Source: a virus. From it: DNA of 64,000 nucleotides. Shown here piece by piece: positions 1 through 64,000 of this stretch. The notes under the pieces were generated by a model. It was not told the DNA's origin. It worked only from the letters and a program-made list of their open reading frames with translations, and did no database searches. A program made the position numbers and the translations under genes. The stretch covers positions 62,001 to 126,000 of IMG/VR virus record IMGVR_UViG_3300035670_000022. One strand, written 5' to 3'. How positions within the stretch are numbered: the first letter of the stretch is position 1; every line of letters starts with the position of its first letter.

Positions 1-431
1 GTCTCTTGAACTTCAATGCGCGTGTTGATTTTTCCTATCTCTTCTGTAATATAATCTAGCTCCTGTTTTAGTTCTTTGTCTTCTAACTTACCCTGCTTCA
101 GCTCGTTTACTAGGGTCTGCAGCGCGTATTGAAGTGGCTTTAGACGCTCGTCTATCATTTCTCGACGTTCTAGCTCTATCTCTCTAATTGTGTTGTTTAA
201 TGAGTCGACGATCTCTTCTTTGAAGAGTCTTCTGCCTAGTTCTTGGTCTTTACGCACGTAGTCTTTTAAAATCCAGGCTAACGCCCCTCCTATGGGAATA
301 CCTAAAGTGACTATAACTTCCGGCGTATTGAATCTGTTTAACCAGCTGTTCTGGCTGCTTTTAGACTCTTGAGAAAGAATAACGGTCGGGAAGATTAGCG
401 CTAAAACAATAGACAGTAGCAGGATACGCAT
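1..431 (-). CDS. Membrane-anchored coiled-coil protein (partial, C-terminus outside window)
   Basis: Reading the minus strand from an ATG at 429-431 gives an open frame that runs off the left edge. The first 20 residues are hydrophobic (MRILLLSIVLALIF...), like a signal peptide. A second hydrophobic stretch follows at about residues 36-52 (VIVTLGIPIGGALAWIL). After that comes a long charged region rich in E, K, R and L, typical of a coiled coil. An AAGGA ribosome site sits about 8 nt upstream. An envelope protein such as a spanin or holin accessory is possible, but no family is recognised. Confidence 0.7.
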   Translation of the reverse strand, partial: MRILLLSIVLALIFPTVILSQESKSSQNSWLNRFNTPEVIVTLGIPIGGALAWILKDYVRKDQELGRRLFKEEIVDSLNNTIREIELERREMIDERLKPLQYALQTLVNELKQGKLEDKELKQELDYITEEIGKINTRIEVQE

Positions 432-484
432 TGTAAGAGTCCTTAGCAAGATGTTCTTAATCCAGCTTAGGTGTTTAGCGACTA

Positions 485-1639
485 TTAGCTGAGAGTCAGA
501 GTAAAGGCTCCGCTGGTGGCAAACTGCATTCTATAGATTCTGTACGTAACAGACGCCCCTAAACGTGTCTCTGTCGTCTCTGTAACCGATGCCATTACTG
601 CGTCAATGTTGTTGACTTTGAAGGTGTTGTAGGCGCTGTAAGATGTGGGTAGAAAAATGTGTAAGTACGCGTCGTTATCCGTGATAGGTTTTGTCACTGA
701 TGTAGGTCTATATAAACCATCTCCTATAAGAGTCAACTCAGCAACAGATGTGACAGGAGCGTCCGCCCAACCCCAAAACGCTCTATGGGCCCACTTCACA
801 GTGTGAGTATCCCCCAGGTATTCATCCCCGTTAGTGTTTCTTACCACTGCAGACCACGTGCGGGTGGCAGGTGTCAAATAAATATTCGGCTCGGCTGTGT
901 AGGAAGAGAGTTGATACGCAAAAGTCGTTCCTAACGTTATCTGCGAAGACACTGCTACATTGTCTTCTTCGAAGACACAATAAGATAGATTGTTTGAGAA
1001 CGTAGAGGTGAAACTTAACTCCACATCTGTGTCTACTTCTAGAGCAGCGGCGCCTACTTCTACTGTTGTCGGTAGATTCGTTATCAGCGTGACAACTGGG
1101 TTCACATACGGATAAAGCAGTTTATCTAACACTTCCGTAATCGGAATGTTGTCGAAGGTCTCCCCTGCGCTTATACCCCCTACAGGTAAAGGTACCTCGT
1201 CCGTATTATTATACGTCTCCTGGACAAGTTCGAATAAAGCAGTCCAGGTGCCACTTTGTCTGTTATTAGAGACGTATATGCCTCCCTTGCGGAGACTTAG
1301 TCCTTCAATGTTAAGAGTGAGTTCGTGCCCGTCAGGCGTGGTTAAACTCTCACTGATTCCCGTGTTGTCTTGAATGTGTATCTTGTAGTCTTTTGTCGTA
1401 AACGCTGTGGCAAACGGTACTTCTCTGTTTAGACGCGCTTTTATCTGCGTGTACAACACATCTAGCAACTCTAGAAATTCAGATACAGTCTCTACCCGTA
1501 GGTACTCCTCCGCTTCTAGGGCAGATTCGACAATATCTAACAGCAGCGTCTGCATTACGCTGGCAGTAATCAGATGTTTCTTATTGTCTAAAACCTGCCG
1601 AACGATGGTCAGCTGTAGGTCATTAAGCGGTCTAAGCAT
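485..1639 (-). CDS. Phage structural protein, fibre/baseplate-like
   Basis: 384 aa. The N-terminal ~110 residues are helical. They are followed by beta-rich sequence and a segment around residues 155-185 (VGGISAGETFDN, then ITEVLDKLLYPYV). That pattern of glycine-rich turn plus I-x-E-[IV]-L-x-x-L-L-[YF]-P recurs in tail-fibre and neck proteins of large myoviruses. The C-terminal half is Thr/Ser/Val-rich, like Ig or fibre folds. Assignment rests on motif memory and composition; the exact virion location is unknown. Confidence 0.6.
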   Translation of the reverse strand: MLRPLNDLQLTIVRQVLDNKKHLITASVMQTLLLDIVESALEAEEYLRVETVSEFLELLDVLYTQIKARLNREVPFATAFTTKDYKIHIQDNTGISESLTTPDGHELTLNIEGLSLRKGGIYVSNNRQSGTWTALFELVQETYNNTDEVPLPVGGISAGETFDNIPITEVLDKLLYPYVNPVVTLITNLPTTVEVGAAALEVDTDVELSFTSTFSNNLSYCVFEEDNVAVSSQITLGTTFAYQLSSYTAEPNIYLTPATRTWSAVVRNTNGDEYLGDTHTVKWAHRAFWGWADAPVTSVAELTLIGDGLYRPTSVTKPITDNDAYLHIFLPTSYSAYNTFKVNNIDAVMASVTETTETRLGASVTYRIYRMQFATSGAFTLTLS

Positions 1640-1661
1640 AAGAGTAAAAGAGAGGGCTAAG

Positions 1662-2369
1662 TTAGATTCTGTGTCGTTTACGCATCAGACCTGTTAATTC
1701 TTTGTCCCATAGATACTCCAATAGACGTTTGGAGAGCTCCGGCGACAGGGGAATCTTATCTAGGCTGCGATAAGTCACAATTTCATACAGATCCTGGAAG
1801 GTATAACTGGGTGACTTATCTTCGTAAATTATCTCTTCTGTCTCCGGTAGCCCCTCAAAAGATACCTCGTCTAAGTCCTCTTTAGTGTCCTCGACGTAAC
1901 ACTCTAAATAGTCGATCGTGTCGTCGATGGTCTCTTGACTGAGATGCTCCCCATTTACAGCAACGAAAAATAGATAGTTAGCTCCCAAGGCATAGCGCGC
2001 CTCTTGGTGTAGCTCGTTGCTCTTGTTGTGGCAGTAAAGGTGGGCGTCTTCTGTACAGAAAACAACCAGAATACCACTATCAGTAAGCGCAGCATGTTTA
2101 AGTTGCTTTGCCAGGGGCGGGTGGTTCTTTGAAAGAGTCTCCATAAATGACTTAAGTGTTATAGATAGCAACTCAGTCTTAGAACTACTCTTACTGTCTT
2201 TCTTTGACTCATACTTGCCTTTGCCCTCTATGAAGTCTTCTTCGTCGGCTGTTAGCCCTTCTTCAGGTGCGGCGCTGTTAATAAGAGCAGAAGACTCCGG
2301 AGGCTTAAAGGATATGTTTACATTGACGGTCTCTAACAGCGTACAGATCCCTTTAAATAGGTCATCCAT
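1662..2369 (-). CDS. Hypothetical protein, acidic
   Basis: 235 aa, not recognised. A charged low-complexity stretch at about residues 35-70 (E/K/S-rich) separates a short N-terminal part from a folded-looking C-terminal part. It lies between the fibre-like gene and the PhoH gene on the same strand, and ends with a basic tail (LMRKRHRI). No catalytic motif is visible. Confidence 0.6.
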   Translation of the reverse strand: MDDLFKGICTLLETVNVNISFKPPESSALINSAAPEEGLTADEEDFIEGKGKYESKKDSKSSSKTELLSITLKSFMETLSKNHPPLAKQLKHAALTDSGILVVFCTEDAHLYCHNKSNELHQEARYALGANYLFFVAVNGEHLSQETIDDTIDYLECYVEDTKEDLDEVSFEGLPETEEIIYEDKSPSYTFQDLYEIVTYRSLDKIPLSPELSKRLLEYLWDKELTGLMRKRHRI

Positions 2370-2407
2370 TGATTCTGCTCCTAGATGCTTTTAAGACCAG
2401 CTTACCT

Positions 2408-2430
2408 AGTTTCTGAACGGTTCAGAAACT
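2408..2430. repeat. Palindrome copy 1 (TTCTGAAC-S-GTTCAGAA family)
   Basis: Perfect 11+1+11 inverted repeat containing the 17-bp core TTCTGAACGGTTCAGAA. It overlaps the phoH stop codon and lies upstream of the next gene. The core recurs at 8154-8170, 24610-24632 and 61270-61286. Confidence 0.9.
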
Positions 2431-3786
2431 GAAGCGGCTTTCTGCCTCCATAGATAGGGTAGACCGCACATTCTTCTGAAGGCTGATATGCCCATAGACT
2501 TCACTCCCTTTCCACCTGTCTATCGTTACACTCAGCCCGTTTGAATGCTCGTCTAAAAAACGCGGCGATACACAGTCTATCTGCTTCACATCTCCCTCTA
2601 GCACAACCTTGGCATGTGTCCCCGCTCGCGTGACTAATGTCTTGATGATAGATGGATGGCAGTTCTGCGCCTCTGTCATCACAATATATGAGTCGTAAGT
2701 CGTCCCCCGTACATAGGCTAAGGTCTCCGGAACTACAATCCCTGTCGATAAATAATACTCGTAGGGCTTGTTAATACTCCCGTCTAAGTTCGGTTGGTGA
2801 CTCTTCGCTATCTTATTTAAACAGTGATAGATCCCCTTTAACCACGGATCCTGTTTCTCTTGTAACGGCCCGGGTAACCAAGGCTGCTTCTCTCCCCCAA
2901 CAGCTACCTCCTGTCTCGTTACAATAACACTCTCGTAAACTGAATCCGTTGTCTGCTGTATCCCCGCCGCTAAACTCATCATCGTCTTGCCTGACCCCGT
3001 AGACCCATTAATCGTTACTAACTTGATGTCCGGGTCCAATAGCAAATGCATCGCATACCGCTGCTCACTATTCAACGGCTTCACTCCACACAATCTTGCT
3101 CCCTTAAATGACTTGATTAGAGAAAAGTACTTCGCGTCTCTGCTGATGATACACAACGCCGACTGCTTCGGGTCTGAATCGGAAATTAACGTTAAACATT
3201 GATTCGGATACAACCCCTGCGTATTGTCAAATATCTCTAGCAACGAGTAAATACCCCTCTCCCCCGTCTTATGCCCAGAGTAGATGTCGTCGATTAAATC
3301 CGCCGGGGCTAACGTCTCTATATGCCCGCTGTAATCATTCTTAACTAAGTCATGCTCATACGTCGCATTGTCTATCCCTAACGTCTCCGCTTTGATTCGT
3401 AAATAATTATCCTTACTCACTACTACACCACTATACTGCTCCGCTAACTTCAATAGATAGTCATCTACCTCCACCCCACAGTCCTCTACACTCCCCGGTC
3501 TCTCGATTACTAAAATCCCCCCATACGCGTTAAGCGGTATCCCCTCCCCTAAATCTCCCCCTAAATCTCCCCCTAAATCTCCCCCTCTTCTATGCTGCAC
3601 ACATAAATTTAAAATCGTTCTCGCAACTTGCCTCGAATGCTTACCTATTAGCCCCGGCTCCGTCTTCTTCCTGTCTAACTCCTTAATCACCCCTAAACAA
3701 AGAACGATCCGGTTATCCCCAAAGGCAAAGATAGAATCCGGATCGTGTAACAAGACGTTCGTGTCGAGAATAAACGTTTTAGACAT
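2422..3786 (-). CDS. phoH: PIN-PhoH family ATPase/ribonuclease
   Basis: 454 aa from the second ATG (MSKTFILDTN), preferred because the family starts there; an ATG three codons upstream is also open. The N-terminal PIN nuclease domain has the acidic FILDTNVLLHD motif. The C-terminal PhoH NTPase has Walker A GSTGSGKT (about residues 260-270) and a YIVMTEAQN Walker-B-like stretch. PIN-PhoH proteins couple ATPase activity with RNA binding and cleavage and are frequent in phages. A 12-bp tandem repeat inserts (GGDL)n at about residues 68-82. The stop codon lies inside a 23-bp palindrome. Confidence 0.92.
   Translation of the reverse strand: MSKTFILDTNVLLHDPDSIFAFGDNRIVLCLGVIKELDRKKTEPGLIGKHSRQVARTILNLCVQHRRGGDLGGDLGGDLGEGIPLNAYGGILVIERPGSVEDCGVEVDDYLLKLAEQYSGVVVSKDNYLRIKAETLGIDNATYEHDLVKNDYSGHIETLAPADLIDDIYSGHKTGERGIYSLLEIFDNTQGLYPNQCLTLISDSDPKQSALCIISRDAKYFSLIKSFKGARLCGVKPLNSEQRYAMHLLLDPDIKLVTINGSTGSGKTMMSLAAGIQQTTDSVYESVIVTRQEVAVGGEKQPWLPGPLQEKQDPWLKGIYHCLNKIAKSHQPNLDGSINKPYEYYLSTGIVVPETLAYVRGTTYDSYIVMTEAQNCHPSIIKTLVTRAGTHAKVVLEGDVKQIDCVSPRFLDEHSNGLSVTIDRWKGSEVYGHISLQKNVRSTLSMEAESRFSF
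3549..3585. repeat. 12-bp tandem repeat inside phoH
   Basis: Three-plus copies of CTAAATCTCCCC in phoH. The unit length is a multiple of three, so the frame stays open and adds Gly-Gly-Asp-Leu repeats between PIN-domain motifs. Confidence 0.85.
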
Positions 3787-3898
3787 GCTGCACACAACAC
3801 TCTGTTGCTGTTTTAATGTTTTACAAAACGCGCGGCTCTAACCTATAGACAAGATAACCCGCCGCGCTAAAGCTATCTCACTTCTTCACACTACTACT

Positions 3899-4186
3899 CT
3901 ACTCCCCCACACTACTCCCCCACTCTAATGTCTTAGATGGACAAAACTTTAATACCTTCTTCGCCGGAATTACTATCTCTTCCCCCGTATTCGGGTTCCG
4001 CCCCCTCCGCTCCTTTCTGTCCATAACCGTAAATCGACCAAACCCAAGCAGCGTTACTTCCTCCCCCTTCTCTATACAGTTGATGATCTCCTGCAACACT
4101 GCATTCACAGATTCCGCAGCTTTCTTGTTACTCGTGTCCATAGACACCGCTACTCGCTCAGATAATTCCTTCTTTGTGACTTTCAT
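3899..4186 (-). CDS. hup: HU/IHF-type DNA-binding protein
   Basis: 95 aa, the family's usual length. It begins MKVTKKELSERVA and carries the diagnostic sequence GFGRFTVMDRKERRGRNPNTG followed by IPAKKVLKF, the DNA-binding beta arm of HU/IHF. Phage HU proteins bend and compact DNA during replication or packaging. It is the last gene before a 700-bp gene-free region on the same strand. Confidence 0.93.
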   Translation of the reverse strand: MKVTKKELSERVAVSMDTSNKKAAESVNAVLQEIINCIEKGEEVTLLGFGRFTVMDRKERRGRNPNTGEEIVIPAKKVLKFCPSKTLEWGSSVGE

Positions 4187-4260
4187 AAATTAATAACCTA
4201 GTTAGATTCGATTCCAGACTTCACAGCCTACAAATAGCTTAACTCACTATCCACACTATC

Positions 4261-4313
4261 TTCTCTCTACTCCACTCTCTACTCTCTACTCCACTCTCTA
4301 CTCCACTCTCTAC
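4261..4313. repeat. CT-rich tandem repeat
   Basis: Irregular repeats built from CTCTACTCCACT and CTCTACT units, directly upstream of the HU gene's leader. Function unknown; simple-sequence slippage is likely. Confidence 0.7.
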
Positions 4314-4860
4314 CTCAATACAATATTCATATCACTGTCTTGTGACATCTCTCTTTTTTATGTATATTGGACTGTATAAGCTGATTGTTAAGTTGTAGTT
4401 TACGGAGCAGTACATTGTGTATGGATATGAAAAAATGACCTAGAAATACAGCATAGGCTCGTCAATGAGTTCGTGTATTGATATTGTAGTTTCTTGACTA
4501 TATACCTTACTGAGAAGTGCCTACAGGACGTGGATTACGCTATTGCTGTTTTATTGAACGGTTTTGTTTAACTGAACTCCCGATGGATCGTGTGGGAGGA
4601 TATGGTTTAAGCACAAACTGAACTAGAAAATAGTGAAGATAAAAGGTAGGACAGATGACTTGGTTTTGGAAAGATACGGATTTTCCAGCCTAACATAGCT
4701 TTTAGCTTTTCTAATGATGAGTTTACACAAGAATTTGGAAAATGGCAAGGGGTCTGGGAATATTTTTTTTCTGAGTGTGTTGGGGGGTGACGTAAGAGCC
4801 TATTGGTCCGGCTGTCAGGGGAGATACTTAAGAGAGTTAGGGTTCGGCTGTGGCGTCTTA

Positions 4861-4891
4861 AAAAAGAAAAAAAGGGGAGTCAGAGACTCCC
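4861..4891 (-). terminator. Rho-independent terminator
   Basis: Minus-strand reading gives a 7-bp GC-rich stem (GGGAGTC/GACTCCC, 3-nt loop) followed by a T-rich run. It sits just past the stop of the 373-aa membrane protein gene. Confidence 0.85.
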
Positions 4892-4901
4892 GGACAGAAA
4901 A

Positions 4902-6023
4902 CTAGAAAGAAACTGGGACAAGAATAGAGAGAGAGTTAATGGAGTTACCCGCAGGGAGGGTAGCTCGGTTTAGGGAGTAAGTGATAACCCCGACTATTAG
5001 GAGAGGTATGCAGTAGAGCTTTAAGCAGACAACCGCTTGAGTTATAAGAGAGAACAGTAAGAGGTTGCGATAGACCTTGGTAGACACGATAACACGACCG
5101 CGCCAGAAGGCGAATAGCTTAAAACAGAGAAGTAGGACTAGACCGAACAGTAGGAGTAGGTAGAGAGAGAGAGCTACAGGGAACTCTGAAGTACCTGCGA
5201 GAATTGGTTTAGCTGCGAGTAAGTCACCTAAGGGAGTCTTAGCAGCGATGGTATTGCGGGAGAGTTGGTGAAGAACCCAGCCTTCTGTACAGCCTTCTAT
5301 CAGAGAGTGATAGAGAGACCTACCCTGGTTATTAGGGAAGAAAGCGCTACAGATAGCGCCTACTGAGTAACCGGGCGTGCATAGACAGATAGCAATAGCT
5401 AATAGAAGGGAAAGGATTCTAGGGGGACAATAGCGACTCATCTTTGGGTATACGACTCTATCTTCCATAAGAAGAGCGGGTATAGCTAAACAGGAGATGA
5501 GACCTAATGATTGGTTAGGGAGGTCTTGTGGGAGAATAGCCATAACTGCCAGAAGGCAGACAGACTGAATAATAGTGACGATAATAGCTGCTTTAGCGCT
5601 ACCGCGTTCTGGCATAAATGAGACAGAGAGAGCTGCCAGTCCGGCGGCGAGCACAAAGATAATGGGACCAGTGAAGATAACGGGTTTAGGTATAGGAAGT
5701 ATCCATATAGCTAGGATGCCGAGTATCTTAAGAATCAGAGCCTTCTTCTGGATCTTACTAGAGAAGTCTTGTTGGGGACAGACTGCGGCTAGTTGGGAGT
5801 TGGATAACTCTTCTTTAGAGCCTAGAGTCTGAAGAATCAAACAGCACATATATGTGCAGAATACGAGCACAACGAGGCTCATAGCGGAGAGTTTGAATAG
5901 GTAACCCAGTAGGATTACAAAGGCGCAGGCTACGTAGGGAGAGACCAGCCCATAAAGGGCTAGACTTCCCAAAGTTACGCAGCTACCGAATGCGAGCAGA
6001 GTGGCGAGGAGTAGGGGTAGCAT
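4902..6023 (-). CDS. Polytopic membrane protein
   Basis: 373 aa with about eight to ten hydrophobic segments spread over the full length (for example the first 60 residues, and about residues 100-135, 200-225 and 280-300). Not recognised. The start overlaps the end of the upstream 112-aa gene by about 40 nt, suggesting coupled translation. It ends at a strong terminator, so it is the last gene of its unit. Host membrane remodelling or transport are possible roles. Confidence 0.7.
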   Translation of the reverse strand: MLPLLLATLLAFGSCVTLGSLALYGLVSPYVACAFVILLGYLFKLSAMSLVVLVFCTYMCCLILQTLGSKEELSNSQLAAVCPQQDFSSKIQKKALILKILGILAIWILPIPKPVIFTGPIIFVLAAGLAALSVSFMPERGSAKAAIIVTIIQSVCLLAVMAILPQDLPNQSLGLISCLAIPALLMEDRVVYPKMSRYCPPRILSLLLAIAICLCTPGYSVGAICSAFFPNNQGRSLYHSLIEGCTEGWVLHQLSRNTIAAKTPLGDLLAAKPILAGTSEFPVALSLYLLLLFGLVLLLCFKLFAFWRGRVIVSTKVYRNLLLFSLITQAVVCLKLYCIPLLIVGVITYSLNRATLPAGNSINSLSILVPVSF

Positions 6024-6321
6024 CTTTTTCTGTTCCGTATAGTAAAGTGTTGTCTTTAACTGAGAATGGACCTAGACGAAGAACACCCGCTGGCGGGTCT
6101 CCTTTGACAGTAATGTTGTGTTCTTTGCCTTCATAGTCAGTAGCTTCAATCGTATATGTATAGGGTCCAGGGTCCCGAATGATATTGCCTTCTTTGAAGG
6201 TCCCCCGGGTGCTTGTGTTTTCGAACCCTGTTCGCTTGGCTGCTTCATACCTTGGATTCAGCAAGTTAGCTACGAACAGTAAGGCTAAGGCAGTCACAAT
6301 GAATTGAATGGGTTTATACAT
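5983..6321 (-). CDS. Small membrane-anchored protein
   Basis: 112 aa. An N-terminal hydrophobic segment (about residues 6-22) serves as a signal or anchor. A hydrophilic domain rich in T, G and P follows, beta-rich in character (YTYTIEATDYEGKEHNITVKGD). The C-terminal ~14 residues overlap the next gene in another frame. No family recognised. Confidence 0.65.
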   Translation of the reverse strand: MYKPIQFIVTALALLFVANLLNPRYEAAKRTGFENTSTRGTFKEGNIIRDPGPYTYTIEATDYEGKEHNITVKGDPPAGVLRLGPFSVKDNTLLYGTEKDATPTPRHSARIR

Positions 6322-6431
6322 GGTTTAGTAGTACTCCAAAATTCAGGATTTTTTCTTTAGAGAGGTACCTATTTGTTAAAACAAGTCTCTCAAACTCTTT
6401 TTAGCTTCCATTTCCTCAAGTACTATTCTGT

Positions 6432-6692
6432 CTATTTACAGATAGTATCTGGACCGGAGATGAGTAGTTTATTAAACAGACCGGGTTTGGTGCATTCCAT
6501 TTTGAGACCGTCGACGTTGGTTGACGTAGTGCGTGGAGTAAGGTCTAGGGAGACATTACGTAGCGAAGCACCTCCGCGTTGATAACGCAGAGACTCTTCT
6601 AAGGAGTCTGGAGTAGCAAAAGACATCAGGGTATGTAACCCTGCGATGAGGTTGATAGCAATAACGACGGGAGTCAGAGAAGAGCCTTTCAT
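6432..6692 (-). CDS. Small secreted/membrane protein
   Basis: 86 aa with an N-terminal hydrophobic segment (TPVVIAINLIAGLHTLMSFA), likely a signal peptide, then a soluble tail with two cysteines near the C-terminus. A copy of the 14-nt promoter-like motif lies 24 nt upstream of the start. Function unknown. Confidence 0.65.
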   Translation of the reverse strand: MKGSSLTPVVIAINLIAGLHTLMSFATPDSLEESLRYQRGGASLRNVSLDLTPRTTSTNVDGLKMECTKPGLFNKLLISGPDTICK

Positions 6693-6716
6693 AGGTAGAT
6701 ACCTGTTGATTGCTTT

Positions 6717-6730
6717 TACTCTTCTCTGTT
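6717..6730 (-). promoter_or_regulatory. Conserved 14-nt promoter-like motif
   Basis: Minus-strand AACAGAGAAGAGTA, 24 nt upstream of the 86-aa gene. It is one of about sixteen near-identical copies in the window. Confidence 0.75.
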
Positions 6731-6737
6731 TAAGTCG

Positions 6738-7226
6738 TTACCTGGTCAAATAGTCGGGGAGTTTATAGGGAGTCTTTCTAGGTTTACTGTATGCTGTGCG
6801 ACACAGCATATCAGCAAGCAGATTGCACTTTCTGGGTATCCAATACATCTCTGGGTTAATCTTTTGAGCTGTAAGGATACTGAGTCCAGTTTTTGCAATT
6901 GACGATAGGAAAGCGGTACGCTGACATTTCGTCACGGAGCTGCCCCGTATGTGTCTAAATAGCACTTGGGAGTCTCCGTAAAATCGGATGATAGACAACT
7001 CGGGGAGTTGTTTTAGTTGGGAGATGACTGTATCTAGGGCTAAGATAAATGCCATCTGTTCTGCCTCGCCAGAGCGCTGGACGGAGAGGTGCTCCCTTCT
7101 TAATAAGAAGGGAGACTTATCTTTCAGGTACAGAACACAGGATGCTGTTGCTCTTTTGTAATCTGGAAGTGATGATCCGTCGAACTTGACGTACAGAACG
7201 GGCGTCTCGACGTCGTTTAACTGCAC
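6738..7226 (-). CDS. rnhA: Ribonuclease HI-like protein
   Basis: 162 aa, the usual RNase HI length. It shows the ordered acidic residues of the family: KFDGSSLPD near residue 14, SGEAEQMAF (catalytic Glu) near 52, FYGDSQVLF (catalytic Asp) near 83, and a C-terminal NLLADMLCR (final Asp) near 140. RNase HI removes RNA from RNA-DNA hybrids during replication. The start overlaps the upstream gene by 10 nt, so the two are probably co-translated. Confidence 0.85.
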   Translation of the reverse strand: MQLNDVETPVLYVKFDGSSLPDYKRATASCVLYLKDKSPFLLRREHLSVQRSGEAEQMAFILALDTVISQLKQLPELSIIRFYGDSQVLFRHIRGSSVTKCQRTAFLSSIAKTGLSILTAQKINPEMYWIPRKCNLLADMLCRTAYSKPRKTPYKLPDYLTR

Positions 7227-7795
7227 GGGGATTCACTAGGGGTAGGTGGTTTCTGAGTAAGGGGAGTAGATGCTACAGGAACAGAGTCCTGCACAGCGAT
7301 AGGTACATAATTTAGACGACATAGCGTCGCATTAGACAATCGCCAGATCTTACGACTATTCTCCCAGTTAGGCGGCGCAGAGCGCATATGTAAACCATCT
7401 ACCTTCCGGTATTTAGGCGTTAACTCCAGGTTATTTACAAGAAACTCGAGTTCCACCTGACTATCGAAATTCACTACTAAACTACCTATTTGGGTAATTA
7501 ATTGTAGAACCTTGCTGTCCGGCAGCTTTGGATAACTCATTGTCGAACCATCTTCAAGACGGCACCCACAGATATACTCCGCTAGAAGAGAGTTATATGT
7601 AGTCCCGTCATCGTCTACCTCAATGCAGTCAAGCACCCGCTCCGGCGTTTCTAGGTCAGTAAAGTGTGTTAACAACACCCGTAACTGAAGGGGTTGTACA
7701 TCTTGACCTAAACTGTGACAGAGCCCGGCTTTAAGTCGAGCTGATTTCACAACAGAGATTTCTGTTACGGTGCCTGTATAGATAAACAGAGACAT
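7217..7795 (-). CDS. Hypothetical protein upstream of RNase HI
   Basis: 192 aa, not recognised, with a mixed alpha/beta look and a Pro/Ser/Thr-rich C-terminal tail. It precedes and overlaps the RNase HI gene. Two tandem copies of the 14-nt motif lie 46 and 101 nt upstream, so it is likely the first gene of a two-gene unit. Confidence 0.65.
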   Translation of the reverse strand: MSLFIYTGTVTEISVVKSARLKAGLCHSLGQDVQPLQLRVLLTHFTDLETPERVLDCIEVDDDGTTYNSLLAEYICGCRLEDGSTMSYPKLPDSKVLQLITQIGSLVVNFDSQVELEFLVNNLELTPKYRKVDGLHMRSAPPNWENSRKIWRLSNATLCRLNYVPIAVQDSVPVASTPLTQKPPTPSESPCS

Positions 7796-7841
7796 AGTAT
7801 CTCAAGGCGGTGTCGCCCTGTATAGTTTTTCTTTTGTCTTT

Positions 7842-7855
7842 TACTCTTCTCTGTT
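7842..7855 (-). promoter_or_regulatory. 14-nt promoter-like motif
   Basis: Minus-strand AACAGAGAAGAGTA, 46 nt upstream of the 192-aa gene. It is the proximal copy of a tandem pair. Confidence 0.75.
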
Positions 7856-7896
7856 TGACTAGACACCCTAGATATCCCCTAACCACCCGTTCAGCG

Positions 7897-7910
7897 TACT
7901 TTTCTCTGTT
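7897..7910 (-). promoter_or_regulatory. 14-nt promoter-like motif (variant)
   Basis: Minus-strand AACAGAGAAAAGTA, one change from consensus. It sits immediately after the terminator at 7921-7951, which separates it from upstream transcription. Confidence 0.7.
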
Positions 7911-7920
7911 TTTAAAAAAG

Positions 7921-7951
7921 GCTAATAAAAAGCCCTCTTATTTTGAGGGCT
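7921..7951 (-). terminator. Rho-independent terminator
   Basis: Stem AGCCCTC/GAGGGCT with a 7-nt loop, followed on the minus strand by TTTTTATTAG. It closes transcription arriving from the 8.4-9.0 kb genes or the non-coding stretch in between. Confidence 0.85.
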
Positions 7952-8378
7952 AACTTGAACGGGTCTTTATCTGCGTGTTAAAATTAACATACACTTCTAG
8001 AAATCTAATATGTGAAAAGTTGTCTATTGACAGTAGACAACTTCTGTACAGAATTATAGCATCGAGTAAAGAGACAAAGCAGTGAAGCTCCTCAGTAATA
8101 GGGGAGCTTCTTGTTTGGGAAAGGAAGAGTCTCTATTACGTAACTCAAAAGATTTCTGAACCGTTCAGAATTTTACTTGCTTTGTTGGTTTTGTGTATAC
8201 TCTATTTAGACGTAGCAACTGCTTTGTCGAAGTCTCCCAAATGTCAAGGTTATGACCTACGGGCCCGCTGTCGAATTCATCGGAGACTGGAACAAAGAGT
8301 AGGCGCTGAGTCTAGCCTAGATTCTGTAACACTAAAGATTTCCGTCGCACTGGTTGAGAAAGCGATTAGAGCTAAGTG
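7952..8378. other. Structured non-coding stretch
   Basis: About 430 bp without a convincing gene. It holds a perfect 10-bp stem (8017-8026 with 8034-8043, 7-nt loop) and an 8-bp stem (8084-8091 with 8103-8110) followed by TTGTTT on the plus strand. It also holds palindrome copy 2, a possible plus-strand -10 box TATACT near 8196, and a 7-bp closed stem AGTCTCC/GGAGACT around 8236-8290. A small RNA is possible. The only plus frame (8182-8382) starts at TTG without a ribosome site. Confidence 0.45.
8154..8170. repeat. Palindrome copy 2
   Basis: TTCTGAACCGTTCAGAA, a 17-bp perfect palindrome around a central C, in intergenic DNA. Confidence 0.9.
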
Positions 8379-8561
8379 TTAAAGAAAGTAAGCAACCCAG
8401 TCGATACCCTCTAAATACAGCAAATGCTGAAGACCGTTTAAGAAACGGTCTAAGAAAGCGACCAACCAATTAGGGTTGAGTCGGTTTTGTTGTATCTCAT
8501 CCTCTATATCTTTTAAGAGGACGAGGTAATCTATCGTGTTTCCATTGTTGTTTGGTTTCAT
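8379..8561 (-). CDS. Small hypothetical protein
   Basis: 60 aa, begins MKPNNNGNTIDYLVLLKDIEDEI and ends with aromatic/hydrophobic residues. Not recognised. It is the third of three overlapping small genes on the minus strand; its 5' end overlaps the previous gene. Confidence 0.5.
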   Translation of the reverse strand: MKPNNNGNTIDYLVLLKDIEDEIQQNRLNPNWLVAFLDRFLNGLQHLLYLEGIDWVAYFL

Positions 8562-8757
8562 ATAGAGCGGCGATACAAATATCGTCGTAGGGTTCAGGAA
8601 CGTCTCCGAAGAGAGCCCGGTTCCCTAAATTGATTTTGAAGTCAAAGACATCGTCACTGACGATGTCTTTTAGCATAGCTTTTTGCACTTTATGCGGATG
8701 GTTTGCTTGAGTACGCAAACACATCCCGCTGTGGTATTTGCGGATAGTTCTAGCCAT
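8497..8757 (-). CDS. Small basic hypothetical protein
   Basis: 86 aa from ATG 8755-8757 (MARTIRKYHSGMCL), chosen because a GAGGT ribosome site lies upstream; an earlier ATG at 8805 has no such support. The start overlaps the end of the upstream gene by 8 bp. The N-terminus is basic and the middle acidic. Unknown function. Confidence 0.6.
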   Translation of the reverse strand: MARTIRKYHSGMCLRTQANHPHKVQKAMLKDIVSDDVFDFKINLGNRALFGDVPEPYDDICIAALYETKQQWKHDRLPRPLKRYRG

Positions 8758-8968
8758 GTTGTAATACCTCGTTGATTTCGTCTTGATGTTGAAGCAGGAG
8801 GGCATGCTCCTTATTACCTTTACCAGTATCCATGCCTGTCTGCCGTGGGTTACGGCAAGACCAGCAGTGACACTTCTTCCTGTTTTTGCGGAAGAATTTT
8901 TGTTGTTCGGGGGTTAACCACCAAATCTGTTTAACTTTACGGTCATCAACTACTTTACGGTGCCACAT
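8750..8968 (-). CDS. Small Cys-containing phage protein
   Basis: 72 aa, strongly basic N-terminal half with a C-x-C-x-x-C cluster (KKCHCWSCRNPRQTG), a possible metal-binding knuckle. A very strong AAGGAGGT ribosome site precedes the ATG, and the 14-nt motif lies 25 nt upstream. Function unknown. Nucleic-acid binding is a guess from composition. Confidence 0.65.
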   Translation of the reverse strand: MWHRKVVDDRKVKQIWWLTPEQQKFFRKNRKKCHCWSCRNPRQTGMDTGKGNKEHALLLQHQDEINEVLQHG

Positions 8969-8993
8969 AAGACCTCCTTAGCTTGATGTCTTG

Positions 8994-9007
8994 TATTCTT
9001 CTCTGTT
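8994..9007 (-). promoter_or_regulatory. 14-nt promoter-like motif (variant)
   Basis: Minus-strand AACAGAGAAGAATA, 25 nt upstream of the 72-aa gene and directly behind the terminator at 9011-9043. Confidence 0.75.
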
Positions 9008-9010
9008 GTA

Positions 9011-9043
9011 GCAAAAAACAGCTTGGGGCAATCCAAGCTGTTT
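9011..9043 (-). terminator. Rho-independent terminator
   Basis: Perfect 11-bp stem AAACAGCTTGG/CCAAGCTGTTT with a 6-nt loop and a TTTTTT run. It ends the small-gene unit 9050-9695. Confidence 0.9.
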
Positions 9044-9049
9044 GGTTTC

Positions 9050-9283
9050 TTAACGGTAAATAAGATCTTCCCGTTTAGGGAGTTGATCAAGGAGCGTCGC
9101 AGCTCCTATGTAGGCGTCTAGGGCGCCGAATGTGTAAGATAACTCATGTTCACTTACATTTGGGAGACCCATTACAAAAGTGTAGGCTTGGAAGTAACTC
9201 AAGCCGTAGGTGTCTCGTAAGAACTCTTCTGCCGCATCTTCTGATGTGGCTAGCAGCGTTTTGAAAGTAGTGTAGTTATCCAT
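9050..9283 (-). CDS. Small hypothetical protein
   Basis: 77 aa, acidic and helical, with alternating aromatic residues (MDNYTTFKTLLATSEDAAEEFL...). An AAGGAGGT ribosome site lies 7 nt upstream, inside the end of the preceding gene. It is the last gene before the terminator. Not recognised. Confidence 0.65.
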   Translation of the reverse strand: MDNYTTFKTLLATSEDAAEEFLRDTYGLSYFQAYTFVMGLPNVSEHELSYTFGALDAYIGAATLLDQLPKREDLIYR

Positions 9284-9284
9284 G

Positions 9285-9407
9285 TTAGACCTCCTTTAGT
9301 CTTTTGATTAACTGCTTGGTTTTAGCCTTAACGGCTTTGAACTTGGCAGGAGCAAGGCGCTCCCGCTTCTTCTTGGCACCATCACGGTGCCAGTGTTTAA
9401 CAATCAT
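9285..9407 (-). CDS. Tiny basic protein (40 aa)
   Basis: Reads MIVKHWHRDGAKKKRERL and on to a TAA one base before the next start. About 40% of residues are Lys/Arg. It has a GAGGT ribosome site and an ATGA overlap with the previous gene. Probably nucleic-acid binding; unknown family. Confidence 0.6.
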   Translation of the reverse strand: MIVKHWHRDGAKKKRERLAPAKFKAVKAKTKQLIKRLKEV

Positions 9408-9523
9408 AAGACCTCGTCGGTGTAGCCATTTTTCATGGCGTGGATTAGCACCGTTAAAGTAGCGATGCCGCTACCGAAAATGAATCCAAGTGTCATTCCA
9501 AGTGTGAGTAGAAAAATAGTCAT
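9404..9523 (-). CDS. Tiny membrane protein (39 aa)
   Basis: MTIFLLTLGMTLGFIFGSGI and onward: one transmembrane segment of about 25 residues with GxxxG spacing, then a short polar tail. It ends TGA overlapping the next ATG (ATGA), a classic coupled arrangement. A GGAG site precedes it. Confidence 0.6.
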   Translation of the reverse strand: MTIFLLTLGMTLGFIFGSGIATLTVLIHAMKNGYTDEVL

Positions 9524-9533
9524 TATGATACTC

Positions 9534-9695
9534 CTAGTTAGAGTTAGCTAAACAGTTTTCGAGATGCTCCCACACAGCTAGGAGCTGTGCTTTTTGTTGG
9601 GCAATTTCGAATGCATCCTCGTACGATGTACGAGGCGCCGCAGCTAGAAGCTGCAAATATTCGAATAGTGTTATGTTCTCCGGCAGTGTATGCAT
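9534..9695 (-). CDS. Small helical protein (53 aa)
   Basis: Starts MHTLPENITLFEYLQLLAAA, ends LENCLANSN. A strong GGAGG site lies just upstream. It is the first protein gene after the ~1 kb RNA locus in the same transcription direction, so it is likely read from the same transcript. Its coding DNA contains small inverted repeats (for example CCTCGTAC...GTACGAGG). Confidence 0.55.
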   Translation of the reverse strand: MHTLPENITLFEYLQLLAAAPRTSYEDAFEIAQQKAQLLAVWEHLENCLANSN

Positions 9696-10032
9696 GGAGA
9701 CCTCCTATATAATGATGGACAATACCCCCAGGTGGACACGATCCACAATTCCAGCCTACCTATGCGGCACTGGGGATCAACTTCGACTTCCTCACGGGTC
9801 TAGCCTTGTACAGTCGTCTAGATATACATTCGGGAGATATCAGCCTATCTACTGCTACCAGTAGCCAACACACAACGTTTTCCCTAATCCCCCGTAGAGG
9901 ATTGTGGGTATCGATCCCACGCCGTTGTGTGGATATATAACTTCTATCCGAAGATATGGCGGCTGGATACCCAGCTTGTGACCAGTCTTTACACGTAGGA
10001 AGGGCGACGGCCCTATAAAGTAGTTGTGGAAA

Positions 10033-10104
10033 TGCGCCGTACAGGTACTGCCCCTGTCTACGCCACCTTATGAGGGTGGAGCCTCCCTTCTCGGCCAACG
10101 GCGC
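10033..10104 (-). tRNA. tRNA-Met (anticodon CAU)
   Basis: 72-nt cloverleaf on the minus strand. It has a perfect 7-bp acceptor GCGCCGT/ACGGCGC with discriminator A, U8, and a D-arm GCC...GGC with a GG pair in its loop. The 5-bp anticodon stem CCACC/GGTGG has loop CTCATAA (U33, CAU, A37). A 5-nt variable loop and a perfect 5-bp T stem ACAGG/CCTGT follow. CAU can also be Ile if modified to lysidine. The T loop is GGCAGTA, lacking the usual TTC. No CCA is encoded. Confidence 0.85.
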
Positions 10105-10719
10105 GGGTGTCCGGCTTAGTGTGTACAGCACTTGCCGGGCGTGTGTGACCTATAGAGCCTGTAATCCAACCAGTCACGTTCTCGTTGGCAGACCGCTATT
10201 CCCTTCCTCTACAAACTACTCAGAATAGCCAGTGTAGTTTGCCCCTTAACCCCAGGGCGGGTATACCTCTTAGATGACGAGTCTAAGAGGGATTCTAGCA
10301 GTTCGCTCAATTGAACGTTCACTATCGAGACTCCTTAGTGTGTTAGTGCCTCGATAGCTAGCTAGGAACTACTTATATTTCTGCCCGAAGGGCACGGATC
10401 AACACACTACCGATCTTTCAGTCACGAGGGCGACGGCCCCATTATAAAGATGTGGAGGGGTTTGATACCCCCAAGGATTCTGCAGTTGGTCAGACTACAT
10501 ATCCAACCACAGCTTTGTCTGTTCAAAGTGTCTTGCTCGCCATATCAGGTCCGCACACTCTTTTAGGTGTATATAGCCTTGCGAGCATCACCTAAACTAC
10601 AATCTTGACTGACCAAGCCCTAAGATTCTGACAGATTTGACTGTATCGCGTTACTTCCGCGCACACATCAACGTATCCATTTTAGAAGGCATTATCCCCC
10701 GAATACTAGAGGGGCCCAT

Positions 10720-10737
10720 ATGAGAGTTATCTCTCAT
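10720..10737 (-). other. 5' hairpin of the RNA locus
   Basis: Perfect 7-bp stem ATGAGAG/CTCTCAT with a 4-nt loop immediately downstream of the promoter-like motif. It would form the first structure of the transcript. Confidence 0.6.
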
Positions 10738-10738
10738 G

Positions 10739-10752
10739 TACTCTTCTCTGTT
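10739..10752 (-). promoter_or_regulatory. 14-nt promoter-like motif
   Basis: Exact minus-strand AACAGAGAAGAGTA, between the terminator at 10757-10790 and the RNA locus, which it most likely drives. Confidence 0.8.
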
Positions 10753-10756
10753 GTAG

Positions 10757-10790
10757 AAAAAGAAAGAGTATCGGTTAAGACGACACTCTT
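10757..10790 (-). terminator. Rho-independent terminator
   Basis: 10-bp stem AAGAGTGTCG/CGATACTCTT (one G-T pair) with a 7-nt loop, followed by TTCTTTTTC on the minus strand. It directly follows the 128-aa gene. Confidence 0.8.
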
Positions 10791-10800
10791 CTTTGACTAA

Positions 10801-11187
10801 TTAAGCGAAAGATTCAGTTACAACTTTGACTTCAATAAGCCGTTCCCAGCCTGCGAATTCAAAGTAGAACTCACCTTCTCGGTTGACCCGATTGTTTTTA
10901 GCAAAGATAACCGGGCGGTCTCCCGCAATGCCTAAGACTTGTTGTTGTAAGTTGATAGGGCAGACAACTGCCAAGATATCAAACTCAGCTGCTATAGCTT
11001 TGAATGATTCGATTTGTACAGTATTAGGTGCCTCACCATGAGGCGTAATTTCAGCCTCAAACTGAACGTGTACATTAGGCATGGTGCCGTTGACTTGTAC
11101 AACTTCGATAGCGCCTAGTTTGGCTTTTAAAGCAGTAAACTGCTCATAGCTCATTTCATGGCGACTGAACCACATTACTTTGGTCAT
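10801..11187 (-). CDS. Hypothetical protein with W-F-S-R-H motif
   Basis: 128 aa starting MTKVMWFSRHEMSYEQF. Short phage proteins with an N-terminal [VI]-x-[WF]-x-S-R-H motif recur in large phages, but I do not know their function. Its layout looks alpha/beta and Rossmann-like (an ILAVVCP strand in the middle). Ribosome site AAGGAG and the 14-nt motif (22 nt upstream) mark it as its own unit, closed by a terminator. Confidence 0.65.
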   Translation of the reverse strand: MTKVMWFSRHEMSYEQFTALKAKLGAIEVVQVNGTMPNVHVQFEAEITPHGEAPNTVQIESFKAIAAEFDILAVVCPINLQQQVLGIAGDRPVIFAKNNRVNREGEFYFEFAGWERLIEVKVVTESFA

Positions 11188-11209
11188 AAGATATCTCCTT
11201 AATTTCGTG

Positions 11210-11223
11210 TACTCTTCTCTGTT
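11210..11223 (-). promoter_or_regulatory. 14-nt promoter-like motif
   Basis: Exact AACAGAGAAGAGTA on the minus strand, 22 nt upstream of the 128-aa gene and just after the terminator at 11229-11259. Confidence 0.8.
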
Positions 11224-11228
11224 GCTTT

Positions 11229-11259
11229 AAAAAACACTAGCAGGTTATTAACCTGCTAG
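11229..11259 (-). terminator. Rho-independent terminator
   Basis: Perfect 10-bp stem CTAGCAGGTT/AACCTGCTAG with a 3-nt loop, then TGTTTTTT. It follows the 56-aa gene. Confidence 0.9.
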
Positions 11260-11268
11260 CGTTTAACA

Positions 11269-11439
11269 CTATCGGAACTTCTTGGTGGCTGCTATATAAG
11301 CAGCCACGTTCCGGCGATGCTCTTCACGAGCCTCCGCCATTTGGCGGATAAACTCCTCCGTCTCCCGACGGACAGCTTCTTTATGTGCTTCAATAGATGC
11401 GGCAAATTCTTCCGGATGATAGACCACAGATGTAGACAT
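11269..11439 (-). CDS. Small charged helical protein (56 aa)
   Basis: MSTSVVYHPEEFAASIEAHK continuing as a continuous amphipathic helix rich in E, R and A, ending IAATKKFR. Likely one long helix or a coiled coil. Its DNA contains several inverted repeats (GTGGCTGC...GCAGCCAC, CCGCCATTTGGCGG). It lies between two terminators but lacks its own copy of the 14-nt motif. Confidence 0.6.
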   Translation of the reverse strand: MSTSVVYHPEEFAASIEAHKEAVRRETEEFIRQMAEAREEHRRNVAAYIAATKKFR

Positions 11440-11474
11440 AGTTTAGACTCCTAATTTGAATATGAATACGAAAA

Positions 11475-11492
11475 GCCCCCGAAGGCGGGGGC
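11475..11492 (-). terminator. Rho-independent terminator
   Basis: Perfect 7-bp GCCCCCG/CGGGGGC stem, 4-nt loop, then TTTTCG on the minus strand. It follows the 256-aa gene. Confidence 0.8.
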
Positions 11493-11500
11493 AGTAGCAA

Positions 11501-12271
11501 TTAGCGGCGACGACGACCGCTGGTGACAACTTTAGTCGCGCCACGGTTTACCGCAGGTAAGTCTACTTGAGACTTCCGTGCGGTCGGTGCGCCAGCTTTA
11601 ACGGCGGCTTGTTTGGCAACACCTACGGTACTGCCAATCAATTTACAGTCAGCCCATGCGACATTGGATAAGCCGACGGCGGGTTTTTTGGTCTGCGGAT
11701 TTAACCGCAATACCATGTCAAAGGTGACAATCCCGTCCGGGTTGGCTGCTACCACCCATAACCGCTTCGAAGAATGTTCGGTTGTGTACATGCACCCACG
11801 ACCGAAGTCTTCTTCATACTCTTCCCATAGTTCCGCATAGCGGATCAGGGATTCGAAGTCAGATTGGCTGATAACACCATTGTCAACAGACTCTTGACTG
11901 AATTCGATGGGCAAAGACCGCAGTCCTTTAATCCACTGTTGCCCTTTCGTCAGGGTTTTGCCTGTGGTGGCAGGCTGCATAGACCCATCAGGGTTCATAA
12001 CCCCTGACAGTCGTACTTTGACGGACACTTTTTCGGTGTTTTCGTCGTAGAAGGGGTCTTCTAAGACGATGCGAATCAAGTCGCATGATCCGTCTTCTGG
12101 TGCAAACTGCGAACGAGACATCAGACTTGTGTCAACAAAGAACTGATCGTACGCATCGCGCGCCTGCTCGATAAAACACTCGGGAATCCCCGCCAGTACT
12201 GTTTGCAGATCAGGATCTGCATATAGACCAGCGATGAACATTTCGGTGTTGGCGGCTTTGGCTTCTAACAT
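11501..12271 (-). CDS. Hypothetical protein with basic GRRRR tail
   Basis: 256 aa, not recognised. The acidic, mixed-structure body (about 1-210) is followed by an Ala/Lys linker and a C-terminal tail TKVVTSGRRRR. The 234-aa neighbour ends in a near-identical tail (TKVVGSGRRPK), suggesting a shared targeting or nucleic-acid-binding role. An AGGAG site precedes the start, with a motif copy 29 nt upstream. It was checked for single-stranded-DNA-binding features; none is clear. Confidence 0.65.
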   Translation of the reverse strand: MLEAKAANTEMFIAGLYADPDLQTVLAGIPECFIEQARDAYDQFFVDTSLMSRSQFAPEDGSCDLIRIVLEDPFYDENTEKVSVKVRLSGVMNPDGSMQPATTGKTLTKGQQWIKGLRSLPIEFSQESVDNGVISQSDFESLIRYAELWEEYEEDFGRGCMYTTEHSSKRLWVVAANPDGIVTFDMVLRLNPQTKKPAVGLSNVAWADCKLIGSTVGVAKQAAVKAGAPTARKSQVDLPAVNRGATKVVTSGRRRR

Positions 12272-12300
12272 AGGTATAATCTCCTAATTGTTTATTCATG

Positions 12301-12314
12301 CACTCTTCTCTGTT
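12301..12314 (-). promoter_or_regulatory. 14-nt promoter-like motif (variant)
   Basis: Minus-strand AACAGAGAAGAGTG, 29 nt upstream of the 256-aa gene. It is the first of three copies spaced 72 and 101 bp apart. Confidence 0.75.
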
Positions 12315-12341
12315 GTTAGACAGGGTAGAGCAGGGCTATTT

Positions 12342-12363
12342 AGAACCCTAAAGGTTCTTTTTT
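12342..12363 (+). terminator. Plus-oriented terminator-like hairpin
   Basis: AGAACC/GGTTCT stem with a 5-nt loop followed by TTTTTTA on the plus strand, within a minus-strand gene region. It could stop antisense transcription. Confidence 0.55.
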
Positions 12364-12372
12364 ATTCCCGTT

Positions 12373-12386
12373 TACTTCTCTCTGTT
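12373..12386 (-). promoter_or_regulatory. 14-nt promoter-like motif (variant)
   Basis: Minus-strand AACAGAGAGAAGTA, the second of three copies upstream of the 256-aa gene. Confidence 0.6.
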
Positions 12387-12390
12387 GTTC

Positions 12391-12418
12391 GTCTAGGTTG
12401 TTCTAGGTTGTTCTAGGC
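12391..12418. repeat. 10-bp direct repeat, three copies
   Basis: Three consecutive TTCTAGGTTG-like units (the first begins GT) between the second and third motif copies. Confidence 0.7.
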
Positions 12419-12473
12419 TTAAGCAGACACGCTCAGGTTGTCTGTCTTTGGGTTTTTAAGGAACGTGGCAACG

Positions 12474-12487
12474 TACTCCTCTCTGTA
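12474..12487 (-). promoter_or_regulatory. 14-nt promoter-like motif (variant)
   Basis: Minus-strand TACAGAGAGGAGTA directly abutting the T-run of the terminator at 12487-12529. Confidence 0.6.
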
Positions 12488-12529
12488 AAAAAAGGGGCAT
12501 GCGCCGCTGCATATGCAGGGGCGCATGCC
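12487..12529 (-). terminator. Strong rho-independent terminator
   Basis: 10-bp stem GGCATGCGCC/GGCGCATGCC capped by an inner CTGCAT/ATGCAG stem, followed by TTTTTTT on the minus strand. It follows the 234-aa gene. Confidence 0.92.
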
Positions 12530-12535
12530 AGCGTC

Positions 12536-13240
12536 CTATTTAGGACGCCGTCCGCTTCCGACCACTTTCGTGGTGGGAGCGGACTTTGCCCCTTTAGGGG
12601 CACCGCCCCCGAAGAGGGCGGAAACGTCCTCTACTGCAACGCAGTCGAGGGCGGCGTGCTCGGAGGGCTCTGCCCCTCCCGAGCCGCAAAAGACTGCATC
12701 ACTGCAGTCGAGGGCTGAGATATACAGCCCGTACTTGCCGCCGGCGGCAAGTTGGAACCGTACGGTTCCTTGCACCCACACAGGGTGCTCCTTTTGCCGA
12801 ACGGCAAAAGACTTCGAGTCTGCTTTAGCCTCGAAGTGATATTTGACCAGTTGGTCAAATATCTCCTCTGCCCCTTCTGGGGCAGAGTCGAACGCCACCT
12901 TGGCGTTCAACGTGAACCATTGGGGTTTACCCCCAAGGTTCGCGTCCTTCTGCGGAAGGACGGATTTTGGGTCGACAGACCCATAATCCACAGCCTTTCC
13001 GTGAAGGCTGATGCACGTAAGTGCAAACGACAGCACGTAAGTGCCGTCGTCGTACAGCGACGCGTCGGTAACGGTAAGCCCGAAGGGCTTCCGTTGACCG
13101 AAGAGATCGGGACCGATCTCTATGCAACTGTGTCCCGTTAGGAGACACAGTTGCATAGGCAGTCCGGAGGACTGCAGGTAGGCAGCGGCTGCTGCTTTGT
13201 CTTCGCCGAAGGTGGAGATAACGGAAGTGACGGTAGTCAT
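12536..13240 (-). CDS. Hairpin-tiled gene, hypothetical protein with SGRRPK tail
   Basis: 234 aa, unrecognised. The C-terminus TTKVVGSGRRPK matches the neighbour at 11501. The DNA is extraordinary: almost every base lies in a short perfect inverted repeat. Examples are 12733-12752 (10+10, no loop), 12791-12810 (9-bp), 12838-12863 (12-bp), 12866-12887 (9-bp), 12944-12961 (7-bp), 13103-13120 (8-bp), 13121-13157 (14-bp) and 13159-13175 (7-bp). The tiling continues into the leader. There is no Shine-Dalgarno before the ATG; a 7-bp hairpin (about 13248-13264) occupies that place. The opposite-strand frames here are shadows produced by the symmetry. Confidence 0.7.
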   Translation of the reverse strand: MTTVTSVISTFGEDKAAAAAYLQSSGLPMQLCLLTGHSCIEIGPDLFGQRKPFGLTVTDASLYDDGTYVLSFALTCISLHGKAVDYGSVDPKSVLPQKDANLGGKPQWFTLNAKVAFDSAPEGAEEIFDQLVKYHFEAKADSKSFAVRQKEHPVWVQGTVRFQLAAGGKYGLYISALDCSDAVFCGSGGAEPSEHAALDCVAVEDVSALFGGGAPKGAKSAPTTKVVGSGRRPK

Positions 13241-13277
13241 GACGTTGACGGCTCGTAGAGCCGTAAGAAAGTGCTTG

Positions 13278-13291
13278 CACTTCTCTCTGTT
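13278..13291 (-). promoter_or_regulatory. 14-nt promoter-like motif (variant)
   Basis: Minus-strand AACAGAGAGAAGTG, 37 nt upstream of the 234-aa gene. Its end lies in the small palindrome AAGTGCTTGCACTT. Confidence 0.7.
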
Positions 13292-13346
13292 TCTCCGGAC
13301 CCGAAGGGTCTGGAGACTCTCTCGAAGAGAGAGTTAAGAGTGCTTG

Positions 13347-13360
13347 CACTCTTCTCTGTT
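13347..13360 (-). promoter_or_regulatory. 14-nt promoter-like motif (variant)
   Basis: Minus-strand AACAGAGAAGAGTG, 69 bp upstream of the previous copy, again ending in a GCACTCT/AGAGTGC palindrome. Confidence 0.7.
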
Positions 13361-13452
13361 CCGCTCGTTAGAGCGGCATAGAAGACTTAGGGACCCGCGC
13401 GGAATAGGTAATGAGTTAGCTAGTTAGCGGGGCTAACTAGCAGAGGGTGATA

Positions 13453-16400
13453 TTACGAGAATTGGGTCTCCATCCAATCCAAAGCGATATCTGAAGTGTG
13501 GTAGGAGTCGACTAGCATGCTCCACATTTGCTCTGATGTAAGTTCGGAGTTAAATTCACAGTCTGTTGCAAAGTAGACTAAATCAGCTTTAGGAAAGCGA
13601 CTAGGTCCGACATACAAAGCAGCTTTATGCTGAGCCGGAATAGCTGTTACTTTACCTTTGCTGACGTAATACATATGCAGAACTCCCGGGCGGTTTATAG
13701 TCAAACCCTGGCTTTTCATTAGAGTCATAGCAAAACAAGGGTGCGCCGGGATTTGTCGGAAGGTTCCTATGGGACGACCCGACTTATCTTTAGGCCCTTC
13801 AAAGTCTGCATAGTCTAGAGTGATGACTTGCTTAGTAGTGTCTAGACGCACGTTGATAGAGTTTTTACCTAGTTTGGTAACTACTCCTGTGCTTCCATTA
13901 GCTGCAATAAGTGCACCGCCTCCGTTCTGTATGTTCTTACGAATCATTACAGGCATATCGACGCAGAAAGTCATCTCTTCTTCAATTGGATTAAAGATAG
14001 TGACAAACTCTTGCTTCTCGCCGTCGTAGGCTTTCTTCAGATACCAGTCTCCGAATTTACCTGTGACGTGGGCGCGATACGACTTGTTGTCTGCACCGTT
14101 AGCGATCATCTCAGCGGTCTTGCGGCTATTGTGCCGTTTTACTCCGATATTGTTGAAGTAGATGTGGATAGCATCTTCCGGAGCTTTGGTGGTAACACTA
14201 GCATCAAAGCGGTCTTTGATTAAGTTACCTTTCACGCCGGTTAATTGCAGCCGGTCCATACGTAACAGGTTAAGACAATCTACCCAGGCTTTATCTCCGT
14301 CGGCACGGATATTGTGCTTCAGGTTTATCATGACGAAGTCTCGGCGCTTAACAAAACTGCCGTAGCTGACATTGTTCTTTGCCCCTTTGATGAACACAGG
14401 TTCAAAGAAGAGGGAGCCTTTAACAGGTAAGAACTGCATTGGATCCCCTACTAACAGCCATTGAATGTTGATACCTTCTTCTATCGCAGCATCTTCGATG
14501 ATGTTTAAGAAGCGGTTGTCTACCATGCTGACTTCATCAACGATGACCATGAGTGGGCGTTTACCCAGGTAGTTCTTGGCGCTCTTGAAGAAGCGACTGT
14601 CTTTAACGTCTGACTTGAGTAGGTGGTACTCTTCGTACTCGCTACACTTTTTGCTCTCTGTTTTTTCGAATCCCAATTTGAGACCGAACATTGAGTTAAT
14701 TGTGCCGTCCCCACCGACGTTCATCACTGAAGTACCTGTAGAGCCAACAATGACGTAGGGGAGTTTGAGTAAGTCAAAGATGTGACGCGCTACTTCGACA
14801 CTGTAAGACTTGCCGCCTCCGCCTACACCGGTCAGCATAATATTGCTGCCATTAATAGCTTCAGCTACGACGTCTAACTGTCGAGCAGTCATGGTTTCTA
14901 GAGCGGGTAGGTAAGACTCCTCGTCTATAGTCGCATTGACGTTGGTGATTGCGTCGATAGCGGCTTGTAGAGCCTCGGGCTTACGTTTACGGTCTGCTTC
15001 TATCTCCATTTGGACTTTGGTCTCCTCTTGCTTAGCTTTTTTCTGTGCGTGTTTGCGTACCTTTTTAAGTGAGGGTACGATCTTTTTGCCTTTGCTGTTG
15101 ACAACAGGCTTAACAGATCCTACCTCTACTGTTTTAGGTTCTACAGATTTCTGTTTTTCCGCAACAGGGGTGGGAGTCTCTACTTTAAGAGACACTGCTT
15201 TAGAAAGAGGGATGTCTTCTGGTTCATCCTCGGGGGCATACATCTCAAAATCAGAAGATGTATCTTCGTCCTCGATTTGATCTTCAGACTCTTCAGGCGC
15301 TGTTAATACGTCAGACGCGTCTTCTGTGGTCATAGGTTTATCTTCGACCACTTTTACCGATGACAAAGAGACAAAATTAGAGATAGGGATCTCGTCATCC
15401 ATCTCGTAGTCATCATCAAAGTATACGCCTGTAGACTGATCTTCTTCTGTTTCGGGAACAGCAGCGTCAAAGCTGTCGTCTTGAGTACTTGTACTTTTCT
15501 CTGTTTCTACTAGAACCACAGGAATAGACTTGTATAAGTCGGTGATCTTTGTATGTAGAGTCTCAGGCATATCAGGCACTGTCTCAAGAATCATTAGCAA
15601 CATAGCAGCAACTTGGTTACCAGGATCAGGAGTCGACATAGGCTCTGCTTTGATAGCGGCAGAAGTGGGTTCAATCACTTCCGGCTGGTTGGGAGTAGTT
15701 GTTACCTCAACAGCAGGTTGCTCGTCAGCTGCTTCATCAAGTTCTATTAGAGCAGCTAACAAGTCTTCCTTCTTGCCGTTTAACTTAGGAACGGTATGCC
15801 CCGCGTCACGGTACTCTTTTAGCGCCTCTTTGATATCAGAGTAAGACAGAGAGGAGTACACGTCAGAAACAGAAGAGTCAACATCAGCTTCGACTTCAGC
15901 TTCGACTTCAGCTTCGACTTCAGCTTCATCTACTGGTTTAAGAGCAGGGTGATTAGTGTCGACCATCCAGTTGAGCATCTCAATGATGAGATCGCCGTGG
16001 CAAGGCAAAGGTGCGCAGAAGCAGACTAAGTCTTTTTGCTCTGCGTAGAGGCGGGCTAACTCATTCAGCACAACGCTGTCATTAGCATCTACCTTCTCTT
16101 GTAGCCAAACACGGTACAGTTCATAACACTCTTTCCGTGTGCCGTGTTTTCCAACGACAGCCTTGTTTGCTAGAACGCTACCTTTCTTGCCTTTACCAGG
16201 ACGTCCTATATACTCACCAAATACGCTGTCACCGTTTTTGATGTTTAAGACTTTCATAGTGCAGTGTCCTTCAGAAGATGTAGGAGGCTCAGAGTCTGAT
16301 TTAGGTTTAACCATACGTACAGTGACGTTATAGCGGACACCTTCACCACCTTCGTTGCCTTCATAGCCGTGGCGGGCGTAGCGTTTGTTGCCATAGAAGA

Positions 16401-19400
16401 CAATCAAATCACCATCGCCTACCTCGTATTTCTCTCCGTCTATTTGGAAGATACCGCTCTGGCCGAAGCTGAAAGACACAATAGGAGCATCTACTTCTTC
16501 GTCTTTATCGACGTGAAGGTTCAGCTTCTGTGCGCCTGCATATCGATTAATTAGACAGGTTTGAGCCTCGTACCCATCAAAGATGTCCAGTTGGGCGACT
16601 ATCTTTTCAGCAGTCTCTTTTAGAATGTTAGGCATCTCAACCACAGGCGAACCAGACGGCTGAGTGTTAAGGTATCGACCTTTACCTTTATTCCATACCC
16701 AGAATTGCTGACCAGCACAGGTATAACTGTAGCTCTTGGCTGTAAAGCGCGTCTTCTCACCATCTTCAAAGGTCTCTTCAATGGCTGCTCGTAGCTCATC
16801 ATAGATTCCCTCGTCTTGGCAATAGGATTGCTGAATGTACAGCCCGTCTTCGGTGTATACCGTCAACTCTTCTTTGTCGGACTCGGTGCGAAGCGCGTCT
16901 CGAACTTTCATAAGAAGGACGCCTTGCATGTTCTTACCTTGACGTTTCTTATTCACGCCCCAGAACGTGTCCCAGGGAGAGAGGTGTACAAGGTCGATAT
17001 CTTCTGTTTCTAACAGTTGAGTACGAGCAGGCTCATGGCTGAATTTGCCAAGCAGGACCTCGTACATTACATCGACTTTTACTTGTTCCCAGTCTTTTCG
17101 TAGCCTTACTTTTGCACCTTTAGCCTTTGCCTGTTTACCGTTCATAGCCGCGAACTCTTTAATAAGAGCGTGGCTCGGGTTGAGCACTTTGGCACACTGA
17201 TAGGCTCCCTCTGCTGTTGCATACTCTACGCCTTTGTATGTACAGGGTGCCCCCAGGAAGTTACTAAACTCTTTATACGTAGGCGTATAGGAGTTAAATA
17301 AGATGCAGTCGCCTTCCCAAGTGTCTTTATCTGCCGGATGCTCTTGTTGGGCTTCTACTTCCTGTTGTGCTTTAAGCATAGCCACGTTGATCACAGTGGT
17401 GTTCTTAACACGTTTGATGTTCTTCTTGCTACCAGGAGAAACGCCGTCCCAGATGACGAGACTCTCATCACAGTTACGATGCATCTTTTCATCCCGAGCA
17501 GTGAAGTCACCGTAGACAGCATAGGTTTCAAAGTCACCTACATTGTTGCGGCATCCTTTGCGGGAAGAGTACCAAACGCGCACGTTGGTGACACCTTGCT
17601 CAAAGAGATAGCTTTGTACAAGCATGTCTACACCAGCAGCATCACCAACGTTGAAGTTAAAGCCCTGATCGATATAGCTGTCGATCACATCTAAGGCTTC
17701 TTCAGGTAGACGTTTGATAGAACGGCTGCCAGAGATCACCACTTGGGTGTGATTTACCTCTAACTCTTCCGTAGACGTATCCTCTTCAGTGTCAGAAGAG
17801 TCAACAGATTCACCGCCGTCTCCATCGTCGTTAGGCTCATCGTCGGTCGGCTCTACACCGCCGTCAGAGTCATCTTCATCAGAGTCGTCTTCTTCTTCTT
17901 CGGTAATACCATCGTTAAAGTTATGGATCACAGAGAAGAAGTTGTCTTTACTCTCTTCGACAGAGTGGATCTCTTTCAAGAAGAAGTTTAGGTCGGCATC
18001 AGACCACTCGAGAGTGCTGATTTGAGTGTAGTCGTACATCTCTTTACCGAGAACTTCGTCTAGCTGAGAGAGAGACATTAGCGGAACGTTGGTTTGAAGC
18101 ACTTTAGCCCCTGTGGGGTGAGACTTAAGTGCGTTTAGCCACGCTATACTTTCTTGATAGATGACAGTATCCCCAAAGTAGAAGTTACCGCGGCCACCTT
18201 GGAAGATCGTATAAAGCAAGTAGGAAATCCCGTAGGTGGGGGTCTCTTTACCTCGCTTAACTACGTAATAGTCTTGCAGGAGGTGCATAGCAATTGTTAC
18301 CTCTTCCGCTAATTCGCAGTTAGCGCCGAGTTCAGCCAACGTTTCTTCTACTTTGTCCTCTAGGGCACGCTCTAAACGCATTTCTCCCAGCAGGGTTTCT
18401 AGAACTGTGCAGTTAGCAACAGCAACCTCATCGGTAACATTGCATTCTCGCAGGTTCAGAACCATGAGGTCGATCGTCTTGGTGCGAGGCATATCCAGAC
18501 GGGTGCTACGTAGACGATCATAGGCTTCTGCTACATCAAAGCGAATAAACTCGTCATCCCAGTTGGATAGGATTCCATGTAGCTCTTGAGTAACTTCAGC
18601 ATTGGCAAAGTCTTTAATCTTAACGGACTGTTTGCTGCAGCCGTCGTAGATAGATTTACCAAACATGATCGGCTTTAAGAATCGTTCCCAGAGAGATACA
18701 CCGCCGGGGCTGAATCCGCCGAGCATAATCTCGTACACTTCTGCCAAGACCAGCATGAGTTTGTTGATCTGAGTTTGACGATACTTGTCTAGCTCTAAAG
18801 GCACGAATGCACTTAGACCTTCAACACCGTCTTCACCAAACAAGTCCAACTTATCTAACTCGCCGATGATGCTAACCGCAAGCATACCGAGCATGTATGC
18901 AGCGTACATAACACCAACACCGACGTGCTGAATGCTGTATGCCAGGAAGTTGTATTTGACTAGATCTGAGCTGTTGATCATAGCCTTCTCTGGCAGTGCT
19001 TCTGCTAACTTGTTGATAACTACAGATGCATCTTTGTAAGACTTGATGGTGTAGTGGTCAGCAGCGTAATCCCCGCATGTGGGAGAGAACATGTCCATAC
19101 CTATAGCAGCGGAGCGCAGTTCACGAACCTTTTCATAGGTGGTGATGTGCTTAAGGCTCAGGTGCTTACAGTGAGTGATAAAGTGGTTATCACCATCATC
19201 GTCACCACCGTCTAGGTTGACAGACATAGCACTGACGCCGAATTGTACGGGGCTAATCTCGTACGCAAGAAGAGTATTGTCTTGAACCTCATCAGCAAAA
19301 GGTACACGTCGTTGTCCAAGATAGACCTCGACAGTTTCTTTACCGGTTTCGGTCTCGACTTCAACTTTCTCCCATACCTCTTCGATTAAACGAACCCGTT

Positions 19401-22400
19401 CAATCGGACCCATAGGCATAGGCGCACGGTTACCGCACGTAATTACACCTTCGGCTACAGACTGGCGGTCTAGAGGAATACCGCTACGTAGACACTCTTG
19501 ATATGGAGAGGAGACGACGTTGGTTTCTAGAATCCAGACTTCTCCTACAGGAATAGCAGGGTGACCGATACGCTTCGCACCGACTGCTTTATCGCCAGAG
19601 AAATACTTGCGGGAGTTCTTAGATGTAGCTAGAGAGTTAAGCACACCGCCGACCTGGTTAAGGGCGATCTGTTGCTTTTCGCTACCACCATTGATACACG
19701 GGATAAGTATTTCGAAGAAGAACATGGAGACGAAGTCCAAGTTATCATCGCTCTTGCGAGTCAGCTTAGAAAAAGCCAGCATGGCAGGGAGCCACATGGA
19801 CACTTTACCTTCTCCGGTTTCAAAGACGAAGACCATATCCTGAGTTGCTTCGGCAACCAGGCGGAAGAGGTTGTCTTGATGCGGATCAATCTGTCCAGGC
19901 TCAATACCGACTTTGCGTAGACGCTCATCCATAAGATCCTGACACTCGTTGCTGGTGTCATCTCCACCAAAGCAGATGCCTTCTTCATCAACGATGATGG
20001 ACACTACTTTGAGATTAGGATTAATGGTATTCCCAGCATTGAACGCGGCTAGCGCTTTAGCACGGTACAGCGCTTCTTTACCGCAGGACACCATACGACG
20101 CTGCTCAGCCAATACATCTTCGTCGTCCCCAGCTACAATGCTCAAGGACATGATATAAGGCAACAACTGAACGGAGGTCGTTACGGCTTCTGCTACCGTA
20201 GAAGACTCGAATAGCTCTACGTTGTAGAGTTGAGCTTCAGGTACGGAGAGGTACATTACGCCACGTTGTGCGACTTCTACCACTTTTCCGTCTTTAAGAA
20301 CAAAGGCGAGAATGTTGCTTTCCCACTCAATTTCTTTCTGCTCAGAGACTACGTAGAGGTTATCTCCTAAGTTGGCTAATTCAGGTAGGTACTCTAAATA
20401 GTTCTCTACGTGATACCACGCTGCCTTCCGTGCTTTTTCGTTCTCTTCGGTGTCAGGAAGTAATCCGGCGGCTACTTTCTCTTGGTAGAGGTCATACATA
20501 ACACGACCCATACCTTCAGCCTGTATCCAGTGAAGCCAGCGGGCTTGACCGAAGATGCTGTCGAAGTACTTATACATCTCATCATAGATACCAGCAGCAA
20601 CAGCAGCGGGCTCGATGATAAGCACGGGTTTGCCGTCGACCAGATTCTCGTGTCCTACCAACTGACGGTTGATGTCAGAGATATATTCACGAAGGGTCTT
20701 AACCACGTCTGTTTCTACTTCGTTGTAGAACGCAGTGTTGGCAATTATGAAGCACATCGCATAGCCCAAGTCGAGCTTAAGGCTATCTTGCAGGTGTAGT
20801 CCGTGTACAGTGATCTCGTCCGAGTTAAGGTCAGAGTTTAGATCATTGAACAAGATAGCAGGCGTAGCCGTAAAGAACTGCGACTTGTTAACACTACGAG
20901 ACTTCATATCAAACTCGCGGCGTTTGATGAAGTACTCGATGCTGAGATACTCAGTGCTGTTATCCATACCGACAACAACGCGCCAGCGGAAGTAGGTTAA
21001 CTGACCCTCTACACGGTGTTGATGGTAGATGGGAATCGTTCCGTGTACGCCGAAGAGGATCTCTTTACCTGTTCCGTTAACGAGCACCTCATCTTGCGGA
21101 GTGACATACATCCAGCCGTCTTCGCTCTCTACACTGTCCCAGGTGTTTTCGATCACACCGGTAACATTAGTTTGAGTAAAGTCGAACGGAGAACCGTCTA
21201 CTATATCAAACGTGTTACGGACAATTAGAATGCGTTGATCCGGGTTTGCTTCCGGTTTGTCTTTCTGTTCACCCAAGAACGCGGACATACCAGGCAGGTT
21301 AACGTGGCTCGGCGCATAGGCAGTCTTATCTAACCAGCCGTAGGTGGCATACTTCTGGTCGATAAGTTTAGCCGCAGAAGGCTGCTCGTCTTTGACGCTC
21401 TCAGCTTGAGCCATCCACAAAGACACCCGCTTCAGGAGTTTCTTCGCCTTCAACGAGTTGACGATTACTTTTCCTGCTTCGATTTCGCAGCCAAAGTTGC
21501 TGACGATCTTAGCGAACAGGTTCGGTGCATGCTTGCTGACCAAGTCTAGATTGACGTGACCCAAGGCACCAGCAACAAACTGTCCTTTGGTGTGGTGGAA
21601 GTCTAACCCATACTGCTCATGGGCCATTTCCATCACAATGTCCATCACTTCAGCAATTTCGATAGAGTCATCAAAGACAGCTGCAGTTTCGATCATTTGA
21701 AACTCTTCGTCTATGTCTGCCTCTACACCGCTGTAGCGTTCAGGTAGGACTTTAGCAGCCTTACCCTCTAGAGCAACCCACTTCCCATTACTGTTCAGCG
21801 GTGTGCGCTCTTTGAACATCACGGTGGAGAAGGTGTTGATGAGCAAGTGGTGTGCAGCACCGTTTTGGTCTAACACTCGGTCCGTAGTCATCTTAAAGAT
21901 GTTGCCCATCTTTTGCAGACATGACTTCACATTCTCTAATGTGGTAGAGAAAATGCCGGCGCTGCCAGACCAGTTAGAGAGGATAGGCAAGTACACGAGC
22001 CAGATGAAGTACATAAACATACTCAGGCTGGTGACTAACTTGATTTCTACCTCGTAGGGGCTGCCCTTAGGATCGGCTTTCTTCTCTTCTTTTGTCTTTT
22101 TACGTCCGTTGACAACAAGACAGCTATTGAAAGCACGACCACGCCAGTCATAGACAGTACCGTCGTCATCGAAGTAGAAAGCAGCAGCGCCGTCTATCTT
22201 AAGCGCTTTCATGCCATCTATCTCTACGAAGTCCAAGACTCCTTTGATATCGACAGCCTTACGGTTACGGCTCCGCTTTGTCTTCTTACCAGCGACTTCC
22301 ATCATGTCTTGAATGATGGTGATAACACCTTCAATCTCAGACAGTTGCCAGTCGTAGTCTAAGATTGGCATGTCGATGGTTGAGCAGGCATACTTGTCCC

Positions 22401-25400
22401 GCTCAGAGCAGAACCCACGTAAGTAGTAGGCTACTGCGTAAGCAGCTTTTTGAGCAGCACTACATTTCGTAGGGGGCTCTTGTCCCCGGAACAGCTCTTC
22501 AAAGACTGCCGTTTCGTTCAGCATCATGTCGTTTACGACTTCTTCTACTGTATAGAAGTCCTCGCTACGATTTCCGCTGGTCGGGTGATTTAACGCCTCG
22601 TACAGACTTTGTAGCTCTTCAGCGTAACCAGCTAGAACTTTGGGTTCTGCTTTAGCCGCAGGAGGTGTCGGAGGAGTAGAAGTGACAGGAGGAGTAGCGG
22701 GCGGAGCAGCTATTTTAGAAGGAGTAGAAGTAGCTACTTTAGAAGGAGTAGACTTTGTCACTTCCGCTTTAGACTTCACGCGACGACGACCACTCTTAGG
22801 TAGAGAAGTAGTAGTCTTAGCAGAGCGCTCTAAGAACGTGAAGTAGTTGTTATCGCTCCGGGGAGTTTCGAAGTCGATTAACTCTTCTACTACATCGCAC
22901 GGAACGAAGTAGGCTTCAATCCGGTCGCAGTACGGACGGTATTGTCCTTGACTGAGAACACCGTTCTCGTCTGGACGACGATTATCCGTCAGAATATCTA
23001 CTCGTCCGACGAGAAGCAAATAGTATTGCTCCACTTCTAACCCAGGGATGCCTCCATGTTCGCTCTGCAGGTTATCTAACGAGTTGTGGACAACGATCGT
23101 TTGCCCATGTTTTTCTAGAGCGGAAACAAACCGTGTATTTCCTGTGTACACGGCTTTACGGATGATGTTCCGAACGGAAGAAGCGGTAGCGCCTGCTTCC
23201 GCACGACCTGCGACTTTGTCTTTAAGGTCGTGCTCGTTATTAACCAACGACTCGAAGTTCATATGGTGCGACACCTTGTCGTTAAACACCACATTTTCGA
23301 TGTTGGTGTAGGCAGCATCGCGGAACTGCCAACTTGCCTTCTTGGCGTTGGCGATCGGAGCATACAAACGAGCCGGGGTCGCTCCGATAGTAGAAGCAGT
23401 CCAACCTTCTTTAGCTTCTTGTTTGTAGTCGAAGCCTAAGAAGTTGCTGATGGGCAGCACCCGATGTTTGCTGTCGTCCGCCGCAGCATATAACTCGGCA
23501 TAGTGCGGTTTTGCTTTCGGCACAGGGTTAAAGTGTGCGTTAGCGTTACACCGCTGCTCTCCGTAGCGACAGAGGACTACATAGAGAGGATCGCTCTCTT
23601 GAATGGGAGCTGCGTCTACGTGCATTAATGTGAACGCAGGGATGCAACCCATCTCTTCAGGAGACTTAGTAAAGTGCATAGGAGCACCTACTTTTATCTC
23701 CATGTTTTTGTTTGCGCTATTACTGGTGCGACGCTTCATTGTTTGCTCCTTATTAATGGTAGCCAGTCCTATTTCTAGGGGTGTTACGCCTAGTTCGCTG
23801 ACAATGTCAGACCATTTAGATCCGTTTGTCAGCAAGGACCGAATGTTGCTTGCTGTCTCAGCGTCTACCAAGTCAGCTGGGTCAAAATGACCAGCACGGT
23901 AGACCTCCAGCAAATAGCTGGCGACAGTATCATCCTTGGTCTCACTCTTCGCCTCCTTACGGTAGGTAGATGCCAAGTCTGCTAGCATGTCCTCTAGCTT
24001 TTCTTCTGTTTTCAAGACACGTGTCCAGATGTCAATCACGATCTTGTGACGATGACTTAGCTGATTTTGTTCAGCTTTTGGTTTTTCTGTCTTTTTACTC
24101 TTCTCTGTTTTTGCTACAGGCTGTTTGTTAGGCACCCCGTAGTTGAGAGCCACTTCTAGGGAAGTAACTCCCAATTCCGTCTCTAGGTCTTTATAGGCCA
24201 CTCCTTCTGCCTTCAGATCTTGAATCTGCTCGTGTATCTCTGTAGATACATAGGCAGAGCAGTCTACCAACCCAGCGTCGTATGCTTTCTTTAGATACCC
24301 GACGATGGTTGAGTATGCCGCCTCACTTTTGTTAATTGCTCGGTAGCGTCGGACTAAGGAGTCCAACTTCTGCTGCAGATCGACGTTTTTAGCGTCTATC
24401 TTCTCCCACAGTTCAGCTATCTGCTGAATTGATGATGGAGTTTTCTGTGCGGACGTGGTCGGAGTTCCTCGTTTTTTGGCATACTTACTCATTGGACGCG
24501 GAGTTTTGCTCCGCTTGAAGACCATAGTTGCCTCCGGTACACCCTCTGCCGATGCAGCACATCGTGCCTCGGCGAGAGCCATAAACTCGGCCGGTACGGC
24601 CACGGGTTCAGATTCTGAACCGTTCAGAATCTCAGCCATGATGGCTGTCCCTGCGGCGTAGGCGGCTTCTGCCTTTTGTTCTTCCGTCTTATTGGCTAGG
24701 TAGACGGTTTTGTCTACCTTTTTGATGTTGCCAATCATCTTCCGACCTTCCGCCGCCCGGCGACGGTTTTGGATAGCGAGAGGCAACTCCGCCTCCTCTT
24801 GGGCGCGAAGGGCCCGTTGGCGACGGACTACAGAAGCCGGGATGGGGGCCTCGGTGCCGTTCGCCAACCAAATGGCGTTGTTACCTGCACGGAGGGCAGC
24901 GGACTTAGCGGCTTTGGTGATGACCGCATACTTAGCCGCCCGCTCGGATGCAATGTAAGCAGCCAGGAGTTTAGCCTCCGCCCGACGTTGGGCTTTGGCT
25001 AGTTGCTTCTCATACCCGGACTTAGTCTGGGGTTTGAGGTTACGGCGTTGTACCGCTTTGTTGCGACGTTGACGTTTAACCCGCTGGGTGCGGGCAATTG
25101 ATTGATTCACAGTCATTGATTTACGGACACGACGACGTGCCCGGGTAGAGGTGGTACCAACAGTGGTAGCGATGTCGGCAATGACATCAGCTACGGCGAC
25201 CATTACGGTCACGTTGGCATAGGCAAAAGTGCCCACACCGCCTGCACGTTTTTGTGCAGTGCCTTTGCGGGGGGCAGTGAGACGGAGAACCGCGTCCAAG
25301 GTGAATGCGGCACGGTTAGCCGTGCGGCGCTCAGTGTAGTGAGCAGAGATGACATCAGAGATGTCATTGGCTACGGCACCAGCGAATGCCATAGTAGCAG

Positions 25401-26001
25401 CGGTAGTGAGGGTAGCAGGGGCAAAGCGTACAACTTTGTGCGCAGTGTAGACACGGGGAGCACCCGTGGGGGTGCTGACGGTGTGGGTAGGGGCAACCCA
25501 GGAGGGTGCCGGAGTGGTGAATACACCTTTGAATCCGGGGGCAGCTTGCTTAGGAGCAGCTTTGGGAGCCCACACTACACGAGTGTTCCAAGCTGCTGCT
25601 TGGGCTGCCATAGGGTCAGCAACACCCCATCCTTTGATCTCCGCCATGCGGAGGTCAATATCACCAGCAGCGGTGATAGCGTCAGCGGTAGCTACAGCGG
25701 CAGCTACAGAAGAGGAAGCAGGAGCCTTGTAGCCAGTCCAGGTGCGGACTACATCCACCTTCTTGCCTTTCTTCTGCACGTGTACGTGCACTTTCCCGTA
25801 GTAGGAAAGGAACTCTTGGCGGGGTAGGCGGGCACCTACCGCAGAGTTCTTAATTACAGCGCCGGCGTTCCAGCGTTGGCTGGAACGGCTCCAGCTGTTA
25901 GTGTGTACGGTGCGCGGGGAGACCTCACGGACAGCTTGCTGAATCGAGCGAGCGAAGAAAGAGATAACGGAAACGGAAACGGACATTTTGAAGTTAGACA
26001 T
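13453..26001 (-). CDS. Giant multidomain protein: DxDGD RNA polymerase core, SLOG, NADAR, AlkB-like, DUF4326, SAP-like, PIF1 helicase
   Basis: 4182 aa. Order: Ala/Lys/Arg-rich N-terminus (1-520); two ~100-aa repeats, each ending ELGVT[SP]LE (about 525-750); a long polymerase region with N2191-R-A-P and D2267-D-D-G-D2271, matching the NRAP...DFDGD pair of RNA polymerase beta-prime. Then an acidic linker (2690-2748); SLOG/DUF2493 with ISGSRS (2750-2875); NADAR with EFSNF and GKNMQG (2897-3035); AlkB-like dioxygenase with H3163-x-D, H3211 and RYNVTVR (3050-3238); DUF4326 with YIGRP and CFC...CHGD (3249-3344); SAP-like helices (3380-3425). After a disordered acidic stretch comes a PIF1-like helicase (Walker A around K3731, D3822-E, MTLMKSQG, ALYVGPSR). 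No protease was seen. An internal ATG (23739, residue 755) has a perfect AAGGAG site, so a shorter product is likely. Confidence 0.88.
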   Translation of the reverse strand: MSNFKMSVSVSVISFFARSIQQAVREVSPRTVHTNSWSRSSQRWNAGAVIKNSAVGARLPRQEFLSYYGKVHVHVQKKGKKVDVVRTWTGYKAPASSSVAAAVATADAITAAGDIDLRMAEIKGWGVADPMAAQAAAWNTRVVWAPKAAPKQAAPGFKGVFTTPAPSWVAPTHTVSTPTGAPRVYTAHKVVRFAPATLTTAATMAFAGAVANDISDVISAHYTERRTANRAAFTLDAVLRLTAPRKGTAQKRAGGVGTFAYANVTVMVAVADVIADIATTVGTTSTRARRRVRKSMTVNQSIARTQRVKRQRRNKAVQRRNLKPQTKSGYEKQLAKAQRRAEAKLLAAYIASERAAKYAVITKAAKSAALRAGNNAIWLANGTEAPIPASVVRRQRALRAQEEAELPLAIQNRRRAAEGRKMIGNIKKVDKTVYLANKTEEQKAEAAYAAGTAIMAEILNGSESEPVAVPAEFMALAEARCAASAEGVPEATMVFKRSKTPRPMSKYAKKRGTPTTSAQKTPSSIQQIAELWEKIDAKNVDLQQKLDSLVRRYRAINKSEAAYSTIVGYLKKAYDAGLVDCSAYVSTEIHEQIQDLKAEGVAYKDLETELGVTSLEVALNYGVPNKQPVAKTEKSKKTEKPKAEQNQLSHRHKIVIDIWTRVLKTEEKLEDMLADLASTYRKEAKSETKDDTVASYLLEVYRAGHFDPADLVDAETASNIRSLLTNGSKWSDIVSELGVTPLEIGLATINKEQTMKRRTSNSANKNMEIKVGAPMHFTKSPEEMGCIPAFTLMHVDAAPIQESDPLYVVLCRYGEQRCNANAHFNPVPKAKPHYAELYAAADDSKHRVLPISNFLGFDYKQEAKEGWTASTIGATPARLYAPIANAKKASWQFRDAAYTNIENVVFNDKVSHHMNFESLVNNEHDLKDKVAGRAEAGATASSVRNIIRKAVYTGNTRFVSALEKHGQTIVVHNSLDNLQSEHGGIPGLEVEQYYLLLVGRVDILTDNRRPDENGVLSQGQYRPYCDRIEAYFVPCDVVEELIDFETPRSDNNYFTFLERSAKTTTSLPKSGRRRVKSKAEVTKSTPSKVATSTPSKIAAPPATPPVTSTPPTPPAAKAEPKVLAGYAEELQSLYEALNHPTSGNRSEDFYTVEEVVNDMMLNETAVFEELFRGQEPPTKCSAAQKAAYAVAYYLRGFCSERDKYACSTIDMPILDYDWQLSEIEGVITIIQDMMEVAGKKTKRSRNRKAVDIKGVLDFVEIDGMKALKIDGAAAFYFDDDGTVYDWRGRAFNSCLVVNGRKKTKEEKKADPKGSPYEVEIKLVTSLSMFMYFIWLVYLPILSNWSGSAGIFSTTLENVKSCLQKMGNIFKMTTDRVLDQNGAAHHLLINTFSTVMFKERTPLNSNGKWVALEGKAAKVLPERYSGVEADIDEEFQMIETAAVFDDSIEIAEVMDIVMEMAHEQYGLDFHHTKGQFVAGALGHVNLDLVSKHAPNLFAKIVSNFGCEIEAGKVIVNSLKAKKLLKRVSLWMAQAESVKDEQPSAAKLIDQKYATYGWLDKTAYAPSHVNLPGMSAFLGEQKDKPEANPDQRILIVRNTFDIVDGSPFDFTQTNVTGVIENTWDSVESEDGWMYVTPQDEVLVNGTGKEILFGVHGTIPIYHQHRVEGQLTYFRWRVVVGMDNSTEYLSIEYFIKRREFDMKSRSVNKSQFFTATPAILFNDLNSDLNSDEITVHGLHLQDSLKLDLGYAMCFIIANTAFYNEVETDVVKTLREYISDINRQLVGHENLVDGKPVLIIEPAAVAAGIYDEMYKYFDSIFGQARWLHWIQAEGMGRVMYDLYQEKVAAGLLPDTEENEKARKAAWYHVENYLEYLPELANLGDNLYVVSEQKEIEWESNILAFVLKDGKVVEVAQRGVMYLSVPEAQLYNVELFESSTVAEAVTTSVQLLPYIMSLSIVAGDDEDVLAEQRRMVSCGKEALYRAKALAAFNAGNTINPNLKVVSIIVDEEGICFGGDDTSNECQDLMDERLRKVGIEPGQIDPHQDNLFRLVAEATQDMVFVFETGEGKVSMWLPAMLAFSKLTRKSDDNLDFVSMFFFEILIPCINGGSEKQQIALNQVGGVLNSLATSKNSRKYFSGDKAVGAKRIGHPAIPVGEVWILETNVVSSPYQECLRSGIPLDRQSVAEGVITCGNRAPMPMGPIERVRLIEEVWEKVEVETETGKETVEVYLGQRRVPFADEVQDNTLLAYEISPVQFGVSAMSVNLDGGDDDGDNHFITHCKHLSLKHITTYEKVRELRSAAIGMDMFSPTCGDYAADHYTIKSYKDASVVINKLAEALPEKAMINSSDLVKYNFLAYSIQHVGVGVMYAAYMLGMLAVSIIGELDKLDLFGEDGVEGLSAFVPLELDKYRQTQINKLMLVLAEVYEIMLGGFSPGGVSLWERFLKPIMFGKSIYDGCSKQSVKIKDFANAEVTQELHGILSNWDDEFIRFDVAEAYDRLRSTRLDMPRTKTIDLMVLNLRECNVTDEVAVANCTVLETLLGEMRLERALEDKVEETLAELGANCELAEEVTIAMHLLQDYYVVKRGKETPTYGISYLLYTIFQGGRGNFYFGDTVIYQESIAWLNALKSHPTGAKVLQTNVPLMSLSQLDEVLGKEMYDYTQISTLEWSDADLNFFLKEIHSVEESKDNFFSVIHNFNDGITEEEEDDSDEDDSDGGVEPTDDEPNDDGDGGESVDSSDTEEDTSTEELEVNHTQVVISGSRSIKRLPEEALDVIDSYIDQGFNFNVGDAAGVDMLVQSYLFEQGVTNVRVWYSSRKGCRNNVGDFETYAVYGDFTARDEKMHRNCDESLVIWDGVSPGSKKNIKRVKNTTVINVAMLKAQQEVEAQQEHPADKDTWEGDCILFNSYTPTYKEFSNFLGAPCTYKGVEYATAEGAYQCAKVLNPSHALIKEFAAMNGKQAKAKGAKVRLRKDWEQVKVDVMYEVLLGKFSHEPARTQLLETEDIDLVHLSPWDTFWGVNKKRQGKNMQGVLLMKVRDALRTESDKEELTVYTEDGLYIQQSYCQDEGIYDELRAAIEETFEDGEKTRFTAKSYSYTCAGQQFWVWNKGKGRYLNTQPSGSPVVEMPNILKETAEKIVAQLDIFDGYEAQTCLINRYAGAQKLNLHVDKDEEVDAPIVSFSFGQSGIFQIDGEKYEVGDGDLIVFYGNKRYARHGYEGNEGGEGVRYNVTVRMVKPKSDSEPPTSSEGHCTMKVLNIKNGDSVFGEYIGRPGKGKKGSVLANKAVVGKHGTRKECYELYRVWLQEKVDANDSVVLNELARLYAEQKDLVCFCAPLPCHGDLIIEMLNWMVDTNHPALKPVDEAEVEAEVEAEVEADVDSSVSDVYSSLSYSDIKEALKEYRDAGHTVPKLNGKKEDLLAALIELDEAADEQPAVEVTTTPNQPEVIEPTSAAIKAEPMSTPDPGNQVAAMLLMILETVPDMPETLHTKITDLYKSIPVVLVETEKSTSTQDDSFDAAVPETEEDQSTGVYFDDDYEMDDEIPISNFVSLSSVKVVEDKPMTTEDASDVLTAPEESEDQIEDEDTSSDFEMYAPEDEPEDIPLSKAVSLKVETPTPVAEKQKSVEPKTVEVGSVKPVVNSKGKKIVPSLKKVRKHAQKKAKQEETKVQMEIEADRKRKPEALQAAIDAITNVNATIDEESYLPALETMTARQLDVVAEAINGSNIMLTGVGGGGKSYSVEVARHIFDLLKLPYVIVGSTGTSVMNVGGDGTINSMFGLKLGFEKTESKKCSEYEEYHLLKSDVKDSRFFKSAKNYLGKRPLMVIVDEVSMVDNRFLNIIEDAAIEEGINIQWLLVGDPMQFLPVKGSLFFEPVFIKGAKNNVSYGSFVKRRDFVMINLKHNIRADGDKAWVDCLNLLRMDRLQLTGVKGNLIKDRFDASVTTKAPEDAIHIYFNNIGVKRHNSRKTAEMIANGADNKSYRAHVTGKFGDWYLKKAYDGEKQEFVTIFNPIEEEMTFCVDMPVMIRKNIQNGGGALIAANGSTGVVTKLGKNSINVRLDTTKQVITLDYADFEGPKDKSGRPIGTFRQIPAHPCFAMTLMKSQGLTINRPGVLHMYYVSKGKVTAIPAQHKAALYVGPSRFPKADLVYFATDCEFNSELTSEQMWSMLVDSYHTSDIALDWMETQFS
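15492..15505 (-). promoter_or_regulatory. 14-nt motif inside the giant gene
   Basis: Minus-strand AACAGAGAAAAGTA in frame (encodes T-E-K-S), upstream of the helicase part. It may be a coincidental match or an internal promoter. Confidence 0.35.
15885..15927. repeat. 12-bp tandem repeat in the giant gene
   Basis: Units of CAGCTTCGACTT repeat about 3.5 times, encoding (EAEV)n between DUF4326 and the SAP-like segment. A flexible acidic spacer. Confidence 0.85.
23737..23752 (-). promoter_or_regulatory. Internal ribosome site and start in the giant gene
   Basis: AAGGAG followed by a 6-nt spacer (CAAACA) and ATG at 23739, in frame (residues KEQT-M755). It is better than the site before the annotated start at 26001, and suggests the polymerase part can be translated on its own. 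Confidence 0.6.
24096..24109 (-). promoter_or_regulatory. 14-nt motif inside the giant gene
   Basis: Exact AACAGAGAAGAGTA on the minus strand, 357 nt upstream of the internal start at 23739. Encodes T-E-K-S in frame. Confidence 0.5.
24610..24632. repeat. Palindrome copy 3
   Basis: Perfect 11+1+11 inverted repeat with core TTCTGAACCGTTCAGAA, located within the coding sequence of the giant gene. Confidence 0.9.
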
Positions 26002-26113
26002 AATAAATGCGCCCCTAATATGGCGCTTTAAGGTTTTTATTTAGACACTTCACTTTTGAGAGGCTGTGAGAACCTACAACGACTAATACGCCTCGTTGCT
26101 GGCAAGACAGCTT

Positions 26114-26347
26114 CTAGCCAAAGTACCGGGGGCTAGCCGTAGCTTTGCCCTCGGTGATGTTGGCAATGACGCTAAAAACAAAGTTGGGGGCCAGTTTAGC
26201 GGCCAAGGAGACCTCGGCCAAGATCGAGGCATAGGTATGCCCCGTAACTTGAGCGATTGCTCGCTCTACTGAGATGGCTACGCCGTAGGCGACGTAGAGT
26301 ACCGCCAAGACGGCGGTGTAGATGAACAGAATGTTGAGAATGTCCAT
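26114..26347 (-). CDS. Small membrane protein
   Basis: 77 aa from ATG 26345-26347 (MDILNILFIYTAVLAVLYVAYGVAISVERA); an upstream in-frame ATG lacks a ribosome site, while this one has GGAG. One transmembrane helix, then an amphipathic Ala-rich part. It shares layout (TM, V/A-x-x-S-V/R-E-x, TGH, Ala-rich helix) with the 101-aa protein at 27256 and may be a paralogue. Its DNA is rich in inverted repeats. Confidence 0.6.
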   Translation of the reverse strand: MDILNILFIYTAVLAVLYVAYGVAISVERAIAQVTGHTYASILAEVSLAAKLAPNFVFSVIANITEGKATASPRYFG

Positions 26348-26433
26348 AGTTGTTTCTCCAACTAGAGGTTTACATGTAGTTTTGAGTGGTTCTACAAACC
26401 AATCGGGACTAATAGCCCACCCGACTGGGCACA

Positions 26434-26463
26434 ACAAAAGGGGACCCGCCTAAGCGAGACCCC
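26434..26463 (-). terminator. Minus-oriented terminator upstream of a plus-strand gene
   Basis: 10-bp imperfect stem (GGGGTCTCGC/GCGGGTCCCC, 4-nt loop) followed by TTTTGTTGT on the minus strand. It lies directly upstream of the promoter of the plus-strand 206-aa gene. Confidence 0.7.
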
Positions 26464-26476
26464 TAGATAGACATAG

Positions 26477-26487
26477 CAAGCTATAAT
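26477..26487 (+). promoter_or_regulatory. Sigma70-like -10 region, CAAGCTATAAT
   Basis: Consensus TATAAT in an 11-bp block identical to the one upstream of the AP2 paralogue (31421-31431); TTATTCA and AGTATGAC downstream are also shared. No good -35 box is visible. Confidence 0.65.
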
Positions 26488-26515
26488 CTACTTATTCAAT
26501 TTAGAGGTAATAAGT

Positions 26516-27136
26516 ATGACTGATATAGCCCGCTTTGAGCAACCCCTTGACTTTGAAGTGCTTCAGCAAAGACTCCAAACAGAGGTTAAAGAGAAGAACG
26601 GAACATACTCTTGCACAATCCGTGGTGTTGCCCGTCTTCTCGGTATCAGTGCAGGCAGTCTTACAGATAACCGCGTGCTTGCTAATGGCTCTCCGCACGG
26701 ACTTCTGCAGAAGGTTAAACACTGTACGCTTGAAGAGTTGCCTTCTTCCTTGAAACCCATACAGGGCTTTGATTTCGCCGATCAGAAAGACGGCGCAAAG
26801 CGTACAGGGAGTCACTGCACTGACATGATGCTGCCTGAAATCGTAGTAAGTTGTATCATCAAATACTATGCCTATGATGCTCGTCTTAAAAGACCTCAGG
26901 CAGTGGTGTTGGATAATCTCTTTTCTGCTATGGGTATCCGTTCCTTCTTTGCTTCTTTGTTGAAGCAGGAGGAGTCGAAAGACGAACAGGTCGTGCATCC
27001 AGTAGCTGTAAAGACTACGCAACCCTGTGACTCCGATAACCGTGTAGCTGTGGTTAAAGAGGTCTTGGACGTACTCTCCAACTGCACCCCAGACTATAAA
27101 GAGAAAGCTCTCCTGACTCTGCTGGGTGTGATTTAA
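26516..27136 (+). CDS. Regulator-like protein, paralogue of the AP2 protein
   Basis: 206 aa. Residues 1-150 align by eye with the first 150 of the 263-aa protein at 31460 (shared: CT[IV]RG[VL]ARLLG[IL]S, GL/GV-L-x-x, L-Q/K-PI-x-GFD, LPE[IV]VVS, I-K-[YF]YAYDAR, SA[MI]GIR). The ARLLGIS segment looks helix-turn-helix-like. The AP2 domain is absent here; the C-terminus is helical. An AGAGGT site and TATAAT precede it. It is on the opposite strand to its neighbours and not hairpin-tiled, like an independently acquired moron. Confidence 0.7.
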   Translation: MTDIARFEQPLDFEVLQQRLQTEVKEKNGTYSCTIRGVARLLGISAGSLTDNRVLANGSPHGLLQKVKHCTLEELPSSLKPIQGFDFADQKDGAKRTGSHCTDMMLPEIVVSCIIKYYAYDARLKRPQAVVLDNLFSAMGIRSFFASLLKQEESKDEQVVHPVAVKTTQPCDSDNRVAVVKEVLDVLSNCTPDYKEKALLTLLGVI

Positions 27137-27255
27137 AGAGTATTTGTTGCGGCTGTTACCTGGTTGGGTATCCAAGTCGGTCCAGAAGAACCCAGCCAAT
27201 ATGTTTAGCAGCTTCACCCACTGCATTGTGAGTACCTCGCGGTACAGGGGCAACA

Positions 27256-27561
27256 TTATTGAAAGTACCGCATGCTGCGTGCGGTAGGAGAAGGATTCAC
27301 CTTCTCCATCACATCCCACGCCCAGGTGGGGTTGCATACCCCCCAGACCCAGACGTGATTGATTCCGCCAGTGATGGCGGTGTATGCGCCTTTTAGGAGG
27401 GCAAGGGCCACTTCGTCTATGTGGTGCCCGGTGGACTCCCGCACGGAGCGGGCGACGCCGTAGCAAATAGCGTCGATGAAGTACAAAGCGATCAGCCCGA
27501 GGCAGACGCCCCAGGCTGTTAACAGAATCGTATCGAGAACAAACATCGTGAAATCAGACAT
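27256..27561 (-). CDS. Small membrane protein
   Basis: 101 aa with one strong N-terminal transmembrane segment (LDTILLTAWGVCLGLIALYFIDAI) followed by an amphipathic helix (VARSVRESTGHHIDEVALALLKGAY). It resembles the 77-aa protein at 26114. No ribosome site; instead a ~40-bp leader nearly identical to that of the 73-aa gene at 29641. The DNA contains many inverted repeats, e.g. TACCGCA...TGCGGTA and GGAGAAGG...CCTTCTCC. Confidence 0.6.
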   Translation of the reverse strand: MSDFTMFVLDTILLTAWGVCLGLIALYFIDAICYGVARSVRESTGHHIDEVALALLKGAYTAITGGINHVWVWGVCNPTWAWDVMEKVNPSPTARSMRYFQ

Positions 27562-27566
27562 TTAAT

Positions 27567-27608
27567 TAGAGGCCGGGGTAAAGAAGAGTCCGGATGTTCC
27601 TCGTAAAA
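27567..27608 (-). repeat. Conserved ~40-bp leader, copy 1
   Basis: Block containing GGCCGGGGTAAAGAAG on the plus strand, between a terminator and a start codon. It matches 29868-29910 at most positions. Confidence 0.75.
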
Positions 27609-27636
27609 AGGTGCCCCCTCTATATAGAGGGGGCAC
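27604..27636 (-). terminator. Rho-independent terminator
   Basis: Perfect 26-bp palindrome (27611-27636; GTGCCCCCTC plus complement around TATA) followed by CTTTTTAC on the minus strand. Confidence 0.92.
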
Positions 27637-27768
27637 GGCTGTTATACCTAGGACTGAAGCAAGTCAGTCCTAGGGAACTCAGCCTACCTTTAAGAAGTGT
27701 TTGACCTGTTTCGAGAAACATTAAAGTTGATCACAGCCGTAGGTAAAGAATTGGTGGCTGTCCTCCTG
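27637..27768 (-). ncRNA. Candidate small RNA between two terminators
   Basis: About 130 nt between terminators at 27769-27803 and 27604-27636. It contains a perfect 11-bp stem (CCTAGGACTGA/TCAGTCCTAGG, 6-nt loop) and a leader-like TTCTTTACC stretch. The only frame (33 codons, starting ATGTTTCTCG) ends within the terminator and has no ribosome site. A small RNA or decayed cassette is more likely. Confidence 0.4.
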
Positions 27769-27803
27769 TAAAAGGTGCCCCTATGCTTGTTAGGCACAGG
27801 GGC
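27769..27803 (-). terminator. Rho-independent terminator
   Basis: 10-bp stem GCCCCTGTGC/GCATAGGGGC (one G-T pair) with a 7-nt loop, then ACCTTTTAC. It follows the amidoligase gene. Confidence 0.88.
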
Positions 27804-27809
27804 AATACT

Positions 27810-29072
27810 CTATATACGATTAAGCTCTACCATCGGTGGAGGTCCTGCGCGTCGGGACATCTCTGCGAGGACAACCTCGTGGCGGATTTGACGCTGCCAT
27901 GAGTATGAGTCGCAGAAGCGTTGGAAGTACACTAAACGATTGATGAGTGCACGGTCATCTAGTGTTGCGTACTGTTCCTCAACCTCGAGGCGGAACATCT
28001 CTTCCACCGTAAGGGCCTGTACTATCTCCTGAGGAGCTCGAGACTCGAAACCGCCTAGGGGAGCTTCATATGCCTCCTCGTCGAAGACCTCCCAGCCCCG
28101 GTGGGCGAGGGAGTTTGCTGTGGTGACAGGTGGTGTCTGCCATCCTTCTTTCCACTCTTCCAGCCGACCCATATCGGGAGTGTATTCTGGACAGACCTTT
28201 AGCCACTCATCCATGTGGTCTACCCACGTTTTGATGAGTTTGAGATTGTCCAGTACCCCTTGTGCAGAGGAAGGGGAGAGGAAGGCACGGATCTCCACCG
28301 TGTTTTTGTTCCCCTCATTCAAGGCCACATATCGTGACTCTGAATATTGGCGATACTCGCACCACTTATTGGGATACCGCCCACACAGGAGGCTGATATA
28401 GGGAGTTACAGACCCATCAAACAACCCTCGTAGAAACTCGAGTTGTTCTTGAGTCAAGCCCTTACGGCTCAAATGCACGTGCATCCCAACCCCGGAGTGG
28501 GCGTCGAGAGTGGTATTAGCCGAGAGCAGCTTATCGAAGCTGCTTGCCACCTCGGTAATACGACGAACCATATCGTCATAGGTATAGGGGAGAGTGACAT
28601 ACTCCCCGTCTACCGACGAATCAGCTTTAAAGATGCCCATCCCGAGCAAAGGATAGAGGTCCTGCAAAGAGTAGTTGGAGTGATTAAACTCCAGCTCCAC
28701 ACCGTACAACAACTCTTTCGAGTTGATTACCTCCTCCCGTTTGTGGGAGTGAGCAAGAGACAAGACGTCCTTGCTGTAATTCCACACTTTCTGCTCGGGC
28801 TGAGCAATGTCTCCATACCGTACAGCGGGGACATACTGCTGAGCGGAGGGAAGCAAAGATGCCACCTCCTCTATACAGACCTCGATGAGATCTGACAGAA
28901 TATGGTAGGCCTCCCCGTTTACGCCCATCTCAGGTAGACGTTGCGTGTCATACCCTCCGCATTCGACTCCATTCTCATTCACCTCCATATAGAAGGAGTT
29001 GGAGAATTCGTTATCCCCGAGGGAGATAACGATGGTTTGGGCAGCAGCGTTGGAGGTAGATACGAAAGACAT
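27810..29072 (-). CDS. Putative amidoligase (glutamine synthetase-fold family)
   Basis: 420 aa from the ATG with an AGGA site (MSFVSTSNAAAQ); the frame is open to a GTG at 29183, which lacks one. The core carries family landmarks: LLYGVELEFN, FKADSSVDGEYVTLP, SGVGMHVHLSR and NKNTVEIRAF, which are the metal/ATP-binding Glu, Asp and His positions of the putative amidoligase family. These enzymes are predicted to join amino groups to carboxylates, for example in peptide tagging or cell-wall modification. A C-terminal ~120-aa extension is helical. Monocistronic, with a terminator right after the stop. Confidence 0.8.
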   Translation of the reverse strand: MSFVSTSNAAAQTIVISLGDNEFSNSFYMEVNENGVECGGYDTQRLPEMGVNGEAYHILSDLIEVCIEEVASLLPSAQQYVPAVRYGDIAQPEQKVWNYSKDVLSLAHSHKREEVINSKELLYGVELEFNHSNYSLQDLYPLLGMGIFKADSSVDGEYVTLPYTYDDMVRRITEVASSFDKLLSANTTLDAHSGVGMHVHLSRKGLTQEQLEFLRGLFDGSVTPYISLLCGRYPNKWCEYRQYSESRYVALNEGNKNTVEIRAFLSPSSAQGVLDNLKLIKTWVDHMDEWLKVCPEYTPDMGRLEEWKEGWQTPPVTTANSLAHRGWEVFDEEAYEAPLGGFESRAPQEIVQALTVEEMFRLEVEEQYATLDDRALINRLVYFQRFCDSYSWQRQIRHEVVLAEMSRRAGPPPMVELNRI

Positions 29073-29336
29073 AATTGATCCTGGCACTATTGCAGTTCCC
29101 GCATAGGTTAATAACCTGTCTTCTTTTCCACCGTGTATGGACAGGTAAACACGACAGACTTTGTTTGGAATCGCGTCTGCCACGATTACTTACGCCGGTT
29201 CAGATACAGCACCGGGAACTCTCCACTGATTTGACGTGTGTGTCGACACGACCTACTTAGATTTAGGTAGCTGAGCCATCTACCACCCTTTTACTCAGCC
29301 GGGCCTGGCCTATCCTCATACCCGTTGTTGGGTCGT
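29073..29336 (-). other. Long structured leader of the amidoligase gene
   Basis: 264 nt between an upstream terminator and the start. The minus strand folds locally into GCTGAG/CTCAGC, GGTAG/CTACC, ACCTA/TAGGT, CGTGT/ACACG and CCGGT/ACCGG stems. It is tRNA-like in feel, but no full cloverleaf can be drawn. A regulatory RNA leader or a decayed tRNA are alternatives. The GTG-initiated N-terminal extension would cover 29073-29183. Confidence 0.35.
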
Positions 29337-29363
29337 AAAAAAAGCCCCTCTATATAGAGGGGC
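29337..29363 (-). terminator. Rho-independent terminator
   Basis: Perfect 20-bp palindrome (29344-29363, GCCCCTCTAT and complement) followed by TTTTTTT on the minus strand. It follows the 40-aa gene. The stem shares its CCCCTCTATATAGAGGGG core with the terminator at 27611. Confidence 0.92.
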
Positions 29364-29414
29364 AGTCATATAGGTGCAGCTTATTTACCCTCCCCTGCAC
29401 TGGGAGACCAAGCA

Positions 29415-29537
29415 TTACTGCTTGGGTTGGAAGGCCTCTTTGGCCTTCTCTTCGAGTTGAGCTTCCTCCATAGCGGAGGGTGCGCGCCCCCCGCAGAAGA
29501 AGAAACCGAATAAAGCCAGAAGAATGAGCATTTCCAT
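29415..29537 (-). CDS. Tiny lipoprotein-like peptide (40 aa)
   Basis: MEMLILLALFGFFFCGGRAP then a charged helix ending QPKQ. The hydrophobic N-terminus with a Cys after FFF resembles a lipoprotein signal, though the lipobox is not classical. A longer frame in another phase covers the same bases but lacks protein character. The coding DNA contains CCAAGCA/TGCTTGG and AAGGCC/GGCCTT hairpins. Flanked by terminators on both sides. Confidence 0.55.
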   Translation of the reverse strand: MEMLILLALFGFFFCGGRAPSAMEEAQLEEKAKEAFQPKQ

Positions 29538-29587
29538 TTTCTAAAGCCGGTTGGTATAAAGAAGCAGCCTATGGCTGTGACCGGCAT

Positions 29588-29620
29588 AAAAAAAGCCCCT
29601 ACACCTAGTGGTGTAGGGGC
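29588..29620 (-). terminator. Rho-independent terminator
   Basis: Perfect 11-bp stem GCCCCTACACC/GGTGTAGGGGC with a 4-nt loop and TTTTTTT on the minus strand. It follows the 73-aa gene. Confidence 0.93.
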
Positions 29621-29640
29621 AAAGAGTGTACGAGTAGCTT

Positions 29641-29862
29641 CTATTCAGCTACCCGTACGAGGACTGCCAAGCAGTCCTCACGCTTGGGCCACCCGAAGGT
29701 GTGGGGGGTTGTGCATACCCACCCTTCTCCCAGACCGGGGAAAGAGGGGTCGCAGGTACCCCCCGTTTGCCCCCCGCAGGGGGCGTAGGCCCGGCCGATC
29801 GCCCGCCGGGCGATGGTGGTTGCGGGGGTGGTGGAAGCGGAGGTGTTGTTAGCGGTAGACAT
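29641..29862 (-). CDS. Small Gly/Thr-rich protein
   Basis: 73 aa: Thr/Ala-rich N-terminus, a Gly/Pro/Cys central part (CGGQTGGTCDPSFPGLGEGWVC, cited in pieces: C31, C37, C50) and a hydrophobic end. Unrecognised. Expressed behind the ~40-bp conserved leader and closed by a terminator. Its DNA is tiled with hairpins such as GCCCCC/GGGGGC and ATCGCCC/GGGCGAT. Confidence 0.55.
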   Translation of the reverse strand: MSTANNTSASTTPATTIARRAIGRAYAPCGGQTGGTCDPSFPGLGEGWVCTTPHTFGWPKREDCLAVLVRVAE

Positions 29863-29867
29863 GGTAA

Positions 29868-29910
29868 TAGAGGCCGGGGTAAAGAAGTATCCGGTTGTTC
29901 CTCATAAAAG
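29868..29910 (-). repeat. Conserved ~40-bp leader, copy 2
   Basis: Near-identical to 27567-27608. In both, it fills the whole space between an upstream terminator's T-run and the start codon. Confidence 0.75.
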
Positions 29911-29943
29911 GGGGCCCCTATACAGGGGGTTCCTGTATAGGGG
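29904..29943 (-). terminator. Rho-independent terminator
   Basis: Perfect 12-bp stem CCCCTATACAGG/CCTGTATAGGGG with a 5-nt loop, then CCCCTTTTATG on the minus strand. It follows the kinase-like gene. Confidence 0.88.
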
Positions 29944-29958
29944 GACGTGTTAGGTGGG

Positions 29959-30561
29959 CTACATTAGTAGCTTCTTAGCTATAGCCCACTTCTGGGCAGA
30001 TACCTGCCCTTCGAATGAGCGCAGTAGGAGCGCCCAATCGTGTTTTACCCGCTTTTCCCACATGTTAGGTGGGAGGTGGTGCCCCTCCTCCGCAAAGGAG
30101 AGGTCTATCAGTCGTGCCCCTTCGGGCCAGACCAATATGTTGTTCGCATGGCTATCGCCATGCGTCCAACCGTGGGCATGTAGCCCACTTAGGGCTGCAC
30201 AGGCGTGCAGTAAGAGCACGCCAAAGGTATACGGGGAGGTTCCCGTAGAGGTAGCAACCTCTAGCAAGGTGCGCCCCCGCACCTTCTCGAGCACCAGCCG
30301 TGTGCGGCTGGAGTCTGGGTGCATCTTTGGGATGATGCTTCCCTGAAGAGGGTGGAGTACTCCATATATGAGATACTCCTCTTGGAGTTCATCCTCTGCC
30401 CAGCTATCCCCGGGCTTAGCGTTTTTAACCACCCATCCCCGGGTGGTAGATTCGGTCACGAGACCGAATCGCCCCGACCCAATGAGGGGGGTAGTAGCGG
30501 TAGTAGCGGTAGTAGCGGTAGTAGCGGTAGTAGTCATTTGATATGCACTGTCACAGGGCAT
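29959..30561 (-). CDS. Mini protein-kinase-like protein
   Basis: 200 aa, smaller than a standard kinase. A glycine loop LIGSGRFGLV (about residues 26-35), WVVKNAK with the ATP-binding Lys, an acidic helix, TRLVLEKVRGRTL hinge, catalytic loop HGDSHANNILV (about 135) and IDLSFA in place of the DFG segment. This matches the compact eukaryotic-like/RIO-Bud32-like kinase fold. The substrate could be a host protein or translation factor. The N-terminal (TTA)n tract comes from a 9-bp tandem repeat. A start at 30537 after the first eight codons is possible. Hairpins (e.g. 9-bp GATTCGGTC/GACCGAATC) tile the coding DNA. Confidence 0.75.
   Translation of the reverse strand: MPCDSAYQMTTTATTATTATTATTPLIGSGRFGLVTESTTRGWVVKNAKPGDSWAEDELQEEYLIYGVLHPLQGSIIPKMHPDSSRTRLVLEKVRGRTLLEVATSTGTSPYTFGVLLLHACAALSGLHAHGWTHGDSHANNILVWPEGARLIDLSFAEEGHHLPPNMWEKRVKHDWALLLRSFEGQVSAQKWAIAKKLLM
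30491..30535. repeat. 9-bp tandem repeat in the kinase-like gene
   Basis: Four or more copies of GTAGTAGCG at the 5' end of the gene, giving a Thr-Thr-Ala tract. A contraction or expansion would keep the frame. Confidence 0.85.
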
Positions 30562-30584
30562 GGATTAGCTCGGCTGTGATGGCA

Positions 30585-30609
30585 TAAAAAAGGCCCCCTA
30601 GAAGGGGGC
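30585..30609 (-). terminator. Rho-independent terminator
   Basis: 7-bp stem GCCCCCT/AGGGGGC with a 3-nt loop, then CTTTTTTATG. It follows the 133-aa gene. Confidence 0.9.
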
Positions 30610-30616
30610 TATATTT

Positions 30617-31018
30617 TTATTCAGAATAGGGTTTGATACTTGGCTTACTCTGTTCTTCGTAATAGAGCTCAGCCATTGCCTCGGCGAGGCGCTTGTTATA
30701 TGCGTCCTCGAGCCAAGTAGACATCTCTACGTAGAGGTAGTAGATGTCAGAATCCTTCCGGATTCTGTCTTCAGAAGGAAAGGTTCCTTCAATGTAGCGA
30801 TGAGCGAAATACGCCATAGCTTCTTTGGTCCGAAGCGTGTTATAGTCGTCGGCGTTTAAGTCCACAAGGGACTTCTTGCCCCAGACTATATAGGCGAGGC
30901 CATGGTCACCGCCATCATGGCGGTCATATCCGGTGCCTTTGTTGGCACCTATTTGTTGGGAGAAGTGTCCCAACATTTCGGACCAAACTAAACGGGCGAT
31001 GGATTTGAAGTTAAACAT
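30617..31018 (-). CDS. Hypothetical protein
   Basis: 133 aa from ATG 31016-31018 (MFNFKSIARLVW) with a GGAG site; an upstream ATG at 31054 would translate the leader. Charged, aromatic-rich and helical, with a HDGGDHG turn near residue 35. Not recognised. The coding DNA is hairpin-tiled (TGTTGGGA/TCCCAACA, AGAATCC/GGATTCT, ACCGCCA/TGGCGGT). Confidence 0.65.
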   Translation of the reverse strand: MFNFKSIARLVWSEMLGHFSQQIGANKGTGYDRHDGGDHGLAYIVWGKKSLVDLNADDYNTLRTKEAMAYFAHRYIEGTFPSEDRIRKDSDIYYLYVEMSTWLEDAYNKRLAEAMAELYYEEQSKPSIKPYSE

Positions 31019-31053
31019 TAGGAACTCCGGGGTGTGAAAGGTAATTAGCCCCA

Positions 31054-31090
31054 TAAAAGGGGGCCCCTACACTGATTAGGTGTAGGGGCC
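31054..31090 (-). terminator. Rho-independent terminator
   Basis: Perfect 11-bp stem GGCCCCTACAC/GTGTAGGGGCC with a 7-nt loop, then CCCTTTTATG on the minus strand. No clear minus-strand gene lies upstream of it. Confidence 0.88.
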
Positions 31091-31223
31091 AAAGAGAAGA
31101 TGAAGTCTTGCGGATTTATTGCAAAAACGGGTTCTGCATATGGGCAAGACTGTTATATGACCCTCTTAAAAATCGCGGCATATTTTCATTTCCTATACGC
31201 CCATTAGTACAAAATGTAGTAAT

Positions 31224-31345
31224 TGACCAACCAATCGACCAGTGACCAACCAATCGACCAGTGACCAACCAACCAATCGACCAGTGACCAACCAACCAAC
31301 CAACCAATCGACCAACCAATCGACCAACCAATCGACCAGTAACCA
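31224..31345. repeat. Irregular tandem repeat (ACCAACCAATCG / ACCAGTG units)
   Basis: Contiguous array of short units ACCA, ACCAATCG and ACCAGTG in varying order without spacers. A minisatellite, not a CRISPR. Confidence 0.85.
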
Positions 31346-31375
31346 ACTTAGCCAATTAACCAATACGTATACAGT

Positions 31376-31411
31376 CAAACAAAAAGCTCTTTCTAGGCGC
31401 CTAGAAAGAGC
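31376..31411 (-). terminator. Minus-oriented terminator upstream of the AP2 gene
   Basis: 26-bp perfect palindrome (31386-31411, GCTCTTTCTAGGC and complement) followed by TTTTTGTTTG on the minus strand, 14 bp from the TATAAT of the plus-strand gene. Confidence 0.85.
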
Positions 31412-31420
31412 AGTAATCAC

Positions 31421-31431
31421 CAAGCTATAAT
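31421..31431 (+). promoter_or_regulatory. Sigma70-like -10 region, CAAGCTATAAT
   Basis: Identical 11-bp block to 26477-26487, about 30 nt upstream of the AP2 gene start. Confidence 0.65.
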
Positions 31432-31459
31432 GACCGTGTAATTTATTCACCTTTGAAGT

Positions 31460-32251
31460 ATGACACAGTTGACTGTCCCGCAAACTTCTTTGTCTTATGA
31501 AGAGTTAAACGCTTTACTCCGCTTAGAGTTGAAAAAATCAGACAGTGGCTATCTATGTACGGTTAGGGGTCTAGCTCGATTATTAGGGCTTAGTGTTTCT
31601 ACTATCGTAGATTCTAGGAAACAGCAGAATGGTATACCAAGGGGTGTGCTCCGCCGTTTGTTTGAGTGTTCGCCTAGCATTTTGCCAGAATCGCTACAAC
31701 CTATATCAGGCTTTGATTACAGGAGTTCTGCGTTGTTAGGTAAGGCGAACACTCACACATATCTGTTACCTGAAGTTGTTGTTTCAGGTGTAATCAAGTT
31801 TTATGCGTATGATGCGCGTAAGCCAATTCAGCGAGCTAAGCAACTTGATTATATGCTGAGCGCTATAGGTATAAGAGCGTTGTTTGATAGAGTTATGTCT
31901 TCTGAGTCGTCTTCTTTTGCTGTAGCGGCATTAGAGGTGACTTCTCCTGCTACTGAGGATACGCCGTGTGACAAGTTACTTTATCTCATACAGAAGCTAG
32001 AGTCTTTAAGATTTAGGCGAGAAGAGATTGTTTCCATATTTCGTACGAATGGAGTCGTTCAGCAGGAGTCTGGAGGTAATAGTTCCTATCGTGGTGTAGT
32101 GCCACATAAGAAGAAGTGGCGGGCGCAAATTAATGTTAATGGTGCTACTAGAGTCATTGGTGGCTATGATACCGAAGAAGAGGCAGCTAGGGCATATGAT
32201 GCATATGCTAAGGTTTTGTACGGTTCTGCTGCAAAGTTGAATTTTTGTTGA
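31460..32251 (+). CDS. AP2-domain regulator
   Basis: 263 aa. The N-terminal ~150 residues are shared with the 206-aa protein at 26516. The C-terminal AP2/ERF DNA-binding domain is textbook: SYRGVVPHKKKWRAQI, then VIGGYDTEEEAARAYDAYA and GSAAKLNF (about residues 208-263). AP2 domains bind GC-rich DNA; in bacteria and phages they usually occur in homing endonucleases, but no HNH motif is seen here. Own promoter, own terminator downstream, AT-richer than its neighbours: an independently transcribed moron. Confidence 0.85.
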   Translation: MTQLTVPQTSLSYEELNALLRLELKKSDSGYLCTVRGLARLLGLSVSTIVDSRKQQNGIPRGVLRRLFECSPSILPESLQPISGFDYRSSALLGKANTHTYLLPEVVVSGVIKFYAYDARKPIQRAKQLDYMLSAIGIRALFDRVMSSESSSFAVAALEVTSPATEDTPCDKLLYLIQKLESLRFRREEIVSIFRTNGVVQQESGGNSSYRGVVPHKKKWRAQINVNGATRVIGGYDTEEEAARAYDAYAKVLYGSAAKLNFC

Positions 32252-32274
32252 TATCTGTTTATTGATTGTTGGTT

Positions 32275-32311
32275 AGACTTTTACACATCTATGTGTAGAA
32301 GTCTTTTTTTC
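32275..32311 (+). terminator. Rho-independent terminator of the AP2 gene
   Basis: 14-bp stem (AGACTT-T-TACACAT / ATGTGTA-G-AAGTCT, one T-G pair, 2-nt loop) followed by TTTTTTTCTTTG on the plus strand. Confidence 0.92.
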
Positions 32312-32326
32312 TTTGTTTTGCGGCTG

Positions 32327-32340
32327 TACTCTTCTCTGTT
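32327..32340 (-). promoter_or_regulatory. 14-nt promoter-like motif, pointing against the flanking genes
   Basis: Exact minus-strand AACAGAGAAGAGTA between two plus-strand genes. Transcription from it would run antisense into the AP2 gene. Confidence 0.55.
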
Positions 32341-32356
32341 TTTGTTCTGTGCCGTT

Positions 32357-32373
32357 GTAAGCTAGGTGTAGTA
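32357..32373 (+). promoter_or_regulatory. Conserved block upstream of the Dps/structural unit
   Basis: GTAAGCTAGGTGTAGTA, 19 nt before the Dps-like start. A matching block GTAAGCTAGGGTGTAG(AT)AGTA is at 49648-49669 before the head module. A candidate second promoter class. Confidence 0.55.
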
Positions 32374-32392
32374 TTCTTTCTTTTTTCCGACT

Positions 32393-32827
32393 ATGGACGA
32401 ACAGTTATATAAGGGTTTATCGACTGTGCTTTGTTCTTTGCAGGTATATCGGATTAAGTTGTTAGGGTTTCACTGGAATTGTAGGGGGGACTCATTTTAC
32501 GCCACGCATTTGTTAATGGAGAGGGCGTATGAAGCGGTGGATGGATTCATTGACCGTTTAGCGGAGTGTCTTCGTAAGTTTGGAGTAGTTCCTGCGGCGT
32601 TATCTGTGTATGCGTCATGTAGTGTTATCAAGGATGAGTTGAGTGTGCCGTCTATTCCTAGCATGTTAGTTATGGCTTCGGAGGATGGGGCAGTTTTATT
32701 TGAGTTAGCGCAGAGTATTATCAGTGTTGCTTCGCAGTCTAAACAGGAGGGTGTTGTTAACTTATTAGGAGACTTATGTGAGACGTTAGATACAGTGGTA
32801 TATCTATTGAAGAGTGGGACGCTTTAG
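32393..32827 (+). CDS. dps: Dps/ferritin-like protein
   Basis: 144 aa, typical Dps length. Four-helix signature with the ferroxidase segment LLGFHWNCRGDSFYATHLLMERAYEAVDGFIDRLAECLR (H, D and E ligands at about 25-60) near the N-terminus. Dps proteins store iron and protect DNA; phage versions may protect or condense DNA. First gene of a plus-strand unit, followed 3 nt later by the 381-aa structural protein. Confidence 0.85.
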   Translation: MDEQLYKGLSTVLCSLQVYRIKLLGFHWNCRGDSFYATHLLMERAYEAVDGFIDRLAECLRKFGVVPAALSVYASCSVIKDELSVPSIPSMLVMASEDGAVLFELAQSIISVASQSKQEGVVNLLGDLCETLDTVVYLLKSGTL

Positions 32828-32830
32828 GTT

Positions 32831-33976
32831 ATGGCGGAGTATGACTTTATAGATCCGAAGCACCCTAAGCTTGAGGATACGATGATCTGGGCGGAGATCT
32901 TGCCGTTTGATGTTATTCCGCAGATTGGTTATCTTAACGCCAAGTTTTATTCGGATCAGCAGTCTGCTGTTTATTACGATAGGAATAATGTTAATAGTTC
33001 TGTGGGGGGTGGGGTGTTGCGCACCCACAACAACTATTACATGACTTTAGCGGATTTACCGCTTAAGCTCCGAGCACGGGAGACGTTGGCGGATATGGAG
33101 ATCTATATAGATACACACACGTATGTTACAGGTACGCCGAGCATAACGAAATTTAGCACTGGTAAGGCTAGTCCTCCAATGGGGAACGGTTCGAGGTTAG
33201 AGCGATCTACATCTGTGCATGTATTTAAGGACATTCCGATACCCAAACCCAGCAATATGATTTGGGATGGCAGATTGCCATTTGCCATTAATACAGGAAG
33301 TATAGGAACGTCTTTAGCGTCTTCTATAGGTTCAGTGATTTTAGGGGGAGTTGGGGGTGCGTTAGGATCTGTTGCTGGGTCTTTATTTTCTGGGAGTATG
33401 GTGGAGGCTATTCGAAAGAAAGCGCGGGATGCGTTGGAGTCACCAAATCAAACGCCGTTTATCATATCTCACATAGGCGGGCTAGGGCATACAACTAAAG
33501 CGCCGGCTTTGAACAGGAATTATGACGAGTATGACAGAATCATGCGGAAGTGGTTAGAAGAGACTTACAACGGCTCTGGGATTCCTGCGTTGCCAGGTTT
33601 AGGGAGTATTTTACCAAGTGCTATTATGCAGATCCCTTTTTTAGACACTGATATTTTGTCTGGCACAGGATTTGTGGAGAAAGTGTTTTCCGGTGTTGCT
33701 GCAATTACGGACGGTCCGTATTTTACGGGGTGGAGTAATTTGAGTGTCTTTAAGGAGCTAGGCGAAGAGGTTCTTGACGGAGGATTAGATGCTATTACAA
33801 ATCCTATTTATGAAGTATTAAAGACAGGGTTAGAGGATTATACGTATAATCTGATTTCAGAGGTAGTGCCTCCTGTTGTTGGCGACCAGATACAGAAAGT
33901 TATTTCTCCTGGTATTGACACGGTGCTCGATTATGCACAAACCGGCACAGACATTATAGAGGGTCTATTTAAATGA
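32831..33976 (+). CDS. Phage structural (baseplate/spike-associated) protein
   Basis: 381 aa. A central Gly/Ser/Ala-rich hydrophobic stretch (about residues 155-195, SIGSVILGGVGGALGSVAGSLFSGSM) could be membrane-active. The rest is soluble with few charges. Its stop overlaps the PAAR gene's ATG (ATGA). Adjacent position argues for a tail-tip or spike component. No family recognised. Confidence 0.6.
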   Translation: MAEYDFIDPKHPKLEDTMIWAEILPFDVIPQIGYLNAKFYSDQQSAVYYDRNNVNSSVGGGVLRTHNNYYMTLADLPLKLRARETLADMEIYIDTHTYVTGTPSITKFSTGKASPPMGNGSRLERSTSVHVFKDIPIPKPSNMIWDGRLPFAINTGSIGTSLASSIGSVILGGVGGALGSVAGSLFSGSMVEAIRKKARDALESPNQTPFIISHIGGLGHTTKAPALNRNYDEYDRIMRKWLEETYNGSGIPALPGLGSILPSAIMQIPFLDTDILSGTGFVEKVFSGVAAITDGPYFTGWSNLSVFKELGEEVLDGGLDAITNPIYEVLKTGLEDYTYNLISEVVPPVVGDQIQKVISPGIDTVLDYAQTGTDIIEGLFK

Positions 33977-34446
33977 GTTTACCTGTTGCTCAATTACACG
34001 ATCGAATTACTAATTGGAGACATTCAAGTCTTAACGCGTCAGGCTACTCACTTCCCGGATCTTTTGGCAGTGCTATTGCTGGTAGTTTAGGGGGTTTAGG
34101 GGGTGTTGTCAGTGCTGCTTCTGGTTTATTAGGTTCTGTTGCTCCTATTGCTTCTAGTGCTTTAGGGGCAGCCGGTAGTTTATTAGGATCTGGGTCTTCT
34201 AATAAAGACAAGCCGATTACGGGTTTAGGCATTATTATCTCTTGTCAGGCTGCTAACTTTTTGGTTAATGGTCGTCCTGTTGCGACGGTAGGAGATATAG
34301 GAGTTTCTACAGGGCAAGTCTTTTTAGTTACAGGTAGTCATTCTTTCTTTGTTAACGGTAAACCGCTGCATCGGGTTTTGGATGCGAATAGTAGCGGGGG
34401 TATAACTTTAGGACCTGGGGCTGCAAACTTTTTAGTAGGTAATTAG
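33973..34446 (+). CDS. PAAR-like spike-tip protein
   Basis: 157 aa. An N-terminal Gly/Ser/Ala-rich hydrophobic segment (about 30-75) is followed by a PAAR-like domain: FLVNGRPVATVGD, SHSFFVNGKPLHRVLD and ITLGPGAANFLVGN, the repeated V-N-G-x-P-x-A/H motif that forms the metal-bound cone at the tip of contractile tails. A strong marker of a myovirus baseplate. Confidence 0.85.
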   Translation: MSLPVAQLHDRITNWRHSSLNASGYSLPGSFGSAIAGSLGGLGGVVSAASGLLGSVAPIASSALGAAGSLLGSGSSNKDKPITGLGIIISCQAANFLVNGRPVATVGDIGVSTGQVFLVTGSHSFFVNGKPLHRVLDANSSGGITLGPGAANFLVGN

Positions 34447-34449
34447 GAA

Positions 34450-34905
34450 ATGTCTTTTTTCAAAACTCTGTTCTTTCTATTTCGTATTTTGTCACGCATA
34501 CGTTTCAATGAAACAGCCTGTATAGTTCCTTTATCTGCTGAGATGACTCTAATATTTGACTCGAGTGGTTCTATTCGGTTAGATATGACAGGAGACTTGA
34601 GGGTCAATGCTAATTGCTTTTATTTTAATTGTGAAGATAGGGAGGTAGATTCTTCTAATGGCGAAGAAACAACTACGAATCAGTCAAGAGGTACACTCGC
34701 AACTTTGTCAGGCGGCAGAGAAGAATCAAATGCCGGTCGAGACCTTCTTGGAGTATCTTATCGAGTTCCACGACTTGAAGCATCTGGACAGTTTTATCCG
34801 ACAGATACGCAACAAGCAAGCGAACTACGAGTTATCTCCAGCAATGATGTCGCAACTTACGATTCTCAACACGTTCCTCACCACCAGACTGCGCCTTTAA
34901 GCTAA
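34450..34905 (+). CDS. Possible small baseplate protein overlapping the next gene
   Basis: Frame of 151 codons with an AGGA site. The first ~65 residues (FDSSGSIRLDMTGDLRVNAN) look like beta-repeat baseplate protein. The last ~80 residues, which overlap the RHH gene in another frame, look unlike protein. Either the two genes truly overlap or the product is read through by chance. Confidence 0.4.
   Translation: MSFFKTLFFLFRILSRIRFNETACIVPLSAEMTLIFDSSGSIRLDMTGDLRVNANCFYFNCEDREVDSSNGEETTTNQSRGTLATLSGGREESNAGRDLLGVSYRVPRLEASGQFYPTDTQQASELRVISSNDVATYDSQHVPHHQTAPLS
34658..34900 (+). CDS. Ribbon-helix-helix-like small protein
   Basis: 80 aa with a strong GGGAGGT site 9-10 nt upstream. N-terminal KKQLRISQEVHSQLCQAAEKNQMPVETFLEYLIEF has the strand-helix-helix spacing of RHH (CopG/Arc) DNA-binding proteins, then helical dimer-like sequence. 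Better coding character than the frame overlapping it. Confidence 0.6.
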   Translation: MAKKQLRISQEVHSQLCQAAEKNQMPVETFLEYLIEFHDLKHLDSFIRQIRNKQANYELSPAMMSQLTILNTFLTTRLRL

Positions 34906-36114
34906 ACTCATTTCGATGGTTAGCTTGTGCTGTGCAGGTTGTTTGTTTCGAGTGAGTTTTACTTGTCCTAATTTATGGCTTGAGTGGATAGACGGGTGTC
35001 TGGAACTTTCTTTAGCGGATATGCAGATCTTGTCTTCGTTTAGTCCCCAAACGTACTCTGTTCCGAATCCTTCTATCTTGTGAGTTATTAGTGGATGGTA
35101 GCAGCAACTTTTTAGCCCTTCGACTATTCCGTCTCGCCCGACGTCTAATACCATCTCTGCGATGTTGCCGTCTTCTATGTGTTTGTAAAAGATAAGCGTA
35201 TCGCTTTTTGTTGTCTCAAGGTCGAAGATATCTTCCTCGTCGATGTGTATATACCCGTCAGCGTTGAGTGCTTCTAAGGCTGTGCTTATTCTACGGTTTT
35301 CCACAGTAGGGAACGTTACTAAATTTGGAAGTAATTCTCTAGCAGCTACCCAGATATCCTCTGTTATCTTCAAATAGATTTCGTGGTTGCTTTGTGCCTG
35401 ATACGTGTAGCTGTTTGGGTCATTGAAAATGTGTTGTGTTTTAGGGTTACTCTGTAACGACTTGGGTAAGATATATACCTCTGGGTTTTTTGTTGTTAAG
35501 GGTAATCTAAGAATCGACTCTTTGTCTCTGATGACCTTTTTGTTGTTGATCTCTTTTGATAGGCTGATCAGGTACTCTGTATACTTTTGCGGGTTCGGTT
35601 TCTTATTGATGATGACTTTTATTAGAACCGGACTCTTCTCTCCGACAAACTGTATATAGATAATGCTGCCATGAGGAGAGTTTTCTAAGAAGGTTACGTC
35701 TTGTTCGTTAAACCCGAAGTAGTGACTTTTCACTCCGTTGATACGAATCGGACGGCAGATGTCTTTGTAAACCTCATGCATATCTACATCTAAGATGCTG
35801 TAATAGGTGTTTGGACGATATCCGAAGTATGCTAGGTCGTACAGCTCTCTATTAAAGTTTTCGATTGATCCGACGGAGCCTATCCCCCGGAGCACGTCAA
35901 AGTCATAATTATAATCAGGGTTAAAAGAACCTGCGGTTATATTCTTGTCTAGAAGCAAGCTGCTAATAGTGTACGGTTTAAGAATAAAGACGGGACCGCC
36001 GAACATACACGTTTCGATAACGTCTCTTTCTCGAATGTATGACGCGACAATTTCTGTGCCTCCCATCTCCTGTAATACAAAATCGCACTTTGTCTGTAGT
36101 TGTGTTGGGATCAT
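34897..36114 (-). CDS. Hypothetical virion-region protein
   Basis: 405 aa, unrecognised, mixed alpha/beta, few low-complexity parts. Last gene of the minus-strand group that begins with the second giant gene. Its 3' end meets the plus-strand RHH gene tail to tail with a 4-nt overlap. Position suggests a virion or baseplate role. Confidence 0.55.
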   Translation of the reverse strand: MIPTQLQTKCDFVLQEMGGTEIVASYIRERDVIETCMFGGPVFILKPYTISSLLLDKNITAGSFNPDYNYDFDVLRGIGSVGSIENFNRELYDLAYFGYRPNTYYSILDVDMHEVYKDICRPIRINGVKSHYFGFNEQDVTFLENSPHGSIIYIQFVGEKSPVLIKVIINKKPNPQKYTEYLISLSKEINNKKVIRDKESILRLPLTTKNPEVYILPKSLQSNPKTQHIFNDPNSYTYQAQSNHEIYLKITEDIWVAARELLPNLVTFPTVENRRISTALEALNADGYIHIDEEDIFDLETTKSDTLIFYKHIEDGNIAEMVLDVGRDGIVEGLKSCCYHPLITHKIEGFGTEYVWGLNEDKICISAKESSRHPSIHSSHKLGQVKLTRNKQPAQHKLTIEMSLA

Positions 36115-36219
36115 GGCACACCCTTCTGGTTGAATGAACTTTGTCTTATTGTTAGGGCACTATTGGATCTGTAGGAGACGTAGGTAAAGCACCTCCGCTT
36201 TGAGGAAGAATAGAACCCG

Positions 36220-37092
36220 CTATCGATTTTTTGGTAGAGTAACTGGAGGCGGTAGGGAAGTAGGAGGTGTAGGTGGTTCTTCTTTTTTCCCAACTGGCGG
36301 TGCTGGTAGAGATGGCGTTGTAGTCGGCTCTTCTTTTTTTCCTACTGGAGGTGCAGGAATGTTATCTACTCTATCTTGAACTGTAGTCGGGATATCTGTG
36401 CTTGGCGATTCTCCTCTTTTGGCTCCGTCAGATCTGAATTGAGTGCTGTCTACCGGCGGTTTTTGATGTGGGTACACTGTTGTTAAAACGTCAAGGGTGT
36501 AATAGGCTCTATCTGCTCGTACGGTATAAAATTTAAAGCCAACTACTACCCCTTCATAGGTATAACTTACGTCGGATGTTAAGGTCATTGTGATTGGTCT
36601 TCCCGATTGCACCACTTTTCTATCGAAGAGTTTTGCTTTCATGAACGCGTTGTCTGTATCGTTGTAGGGTGGGTTAGCCATCCCGTCTAGCCTGTATACA
36701 TGATTTAGAGAAGCGCGCTTAGCTAAGACAGCAATATTTTCGCTTCCGATAAATGCACCGACAAACTGGTGCATCGTGCTTTGAACACCAATTGTTTGAA
36801 TAACAGGTGTAGAACCGGGCACCAGGAAGTTTTTATACTTCATGTTTGTCATCGTTACGACCCCAGGCTTAACTTCAGGTACCCCGTTTTGGCCACGATT
36901 TGATGTCGCTTCTATGGCCGGTAAGAGTGCAAAGTTGAAATAGTTATCTTTTTCTGTCTCGTTATCTATATATTTAATGACAAAGACGTTTTCCCTAGAC
37001 TGGTTTAAAGTCTTGTCATCTAGCGGCGTCATCTGCTCCTTATTCAATATGGTCACTACTTGGCTGCGTCCCAAGTCTTCGAATATAGACAT
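36220..37092 (-). CDS. Structural protein with Pro-rich repeats
   Basis: 290 aa. The N-terminal ~200 residues form a beta-rich domain (SYTYEGVVVGFKFYTVRADRAYYTL). The C-terminal ~75 residues are Pro/Thr-rich with two PAPPVGKKEEP repeats. Starts 2 nt after the end of the 178-aa gene. Likely a baseplate or tail protein; family unknown. Confidence 0.55.
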   Translation of the reverse strand: MSIFEDLGRSQVVTILNKEQMTPLDDKTLNQSRENVFVIKYIDNETEKDNYFNFALLPAIEATSNRGQNGVPEVKPGVVTMTNMKYKNFLVPGSTPVIQTIGVQSTMHQFVGAFIGSENIAVLAKRASLNHVYRLDGMANPPYNDTDNAFMKAKLFDRKVVQSGRPITMTLTSDVSYTYEGVVVGFKFYTVRADRAYYTLDVLTTVYPHQKPPVDSTQFRSDGAKRGESPSTDIPTTVQDRVDNIPAPPVGKKEEPTTTPSLPAPPVGKKEEPPTPPTSLPPPVTLPKNR

Positions 37093-37093
37093 C

Positions 37094-37630
37094 TTAAGCC
37101 TCGATGATTAGCTTGAAAGTTTGTTCAACGTCTTCTTGCACTTCTATAGGAGAGAAGTTCTCGTAATAGAGTGGAATCGCATTTATGTCTGATGGTAGAT
37201 AAGAAGCGTAACAACGACTCTTTATGCTTTCTATATCAACTACCGAGTGAATGATAAACACTCCTAACGAGCGAAATGCCGGTTCTGGTATCTGGTTGTG
37301 AGGCAGTTTTACTTCTAAGTAAAGTTTGCTTATTTGCTCTCGTCTTATATCAAGTATGGTCGGGTCATCCATCAAAAGAATATGTTTGCCGTCAATAACA
37401 ACAGTGTCTTGGGTAGCACTTGACTTTTGAATTGCTGCTTTTCTGATCGGTATAGGAAAATAGATAAATATCTCGTTTAAGTTAAAGGTAAAAAGATCCG
37501 GCGCGGGGGGAACTGCTTCTATGCTCCAGGGGCTGGTCTGTCCTAGTCCTAAGAGTAGCGGAAAGCAAGGGTCCAAAAATCTCTGGAGCCGTCTGTAATT
37601 AATTTCCTTAGGATAGCCTTTGGTTGTCAT
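37094..37630 (-). CDS. Hypothetical protein downstream of the second giant gene
   Basis: 178 aa, unrecognised. Its ATG overlaps the giant's TAA (TAATG), so translation is coupled to it. Beta-rich centre, no signal peptide. A small partner of the giant or a baseplate component are both possible. Confidence 0.55.
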   Translation of the reverse strand: MTTKGYPKEINYRRLQRFLDPCFPLLLGLGQTSPWSIEAVPPAPDLFTFNLNEIFIYFPIPIRKAAIQKSSATQDTVVIDGKHILLMDDPTILDIRREQISKLYLEVKLPHNQIPEPAFRSLGVFIIHSVVDIESIKSRCYASYLPSDINAIPLYYENFSPIEVQEDVEQTFKLIIEA

Positions 37631-40600
37631 TAATCCTCGCCCTGCTCTATAGGTAGACTCTCTTCTTCTTCCAGCATACCTTCGGTAATCATGACGCGTT
37701 CAACTGCTGACAGGCTAGTATTATCGTCGTCGAACATAAAGTCACCTTCTGCTAGGATCGCCTCGAGAGATTCACCGGTATAGCCATCTGTGATGTCTAT
37801 ATCTTCTCCGTTGATTGCTTCTGCAAGTGCTCTTCTTGATGCGGCAATGACATTATCTTTGACATTACTTACTGCCTGCACTGTCAGATCAAAAGCGGCG
37901 TCGTAGGTAAAGTCTGTTCCGGTAATTGGACGCTTGGTAACTACATTGGCTAGCGCCATACCTACAACCCCTCCCATTACTTCTAGTGCTCCCCTACCTA
38001 GGACACTGTCATCTCTTAGCAGTCTAGTGTTTTGCGCGAATTGGGATGAGGCATAGGCACCAGCTGTGTTCAATGCTTCAAACGCGACGGACTGAGCCAA
38101 CCCGGCTGGTTTACCTTCGGCACTAAACATGAACTCTCTAGCTCTAGCGACCCTTAACAGGTAGTTGGCTCTTCCTGTATTTCTCTCTGCGTCTTCCTGC
38201 TCTTTTTCTAAGTAGGAAGTTTGAGTCGGCTTTTCATCAACATCTGGTTCTATCGTTTGGGCTGTTCTAGCTGCAGTGCGGCGCTGCCGTTCAGTCCTTA
38301 CTGTATCTCGTGTTAACGGCTCGTCAGGAGATATCGTGACTGGATTCTCTACTTGTCTGTTAGGGGGTCTTAAAGTTTCTGCTAACACTGTGCCGCTACC
38401 CTCGCCGCTTAAGATTCTTTGAGTAACGCTTCCCTGTTGTTGACTTAAAGTTAAAGCGGATTCAATCATATTTCGAGCCAGCTCAGCTACTCGATCAGTT
38501 ATAGGTACGTCGCCGCTCATGACACTAAAAAGAAGTGGAACGGCTAGTAGGGACAATGTGTTGCTACGCACCTGTTTCTGGTAAGCCTCTTCTTGAACCT
38601 TTGTTATATTCTGAGACTTCTTCTGCATATGCTGCGCTTTGATACTTTCTGCTACATTCTTCCCAATCTGCTCTTGAACGTCGTTCAGTGCTTGCGCTAC
38701 TGGGTCGAAGTCTTCGTTAAGTCGGTTGACTGCCTCTTGCGGGTTGGACTGTACACTCTCTAGACGTTTTTGTCTTTCTTCCCTATATCGTTTGATTACA
38801 TCAAGGGTCTCAGATGCCTCTTCGTCTGAGGCGCCTTCCTGGATGCGCTGCCGCGCTTCAAGTTCTAGGTCATTTAAGGCAGCTAGTTCCTGTTGTATTT
38901 TGCTAGAACTGGCACTGACCACACTTTTCTCTGCAATTATTTCTGCTACAGACTGTCTCTGAGTCGCTCCTGTTTCAACTTGTGTTGTTAAAATTTCTCC
39001 CAGAGTAACCAAAGACTGTCTTACTAACTCGTCTGCTCTTGATGTGTCCCCACCGGCTCTTTCTTGAGCCTGTTGTTGGATGAACTCCATTAAACCAGGC
39101 AGAGATGTACCGCCTCCAACTGCTAGTAAAGCACCTACTGCTTCTGCAGACCCACCTACGCTTTGAACTTCTGTCGCTAATCGGAAGATACTTTCGTTAA
39201 ACGTCGTACCTTCTAGTTTGCCCCTAGAGATGTTGTATAAAATTGCTGTTTGAGCAATTTCATATTGTTGGGCTGTTCCCGGTGTCGCATATTGTCCGCT
39301 CTGTAGTCCTTGTACCGCTCTATTTAAGGAGATTAGCTGGTCAAATAATCCAGCCTCTGTATCTGTCCCCACGTATATCTGAGCCTCGCGTTGAGTTTGA
39401 TACTCAATCAGAGATCTAAAGACCTCTTCGCCTAGTGTTGTGTTCGCATTACTGTCTGCTCTTGTTGCTGCGGCAGCAATAACGTCTCTTACTCGTTCTT
39501 GTTCTGCTCTCCAACTTTGAGTCCTACTGTTTATGTCTGCTTCAACGTCTTTGGTAAGTTGACTAGCACCATCTGGCATTTGCTGCTCATATATTCCTCT
39601 TAGCGTCTCTTCATAAGCAAGCGTTCTTGTTCGTAGATTTTCCTCTGAGTATCCGTCTTGTAGACGTTCAGCAAATTTCTGCAGCATTGGTTTGTAGTCT
39701 GCTGCTTCCAGCACGGCGTTATAAATGAACTCGCTTCTGAATTTTGCCAGACTATCAGCCAGGGTGGTTTGAACAATAAACTCGTCAGTCGGAATCGGTC
39801 TATCTGGATCTTGCTCTATCATCTGTTCCTTTCTCTGTCTAAAGAAACCAGCAAAGGTGCTTTCTTTTAGCATCTCTGTCGCTGTTTTCTTGCCGCTCAG
39901 ATACTCGTTGACCATTTCTAGTGCTGCAAAGACTCGCAACTCTGAAGTGTCTAACTTGTTGTCGCTCACAACGACCTTTCCGTCTTCTTTAAATTCAAAC
40001 CCGTAGTCTTGTGCTAAGACAGCCCCGGCTCTCGTACCTATGAAGCGTTCCATTACTTTAGACCGCTCTACTTCGTCTACGGTATTCATAATTGTGTCTA
40101 GTCCAACTAACGTCTTTCTTTCTCCTGATTGGGTCTCATAGGTATACTCAAATTCTGCAGCCTCCAAGGCAACAGACCCACCTTTCTTCGGTTTTAAGGC
40201 GGCGTCCCGCAGGAATTGTTGAACATCTAACAGTAAACCAAAAGTGGCATTAAGGCGCTTCTGTGTTTCTGCTTCGGCAATTTTATAGGGGACGGTTTGC
40301 TTGTCTTGATATTTTTGGAGCAGGTCATTAAAGATATCTAGCTGTGTTTGCGCCGCTGTTTGTTCTTTTGCTGTTTCTGCATTTTGCAGTCTTTGTCTTA
40401 GCACTAGCTGTTGTCGTTGCAGCGCTTCTACAAATGCTGTACCCATCTTGTCGTCTGTCCCATCGGCCGCCTCTTTCATTGCTCGCATAGAGGCTAGGTC
40501 TGACACTGCCATGCCTAATAGAGGCACCACTGTGTTGTATGTTTTACCAAGTAGTCCTGTACCTGTAGACCCAACGATGGCTTGGATGTTAGCAAAGGCG

Positions 40601-43600
40601 GAGGTGTTTAGTAAAGAACCAGCGACTTTGCTACTTACCTTACCTAAGTCTCCTAACGCTGCCAGTCTTTGACTCATTAAGGCGCTAAACTCAATTAACT
40701 TTTGGCTTTTCTCTTTGATTGATGCTTGGTTAAAAGACCGTAGCTCTGCGTCTGTTGAGTATTCGATAAAGTCTTTACCTACTTTATTGAGTGTCTCTGT
40801 ATATGCCTGCTGCAGTTTATCATCGGCGGCACCTTCTCTAAACGTGATTCCTATATCTTGATTTAAAGTGATATCGCTGACTGTTGCTAAAGCTCGTCCC
40901 AAAGATGATTGGACTTTATTTTGATTTCCATAGAAGTTAGCCTGCGTGTCTCTAGACTGTTTAATTAGAGACGGAATATCTTCATCAGTGATTGCGCCCA
41001 CTCCGTAGGAAAGTCCTTCCATAAACTCAGCAGGTAACGCCATAAAGTCAGTAATGTAGTTACGGACTTTTTCGACACCTCTGTTTTCTACTTCTTGTCG
41101 GAGTTCAGCTAAGACTTCTAACTTCTCTACATAGTCGTTGATTGTTTGTGTCAGTTTATTCAAAGATCGGGTTTGAGCGCCTACCGCAGACATTCTGATA
41201 ATGCTGTGTGGCGCATCTTGGTTTTCTTCTGAGGCATAGAATTCTGCCTCTGCTTTTTTGACTTTGTCGAAGGCGTCAACAACTTCTCTTGTTGAGTCAG
41301 CCATTTTTGTAAAGGCTGCTTGGAAACTATCCCCGTCATAGTCCCCTAACTGGGTGAACTGGAATCCTAAGGACGAGATGAACATTCCAGTGTTTGATGT
41401 TGCTAGATCAGGACTTTGTAAACTGCCGAACAGCTTGGCACGTTTAGCCATCTCTTCAGGAGATATCTGTTGATGAGCGTTCCCAAAAGTATGGAAGGTA
41501 CCGCTAGGAGCCCCCTGTCTGTTAGCAGTTACCATGCTGCGGAATACCACCGATTCAAGTTGTTTATATCCGTCGTCTGTTGGCTCCCCTCCTATATCAG
41601 AGATCAGCGCTTCTTTTAGATCCTGCCCACGTACATAGCGACTTCTAGGCTCTTCTCTTGGTTTTGCTGCATTCTCACTTTCGACAGCTCCTGCTGCCTT
41701 TTTAGCGTTTGCTGCTTCTTCTGCTGCTTGAGCCGCCTGTTGCTCTTTTTGGAAAACAGGTTCTTTAACTCGTTCTAGTAAATCTTCATAGCTAAACGTT
41801 TTAGCATCTGGACCCTGAATCACATCCGACAGGTTTTGCAGAATATTTGCGGTTAGCTGCGCATATTTAATGGTGCTCTGTACAATTCGGTTTTGGCTGT
41901 TTGGGTCAAGTATCAAGTCGTTGACTAGTCGCTGACGATCTTCTCGAAGTCGGCTTATTTCTGCGGATGACTCTGGGTCTGTAGCTGCGCTCAACTCTGC
42001 TATGCGATTATCTATTCTGACTGTTTCAGAAGACACTGCTTTTTGATGACTGTCTATTAAACGATCAACAATCGTGTCCATCAGCGTTCTAAGCCCAGAG
42101 CCGCTATTCTCTTTGAGAAGTGTATCTATTCTTGAGCCTAACGCTACCTCTGACTGACCGACTAAGAAACTGTTCATCGCAATAAACGAAGATCCTGTCA
42201 GACTTAGACGATCTGCCATAGTTTGTCTAAAGGTGTCTTTGTTTTTGGACAGATGTAATGTTTGCTCTTTTGCTATCTCAGCGCTATTAACTAAGGTGTT
42301 ATACACGTCGAGCTGCTCAGCGGATAAGTTAACTTCACGTCTTTCCATAACAGCTTGAGCCATTTCTTCAAACAGACCCGTGTCGTTTGCTCTAGCTAAA
42401 CTGTCCGCTAAACCATATTGGGCTCTTAAAGCCTCATGGGTGTGTCCTGGAAATACTAAAGACATTCTCTCTAGAACGTCTAGTCCTAGCATCCAGCCTT
42501 CAATCTCAGTTTCAGGCATGATTTGCGCTTTGTATGTTCCTTCATCTGTTGGACTAGGCTGTATTTGCAGCACAGGAATCGTGACACTGTAGGTTTTGTC
42601 CACGGAGTCGATAATGGAACGTGCTCTAGACTGTTCCTCTGTTGTGCCTAGTCCTGCTTCTAAGAACTGTCTGGCATACTCTCTTAACTTTTGCTTTCCT
42701 TGAATATATTCTTTACCTGGGTCTATATCCGCAGACTGCTTAAGTTTGGTATCGACTTCATTTTTAATTAGGTTATACAGAAGTCTCTCTTGGATCTCCG
42801 GCGCATCTTTAATATATGCAGATACTCGCTCTTCGATGCTCGTTAGATTGTTGATAAGAGTAGAGGTTTCGGAAAGTGTTTGAGACGCGGTTAGTCCTGT
42901 TTGTGTCTTGAGGACTTCTTTGAATTTCTCTCTCAAAAGAAGCTGTACGAAAGCCGTACGCTTTGTATCTGCTGAGAGTCTTGTCAACTCTACTTCTGAC
43001 AAGGAGCCCGTTCCGTCTCCTAACACTAGAGCCATCTCAGTAAATCCTAAACTGGCTAGCTCTAATTGATCTTCAACCGGTAGGGAGCGGATGGTTCCTT
43101 TTTGCTCTTTAACAATTTTAGCTATATCCTCTTTTGTAGCGTTATCTGGAACGGCTATTTTTCTGGATTTAAGAATGGCGATCGCCCGCTTAGTTGTGTC
43201 AGGACTTAATTTGTCTGCCCAGTTTTCAATAGTTGCATCTGCTTCAGTAACCCCGGGGTCATTTTCAATGAGGGAGCTACTAAACATAGCTGCTTCCACC
43301 TCTTGTAGAGAACTCAGCTGACTTAGGGCTCTGTCTGTTATACCGCTTAGTAAATCCTCTACTTGCCCACCGACTATAGTCTCGGAGTTTTTGAGACGAC
43401 GTAAATAGTCTTTTGTAATAGCTCTGGCTCTTTCTGTTCGATCTAAGTTAGTTCTATCGCTAGAGACTCGTCTAGACCACTCCATTTGTTGAAGAGCAGA
43501 TTCATATCCTTCTGCATCGCTGCGGATAAACTGAAAGAAAACTTCTTCTGCCGGAGCGATATCTTTAGCTCGGCTGCTTACATATCTAGGAAAGACGTTG

Positions 43601-46600
43601 TCTCTAGATCGAGCAGTAAAGTCTCCGTAAGACTGGCTAAAGGACAGGCTGAAGACGTTTGTCTCTACCTCTTGCTTGATTGCACGCCGCATTCTGTTAC
43701 GTCTAGCTCTATCTCCGGCGGTTTGTGCATCGATTCCTGACTCAGATTCGTTTTCTAAGTCGGTGTAGTTTTTGTACCCCATTAAGATAGCGTTGGTTCT
43801 TCTGATGCTGTACATCTCGCTGACGTCTGATTGGTCTAGAGTTGTGCCTAGTCCTTCTTGCAGCATGCTGCCCAGAATAACCATGGTCTGTTGTAAAGAC
43901 CTCGCTTTTTCTTTATCATCTCCGCTGTATGTATATAGCTGAAGCTGCTTATCAGTTAGAGCATTTGCGTAATGTCCTTCTAGAGCAGTGGTATCTTCCA
44001 TACCTGTCGGCACGGTGATTTTGTTGATGGTCATGTCAAAAGGCAGAGCCATTCTTAATCCGAACTGCCCCAGACCTCGCATCATTGTCAGAGTATTTTG
44101 CAGCTCGTTTTGTAGTGTTTCTAGCTCTGACGCTTCGGTATCTGTTCTAGAAGACTTGTCTTGCAGCTTCCAGATTCTTTCTATAGAAGGCATTTCTATC
44201 CCTAAAGCTAGGGTTTGCTGACGCACAGCTTTTCTGTATACGTTTGCCTCTTTGCCGTACTCTTGGTCTCTATAGAGTAAAAGACTCTCTGCGTCTAGTC
44301 CTCCATAATTCATAAAGATCTCAGTCAAATTCTTTCTAATTCCAGGAGTATAGGCTTTACTCATAAACAGATCATTCTCAACGCCTGCGGCATTCATGAG
44401 CCCCTCTATCGACTTATCCTTAAAGTCAATCGCCGTGTCGCTCATGTAGGCGATCGACTGCTTTTTCATTTCTTCTAGGCTTGATATCTTTCTTTCATGG
44501 ACGGCTTTTTGCATGGGATTTAACTGTCCTTTTTCGTTTTCTATGCCGAGTATGATTTTGTTAAAGACCGTGCTTATCTCTCTGTCGACTTTTCTAGCCA
44601 CTTCTTCGTTCTTTAGATAGACCCCAAAGAAACCGTCTGTGTTGTACGCAATTTCTGTCACTGCTTTTCCTAACAAGCGGCGTTCCGGATTGATATCAGT
44701 TAATACGTCTTTTGCTGCATTTAGGAAGAAGGCCATTACGCTGGCTGATCGAGACTTGGTCTCGTCGTAGTAGTAACCTCCATCAGGCATCTGTTTCCCA
44801 TACTGGTCTCTAGTCGTTTTAAAGAGATTTTCTGTTTTTTGTGCCAACTTAGCTCTGGCTGCATCACCTTCTTTTCCTGCTTTTAAAGCGGCGCCTATGG
44901 TATCTATAAGTGCTTGCTCTGGTGTCTTGCCACTTTCAACTTCTCCTTCATCTACAAGACTCATTATCCCTTCGTATACAGCTATAGTAGGCGCGAAGTC
45001 TCTTTGCAGTTTATCGCTTTGGTTTTTCTGCGCCAGGTTTTTAGCTGATGCTGTTCCTTCTACTATCAGTTTTAGTGCTGATTGGGCTTGTCTTCTGTTG
45101 CTAATAGCGCCGCGCTCATAGGCCCCTTTAAGCAAAGCAGATATCTTATTCGTTTCTGTAGCACCACTTGTTGTGTCTCCTAGCATCATCAAGGATAATG
45201 CCTCTGCAATTTTGTATCCTGCTGTCTGTTGATCCGTATCTGTTATCATCTTCCAGGTGTTTGACTTTTCGCCTTCACGTAGAAAGCCTAATCCAGCCTT
45301 AAACACAAAGCCTTTCATCTGCCCCATAGTTATGGCTGCAAAAATCTCTTTGCCGGTAATCTCAGTTGGCAGATTTTCATAGCCGACTTCTGAGCCGTAT
45401 ACGGCTCCTATTTCAAGAAAGTAGTCTCTATTCGTTCCTTTAAACGGACCTTTAGCCTCTGCCGTCCGCTGGCCTGTTTTGAGATCCGCAATATTTACCA
45501 TCTCTAAGTTATAGGTCACCATGTTTGACCTTAAATCCTGCTCACTAGACGTTGGCGTCTTATACAGGTAACTGATGGCATTCATCTCTCTTCCGCTATA
45601 AGCCGGGGCTTTAACCCTAAAGGGTTGGATTCTAGACTTCTCTCCTAGACTTGTATAAGTATTAATACCATCTATGTAAAAGGCGTTCTCGCCGTCATTC
45701 AGGCTGCCTATTTTTTTAAGCCATCCATCTGTAGATGACTTCATTTGATAAACGCCTTTCTTGAGAACGAAGCCTCCTTCTCTAAAATCTACAGCTTCTG
45801 CAAAGGAAACGGATTTATGCCCCTCTTGACTAAGTCGACGCATCTCTTTAAGCGCCTTCTTGATATCTGCCGATTTGAGATTCTCCATTGAGAAGTCTTT
45901 ATCGATGCTGTATTGCATCTCACCTATATCACTCGTGAGTTTTATGAAAGTCAGCACCTTATTTTCTAGTTGTCTATTTGTCTCGCTAAGGTGAGGCGCG
46001 TCTTGTAGTTTTACGTCTCTAGCTACAAAGATAGTTCCCACTTGTAATTTTTCCCGTATGAGCGCATTAAACTGCGCCGGGGTCATATTCATCTCTTTAG
46101 TAGATAAAGCTGTTTGAGACCGGTAGGTTTTTAAATAGGCATTTTCATTCGAGTTTGCATACTCGGTGTTGAGATAGCTGTAATCAGACATCTCGTTGAT
46201 GCCCATATTGACCATTACAAGTTTGGGAGCCTCTATGAAACCCTGAGTCACTTCATCTGTATCTATGGCGATACTACGGGCATACTTGACTATGTCCGCG
46301 TCTGGATTCTCCATTTGGTATTTTTTCAACAGCTCAAATTGAGCCGAAGGCAGACCGAAGGGTATTACCCCTCCTACAAGATCCGAGCCTTCTATATCTA
46401 TACCCGCCTTAGCCGCTTCTTGGGTCTTCTGCATAAATCCACTTTCATCTTCAGCCCCAAAAGAGCGTAAGAAAGAGGCAAAGTCTAGGTTTGCAGGTAG
46501 AAACGGTCTGACTGACTTTAAGTTTTTAAGTCGTTGTATGTTTTGCTCAGTTTTGTCATAGGGGGTGTAAAGCATAACTGCCTTTTGTTTAACCCGATCC

Positions 46601-49599
46601 CAAGAGCCTTCTTCGATTTCTTCTTGTTTACGCTTTTCTAGAGCAAACACAGTGTCGAGAAGTTGTTGCCCATAGTCACTACTTGAGTCTATTCCCATTG
46701 CATCTAGGCGGCGCGAGTAGTCTGCGTAGGTAAACATAGATAATCCCTGAATGGAGTTAAACAGCTGCATGGAATACGGAGTAGACACGCCGCCTTTGAC
46801 TTGAACTAAGCCACCTAGCATTTCGTCTGGGTTTAGAGTTGTCGGGCGGGCACTCTCCGAGGCACCGCGCAGTAAAGGTAATCCATCTTTGTCCGTTAGA
46901 TACTCTGTGTGTTCTACGGGCATCTCGCTTAGCAAGAAGCCTCTTGTGTAAATAAAGTCATCCTTCTCGCTGAAGTGAATATCTTCTACTTCTGGGGTTA
47001 ACCCGTATAACGGGCGCTTCCATGCAAGTTGTCCTTGGCTGTAACTTAACTCATGGGATTGCGGATAGATCTCAATCAATCTGGTATACAGCTCACTCTT
47101 GCGCTGCTGCATTGTTCTCTTGAAGAAGCTACTTGCTACTGCATTAAACGAGATGACGTTTCCTACTTCTTGACTGCGTTTTGTTATGGCTCCTACGTTT
47201 TTACTTAGCACTAGCTCTTTGTATGTGCTTAACTTTTGTTGGGACTCAGCTTCGGTAAATCCAGCGGATCTTAGTGCTAACAATGTTGCGCTGTCGCCTT
47301 GCTCTAATAACTTCTTCAGAGAATGCAGCATTATTCTCGTATTTTCTTCATACGCCATGCCCTGATTCATTGTGTAGACAATGCCGCCAAGTACCTGCAG
47401 AGCGTCTAGAGATACACTTTCTCCTGACTGTATGACTTTAGGGCCGCTGCTGCGATTATACGTATCGAACATGGCTGATTCGACTGCAACTGTCCTTGTG
47501 GATTTGTTCAACCACTCCATACCAGTAATGACGCGGTTACCTTTGTTGATATAAACTACGGGCACTTCATTAACGACTTGCTGTCCCGTCATCGGGTCAT
47601 ATCTCGACTCTTGCGTGCTGCCTATGGTCACACTAAACCGGAATACGTTTTTCAGGACGATGTCTAACCCGGTTGCTTCTCCTTGCATGTTGTATCGTTT
47701 GGAGAATCTAAATGGGTGTGATCTATCTTGTTGTCTACTTTCTTTACCCCCCAAAGCGGTGAGCATCTCTACGGCTGCTGAGACCTGTTTACTGTCTCCT
47801 TTACTTTCTACATAGAGTCCCCTGTTTGACATCTTTGACATCAAACCACTTCGGTAGTAACTCAGCGTCTCTTCGTTGTTGAGATTTAGGTCTTGGATAT
47901 CTCGTTCACCTAGGAAGATACCTGCTTCAATGTTTCTTGCATAGGAAGTAAACGATAGGTTAGCAGACGAGACTTCTAGCATCTCCAGTTTGTCTAACTC
48001 TTTACTCAGGACCGCAAAGCCTTTAGAGTGTCTGAGTTGTGTTGGAGCAATGGAGGCAGAGCTGCTTATAATTTCTTTGATTCTTGCTTTTGTCTTACTT
48101 GAGTCTTCCTCTCCAAACAGATCAAATACTTGTTTGTCGTCGTTCAGTCGGTCGAAGATGGAATATATACCCTCCCCTTCGTTGCGGCTGTTCTGTGTTG
48201 TGACTAACGTTAAACGTCCTTGTTGACTCAGACTTTCTATAACCTTGAAGAAACTTTTTTTATAGGCTAGAAAAGCAGACGACCCTTCTTGGTCTGTTAC
48301 TCCGTGTTTAGCCCCGAATAGAGTCGACTCTAAATATTGTACGGATAGAATTACTTGAGACTCTGACGGTGACTTACTGAGTCTTCTCAGATGTCTTAAA
48401 CGTGTTTCGTGAACGTCTCTATTTAGTTTGACGAATTGACTTGTCTCTTCTAGAGTGCTTTCAATCAACGACTTTCTAAATGCCTGTTGAGTTAAGCGTC
48501 TAGCCCCAAGAGACGTTAAGTCTTTACCCGCAGTGCTAAACATTGCATCTGTGGCGGCGCCTATTTCTCTTAACACAGACAGCATCTTGTCTTTGGCTTC
48601 TTTATTGCTATCGGCAACCATGTCCATACTCAAGAAGAGAGCCTCTTCAAGAGAGTCTCGGTTACGCAGCGTATCCGTTCTGTTTTGGCTTCCTATGGTA
48701 CCGGCAACGATATTCTTATTATCGTCATAGTAGTAACCTAACTTGGCGTGGAAGGCAGGGGTTATTAATTGACCTTCATTTCTCAGAGTCACTTTATTGG
48801 CGTTAACATTGGTGCCTTCAAAAGCCGAGAGGCTAACTTCGTTACCTCCTAACACGCTTAGCATTCTTTTTGTAGCGTTTTGACTCTGTTCTTCTCTATC
48901 CTTAACGACTATCGGACGAACACCTTGGGTCAATATGTCTGTTTTGACCTCTGGCCCTCGACTCATTAATCCACCAATATAGGAAGATTCTTGAAGTTGA
49001 TAGACAGACTCTCTTAGGTTTAGTCCCTTGTGCTCTTCTTGAAAGGCGTTCCAGTCTCTGTCGATAGGTCTTTGAACCAGACCGCGTGGTGGTTTATAGA
49101 GAGTGATATCCGACTGTTCTTGATTTGATCCGATAATCGAACCTGTTTTACCTATGGTTCTGTTGTAGATACCTGTTCCAGTGACTCTTACTGAATTTCC
49201 ATACCGGCTATAAATACTCTGATTGATGACGGATAGTTGACTTTGCCTGGCAGACAGACTAGAACCACCCTGAGCGCCGTATACAGCGTCTGCTGCTTCT
49301 CCTATATATTGCTTAGCAGAATTGTAGGGTTGCAGCCCTCCTGATTCGAAAGAGTTGAACTGATCTCGGATTGGACTGTTATGGTCCATGTTCCAAGCGA
49401 TGTGACTTTGCATAGAGGCCTGCACGCCTCTTGCCCTACCCGGGTCTCCACCCTCATCGTCTTGGGTGATGTATTGATTTGCTTCTTCGTTTAAGTTCTC
49501 TAGGTCTTCACCGGCACTACTATCCTCGTCCTCTGCATTACCAGCAGAAGCCTCCAACTCTTGTTCTGGGTCGTTATAATTTGTGTCCTCTTCTCCCAC
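37630..49599 (-). CDS. Second giant protein, candidate virion RNA polymerase (DYDGD motif)
   Basis: 3989 aa from a GTG with a GAGG site. Acidic N-terminus (1-70), then a very long helical, charged region without obvious repeats. At D2753-Y-D-G-D2757 it reads LGDYDGDSFQAAF, preceded about 40-60 residues earlier by ANRQGAPSGTFHTFGNAH. That arrangement fits the DxDGD catalytic loop of two-barrel RNA polymerases, as in crAss-like phage virion polymerases. The C-terminal third is Gln/Glu-rich coiled coil with two hydrophobic patches. Its place among virion genes suggests packaging and ejection. Alternative: tape-measure-like or ejected structural protein carrying a chance motif. Confidence 0.6.
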   Translation of the reverse strand: MGEEDTNYNDPEQELEASAGNAEDEDSSAGEDLENLNEEANQYITQDDEGGDPGRARGVQASMQSHIAWNMDHNSPIRDQFNSFESGGLQPYNSAKQYIGEAADAVYGAQGGSSLSARQSQLSVINQSIYSRYGNSVRVTGTGIYNRTIGKTGSIIGSNQEQSDITLYKPPRGLVQRPIDRDWNAFQEEHKGLNLRESVYQLQESSYIGGLMSRGPEVKTDILTQGVRPIVVKDREEQSQNATKRMLSVLGGNEVSLSAFEGTNVNANKVTLRNEGQLITPAFHAKLGYYYDDNKNIVAGTIGSQNRTDTLRNRDSLEEALFLSMDMVADSNKEAKDKMLSVLREIGAATDAMFSTAGKDLTSLGARRLTQQAFRKSLIESTLEETSQFVKLNRDVHETRLRHLRRLSKSPSESQVILSVQYLESTLFGAKHGVTDQEGSSAFLAYKKSFFKVIESLSQQGRLTLVTTQNSRNEGEGIYSIFDRLNDDKQVFDLFGEEDSSKTKARIKEIISSSASIAPTQLRHSKGFAVLSKELDKLEMLEVSSANLSFTSYARNIEAGIFLGERDIQDLNLNNEETLSYYRSGLMSKMSNRGLYVESKGDSKQVSAAVEMLTALGGKESRQQDRSHPFRFSKRYNMQGEATGLDIVLKNVFRFSVTIGSTQESRYDPMTGQQVVNEVPVVYINKGNRVITGMEWLNKSTRTVAVESAMFDTYNRSSGPKVIQSGESVSLDALQVLGGIVYTMNQGMAYEENTRIMLHSLKKLLEQGDSATLLALRSAGFTEAESQQKLSTYKELVLSKNVGAITKRSQEVGNVISFNAVASSFFKRTMQQRKSELYTRLIEIYPQSHELSYSQGQLAWKRPLYGLTPEVEDIHFSEKDDFIYTRGFLLSEMPVEHTEYLTDKDGLPLLRGASESARPTTLNPDEMLGGLVQVKGGVSTPYSMQLFNSIQGLSMFTYADYSRRLDAMGIDSSSDYGQQLLDTVFALEKRKQEEIEEGSWDRVKQKAVMLYTPYDKTEQNIQRLKNLKSVRPFLPANLDFASFLRSFGAEDESGFMQKTQEAAKAGIDIEGSDLVGGVIPFGLPSAQFELLKKYQMENPDADIVKYARSIAIDTDEVTQGFIEAPKLVMVNMGINEMSDYSYLNTEYANSNENAYLKTYRSQTALSTKEMNMTPAQFNALIREKLQVGTIFVARDVKLQDAPHLSETNRQLENKVLTFIKLTSDIGEMQYSIDKDFSMENLKSADIKKALKEMRRLSQEGHKSVSFAEAVDFREGGFVLKKGVYQMKSSTDGWLKKIGSLNDGENAFYIDGINTYTSLGEKSRIQPFRVKAPAYSGREMNAISYLYKTPTSSEQDLRSNMVTYNLEMVNIADLKTGQRTAEAKGPFKGTNRDYFLEIGAVYGSEVGYENLPTEITGKEIFAAITMGQMKGFVFKAGLGFLREGEKSNTWKMITDTDQQTAGYKIAEALSLMMLGDTTSGATETNKISALLKGAYERGAISNRRQAQSALKLIVEGTASAKNLAQKNQSDKLQRDFAPTIAVYEGIMSLVDEGEVESGKTPEQALIDTIGAALKAGKEGDAARAKLAQKTENLFKTTRDQYGKQMPDGGYYYDETKSRSASVMAFFLNAAKDVLTDINPERRLLGKAVTEIAYNTDGFFGVYLKNEEVARKVDREISTVFNKIILGIENEKGQLNPMQKAVHERKISSLEEMKKQSIAYMSDTAIDFKDKSIEGLMNAAGVENDLFMSKAYTPGIRKNLTEIFMNYGGLDAESLLLYRDQEYGKEANVYRKAVRQQTLALGIEMPSIERIWKLQDKSSRTDTEASELETLQNELQNTLTMMRGLGQFGLRMALPFDMTINKITVPTGMEDTTALEGHYANALTDKQLQLYTYSGDDKEKARSLQQTMVILGSMLQEGLGTTLDQSDVSEMYSIRRTNAILMGYKNYTDLENESESGIDAQTAGDRARRNRMRRAIKQEVETNVFSLSFSQSYGDFTARSRDNVFPRYVSSRAKDIAPAEEVFFQFIRSDAEGYESALQQMEWSRRVSSDRTNLDRTERARAITKDYLRRLKNSETIVGGQVEDLLSGITDRALSQLSSLQEVEAAMFSSSLIENDPGVTEADATIENWADKLSPDTTKRAIAILKSRKIAVPDNATKEDIAKIVKEQKGTIRSLPVEDQLELASLGFTEMALVLGDGTGSLSEVELTRLSADTKRTAFVQLLLREKFKEVLKTQTGLTASQTLSETSTLINNLTSIEERVSAYIKDAPEIQERLLYNLIKNEVDTKLKQSADIDPGKEYIQGKQKLREYARQFLEAGLGTTEEQSRARSIIDSVDKTYSVTIPVLQIQPSPTDEGTYKAQIMPETEIEGWMLGLDVLERMSLVFPGHTHEALRAQYGLADSLARANDTGLFEEMAQAVMERREVNLSAEQLDVYNTLVNSAEIAKEQTLHLSKNKDTFRQTMADRLSLTGSSFIAMNSFLVGQSEVALGSRIDTLLKENSGSGLRTLMDTIVDRLIDSHQKAVSSETVRIDNRIAELSAATDPESSAEISRLREDRQRLVNDLILDPNSQNRIVQSTIKYAQLTANILQNLSDVIQGPDAKTFSYEDLLERVKEPVFQKEQQAAQAAEEAANAKKAAGAVESENAAKPREEPRSRYVRGQDLKEALISDIGGEPTDDGYKQLESVVFRSMVTANRQGAPSGTFHTFGNAHQQISPEEMAKRAKLFGSLQSPDLATSNTGMFISSLGFQFTQLGDYDGDSFQAAFTKMADSTREVVDAFDKVKKAEAEFYASEENQDAPHSIIRMSAVGAQTRSLNKLTQTINDYVEKLEVLAELRQEVENRGVEKVRNYITDFMALPAEFMEGLSYGVGAITDEDIPSLIKQSRDTQANFYGNQNKVQSSLGRALATVSDITLNQDIGITFREGAADDKLQQAYTETLNKVGKDFIEYSTDAELRSFNQASIKEKSQKLIEFSALMSQRLAALGDLGKVSSKVAGSLLNTSAFANIQAIVGSTGTGLLGKTYNTVVPLLGMAVSDLASMRAMKEAADGTDDKMGTAFVEALQRQQLVLRQRLQNAETAKEQTAAQTQLDIFNDLLQKYQDKQTVPYKIAEAETQKRLNATFGLLLDVQQFLRDAALKPKKGGSVALEAAEFEYTYETQSGERKTLVGLDTIMNTVDEVERSKVMERFIGTRAGAVLAQDYGFEFKEDGKVVVSDNKLDTSELRVFAALEMVNEYLSGKKTATEMLKESTFAGFFRQRKEQMIEQDPDRPIPTDEFIVQTTLADSLAKFRSEFIYNAVLEAADYKPMLQKFAERLQDGYSEENLRTRTLAYEETLRGIYEQQMPDGASQLTKDVEADINSRTQSWRAEQERVRDVIAAAATRADSNANTTLGEEVFRSLIEYQTQREAQIYVGTDTEAGLFDQLISLNRAVQGLQSGQYATPGTAQQYEIAQTAILYNISRGKLEGTTFNESIFRLATEVQSVGGSAEAVGALLAVGGGTSLPGLMEFIQQQAQERAGGDTSRADELVRQSLVTLGEILTTQVETGATQRQSVAEIIAEKSVVSASSSKIQQELAALNDLELEARQRIQEGASDEEASETLDVIKRYREERQKRLESVQSNPQEAVNRLNEDFDPVAQALNDVQEQIGKNVAESIKAQHMQKKSQNITKVQEEAYQKQVRSNTLSLLAVPLLFSVMSGDVPITDRVAELARNMIESALTLSQQQGSVTQRILSGEGSGTVLAETLRPPNRQVENPVTISPDEPLTRDTVRTERQRRTAARTAQTIEPDVDEKPTQTSYLEKEQEDAERNTGRANYLLRVARAREFMFSAEGKPAGLAQSVAFEALNTAGAYASSQFAQNTRLLRDDSVLGRGALEVMGGVVGMALANVVTKRPITGTDFTYDAAFDLTVQAVSNVKDNVIAASRRALAEAINGEDIDITDGYTGESLEAILAEGDFMFDDDNTSLSAVERVMITEGMLEEEESLPIEQGED

Positions 49600-49647
49600 T
49601 TCAACCCTCTATTACGATTAGTTTTGTTTTTATCTCTAGTGCCCCGT

Positions 49648-49669
49648 GTAAGCTAGGGTGTAGATAGTA
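49648..49669 (+). promoter_or_regulatory. Conserved block upstream of the head module
   Basis: GTAAGCTAGGGTGTAG followed by ATAGTA, matching 32357-32373. It lies in the 148-bp divergent gap between the second giant gene and the head genes. Confidence 0.55.
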
Positions 49670-49747
49670 CCTTATAAACCCAGACTAGCCGAGTTCTTTA
49701 TTGCTGTCCTTAAGGTCTGTCTCTACTTTAATTCTGACCTATCTAAT

Positions 49748-50518
49748 ATGAAAAACGCTCGCGTTCAAACCATCCCTAAAGAGAAACTTAGCGGCGGATA
49801 TGCTGTTAACATCTATCGCCCTTTGTATAAGGACTATAGCCAAGCAATGAAGCTATACCCGGCTGAGTCTCGGGAGAATCCTAACGGACCCGGCTACACC
49901 TTTGAGGAATTTCTCTGTGCTTTATGCATCAGAGATGCTAATGGTGCTGAAGTTGACAATGCACCTAAAGACGCGATCGAGCGCTTTGCTCAAGTTCAGC
50001 TCAAAGATAAACAGTATATTAGCCGTACTTTTATTACTGCTTTCTTGATGACTCAAGACTTACAGGATGAAGCTGAAGCGCTGGCTGATACGCTAATGGA
50101 TATCGATCCCTATTCGTTAACCTATACGATTACCAAAGACCAGCTACCCTGGGGGAGTGCAGATTTCACTTTTCACCGACCCAGCTCTTCTGTACAAATC
50201 TCTGTAACCAAGAACTACACTTCGCCTCGCGTCAACGGCTGTGCATGGGAAGAGATGTTTCTTGTCTCTTGTATGCAGCAAATTAACGGCGAGGCCCTTC
50301 CGGAGACAGCTAATCCTATTAGCCACTTCTATGACCTGGAGGTGCTGGATGTGCAGTTTGTTGCCGCTACGTTTATTAAGATGTTCAGCATGGGCATGAA
50401 CGAGCGTAAAGACGCAATGGATTTGGGAAAGTCTTGGCGAACCAAAATTTCGCAGCCGTCTCCCGACTCCAAACCCAAAAGTGCTTCACTAAAGGCACCG
50501 ACTCCTTCTACAACCTAG
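49748..50518 (+). CDS. Hypothetical head-module protein
   Basis: 256 aa, first gene of the plus-strand head module. Globular, with aromatic and acidic residues; the C-terminal ~40 residues are Lys/Pro/Ser/Thr-rich and probably disordered. Position before the portal suggests a DNA-packaging or head protein, but no terminase motif (Walker A or nuclease) is visible. Confidence 0.6.
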   Translation: MKNARVQTIPKEKLSGGYAVNIYRPLYKDYSQAMKLYPAESRENPNGPGYTFEEFLCALCIRDANGAEVDNAPKDAIERFAQVQLKDKQYISRTFITAFLMTQDLQDEAEALADTLMDIDPYSLTYTITKDQLPWGSADFTFHRPSSSVQISVTKNYTSPRVNGCAWEEMFLVSCMQQINGEALPETANPISHFYDLEVLDVQFVAATFIKMFSMGMNERKDAMDLGKSWRTKISQPSPDSKPKSASLKAPTPSTT

Positions 50519-50973
50519 GCACCACTAGGACACCTAGTCCGGAGTGTCTTGAATGTACCTACTTCGATCTGTGGGGGGCTTTTTCTCCGTTACCGCAGTC
50601 TTACCCTCCCCTCCGTCTTAAAAATTTTGATATTTCTAAGTTGGAGTCTATACGGGTTGAACGGGAGTTTACTAAGATGTCTGCTTGTAAAGAGTGGAGT
50701 CAGAAGTTAGACCTTCCTGGGTACGTTCAAGTCTGTGCAGTGACCTACGTGACTTTGTTTGAGTGGCTTGGCTGCGACTCTTGGTTTTACCGAAAGTATG
50801 GCTTACCTGACATAATTCAGGAAGCACTCAAATATGAGTGTCGTCGCGTTGTTGACGACATTAATAAAAAGAGGGAAGAGGAAGTCACTAAGCTGAAGTT
50901 AGACGGTCAAACCGCTAATCGGCACTCTACCATGCGCACCGGGGCGAATCCTCTAGACAAAGTCTTTAAGTAG
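50434..50973 (+). CDS. Hypothetical protein before the portal gene
   Basis: 179 aa if it starts at the TTG at 50434, which overlaps the preceding gene by 85 nt; a later start is possible, since coding character is firm only from about residue 25. Contains SPECLECTYFDLWG and another pair of Cys (CAVTYVTLFEWLGCDSWF). C-terminal third is helical. Unknown; adjacent to the portal. Confidence 0.55.
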   Translation: MANQNFAAVSRLQTQKCFTKGTDSFYNLGTTRTPSPECLECTYFDLWGAFSPLPQSYPPLRLKNFDISKLESIRVEREFTKMSACKEWSQKLDLPGYVQVCAVTYVTLFEWLGCDSWFYRKYGLPDIIQEALKYECRRVVDDINKKREEEVTKLKLDGQTANRHSTMRTGANPLDKVFK

Positions 50974-50982
50974 GAAATCTAA

Positions 50983-52446
50983 ATGTTAAACGGCGACATT
51001 ATTTTTAGTGATAAGCGGCAAGCTAGGGGCAAGTTTTCACAGCAAGGCAGTTTTACCTTTCAAAACACCCTGCGCCGTCCCTTGCTTGCACAGCTTCGCC
51101 TATACGAAAGAATGTGGCGCCAAGATTTAACGATTAAGTCTGCGGTACAAGCCCGTACTCAATGGCTGTTAGGCACCATTGGTGAGGTCGAGCATCCAGA
51201 CAAAGAGATTGCTGCTTTTCTGAATAACAACATCAAAGAGTTACAACAGGAGAATGGGCGCTCTTGGACAGATATCTTAGAGGTTATTGAGCAGACTACT
51301 TACTGGAGTGGGTTTTCTGCTTCAGAGATCATGTTTGACCTTAAGTTTGGCGCTCTATACCTAAAAGATATTTTGACGTATCACCCAACCTCCATTGTTA
51401 TCCATGCGGATAAGAAGGGGCAGTTGGTTCATGGAAAAGAAACCATAGACGGTGTTCGAAGATCCGGCATCTGGCAGCTGTCTACGGGACCTCTATCTAA
51501 AGAGGTGCACTTAGATTTGTGGAAAGTCATTTATTTAGCTAATGAGTCAGACTATGGTAACTACTATGGTCGCTCTTTAATCGGTGCTTCTTATAAGTGG
51601 CATCGTCTTAAAGAGGCTCTTATAGACATGATGGCAGCCAACTTAGACAAATCTGGCAATAAGATGCTGTGGGTAAGAATGCCTAGTTACCCAACAGATG
51701 AGGTTCGTGTCAGTCCTACTACAGGAGAAGAAGCCTTTATTAACTCTATCGAGTTAGTTAAAGAGCAGTTTGAAGCAGCGGAGGGGATACCTGAAGTTGT
51801 TTTCTTACCTTATCAGCAGTCGGATATTAAACCAGAGATAGGGAGTGAGACTCTACAGGATCAAGTGGGAGACACCTTCATTAAGGCGATTGAGTACGCA
51901 GATCATCAATCTATCAAACACATCATTCCGTCTTTCCTGCTGGGCAGCAACATGACTGGCAGCGACTCTCAAAACTCTATAAAAGTCGAGCGTCAAGTAG
52001 AGCTATTCACAAACTCGATTGAGATGGATCGTAGTCGTCTCTGTAACGCGTTGGTGCGGAAGGTGTTTCAGCCTTTGATGGAGTGGAACTTTAGTCGGGC
52101 TTCGACTAAGGTACCTCCTACTTTTGCTCGGGTTTATTCAGATAGATCTGAAGACCGTGTTGCCACAATGCAGATGATTAAAGGTCTTGTTGAGTCTGCC
52201 GTCTTGAACCCGCGTAGCGATGAGGATTATCGCAAGATTATGCAGATGCTGCGTCTGGGTACCCGCGAGCGCACTAAGGACGATAAGTTATTTATTCAAC
52301 AAATGCTTATCACACCTAGAGAGAAGAATCCTCGACCTGACGATGTGGGTCCTAGTGGGTCGGGTTCTCCAGGTCGGACAACTGGAAGTCGTCCTAAACA
52401 AATTGATAAGAAAGAGACGCCGGCTCCTGCCAAGAAGGATAGCTAG
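50983..52446 (+). CDS. Portal protein
   Basis: 487 aa, right size for a portal. N-terminal LRLYERMWRQDLTIKSAVQARTQWLLG, then WTDILEVIEQTTYWSGFSASEIMFDL and HPTSIVIHADKKGQLVHG follow the order of the Mu gp29/DUF935-like portal family. The C-terminal tail is Gly/Pro/Lys-rich. Followed downstream by protease and capsid genes as in Mu-like head modules. The portal forms the dodecameric DNA channel. Confidence 0.75.
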   Translation: MLNGDIIFSDKRQARGKFSQQGSFTFQNTLRRPLLAQLRLYERMWRQDLTIKSAVQARTQWLLGTIGEVEHPDKEIAAFLNNNIKELQQENGRSWTDILEVIEQTTYWSGFSASEIMFDLKFGALYLKDILTYHPTSIVIHADKKGQLVHGKETIDGVRRSGIWQLSTGPLSKEVHLDLWKVIYLANESDYGNYYGRSLIGASYKWHRLKEALIDMMAANLDKSGNKMLWVRMPSYPTDEVRVSPTTGEEAFINSIELVKEQFEAAEGIPEVVFLPYQQSDIKPEIGSETLQDQVGDTFIKAIEYADHQSIKHIIPSFLLGSNMTGSDSQNSIKVERQVELFTNSIEMDRSRLCNALVRKVFQPLMEWNFSRASTKVPPTFARVYSDRSEDRVATMQMIKGLVESAVLNPRSDEDYRKIMQMLRLGTRERTKDDKLFIQQMLITPREKNPRPDDVGPSGSGSPGRTTGSRPKQIDKKETPAPAKKDS

Positions 52447-52841
52447 GGCAATTCGATTCCTAGCATCTTTTCTATTCTTTCTAGGCGGACGGCAAGTCCT
52501 TTAATTGTCTCAGTGTATGGAGCCGGGTTGTCTAACAGCCAGGCTTCTATTAGTTTTATCTGGTTTATTTTCATCTTTTGTGCTCTAACGGCTTTCTGCC
52601 GCCAGAACTGGTATTCTTCGTCTTCTTTCTGCGTAAAGTTTCCATAGGCTGCTCTCTCAATATCTTTCTCGATAAACTGGGAGTCGATGTTCTGGATATC
52701 TAGCTCTAAACTCTTTATGGCTAAATAGGCCTGTTCATGGGTCTCAGGAAAGTCTATAGAGTCAAAATAGTAAGTAGGCAGCGTATGGAAAGTCTCTCTG
52801 TACGGTGACCAACGATGATCGCGGGGAGGCTGGTTAGACAT
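52443..52841 (-). CDS. Hypothetical protein on the opposite strand
   Basis: 132 aa, charged and helical, unrecognised. The stop overlaps the portal stop by 4 nt in convergent orientation. First of three minus-strand genes inserted in the head module. Confidence 0.6.
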   Translation of the reverse strand: MSNQPPRDHRWSPYRETFHTLPTYYFDSIDFPETHEQAYLAIKSLELDIQNIDSQFIEKDIERAAYGNFTQKEDEEYQFWRQKAVRAQKMKINQIKLIEAWLLDNPAPYTETIKGLAVRLERIEKMLGIELP

Positions 52842-52860
52842 TTAAAATCTAAATGTGATT

Positions 52861-53514
52861 CTAAACACCAGTATGCCCAAAGCCCCCCTTTCGGATAGTC
52901 TCATCCAGACACTCTTCTAGGACCTCTTCTGGTGTCCAGGAGCTTTGGGCAATTAAGATTTCGTAGGCACCTTGGGCAATGCGAGCACCGTGTCCAAAGA
53001 AGTGTGTAGATTTCCCCTGATTTTCTAAAATCACTCCTACATCATCTCGGTAGTAGCAATCGATTAACCCAGGCGAATTGGTTACAAAGATACCGTGCTT
53101 AGCCGCTAATCCACTACGAGAACTAATTCTGTAGCAGGCAGTAAATGGATCTGGCAGTTCTGGAAGTGCAATCTTAAATCCCGCTTTGATTACCCGTCGC
53201 TCTCCAGGAGGAAGTAAAACAAAAGCGTAGCCATCTTCTACTTTCAATGCAGATAGTAACGAGTTGTCTTTTAATGGCTTGCCGTTGACGTATATCTCCT
53301 CTTTGGGAGTGAACAGCTGCAGCTTCTTGAGTTCGTCTTTAAGTTCTGCTTCTGTTTTGTGCTGGGGAATCCAGGCCTTAATGTCTGCAGCGGCATCTTT
53401 TGCATGGGCACACTGGGGTAGCCACTCCGCACTCTCCGCTGTAAATCTTGGCATCAACAAGTCTTTAAGCTCTTGTAGAATACCTTGTTTCTGTATATTC
53501 GTGAAACTTAGCAC
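52861..53514 (-). CDS. dut: dUTPase/dCTP deaminase-like protein
   Basis: 217 aa. Motifs typical of trimeric dUTPases: RISSRSGLAAKHGI, FVTNSPGLIDCYYRDDVGVILEN (catalytic Asp after GLID) and GARIAQGAYEIL, ending with the Gly-rich RKGGFGHTGV motif 5. The N-terminal ~75 residues are an extra extension. Hydrolyses dUTP to keep uracil out of DNA. Immediately follows (1 nt) the SWIM protein gene in the same operon. Confidence 0.88.
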   Translation of the reverse strand: MLSFTNIQKQGILQELKDLLMPRFTAESAEWLPQCAHAKDAAADIKAWIPQHKTEAELKDELKKLQLFTPKEEIYVNGKPLKDNSLLSALKVEDGYAFVLLPPGERRVIKAGFKIALPELPDPFTACYRISSRSGLAAKHGIFVTNSPGLIDCYYRDDVGVILENQGKSTHFFGHGARIAQGAYEILIAQSSWTPEEVLEECLDETIRKGGFGHTGV

Positions 53515-54114
53515 TTAGTATCTCCGATGTTTTTGATTTAGAATAGCTTTCACTGTGTGTAGGTGTAGACACACACCATTTCTTTCATACTCTGTACAGG
53601 TACAGGTAAAAGCGCTGGTGGCGACGGGTATACCTTTATAGGGATAAACCTCAAAGTGACTGCCTTTAATCTCTCGAAAAGTATAACCCTGTTTTAAACT
53701 CTCTATAGCAATAAGGTTTTGATAGTCTCTCTCCTGGGTACTCTTGTCGACTGGAATTGACAAAGAGGTAGTCCCTAGTTGATAAGTTACTACCCCGCCT
53801 TTGAATTGGCAGCCGCTTATTTTCTTATCGGCTATTTCATCTAGGACATACTCCCACACCCACTGCTCTAAAGTTAGAGACTCCTTTTTCCCTCTAATAC
53901 TCTGCACGGTTTTGTGATTGTCGTATGTGTGTAGAGCTTTGCATATTAAAGCATCTGGCATTTGTTTAATAGAGAGTCGAACCACTTTATCAGTCTTGTC
54001 TTTAGGCTCTACGTATAGACAATCTTCTTTGTTGCTATATTCTGGGGTTAGGTACTTTGTAAGTAATCTGGACAGAGTGTCTGCCTTTGCTAGAAGGTAA
54101 GGGTAGCTGAGCAT
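53515..54114 (-). CDS. SWIM zinc-finger protein
   Basis: 199 aa. C-terminal TCTCTEYERNGVCLHLHTVKAIL fits the SWIM motif C-x-C-x(n)-C-x-H (about residues 168-190). The N-terminal 150 residues are unrecognised. SWIM fingers bind DNA or proteins, often beside recombination or modification functions. The 14-nt promoter-like motif lies 25 nt upstream, so this unit is regulated like the accessory genes at 6-13 kb, not like the head genes. Confidence 0.7.
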   Translation of the reverse strand: MLSYPYLLAKADTLSRLLTKYLTPEYSNKEDCLYVEPKDKTDKVVRLSIKQMPDALICKALHTYDNHKTVQSIRGKKESLTLEQWVWEYVLDEIADKKISGCQFKGGVVTYQLGTTSLSIPVDKSTQERDYQNLIAIESLKQGYTFREIKGSHFEVYPYKGIPVATSAFTCTCTEYERNGVCLHLHTVKAILNQKHRRY

Positions 54115-54139
54115 ATATTTAAAGTTTTACTTTTCTTTG

Positions 54140-54153
54140 TACTCTTCTCTGTT
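54140..54153 (-). promoter_or_regulatory. 14-nt promoter-like motif
   Basis: Exact minus-strand AACAGAGAAGAGTA, 25 nt upstream of the SWIM gene; the only copy seen in the head-tail module. Confidence 0.8.
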
Positions 54154-54191
54154 TTAGTTGACGCACTTAATTGAATTAAAAAGAAGGGCTA

Positions 54192-55331
54192 ATGAGCGAC
54201 CTTGACTTTTACAAGATGTTTAATCAGCAGACCATCTCTGCTTACGGAGATATTGCAGGGGATTACCCTACAGCTCCGATTCCAGATAGCCATACTTCAC
54301 AGACAAATACTACCGCGCCTGCAGCACCGAGTGGTATCATTTCGCCACAACTAAACACAACCCCTGCGCCTATTGCTTCTCCGCAACAGCAGCAGCCTCA
54401 TACTCAGACTTACTCTTATGCTGTTCCTATGGGGGCTGCTCCTCCTGGGTATCGAGCTTCTATGTCTTGCTATACCTGTGAGTATTTTGAGCATTTTGCT
54501 CCTTCGCCTCATTGCTCCAAGTTTGATTTTCCCTGTCACTCTACTTATGTGTGTGACGGGTATGAGTCGCTTAATGATGAAGACGAGTTAGAAATGCACT
54601 CTGGGGTAGGAACCGATTTACATTTAGAAGTTGCAGAGTTAACCCAAGAAGAGATTGAGATTTTAGCTCAGGGTTGGACAGATGGAGGTAACGTTACTGC
54701 TTCCACTCGTAAGAAGAAAGCAGTTTTATCTGAAGGGCGTTTCCCTATCTTTGACGAAAAGTCTGCCAAGTCAGCAATTAAGCTGCGTGGACGAGCCAAA
54801 ACACCTAAAGAGCGCAAGAAGATTTTACGCGCCGCTGCTACTTATGCACCAGAAGATGCGAAGCGGGCTATGGAAGAGGATAAACAGAGTCTTTCTATTT
54901 CTCATGCTTTTGCAGATGGAAGAGTCCCAACTAATCAGGCTCTTTTTGCTCTAGCCTATAATTCTGCTGATGTCACTGAAGGAGATACTGAGTCTATTCA
55001 CGGAGTCTATTCTGAGTTGTATCAGAACTTGTATGGAACCAAAGAAGGACTTTATACTCAACCTCAGACTGCTACTGAGCGGCTATCTACCCCTGAGGTT
55101 AAACCTGAAGTTGAAGTCTCTGACAACCAACAGAACTTATCTGAGTTTGAGGCAGCGGTGTCTGTTGCTAGTTATAGCGGCGTTCAGCAGAGCCTAGAGA
55201 CAGATCCTCTTTATCAAATTGCTGAGAACAGAATTTTGCTCAAGGCAAGACAGGAGGGGCGGGAAGTCGGGGCGAGTGAGATCTCTACCGAGTACGCTCG
55301 GTTAAAGTCTATTCGTCAATCTACTAACTAA
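54192..55331 (+). CDS. Head-module protein with Cys cluster
   Basis: 379 aa. Pro/Thr/Gln-rich N-terminus, then MSCYTCEYFEHF, CSKFDFPCHSTYVCDGYE (five to six Cys, possible zinc site, about residues 93-125), a central basic block (FPIFDEKSAKSAIKLRGRAKTPKERKK) resembling phage head minor proteins, and a helical C-terminus. Lies between portal and protease. Scaffold-like or minor capsid; uncertain. Confidence 0.55.
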   Translation: MSDLDFYKMFNQQTISAYGDIAGDYPTAPIPDSHTSQTNTTAPAAPSGIISPQLNTTPAPIASPQQQQPHTQTYSYAVPMGAAPPGYRASMSCYTCEYFEHFAPSPHCSKFDFPCHSTYVCDGYESLNDEDELEMHSGVGTDLHLEVAELTQEEIEILAQGWTDGGNVTASTRKKKAVLSEGRFPIFDEKSAKSAIKLRGRAKTPKERKKILRAAATYAPEDAKRAMEEDKQSLSISHAFADGRVPTNQALFALAYNSADVTEGDTESIHGVYSELYQNLYGTKEGLYTQPQTATERLSTPEVKPEVEVSDNQQNLSEFEAAVSVASYSGVQQSLETDPLYQIAENRILLKARQEGREVGASEISTEYARLKSIRQSTN

Positions 55332-55344
55332 TAAGGAGTTGATA

Positions 55345-56391
55345 ATGGAACTCGTTACGATTCAAGATGAAACGCAGCAGTGGGACCTTCGAGAGACCGA
55401 AGATTCTGCTGGTCGGTATCTTAAAGTCCCTATTGCTATCAAAGGCAAATGGCAACATTCATTATATGGAGAGGTTGCTTTTACAGATCAGGATTTTGAC
55501 GAGGTGATCAATAACTGGTCTAGTGCTAAAGCTGGGTTTGACCCCCCTCTTTTTTTAGGACACCCTACTAACGATACTGGCTCAATGGAAGGCACTCCCG
55601 CTGCGGGCTGGCCTGACAAGATCTTTCGAGAGGACGATGTTCTCTACGGTCTTTTCTCCGCGACAGACGAGTCTTTATACGACGATGTTAAAAGCAAAAA
55701 GTTTAAATATGCCAGTGCAGAAATCGTTCGTGACGCCAAAGATAAAGAAACTGGTGAAAGAATTGGTACTCTGTTAGTAGGGACTGCTCTTACGAATCGA
55801 CCATTTATTCCCCTGAAGGATCATACGGTAGAGGTAGTAGAGCAGAAGTTTAGCGAGTTTACTACTCCTACTGTATTCACTTTTAGTCTAATTAACTCTA
55901 CAGAGAGCGATCCGATGCCTGAAACTTTATCTACTCCTTTAACGGAGCAAGTAGTTGCTCCAGCAGAGCCTGCGGTTGTTCCTAAAGAACAATATGATGC
56001 TCTAGTTACTGAATTTAGCAACCTTGCTAAAGAGTTCTCCACCATGAAGCAGCAGTTTTCTGATTTGCTGGCTAAGGAGAAGGAACGTGATGTTGAACTT
56101 AAACTCTCCAAACTAGAGTCTTTGGCTCTTCCTGCTTCTACAAAAGAGAGTTTTAGCGAAATGATTCGTTCTGGCACTCTATCCCAAGAAGCCGAAGACA
56201 AGCTGTTTTCTGACTATCAACTCTTGTCTGAAAACTACAAAGAAGTCTTCTCTGCCCAGCAGGGTGCTCAAGAAGACAAAGAGACAAAAGGCTTAGTTAT
56301 GCCAGAGTTTTACTCTCAGGTTATGGCTCAGCATAAGGAGATGTTTAGTAACTCCAATTTTGCTCGCACGATGCCTAAGGTTTTGGGCTAG
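55345..56391 (+). CDS. Mu gpI-like prohead protease/scaffold
   Basis: 348 aa from the ATG with AAGGAG 6 nt upstream. The N-terminal ~160 residues match the Mu I-type protease plan: VPIAIKGKW, FDPPLFLGHP (catalytic-like His), KKFKYASAEIVRD and LVGTALTNRPFI. The C-terminal half is a Glu/Lys/Gln helical scaffold (TEFSNLAKEFSTMKQQF). Cleaves and assembles the prohead; directly precedes the major capsid gene. Confidence 0.82.
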   Translation: MELVTIQDETQQWDLRETEDSAGRYLKVPIAIKGKWQHSLYGEVAFTDQDFDEVINNWSSAKAGFDPPLFLGHPTNDTGSMEGTPAAGWPDKIFREDDVLYGLFSATDESLYDDVKSKKFKYASAEIVRDAKDKETGERIGTLLVGTALTNRPFIPLKDHTVEVVEQKFSEFTTPTVFTFSLINSTESDPMPETLSTPLTEQVVAPAEPAVVPKEQYDALVTEFSNLAKEFSTMKQQFSDLLAKEKERDVELKLSKLESLALPASTKESFSEMIRSGTLSQEAEDKLFSDYQLLSENYKEVFSAQQGAQEDKETKGLVMPEFYSQVMAQHKEMFSNSNFARTMPKVLG

Positions 56392-56434
56392 GTCATACTA
56401 ATTCACAATTTTTTACTGACGAGGTCTAGTTGTA

Positions 56435-57769
56435 ATGCCCCCTGTAGATTTAGAGTTTCAGGCAAATGTAACGCCGTATGAGTATATCGGTGACGATCCT
56501 ACTTTTGGTTCGTTGCAATTAACGATGTTGGCTCGCTCTTTTGAGCTCACCGAGTTATCTGATTTGGACTTTCTGTTTCCGTCCAAAATGAGTCCCGAAC
56601 GCTCTCTTGTTATTGAGCAGCGTGTAGAAGGTCACGGTATCATGCCTCCTGTGGCTGCCGGTATCCCTAACGGTCAGTTTGTCGAACCTGATCGTATGCG
56701 TCGGTTTACGGTTGTTCCGCAGCCCTTCCGCGAAGATGACACTATTGACCGTTTAACTGCAAACCAGTTACGTCGTCCTGGTACCATCAACGAACAACTT
56801 CCTTTACAGGAGATGATGGCTAGTCGCGTACAAAAACTGGTTAACCGCCATGCCCGCACACGTAAGCTATTTCAATCAAAAATGCTTCAAGGCGGTTGGC
56901 GATATTATGATCCCCGCACCCGGGTGTCTATTGATGTCAGCTCTAACATTCCTCAACACAACTTATTCTCCTACAAAGGCTGGGTTGATACTGTAACTGC
57001 TGGCAGTACCGTCGATGTTATGGGTCGCTCCTATCAAGCCTTAGAGGCTATGGCTCCCGATAAGCCTCGCCCTGAAGGCTCTTTCTTTATCTCTTCTGAT
57101 GGTTATTTGGGTGTGCCTTGGACGTATCCGCAGGCAGATATCGTTCGTTGTGTTAAGCAGATCTCTACCTACTTACACTTAACGAACAAGAATAAGCCCA
57201 CCCACATCATCATGAACAGTCAACTTATGGCTGTTATCAGTTCTATCAACGAACTGTTTAAGTCCTTCCAAGGGCTACCTGGGATGCTTGTTAACAACTA
57301 TCCGACTAGCACGGTTGCAGGCAACACTGCTGTTGGTGCGTCCAATGTCGGTGCCGGTCCTTTACCGATTAGTTTCGGTCCTGGTGGCGAAATCACGGCT
57401 ATCGGTGGTCTTCAGGTTGTTCTTTTAGACGGTATCTGGCGTAATCCAGCTAACGATAATCAGCTCGAAGTGTTCTGGCCTTCTCACAAAGTGGCTATCG
57501 TTTCTGCTCAGTCTATGAGTGATCCTAGTGCCAAGTTGGGTTACACCTACCATTGCTCTGGTGAGTCTTGGGATGGTAAACCCGGTTTGTGGGTCGAAAC
57601 TGATATGGGTCTACGTCTTCCTTCTCAGGGGATTCACGTTAGCGCCGGCGACTGCTTTATCCCCTTTCCCGTGTATCCTCACTGGATTTCTTTACTGGAC
57701 GTCTGCGATCCTTCTGCCCTCTATACTTCTCTGCCCATGCTTCCCGATCTTGCCTACGGTACGTTCTAA
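56435..57769 (+). CDS. Major capsid protein (GpE-like HK97 fold)
   Basis: 444 aa. FVEPDRMRRFTVVPQPFREDDTI and RLTANQLRRP resemble the DxRxR...Pxx-F/E segment of the lambda GpE capsid family. The high Gly/Pro and aromatic content, location after the protease and absence of signal fit a capsid subunit. The C-terminal 70 residues carry two Cys. Expected to be the most abundant virion protein. Confidence 0.78.
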   Translation: MPPVDLEFQANVTPYEYIGDDPTFGSLQLTMLARSFELTELSDLDFLFPSKMSPERSLVIEQRVEGHGIMPPVAAGIPNGQFVEPDRMRRFTVVPQPFREDDTIDRLTANQLRRPGTINEQLPLQEMMASRVQKLVNRHARTRKLFQSKMLQGGWRYYDPRTRVSIDVSSNIPQHNLFSYKGWVDTVTAGSTVDVMGRSYQALEAMAPDKPRPEGSFFISSDGYLGVPWTYPQADIVRCVKQISTYLHLTNKNKPTHIIMNSQLMAVISSINELFKSFQGLPGMLVNNYPTSTVAGNTAVGASNVGAGPLPISFGPGGEITAIGGLQVVLLDGIWRNPANDNQLEVFWPSHKVAIVSAQSMSDPSAKLGYTYHCSGESWDGKPGLWVETDMGLRLPSQGIHVSAGDCFIPFPVYPHWISLLDVCDPSALYTSLPMLPDLAYGTF

Positions 57770-57814
57770 AAGTGCGGCTACGCTCGTTTATCTTCGCTAT
57801 AGGACTCAAAATAC

Positions 57815-58849
57815 ATGGTTTCCGCTTTATCACAGGTACAAACTGGATTGCGCTCTTACAACGGCGCACCTGGTTTTCGGTTCATCAAAGATATCTTTCC
57901 TGGCTACCGCCAGGGTGGTATCTCTTACTACCCTTTCTCTTCTATTAAGAGTGGGTTCACTCCTAGCTGGAGTCTTGCTGCTGCTGACCCTCTTGCAGCC
58001 GCAGCAGACGTTACGGTAGCGATCGCCCCCGGTTCTGCTTTGCTAGACGGACAGAATGCTAACCTTGCTTCTTCTCTTAATGTCACTTTTACCCCCGAAG
58101 ACTTGGTAACTGGAGATAACTACTTTCGTATCTTCTTAAACCCTACTCGGACTCTTCAGCCGGTGGTTTCTAACGGTGGTGTATACACTCCCCCTACCAC
58201 TCGTTTAAATGGTGATCCCATTGAAGATGGTGATTTGTATGCTGAAGCTGTAGACTTCCCCCGGGAGTTAGAAGCCTTTGCTTTTTACAAGCGCATTCAA
58301 GGAGCGTGGACTCCTTTTGATCCTACCTTTAGTGCTCCTGCTATGCCGGTTCAGTCCGGACAAAAACGGACTTTTGGTGGTGAGTGTCACTCTAAAGTTG
58401 CTTTAGGAAATATCAGCATTAACGCTGTTGAGATTCCTATCTATATTGCTGCTGGTTATCCTTCTTTTGGTTATCGTCCTGCACGTGCCAAACTGCGGGA
58501 GCCCGCCAGTTTAGAGTTGGTTACTGCTAAACTCCACTATCATGTTTTACCCATGGCCTTGAGCGTCACGTTTACCAACGGCTCTGCCACCGCCGAAGTT
58601 TCTTATGAACATCGCAGTGACTTTGCGGACGTGATTAACTCCATCGTAGACTTAGCGACTCTTGAGGTCGACGGTCTGGCCTTCACCGCTTACAACGCAG
58701 CCACGGGTGCTATCACTCTGTCTGCTGCGTATGCTGGGACCTCTGGAACCAATCAAGTTCTTTTGACTCCTGCTACTCCTGGTGAAGACTTTATCCTTTC
58801 GGTTAACCGTAGCGAGCTGTCTGCTTCTACCAACTTGACCAACCCGTAG
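57815..58849 (+). CDS. Phage structural protein (head/neck)
   Basis: 344 aa, unrecognised, beta-rich and Ala/Thr/Ser-rich, with a Ig-like C-terminal part (LEVDGLAFTAYNAATGAITLSAAYAG). Follows the capsid gene by 45 nt. A head decoration or neck role is likely from position alone. Confidence 0.6.
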   Translation: MVSALSQVQTGLRSYNGAPGFRFIKDIFPGYRQGGISYYPFSSIKSGFTPSWSLAAADPLAAAADVTVAIAPGSALLDGQNANLASSLNVTFTPEDLVTGDNYFRIFLNPTRTLQPVVSNGGVYTPPTTRLNGDPIEDGDLYAEAVDFPRELEAFAFYKRIQGAWTPFDPTFSAPAMPVQSGQKRTFGGECHSKVALGNISINAVEIPIYIAAGYPSFGYRPARAKLREPASLELVTAKLHYHVLPMALSVTFTNGSATAEVSYEHRSDFADVINSIVDLATLEVDGLAFTAYNAATGAITLSAAYAGTSGTNQVLLTPATPGEDFILSVNRSELSASTNLTNP

Positions 58850-58862
58850 TCTCCTATTTGCG

Positions 58863-58910
58863 CTGCTTTGGGGTGAAGGGTTCTCTCTTTACCCTAGAGC
58901 AGTTTCTTTT
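58863..58910 (+). terminator. Weak terminator-like hairpin
   Basis: CTGCT...AGCAG and GGGGT/ACCCT stems enclosing a 16-nt loop, followed by TTTCTTTT, 14 bp after the structural gene's stop. Confidence 0.45.
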
Positions 58911-59022
58911 GATATCTAAGGGAGACAAACCCGAATAACAGATAAGTTTTAAGTGTTCAAGAACACTCGGAAAGTTCTTCTCCGAAGGATGTCAGTTTAA
59001 GTAATTTACCAACGATACCGAA

Positions 59023-59559
59023 ATGGCTAACTTCTACTACGTTACAGCTGTTGCTCCAGCCTCTGTCACTGTGTCTGGGCGGCGGTTTAATCTAGCTTCT
59101 GGAGATACTCGCGGACCCTTCTCCGAGATAGAAATTAATCAAATTATGGCTGGACCGGATCGCAGTCGTCTTGTCAGCACAAAGACGGTTACCAGCGACG
59201 ATCAGGCTCCTCCCACTGTTAAGACTACGCCTGTTAATGGCATGGGTATTGTTGTTGACTCTGACGAAACGGAAGTCGCCACTGCTATTCCAGCTGAAGG
59301 TAAGAGCTACGAAGAATCTCAATCTGCTCCCAGTATCGATACGCCTGAAAAGACTAATTACAGCACCACGTTTAGTGTTGAAGAACCTATTGCCCCTCCT
59401 GCACAACCGGAAGTAGTGGCAGAGATTCCAAATCAAGAAGACGCATTAATCACTACTCAGGCATTACCTCTTGATCCTGAAGTGCTTGACCCTACCGAAG
59501 ATATTAAATCTAAGACGAGAACTACTCGCACTCGCCGCGCTAGAACTAGTGAAAAATAA
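59023..59559 (+). CDS. Hypothetical tail-module protein with acidic disordered tail
   Basis: 178 aa. The first ~60 residues form a compact beta domain (YYVTAVAPASVTVSGRRFNLASGDTRGPFS, cited in part); the rest is Thr/Glu/Pro-rich and ends with a basic cluster (RTTRTRRARTSEK). The stop overlaps the next ATG by one base. Unknown function; possibly a head-tail connector adaptor. Confidence 0.55.
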   Translation: MANFYYVTAVAPASVTVSGRRFNLASGDTRGPFSEIEINQIMAGPDRSRLVSTKTVTSDDQAPPTVKTTPVNGMGIVVDSDETEVATAIPAEGKSYEESQSAPSIDTPEKTNYSTTFSVEEPIAPPAQPEVVAEIPNQEDALITTQALPLDPEVLDPTEDIKSKTRTTRTRRARTSEK

Positions 59560-61268
59560 TGTCTACGACATTTAACTTCTCTGACCGCTTTAGTTATCCT
59601 GCTGACAACGGGGTCACTTCTGATATCGACTTTAATACTGCGCAGACTTTAGTCGATGCCGATTTAGAAGCGGTATCTCCAGAGTTGGCAGAAATGGGAG
59701 TAATGGTGCGTCGCTATTCTGTGCTGCTGCAGCGTACCTCTCTCAAAGATATATTTAACATTATTGTTCAAGACTCCGATCCTAGGATTGCTCTGGTATT
59801 GGCGGCTGCTAAGTCTAAGGTTGACAACACACCTTTATTCGGTGGCTTAGACGCGGTTAAAGAGTTAATGTATGCAGATCCCGATCGGCCGGGGTTAACT
59901 CTCTTTACAAATAGGAATCTTTTTTCTGATGGCATCCGACGGGTCTCAGCGGCCTTAACTGCTTCTCGACTAATTGGACAACTGGCTCAGGTTAAAGAGC
60001 AGGCTGCCCATGCAGACATTATAGAGAAACAAGCGATTGAAGATTTAGATCGGATTGTTCTTACTTGGGAGACCAGCCGACTTTCCCAGCTGAGCGATAC
60101 AGAAAAAGAAGAGTTACCTCCTACTGCTTTCTATTTTGAGCCTGGGACTTGGGAACTTCCACCAGAGAAAGAGTTATACGTTGAGTGGCAGTCACCTTCT
60201 ATTCAGCGCGATTGGACGCTTGTTGGCGTCTACTCAAATACCTTTGAGACTTGGCAAGTAGTATCTGCCATTGTTGATGATATTAATGCCAAGACTGTTT
60301 TTAGCACTGATAGTCCTCTTCTTGCTACAGCAGAACTGTCTGGAGACTATGTTGCTTCAACAGCTATTCCAAATCCTTCTCTATATCACTTAATCAACTT
60401 TTACCCACGTCGTCCTATCCCTGGGGTGGTTGCCTACTCGATTAATCTTAAAATCGAGATTCGACTGAAAGAGGGGCAAACAGATACTTCTTCTGATACT
60501 TTTCCCGTAAATCGCACTCCGTTTATATGGGGTCGTCGAGCAGCAGCTCTCAATCGATATAACTGCAACGGGTCTATTATTGTTATTCGCAACAATAAAC
60601 TTAGTGGAAGCTCTAACCGGAGTGAGCAGGAAGATTATGAACCTTTCGTCTTGTACTTTAAGAATGGCGTTGACTACTCTGGCGTAGATGTGCCCCCACC
60701 CCAAGATGGAAAGTTGGTCTTCCGTGTGGAACCTTGGCAGCCTAATTTATCTCCTATTGATCCTGACACTGGAGAGCATATTGAAACCATTGAGGTCGAT
60801 ATACCTAGGCTAATAGCAGAGGATCCGGACGAGCAGGTGGATCTTGATAACTCTAGGTTTTCCCAAGTGGCGTTAGCGATGTTGAATGCTTTAGCCTCGT
60901 TAAACCTGGATACACGGGTCACCGGCGCCTTAATTCGTAATGATCCCTATAGCGCGTCTGATGCTGCGGCTGCTATGGAGTTGGTTCCGTGGTCAAAGCA
61001 GCGGGTTATTATTGCAGTCGTTTTAGACGTCTTAGAAGTACCTCCGGATATCTTGCTTGCCACAGGCGACAGAATGAGAGTTTTGACTCTGTACAGTAAT
61101 AAACCTAGGAGTATTCTCGTGAAGAATCCACAAAGTGATCAGGCTAACGGTGTTGTTGATGCTGTTATGAAAAAAGAGCAGACTCATGTTATCAAGAGAC
61201 GCCGCCCCAATTTATGGACGAGCATCCTAGATGAAGCAACGGTAGCAGAACAGCGCGGTTGGTCCTAA
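59559..61268 (+). CDS. Large tail/neck structural protein
   Basis: 569 aa, unrecognised. Helical N-terminal 200 residues, then beta-rich repeats with W/P (FYFEPGTWELPPEKELYVEWQ). C-terminus basic (IKRRRPNLWTSI). Located between capsid genes and the tail sheath; a neck, tail-terminator or baseplate-wedge role is possible. Confidence 0.6.
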   Translation: MSTTFNFSDRFSYPADNGVTSDIDFNTAQTLVDADLEAVSPELAEMGVMVRRYSVLLQRTSLKDIFNIIVQDSDPRIALVLAAAKSKVDNTPLFGGLDAVKELMYADPDRPGLTLFTNRNLFSDGIRRVSAALTASRLIGQLAQVKEQAAHADIIEKQAIEDLDRIVLTWETSRLSQLSDTEKEELPPTAFYFEPGTWELPPEKELYVEWQSPSIQRDWTLVGVYSNTFETWQVVSAIVDDINAKTVFSTDSPLLATAELSGDYVASTAIPNPSLYHLINFYPRRPIPGVVAYSINLKIEIRLKEGQTDTSSDTFPVNRTPFIWGRRAAALNRYNCNGSIIVIRNNKLSGSSNRSEQEDYEPFVLYFKNGVDYSGVDVPPPQDGKLVFRVEPWQPNLSPIDPDTGEHIETIEVDIPRLIAEDPDEQVDLDNSRFSQVALAMLNALASLNLDTRVTGALIRNDPYSASDAAAAMELVPWSKQRVIIAVVLDVLEVPPDILLATGDRMRVLTLYSNKPRSILVKNPQSDQANGVVDAVMKKEQTHVIKRRRPNLWTSILDEATVAEQRGWS

Positions 61269-61269
61269 T

Positions 61270-61286
61270 TTCTGAACCGTTCAGAA
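61270..61286. repeat. Palindrome copy 4
   Basis: TTCTGAACCGTTCAGAA in the 35-bp gap between a stop (61268) and the next start (61304). Confidence 0.9.
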
Positions 61287-61303
61287 TCTATTCTGGAGAG
61301 CGT

Positions 61304-62110
61304 ATGCCTAAGTTAAGACCGACGATCAACTGGCTGCGTAAAGCACTGCTGGTTTCGATCATGACTCACCCATCTGTTAGAGAGCCGGACATTCTGTATC
61401 CCGGCACAGATGAGGTCGTCTCTCTAGACAGAGGACGGCTGTTTGGCGGCGTTGAGCTAATTGAGCCAGGACTAACTGTTTCTGTTCACCCTTATCACTC
61501 TTCTTTTAACGTTCTCTCTGGTAAGCCTACATCTTTGGGAAGCGATATGACGGCTGTGTATGACGATCTAAGGATACACAGAGAGACAATATCGGAAGGA
61601 CTTGAGCAAGAGAGAGGATACTCAGCTAAGATTCGTCTGATGGTGCAGCTCTTTTATCGAGATCCTGGGCTTAACGTCCCTATCTCTTTAACTGCTGACG
61701 TGATGGAGGCCCGCAGCACTCGACCTCGTCAGTGGCATGGTGTTGATGTGCGGTTTTATGATGACCCAGCTGTACAGTCTCATTTCCCTGATCTTCAGGA
61801 AATGCCAGAGTCTTTTACGTTTGAGGTACAGACCTTACCCGGAGAGGAAGTTTTAACGTTGTGGTTAGACCTACTTAAAGATGTTATTCGAGACGTAAAA
61901 GTTCTCTACCCGTTTAGTCAATATCGCTTTCCTACTATTATTGCTTCTGACTATCCTACGACAACATGGTTGGCTAATAGCGGTAATCTTATATTCCACA
62001 CTGCATATCATATTGTTGAATTTGAAGTTGCTGAGCCTCCACGAGTATATGATCCAGACATCCCTGCAGTGCAGCGTTTATACATCGTAGACAATCTTCA
62101 ACCGATGTAG
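61304..62110 (+). CDS. Tail completion-like structural protein
   Basis: 268 aa from ATG 61304 with GGAGAG upstream; a TTG at 61259 would overlap the previous gene and translate the palindrome. Beta-rich with many Pro and Leu and a W-rich centre (RPRQWHGVDVRFYDD). Directly before the sheath gene, the usual place for tail terminator/completion proteins. Confidence 0.6.
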   Translation: MPKLRPTINWLRKALLVSIMTHPSVREPDILYPGTDEVVSLDRGRLFGGVELIEPGLTVSVHPYHSSFNVLSGKPTSLGSDMTAVYDDLRIHRETISEGLEQERGYSAKIRLMVQLFYRDPGLNVPISLTADVMEARSTRPRQWHGVDVRFYDDPAVQSHFPDLQEMPESFTFEVQTLPGEEVLTLWLDLLKDVIRDVKVLYPFSQYRFPTIIASDYPTTTWLANSGNLIFHTAYHIVEFEVAEPPRVYDPDIPAVQRLYIVDNLQPM

Positions 62111-62220
62111 GACTGTGTATGCTGGAGGTAGAGGGCAGGTATATCTATAGAGAAATGAGATTAACCTTGCCATCACCTAAATTGAGTTGAAACTACATAT
62201 ACTCTTTTTGAGGTTTAGAG

Positions 62221-64000
62221 ATGGTTAATTTCTACCCTTCTGTGTCTTTTAGCACGAAGGTCATCGCGCCTCAACCACGTGCTTTACCTTGGCGCAGCAC
62301 TATCGGCGTGGTTGGTGAGTTTTCCCGAGGACCTGTGGGTGCTCGTCGTATTAATGCTGATGATATTCGTACTGTCTACGGCTACGATGCTAGTTCCGGC
62401 GCTGTTGCTGCTATCCAAGCAATGACCATGGGTGCTGGTGAGTTTGTTATTAGTCGCGCTGTTGCTGGTAATACTCCGGCACGGACTTCGATCTTGTTAG
62501 GTTCTAAGAATCCTACTAACGTTCCTGGTGCTGTCGGCTTAAAGTTGTCTTCGCCTGTCGACTTAAATCCCATCACTGATAATGAGAATTACACCATTGG
62601 CTTGACCCTTGATGTTAACTATGTTGGTGAACCGTTAGTAAGTCGTACTCTGTATGAAACGGTTTCGACTAAAGCGACTCGCATCAATCATACTAACTTT
62701 GTCAACGAACAGGCTAATCTGTACATTTTTGCCACCAACTTTAAACAAGGTGGCACTACGGTTCGACAACAGGATGCGGCTCATTCTTTGACCCTCAACG
62801 TGTCTGCGGGCGCGGTTGGAGATCACCAGATTATCACTATTCCAGTAACAGATAGTGTCACTAATGAGATTGACGAAGAAGCGCCGAATATTAAACCTGG
62901 CTATATCTTTGAGCGGGCTGAAGATGTCGGCAACTCTCTAAGTCTTGTTCGGCTTCTTATTCTTTCTACTCCCTACAAAGTCAATGACAATGAGTGGGGT
63001 GTGTTGGTTGAGAACCTTACTGAGACTCTTAGTGAAGACGCAGTTCTTGACTTTAAGATTAAAGACCCTCCGGAAAGTTACTACATTTTTGGGTATAATC
63101 TCCAAACCACTAGCGGTCGCGGACTTGTCCCTGAAACTGTTGGTGCTTACTACTTCTTAAAACCCAACGAAATCTACGATGACGGTTACAACGAGAACAC
63201 TGTTCACTCCTACTTTGCTGTTAAAGCAATGAGTTCTGGAGTTGACATTCCGTTTAAGTATGATGTTTCTTTGCTTAGCACTATTTCTGCTAAGACTGCT
63301 CTGTTGCGTGAAGATTTTGGTAGTACTGCTGACGAAGGCATCCATATGGTTTTTGGTGAACCCATCAGTGATGGATCTCCTGGTCATATCCGAGTGGCAC
63401 TTAAAGGGGCCTTTGTTATTCCTTTTGCTGTTGGTAGTGCCACAGCGGGTAGCACCAGTGCCAGCAGCTCTCTGGCTTTTAAAGTCGGCACAAGTTTTGC
63501 TGACTGTCTTAAAGAGTTACGGACGGCAATCTACTCTGAGATTGTTCTTAGTTCCTTAATCTCGGAAGCTGAAGTCACCTCTTCTGTTTATCCTTACTCT
63601 TTAACCCTAGAGACGGCAGTAGAGGGATCCTCTGCTAATCGCATTCAGTATCGTGTTGTTCGGCACTTTGCTGGGGTAGAGGGTAGTGTAGAAGACGCAT
63701 TCGTGCGTATTGAAGCCACCACTTTTGACACAACTGAGTTTAATACCTATAAGAACTTTAAGGGTGCGTACAGTGGACCTGTCGGCGGCTATCGTGAGTT
63801 TTATAGCTTAGATGGAACGCCTATCATTCGTGTAACGGCGGTTAGCCCTGGGGTTCAAAACCTGCGGGTTAGTCTTCAAACGAGTCCGATGTCCTCTGAC
63901 GAGAATCCTTTGATGATTCTAAATGTGTCTGCCACTCAAGATGGCAACGTGCTTTTAGAATCAGGTCAAATCCGCATGGATGCTATTGACGCAACAAGTG
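62221..64000 (+). CDS. Tail sheath protein (partial, C-terminus outside window)
   Basis: Open from ATG 62221 to the right edge (593 codons). N-terminal FYPSVSFSTKVIAPQPRALPWRSTIGVVGEFSRGPVGA and RINADDIRTVYGYDASSGAVAAIQAMTMGAGEFVISRAV match the start of contractile-tail sheath proteins. Long central insertions make it larger than T4/Mu sheaths so far. Marks the virus as a myovirus. Confidence 0.88.
   Translation, partial: MVNFYPSVSFSTKVIAPQPRALPWRSTIGVVGEFSRGPVGARRINADDIRTVYGYDASSGAVAAIQAMTMGAGEFVISRAVAGNTPARTSILLGSKNPTNVPGAVGLKLSSPVDLNPITDNENYTIGLTLDVNYVGEPLVSRTLYETVSTKATRINHTNFVNEQANLYIFATNFKQGGTTVRQQDAAHSLTLNVSAGAVGDHQIITIPVTDSVTNEIDEEAPNIKPGYIFERAEDVGNSLSLVRLLILSTPYKVNDNEWGVLVENLTETLSEDAVLDFKIKDPPESYYIFGYNLQTTSGRGLVPETVGAYYFLKPNEIYDDGYNENTVHSYFAVKAMSSGVDIPFKYDVSLLSTISAKTALLREDFGSTADEGIHMVFGEPISDGSPGHIRVALKGAFVIPFAVGSATAGSTSASSSLAFKVGTSFADCLKELRTAIYSEIVLSSLISEAEVTSSVYPYSLTLETAVEGSSANRIQYRVVRHFAGVEGSVEDAFVRIEATTFDTTEFNTYKNFKGAYSGPVGGYREFYSLDGTPIIRVTAVSPGVQNLRVSLQTSPMSSDENPLMILNVSATQDGNVLLESGQIRMDAIDATS

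What the first reader, a model, noticed from the sequence alone, without database searches (positions are those of the whole stretch)
12536..13440. A gene and its leader tiled end to end with perfect inverted repeats
I count about 30 adjacent short inverted repeats in roughly 900 bp, coding and leader together, with stems of 5-14 bp and loops mostly of 0-7 nt. Perfect examples: 12692-12709 (7 bp), 12733-12752 (10 bp, no loop), 12754-12769 (8 bp), 12791-12810 (9 bp), 12838-12863 (12 bp), 12866-12887 (9 bp), 13103-13120 (8 bp), 13121-13157 (14 bp), 13159-13175 (7 bp). This density is far beyond chance and spans both codons and non-coding bases. The mRNA or single-stranded DNA would be an almost unbroken string of stem-loops. 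Possible meanings: RNA stability or RNase resistance, translation control without a Shine-Dalgarno, a template for a hairpin-recognising polymerase, or colonisation by a hairpin-forming element.
Basis: seen in the sequence. Interest (0 to 1): 0.93.

Follow-up and report, generated by a model that had tools for sequence, protein, structure and literature searches.

The report
Phage gene tiled with perfect hairpins
In an uncultured DNA phage that is probably a virus of cyanobacteria, one gene and its leader are written almost entirely as about 34 side-by-side, mostly perfect hairpins while still encoding a 234-residue protein, which is far beyond chance and looks like DNA whose inverted repeats are being copied into exact matches.

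Summary
In a 155,913-bp phage contig, a small transcription unit (window 12496-13441, minus strand: leader, 234-codon ORF, terminator) is tiled with ~34 local hairpins, most separated by 0-3 nt. The ORF has 19 perfect stems of 6 bp or more; 200 protein-preserving codon shuffles gave a mean of 3.0 and a maximum of 8, and the fold energy is z -20. It is the densest site in 2.0 Mb of related and control phage DNA; E. coli RNA phages MS2 and Qbeta are far less extreme.

Pairing is Watson-Crick and local. G-U pairs are depleted 3-4 fold against shuffles, pairs are hardly GC-enriched, and pairs spanning 40 nt or less carry 94% of the energy (72-77% in MS2, Qbeta and ordinary genes). Hairpins avoid start codons. 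A relative (G006) has a different, unrelated gene tiled the same way. The positional counterpart in a 205-kb relative has no stems; no homologue for a covariation test was found.

Best explanation: repeated homogenisation of short inverted repeats (template switching at quasi-palindromes), filtered by protein coding and translation initiation. RNA armour is a live rival. Nearest precedent: coding palindromes of nematomorph mitochondria. New variant of a known kind.

The parts
12536..13240 (-). 234-aa ORF (ATG at 13240), the hairpin-tiled coding sequence; no family match
   Evidence: best of six frames by codon usage
13241..13441 (-). leader with hairpins at 13248-13264, 13270-13283, 13293-13315, 13316-13334, 13336-13353, 13360-13376, 13419-13441
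12496..12529 (-). last hairpin (10-bp stem with inner CTGCATATGCAG) followed on the minus strand by 7 T (12487-12493): intrinsic-terminator-like end of the unit
13121..13157 (.). longest hairpin in the ORF, perfect 14-bp stem, 9-nt loop
12838..12863 (.). perfect 12-bp stem (GATATTTGACCA/TGGTCAAATATC), AT-rich
12733..12752 (.). perfect 10-bp palindrome, no loop
12866..12887 (.). perfect 9-bp stem, loop 4
12791..12810 (.). perfect 9-bp stem, loop 2
13102..13121 (.). perfect 9-bp stem, loop 2
12754..12769 (.). perfect 8-bp palindrome, no loop
12890..12908 (.). perfect 8-bp stem, loop 3
12943..12962 (.). perfect 8-bp stem, loop 4
12531..12548 (.). perfect 8-bp stem across the stop-codon end of the ORF
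13176..13247 (-). window without stems >=6 bp around the start codon (-7 to +65), the largest gap of the unit
13280..13291 (-). AACAGAGAGAAG motif (repeated upstream of many genes), in the leader
13349..13360 (-). AACAGAGAAGAG motif, second copy in the leader
29959..30561 (-). second hotspot: 200-aa kinase-like ORF, 11 perfect stems versus shuffle mean 1.6, max 5
30617..31054 (-). second hotspot: 145-aa ORF, 8 stems versus mean 1.3, max 5; MFE z -10
24802..26001 (-). third hotspot: first 1.2 kb of the 4182-aa ORF, 13 stems versus mean 2.5, max 8; MFE z -10.6

Best explanation
This is a real protein-coding transcription unit of a dsDNA phage in which nearly every short quasi-palindrome has become a near-perfect hairpin. 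Most likely the arms are made identical at DNA level: during replication or repair the nascent strand switches template within a local hairpin and copies one arm onto the other. Repeated over time, this extends each weak local hairpin until it abuts its neighbour. Selection acts as a filter: changes that keep the protein tolerable survive, and hairpins that would close the translation start are removed. The folded mRNA is then at least a consequence and possibly a benefit. Shown: the tiling, its locality, Watson-Crick bias, avoidance of start codons, and recurrence in an unrelated gene of a relative. Inferred: the template-switch mechanism and the reason this unit is the one saturated (possibly transcription-coupled ssDNA exposure).
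For: (1) G-U pairs are 3.6% of pairs on the mRNA strand versus 12.3% in matched shuffles (z -6.6). The same depletion is seen in the 200-aa and 145-aa genes and in G006's gene (4-6% versus 12-13%). MS2 and Qbeta, selected for RNA structure, keep 11-14%. (2) Pairs are not GC-enriched over shuffles in the main unit (0.62 versus 0.60), nor over codon shuffles (stem GC 0.64 versus 0.67): complementarity is favoured rather than stability. (3) Pairs within 40 nt give 94% of the energy, versus 72-77% in MS2, Qbeta and ordinary G000 genes, as expected if arms must be close. (4) Stems differ in sequence; different, unrelated genes are hit in G000 and in G006, and the counterpart position in G013 has none, as expected for stochastic gain. 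(5) Wobble-facing-wobble arms (phase 3), which tie first to second codon positions, are under-represented against codon shuffles (16 of 65 versus about 24 expected, my sum), a sign of protein constraint. (6) Template switching that perfects quasi-palindromes is documented (PMC7202029, PMC8604942), also linked to high transcription (PMC3820800), and has been proposed for perfect coding palindromes in nematomorph mitochondria (PMC6649704).
Against: The main tiling stops sharply at the unit's upstream border (no stem in 13501-14200), which a purely replicative process would not predict, and the capsid gene is not affected, so expression level alone is not the cause. Among stems >=9 bp in the unit, one-mismatch stems (7) are as common as perfect ones (5). 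No intermediate or ancestral sequence was available to show an actual switch event. Low G-U could also result from strong selection on very short hairpins.
Confidence: 0.5

Rival explanations
1. RNA armour: the tiling is selected because the mRNA is read, stored or protected as a string of short hairpins, leaving little single-stranded RNA for host or defence ribonucleases and stems too short for good RNase III substrates, with an open window left for ribosomes.
For: The tiling spans leader, ORF and terminator and ends at the unit's borders. Few unpaired runs of 8 nt or more remain (3, versus 10 in a capsid segment of equal length). Start codons are kept clear: 1 hairpin versus 7.7 expected in -7..+30 of 12 genes, P = 0.001. 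Folding is far stronger than in RNA phages (z_E -29.7 versus -7 to -11.5).
Against: G-U pairs are depleted rather than tolerated, pairs are not GC-enriched in the main unit, sense and antisense strands are about equally extreme (z -26.8 and -24.6), and the counterpart gene in G013 has no stems. Start-codon avoidance shows only that hairpins there are harmful.
Confidence: 0.3
2. DNA-level function: the hairpins act in single-stranded DNA or as cruciforms, for example as priming, recombination or replication-control sites.
For: Symmetric Watson-Crick pairing and short loops suit DNA hairpins; the unit lies next to a helicase-containing ORF.
Against: The coincidence with one transcription unit and the clear start codon are unexplained; sequences are diverse with no common recognition motif; no origin signal was found.
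Confidence: 0.1
3. Spread of a mobile palindromic element (REP-, RPE- or Volvox-type).
For: Hairpins occur in coding and non-coding DNA alike; a few short sequences recur (for example GCACGTAAGTGC twice).
Against: The 11 stems of >=7 bp in the densest window are all distinct, only short or weak repeat families exist in the region, and the ORF is open through every hairpin with spans not in multiples of three.
Confidence: 0.04
4. Chance, composition or assembly artefact.
For: The region is GC-rich (58%).
Against: Codon and dinucleotide shuffles exclude composition. Distinct perfect hairpins inside one intact ORF are not a known product of chimeric amplification or assembly. A relative's contig, an independent IMG/VR record, has the same kind of gene.
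Confidence: 0.02

Closest known systems
Coding palindromes of Nematomorpha mitochondrial genes (Mikhailov et al. 2019, PMC6649704)
   Same: Perfect inverted repeats inside protein-coding genes, both arms coding, no shared repeat family, sporadic gain and loss, bias against the most constraining codon phase, proposed maintenance by template switching or repeat conversion.
   Different: There: repeats of at least 15 bp, mean 43 bp, up to 142 bp, spacers averaging 37 bp, in animal mtDNA. Here: stems of 6-16 bp with mostly 0-6 nt loops, about 34 packed end to end through leader, ORF and terminator of one phage gene; phase 2 rather than phase 1 is commonest.
Quasi-palindrome template-switch mutagenesis (E. 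coli PMC7202029; yeast PMC3820800, PMC8604942)
   Same: Perfects imperfect local inverted repeats, including in coding DNA; in one yeast assay seen only under high transcription.
   Different: Known as single mutation events; no saturated gene was found in the papers I located.
Globally folded coding RNA of E. coli RNA phages (MS2, Qbeta)
   Same: Coding RNA folded more than shuffles.
   Different: MS2 and Qbeta use longer-range pairs, keep 11-14% G-U pairs, and have 2-4 perfect stems of 7 bp or more per kb versus 17.7 here.
Palindromic repeats that invade genes (Rickettsia RPE, Volvox organelle palindromes PMC2670323, Magnusiomyces bypassing elements)
   Same: Hairpins within or between coding sequences.
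   Different: Those are sequence families or untranslated insertions; here stems are distinct and translated through in frame.

Membership tests
Nematomorph-type coding palindromes | Perfect inverted repeats within an intact protein-coding gene, beyond chance | tested here: met
Nematomorph-type coding palindromes | Long arms (at least 15 bp, mean 43 bp) | tested here: not met
   stems 6-16 bp; PMC6649704
Nematomorph-type coding palindromes | Near-absence of imperfect repeats | tested here: inconclusive
   5 perfect versus 7 one-mismatch stems of at least 9 bp in the unit, 12 versus 2 in the other hotspots; G-U depleted
Nematomorph-type coding palindromes | Species-specific gain and loss | tested here: inconclusive
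   G013 positional counterpart has no stems but homology is not significant; G006 has a different tiled gene
Nematomorph-type coding palindromes | Arms encode conserved, functional protein | not testable with these tools
   no homologue found
Globally folded RNA-phage-like coding RNA | Long-range pairing with ordinary G-U content | tested here: not met
Mobile palindromic elements (REP/RPE/Volvox type) | Copies share a common sequence | tested here: not met
Translational bypassing elements | Hairpins interrupt the frame and are skipped | tested here: not met
   ORF open throughout; hairpin spans in all three classes mod 3; frame has the best codon-usage score
Template-switch (quasi-palindrome) mutagenesis | Observed arm-to-arm copying event between relatives | not testable with these tools
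   no close relative of the gene found
Rfam structured RNAs | Match to a known RNA family | tested here: not met

The most novel reading that the evidence does not exclude
A DNA phage has evolved an armoured message: a protein gene recoded by selection into end-to-end short hairpins, with an open ribosome window, so that its mRNA resists host and defence ribonucleases or is controlled through its structure.
Probability: 0.28. Interest if true: 0.9.

Novelty: new variant of a known kind. Interest (0 to 1): 0.75.

Why it matters
It shows how far a coding sequence can be bent towards self-complementarity and still stay open. If caused by template switching, this phage lineage would be a natural system where a usually rare mutation type has saturated a gene, making its rate, polymerase and link to transcription testable. 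If selected, it would be a natural counterpart of synthetic superfolded mRNAs. It also warns that hairpin-dense regions may break metagenome contigs: the contigs of three relatives aligned here all lack the region equivalent to window 13 kb.

Tried and rejected
Homologues of the 234-aa protein: Pfam, PHROGs, tblastn in phages, pattern scans of viral and genome contigs, and searches in 16 related or candidate records; all empty. Scans with neighbours and with the 4182-aa ORF: empty. DNA-level search of phages: empty. Structure prediction of the protein: pLDDT 33, useless. Homology with the G013 218-aa gene or LMM01 gp063, which looked plausible by eye: not significant (z 1.5 and 0.7), so only position is claimed. 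Homologues of G006's tiled gene for covariation: only itself. Rfam: nothing. Sense/antisense asymmetry: no clear difference. Hairpin scans of MyWq, LMM01, lambda and other relatives: no comparable site except G006 and a mild one in LMM01 gp061. PDB search of the polymerase-like region: nothing of use.

Full report
WHAT IT IS. The window is bases 62001-126000 of a 155,913-bp viral contig. Portal and capsid proteins place it with phages of cyanobacteria (Microcoleus phage My-WqHQDG, Microcystis phages Ma-LMM01/MaMV; 22-29% identity) and with uncultured IMG/VR phages (capsid 46-66% identity: G001, G003, G006, G013). The host is therefore probably, not certainly, a cyanobacterium. The site is a small minus-strand unit between a 4182-aa ORF (stop at 13453) and a 256-aa gene (start at 12271): leader, 234-aa ORF (13240-12536) and a terminator-like hairpin with a T run at 12487-12529.

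THE OBSERVATION. All quoted stems are there. A local fold shows about 34 hairpins, most 0-3 nt apart, pairing 70% of bases. Against shuffles that keep the protein and codon content, the ORF has 19 versus 3.0 (max 8) stems, and fold energy z is -20.5. Dinucleotide shuffles of the unit give z -26.8. In 2.04 Mb of phage sequence the site ranks first. Other hotspots: the 200-aa and 145-aa genes at 30-31 kb and the first 1.2 kb of the 4182-aa ORF. Structural genes on the right of the window behave ordinarily.

CODING AND TRANSLATION CONSTRAINTS. The minus frame has the best codon-usage score of the six, though its absolute score is modest. In six hairpin-rich coding segments pooled (two from other phages) the arms show codon phases 15: 34: 16 (1-1, 2-2, 3-3; sums). 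Codon-shuffled expectation is about 14: 27: 24, so phase 3, which ties first to second codon positions, is depleted. In 12 genes of hairpin-rich regions only 1 hairpin touches -7..+30 of the start codon versus 7.7 expected by rotation (P = 0.001); in the four tiled genes 0 versus 4.5 (P = 0.003). A second, more conservative test (start codon lies in the largest gap of each of the four units) gave P = 0.07. Hairpins therefore seem to be tolerated in the body of genes but not at ribosome entry.

RNA-LEVEL OR DNA-LEVEL? Three measurements speak for a process that makes arms identical rather than one that maximises RNA stability. G-U pairs: 3.6% versus 12.3% in shuffles, with MS2/Qbeta at 11-14% versus 14-16% in theirs; the same depletion in the 200-aa, 145-aa and G006 genes. 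GC share of pairs is not raised in the main unit (0.62 versus 0.60; stem GC 0.64 versus 0.67 in codon shuffles), though it is mildly raised in the 200-aa and 145-aa genes (z 2.7 and 2.4). Locality: pairs within 40 nt give 94% of the energy versus 72-77% elsewhere. Against it: the border of the tiling follows the transcription unit, and perfect stems do not outnumber one-mismatch stems in the unit itself (5 versus 7), although they do in the other hotspots (12 versus 2).

RELATIVES. G006 has an unrelated 112-aa gene (L055:3997-4335, minus) with 7 stems, one of 17 bp, versus at most 5 in 500 shuffles, MFE z -6.9; it lies less than 1 kb from the homologue of the window 32.8-kb gene, near the place of the window 31-kb hotspot. 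LMM01 gp061 is a mild case (7 stems, max 6 of 300). In G013 the gene right after the homologous helicase-containing ORF (L108:12179-12835, 218 aa) has no stems, but its sequence similarity to the 234-aa protein is not significant, so the correspondence is only positional.

MECHANISM. I favour repeated template switching at quasi-palindromes, possibly transcription-coupled, filtered by protein and translation-start constraints. Such events are known in E. coli and yeast (PMC7202029, PMC8604942, PMC3820800), and the authors of the nematomorph study reached for the same class of explanation, arguing that perfect arms without an excess of imperfect ones point to conversion rather than selection on structure (PMC6649704). 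Saturation of a local fold by such a process would give hairpins extended until they abut, which is what is seen (inference). Selection for a folded mRNA is the main rival and is not excluded; the two can act together.

NOVELTY. My literature searches were limited to open-access papers; within them I found no gene tiled end to end with short perfect hairpins in a phage. Since coding palindromes are known from mitochondria, I rate this a new variant of a known kind.

Noticed in passing
window, 13 sites, e.g. 12303-12314, 12375-12386, 11212-11223, 54142-54153 (minus strand); about 30 near-matches in the contig: AACAGAGAAGAGTAMA motif upstream of many gene starts, often about 25-50 nt before the ATG: 13 matches versus 1.5 expected in the window. 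A phage promoter or leader element; its AACA core recalls jumbo-phage RNA polymerase promoters from memory only.
   Followed up: partly
window 13453-26001 (minus): A 4182-aa ORF joins a region with a VNLDGGDDDGDN motif (RNA-polymerase-like by eye only; no Pfam or PDB hit), a NADAR domain, an AlkB-like 2OG-Fe(II) oxygenase and an AAA_30/PIF1-type helicase. G013 has a 2276-aa ORF with a related helicase end and a DSDGD motif; LMM01 gp064 has a DADGD motif.
   Followed up: partly
window 2411, 8154, 24613, 61270 (plus near-copies elsewhere in the contig): Exact palindrome TTCTGAACNGTTCAGAA, 4 times in the window versus 0.01 expected; looks like a dimeric operator site. One copy lies inside the 4182-aa ORF.
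   Followed up: no
window 27611, 29344, 29595, 29915, 31062: Family of hairpins outside the main ORFs of the type GCCCCT...AGGGGC (for example GCCCCTCTATATAGAGGGGC), terminator-like.
   Followed up: no
L055 (G006) 1-4400: Several small genes each followed by a similar palindromic terminator (CCCCACTCAACTGAGTGGGG type) and preceded by a GGCTgtaaGGAGCC-like hairpin containing the ribosome site.
   Followed up: no
L002 13723-16143 (contig coordinates, minus): 806-aa ORF matching a ribonucleotide reductase barrel domain and an intein splicing domain.
   Followed up: no
G001 97.5-kb end, G003 and G006 starts: Contigs of three relatives end between the equivalents of window about 30 and 36 kb and lack the equivalent of window 13 kb; hairpin-dense DNA may hinder assembly.
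   Followed up: no
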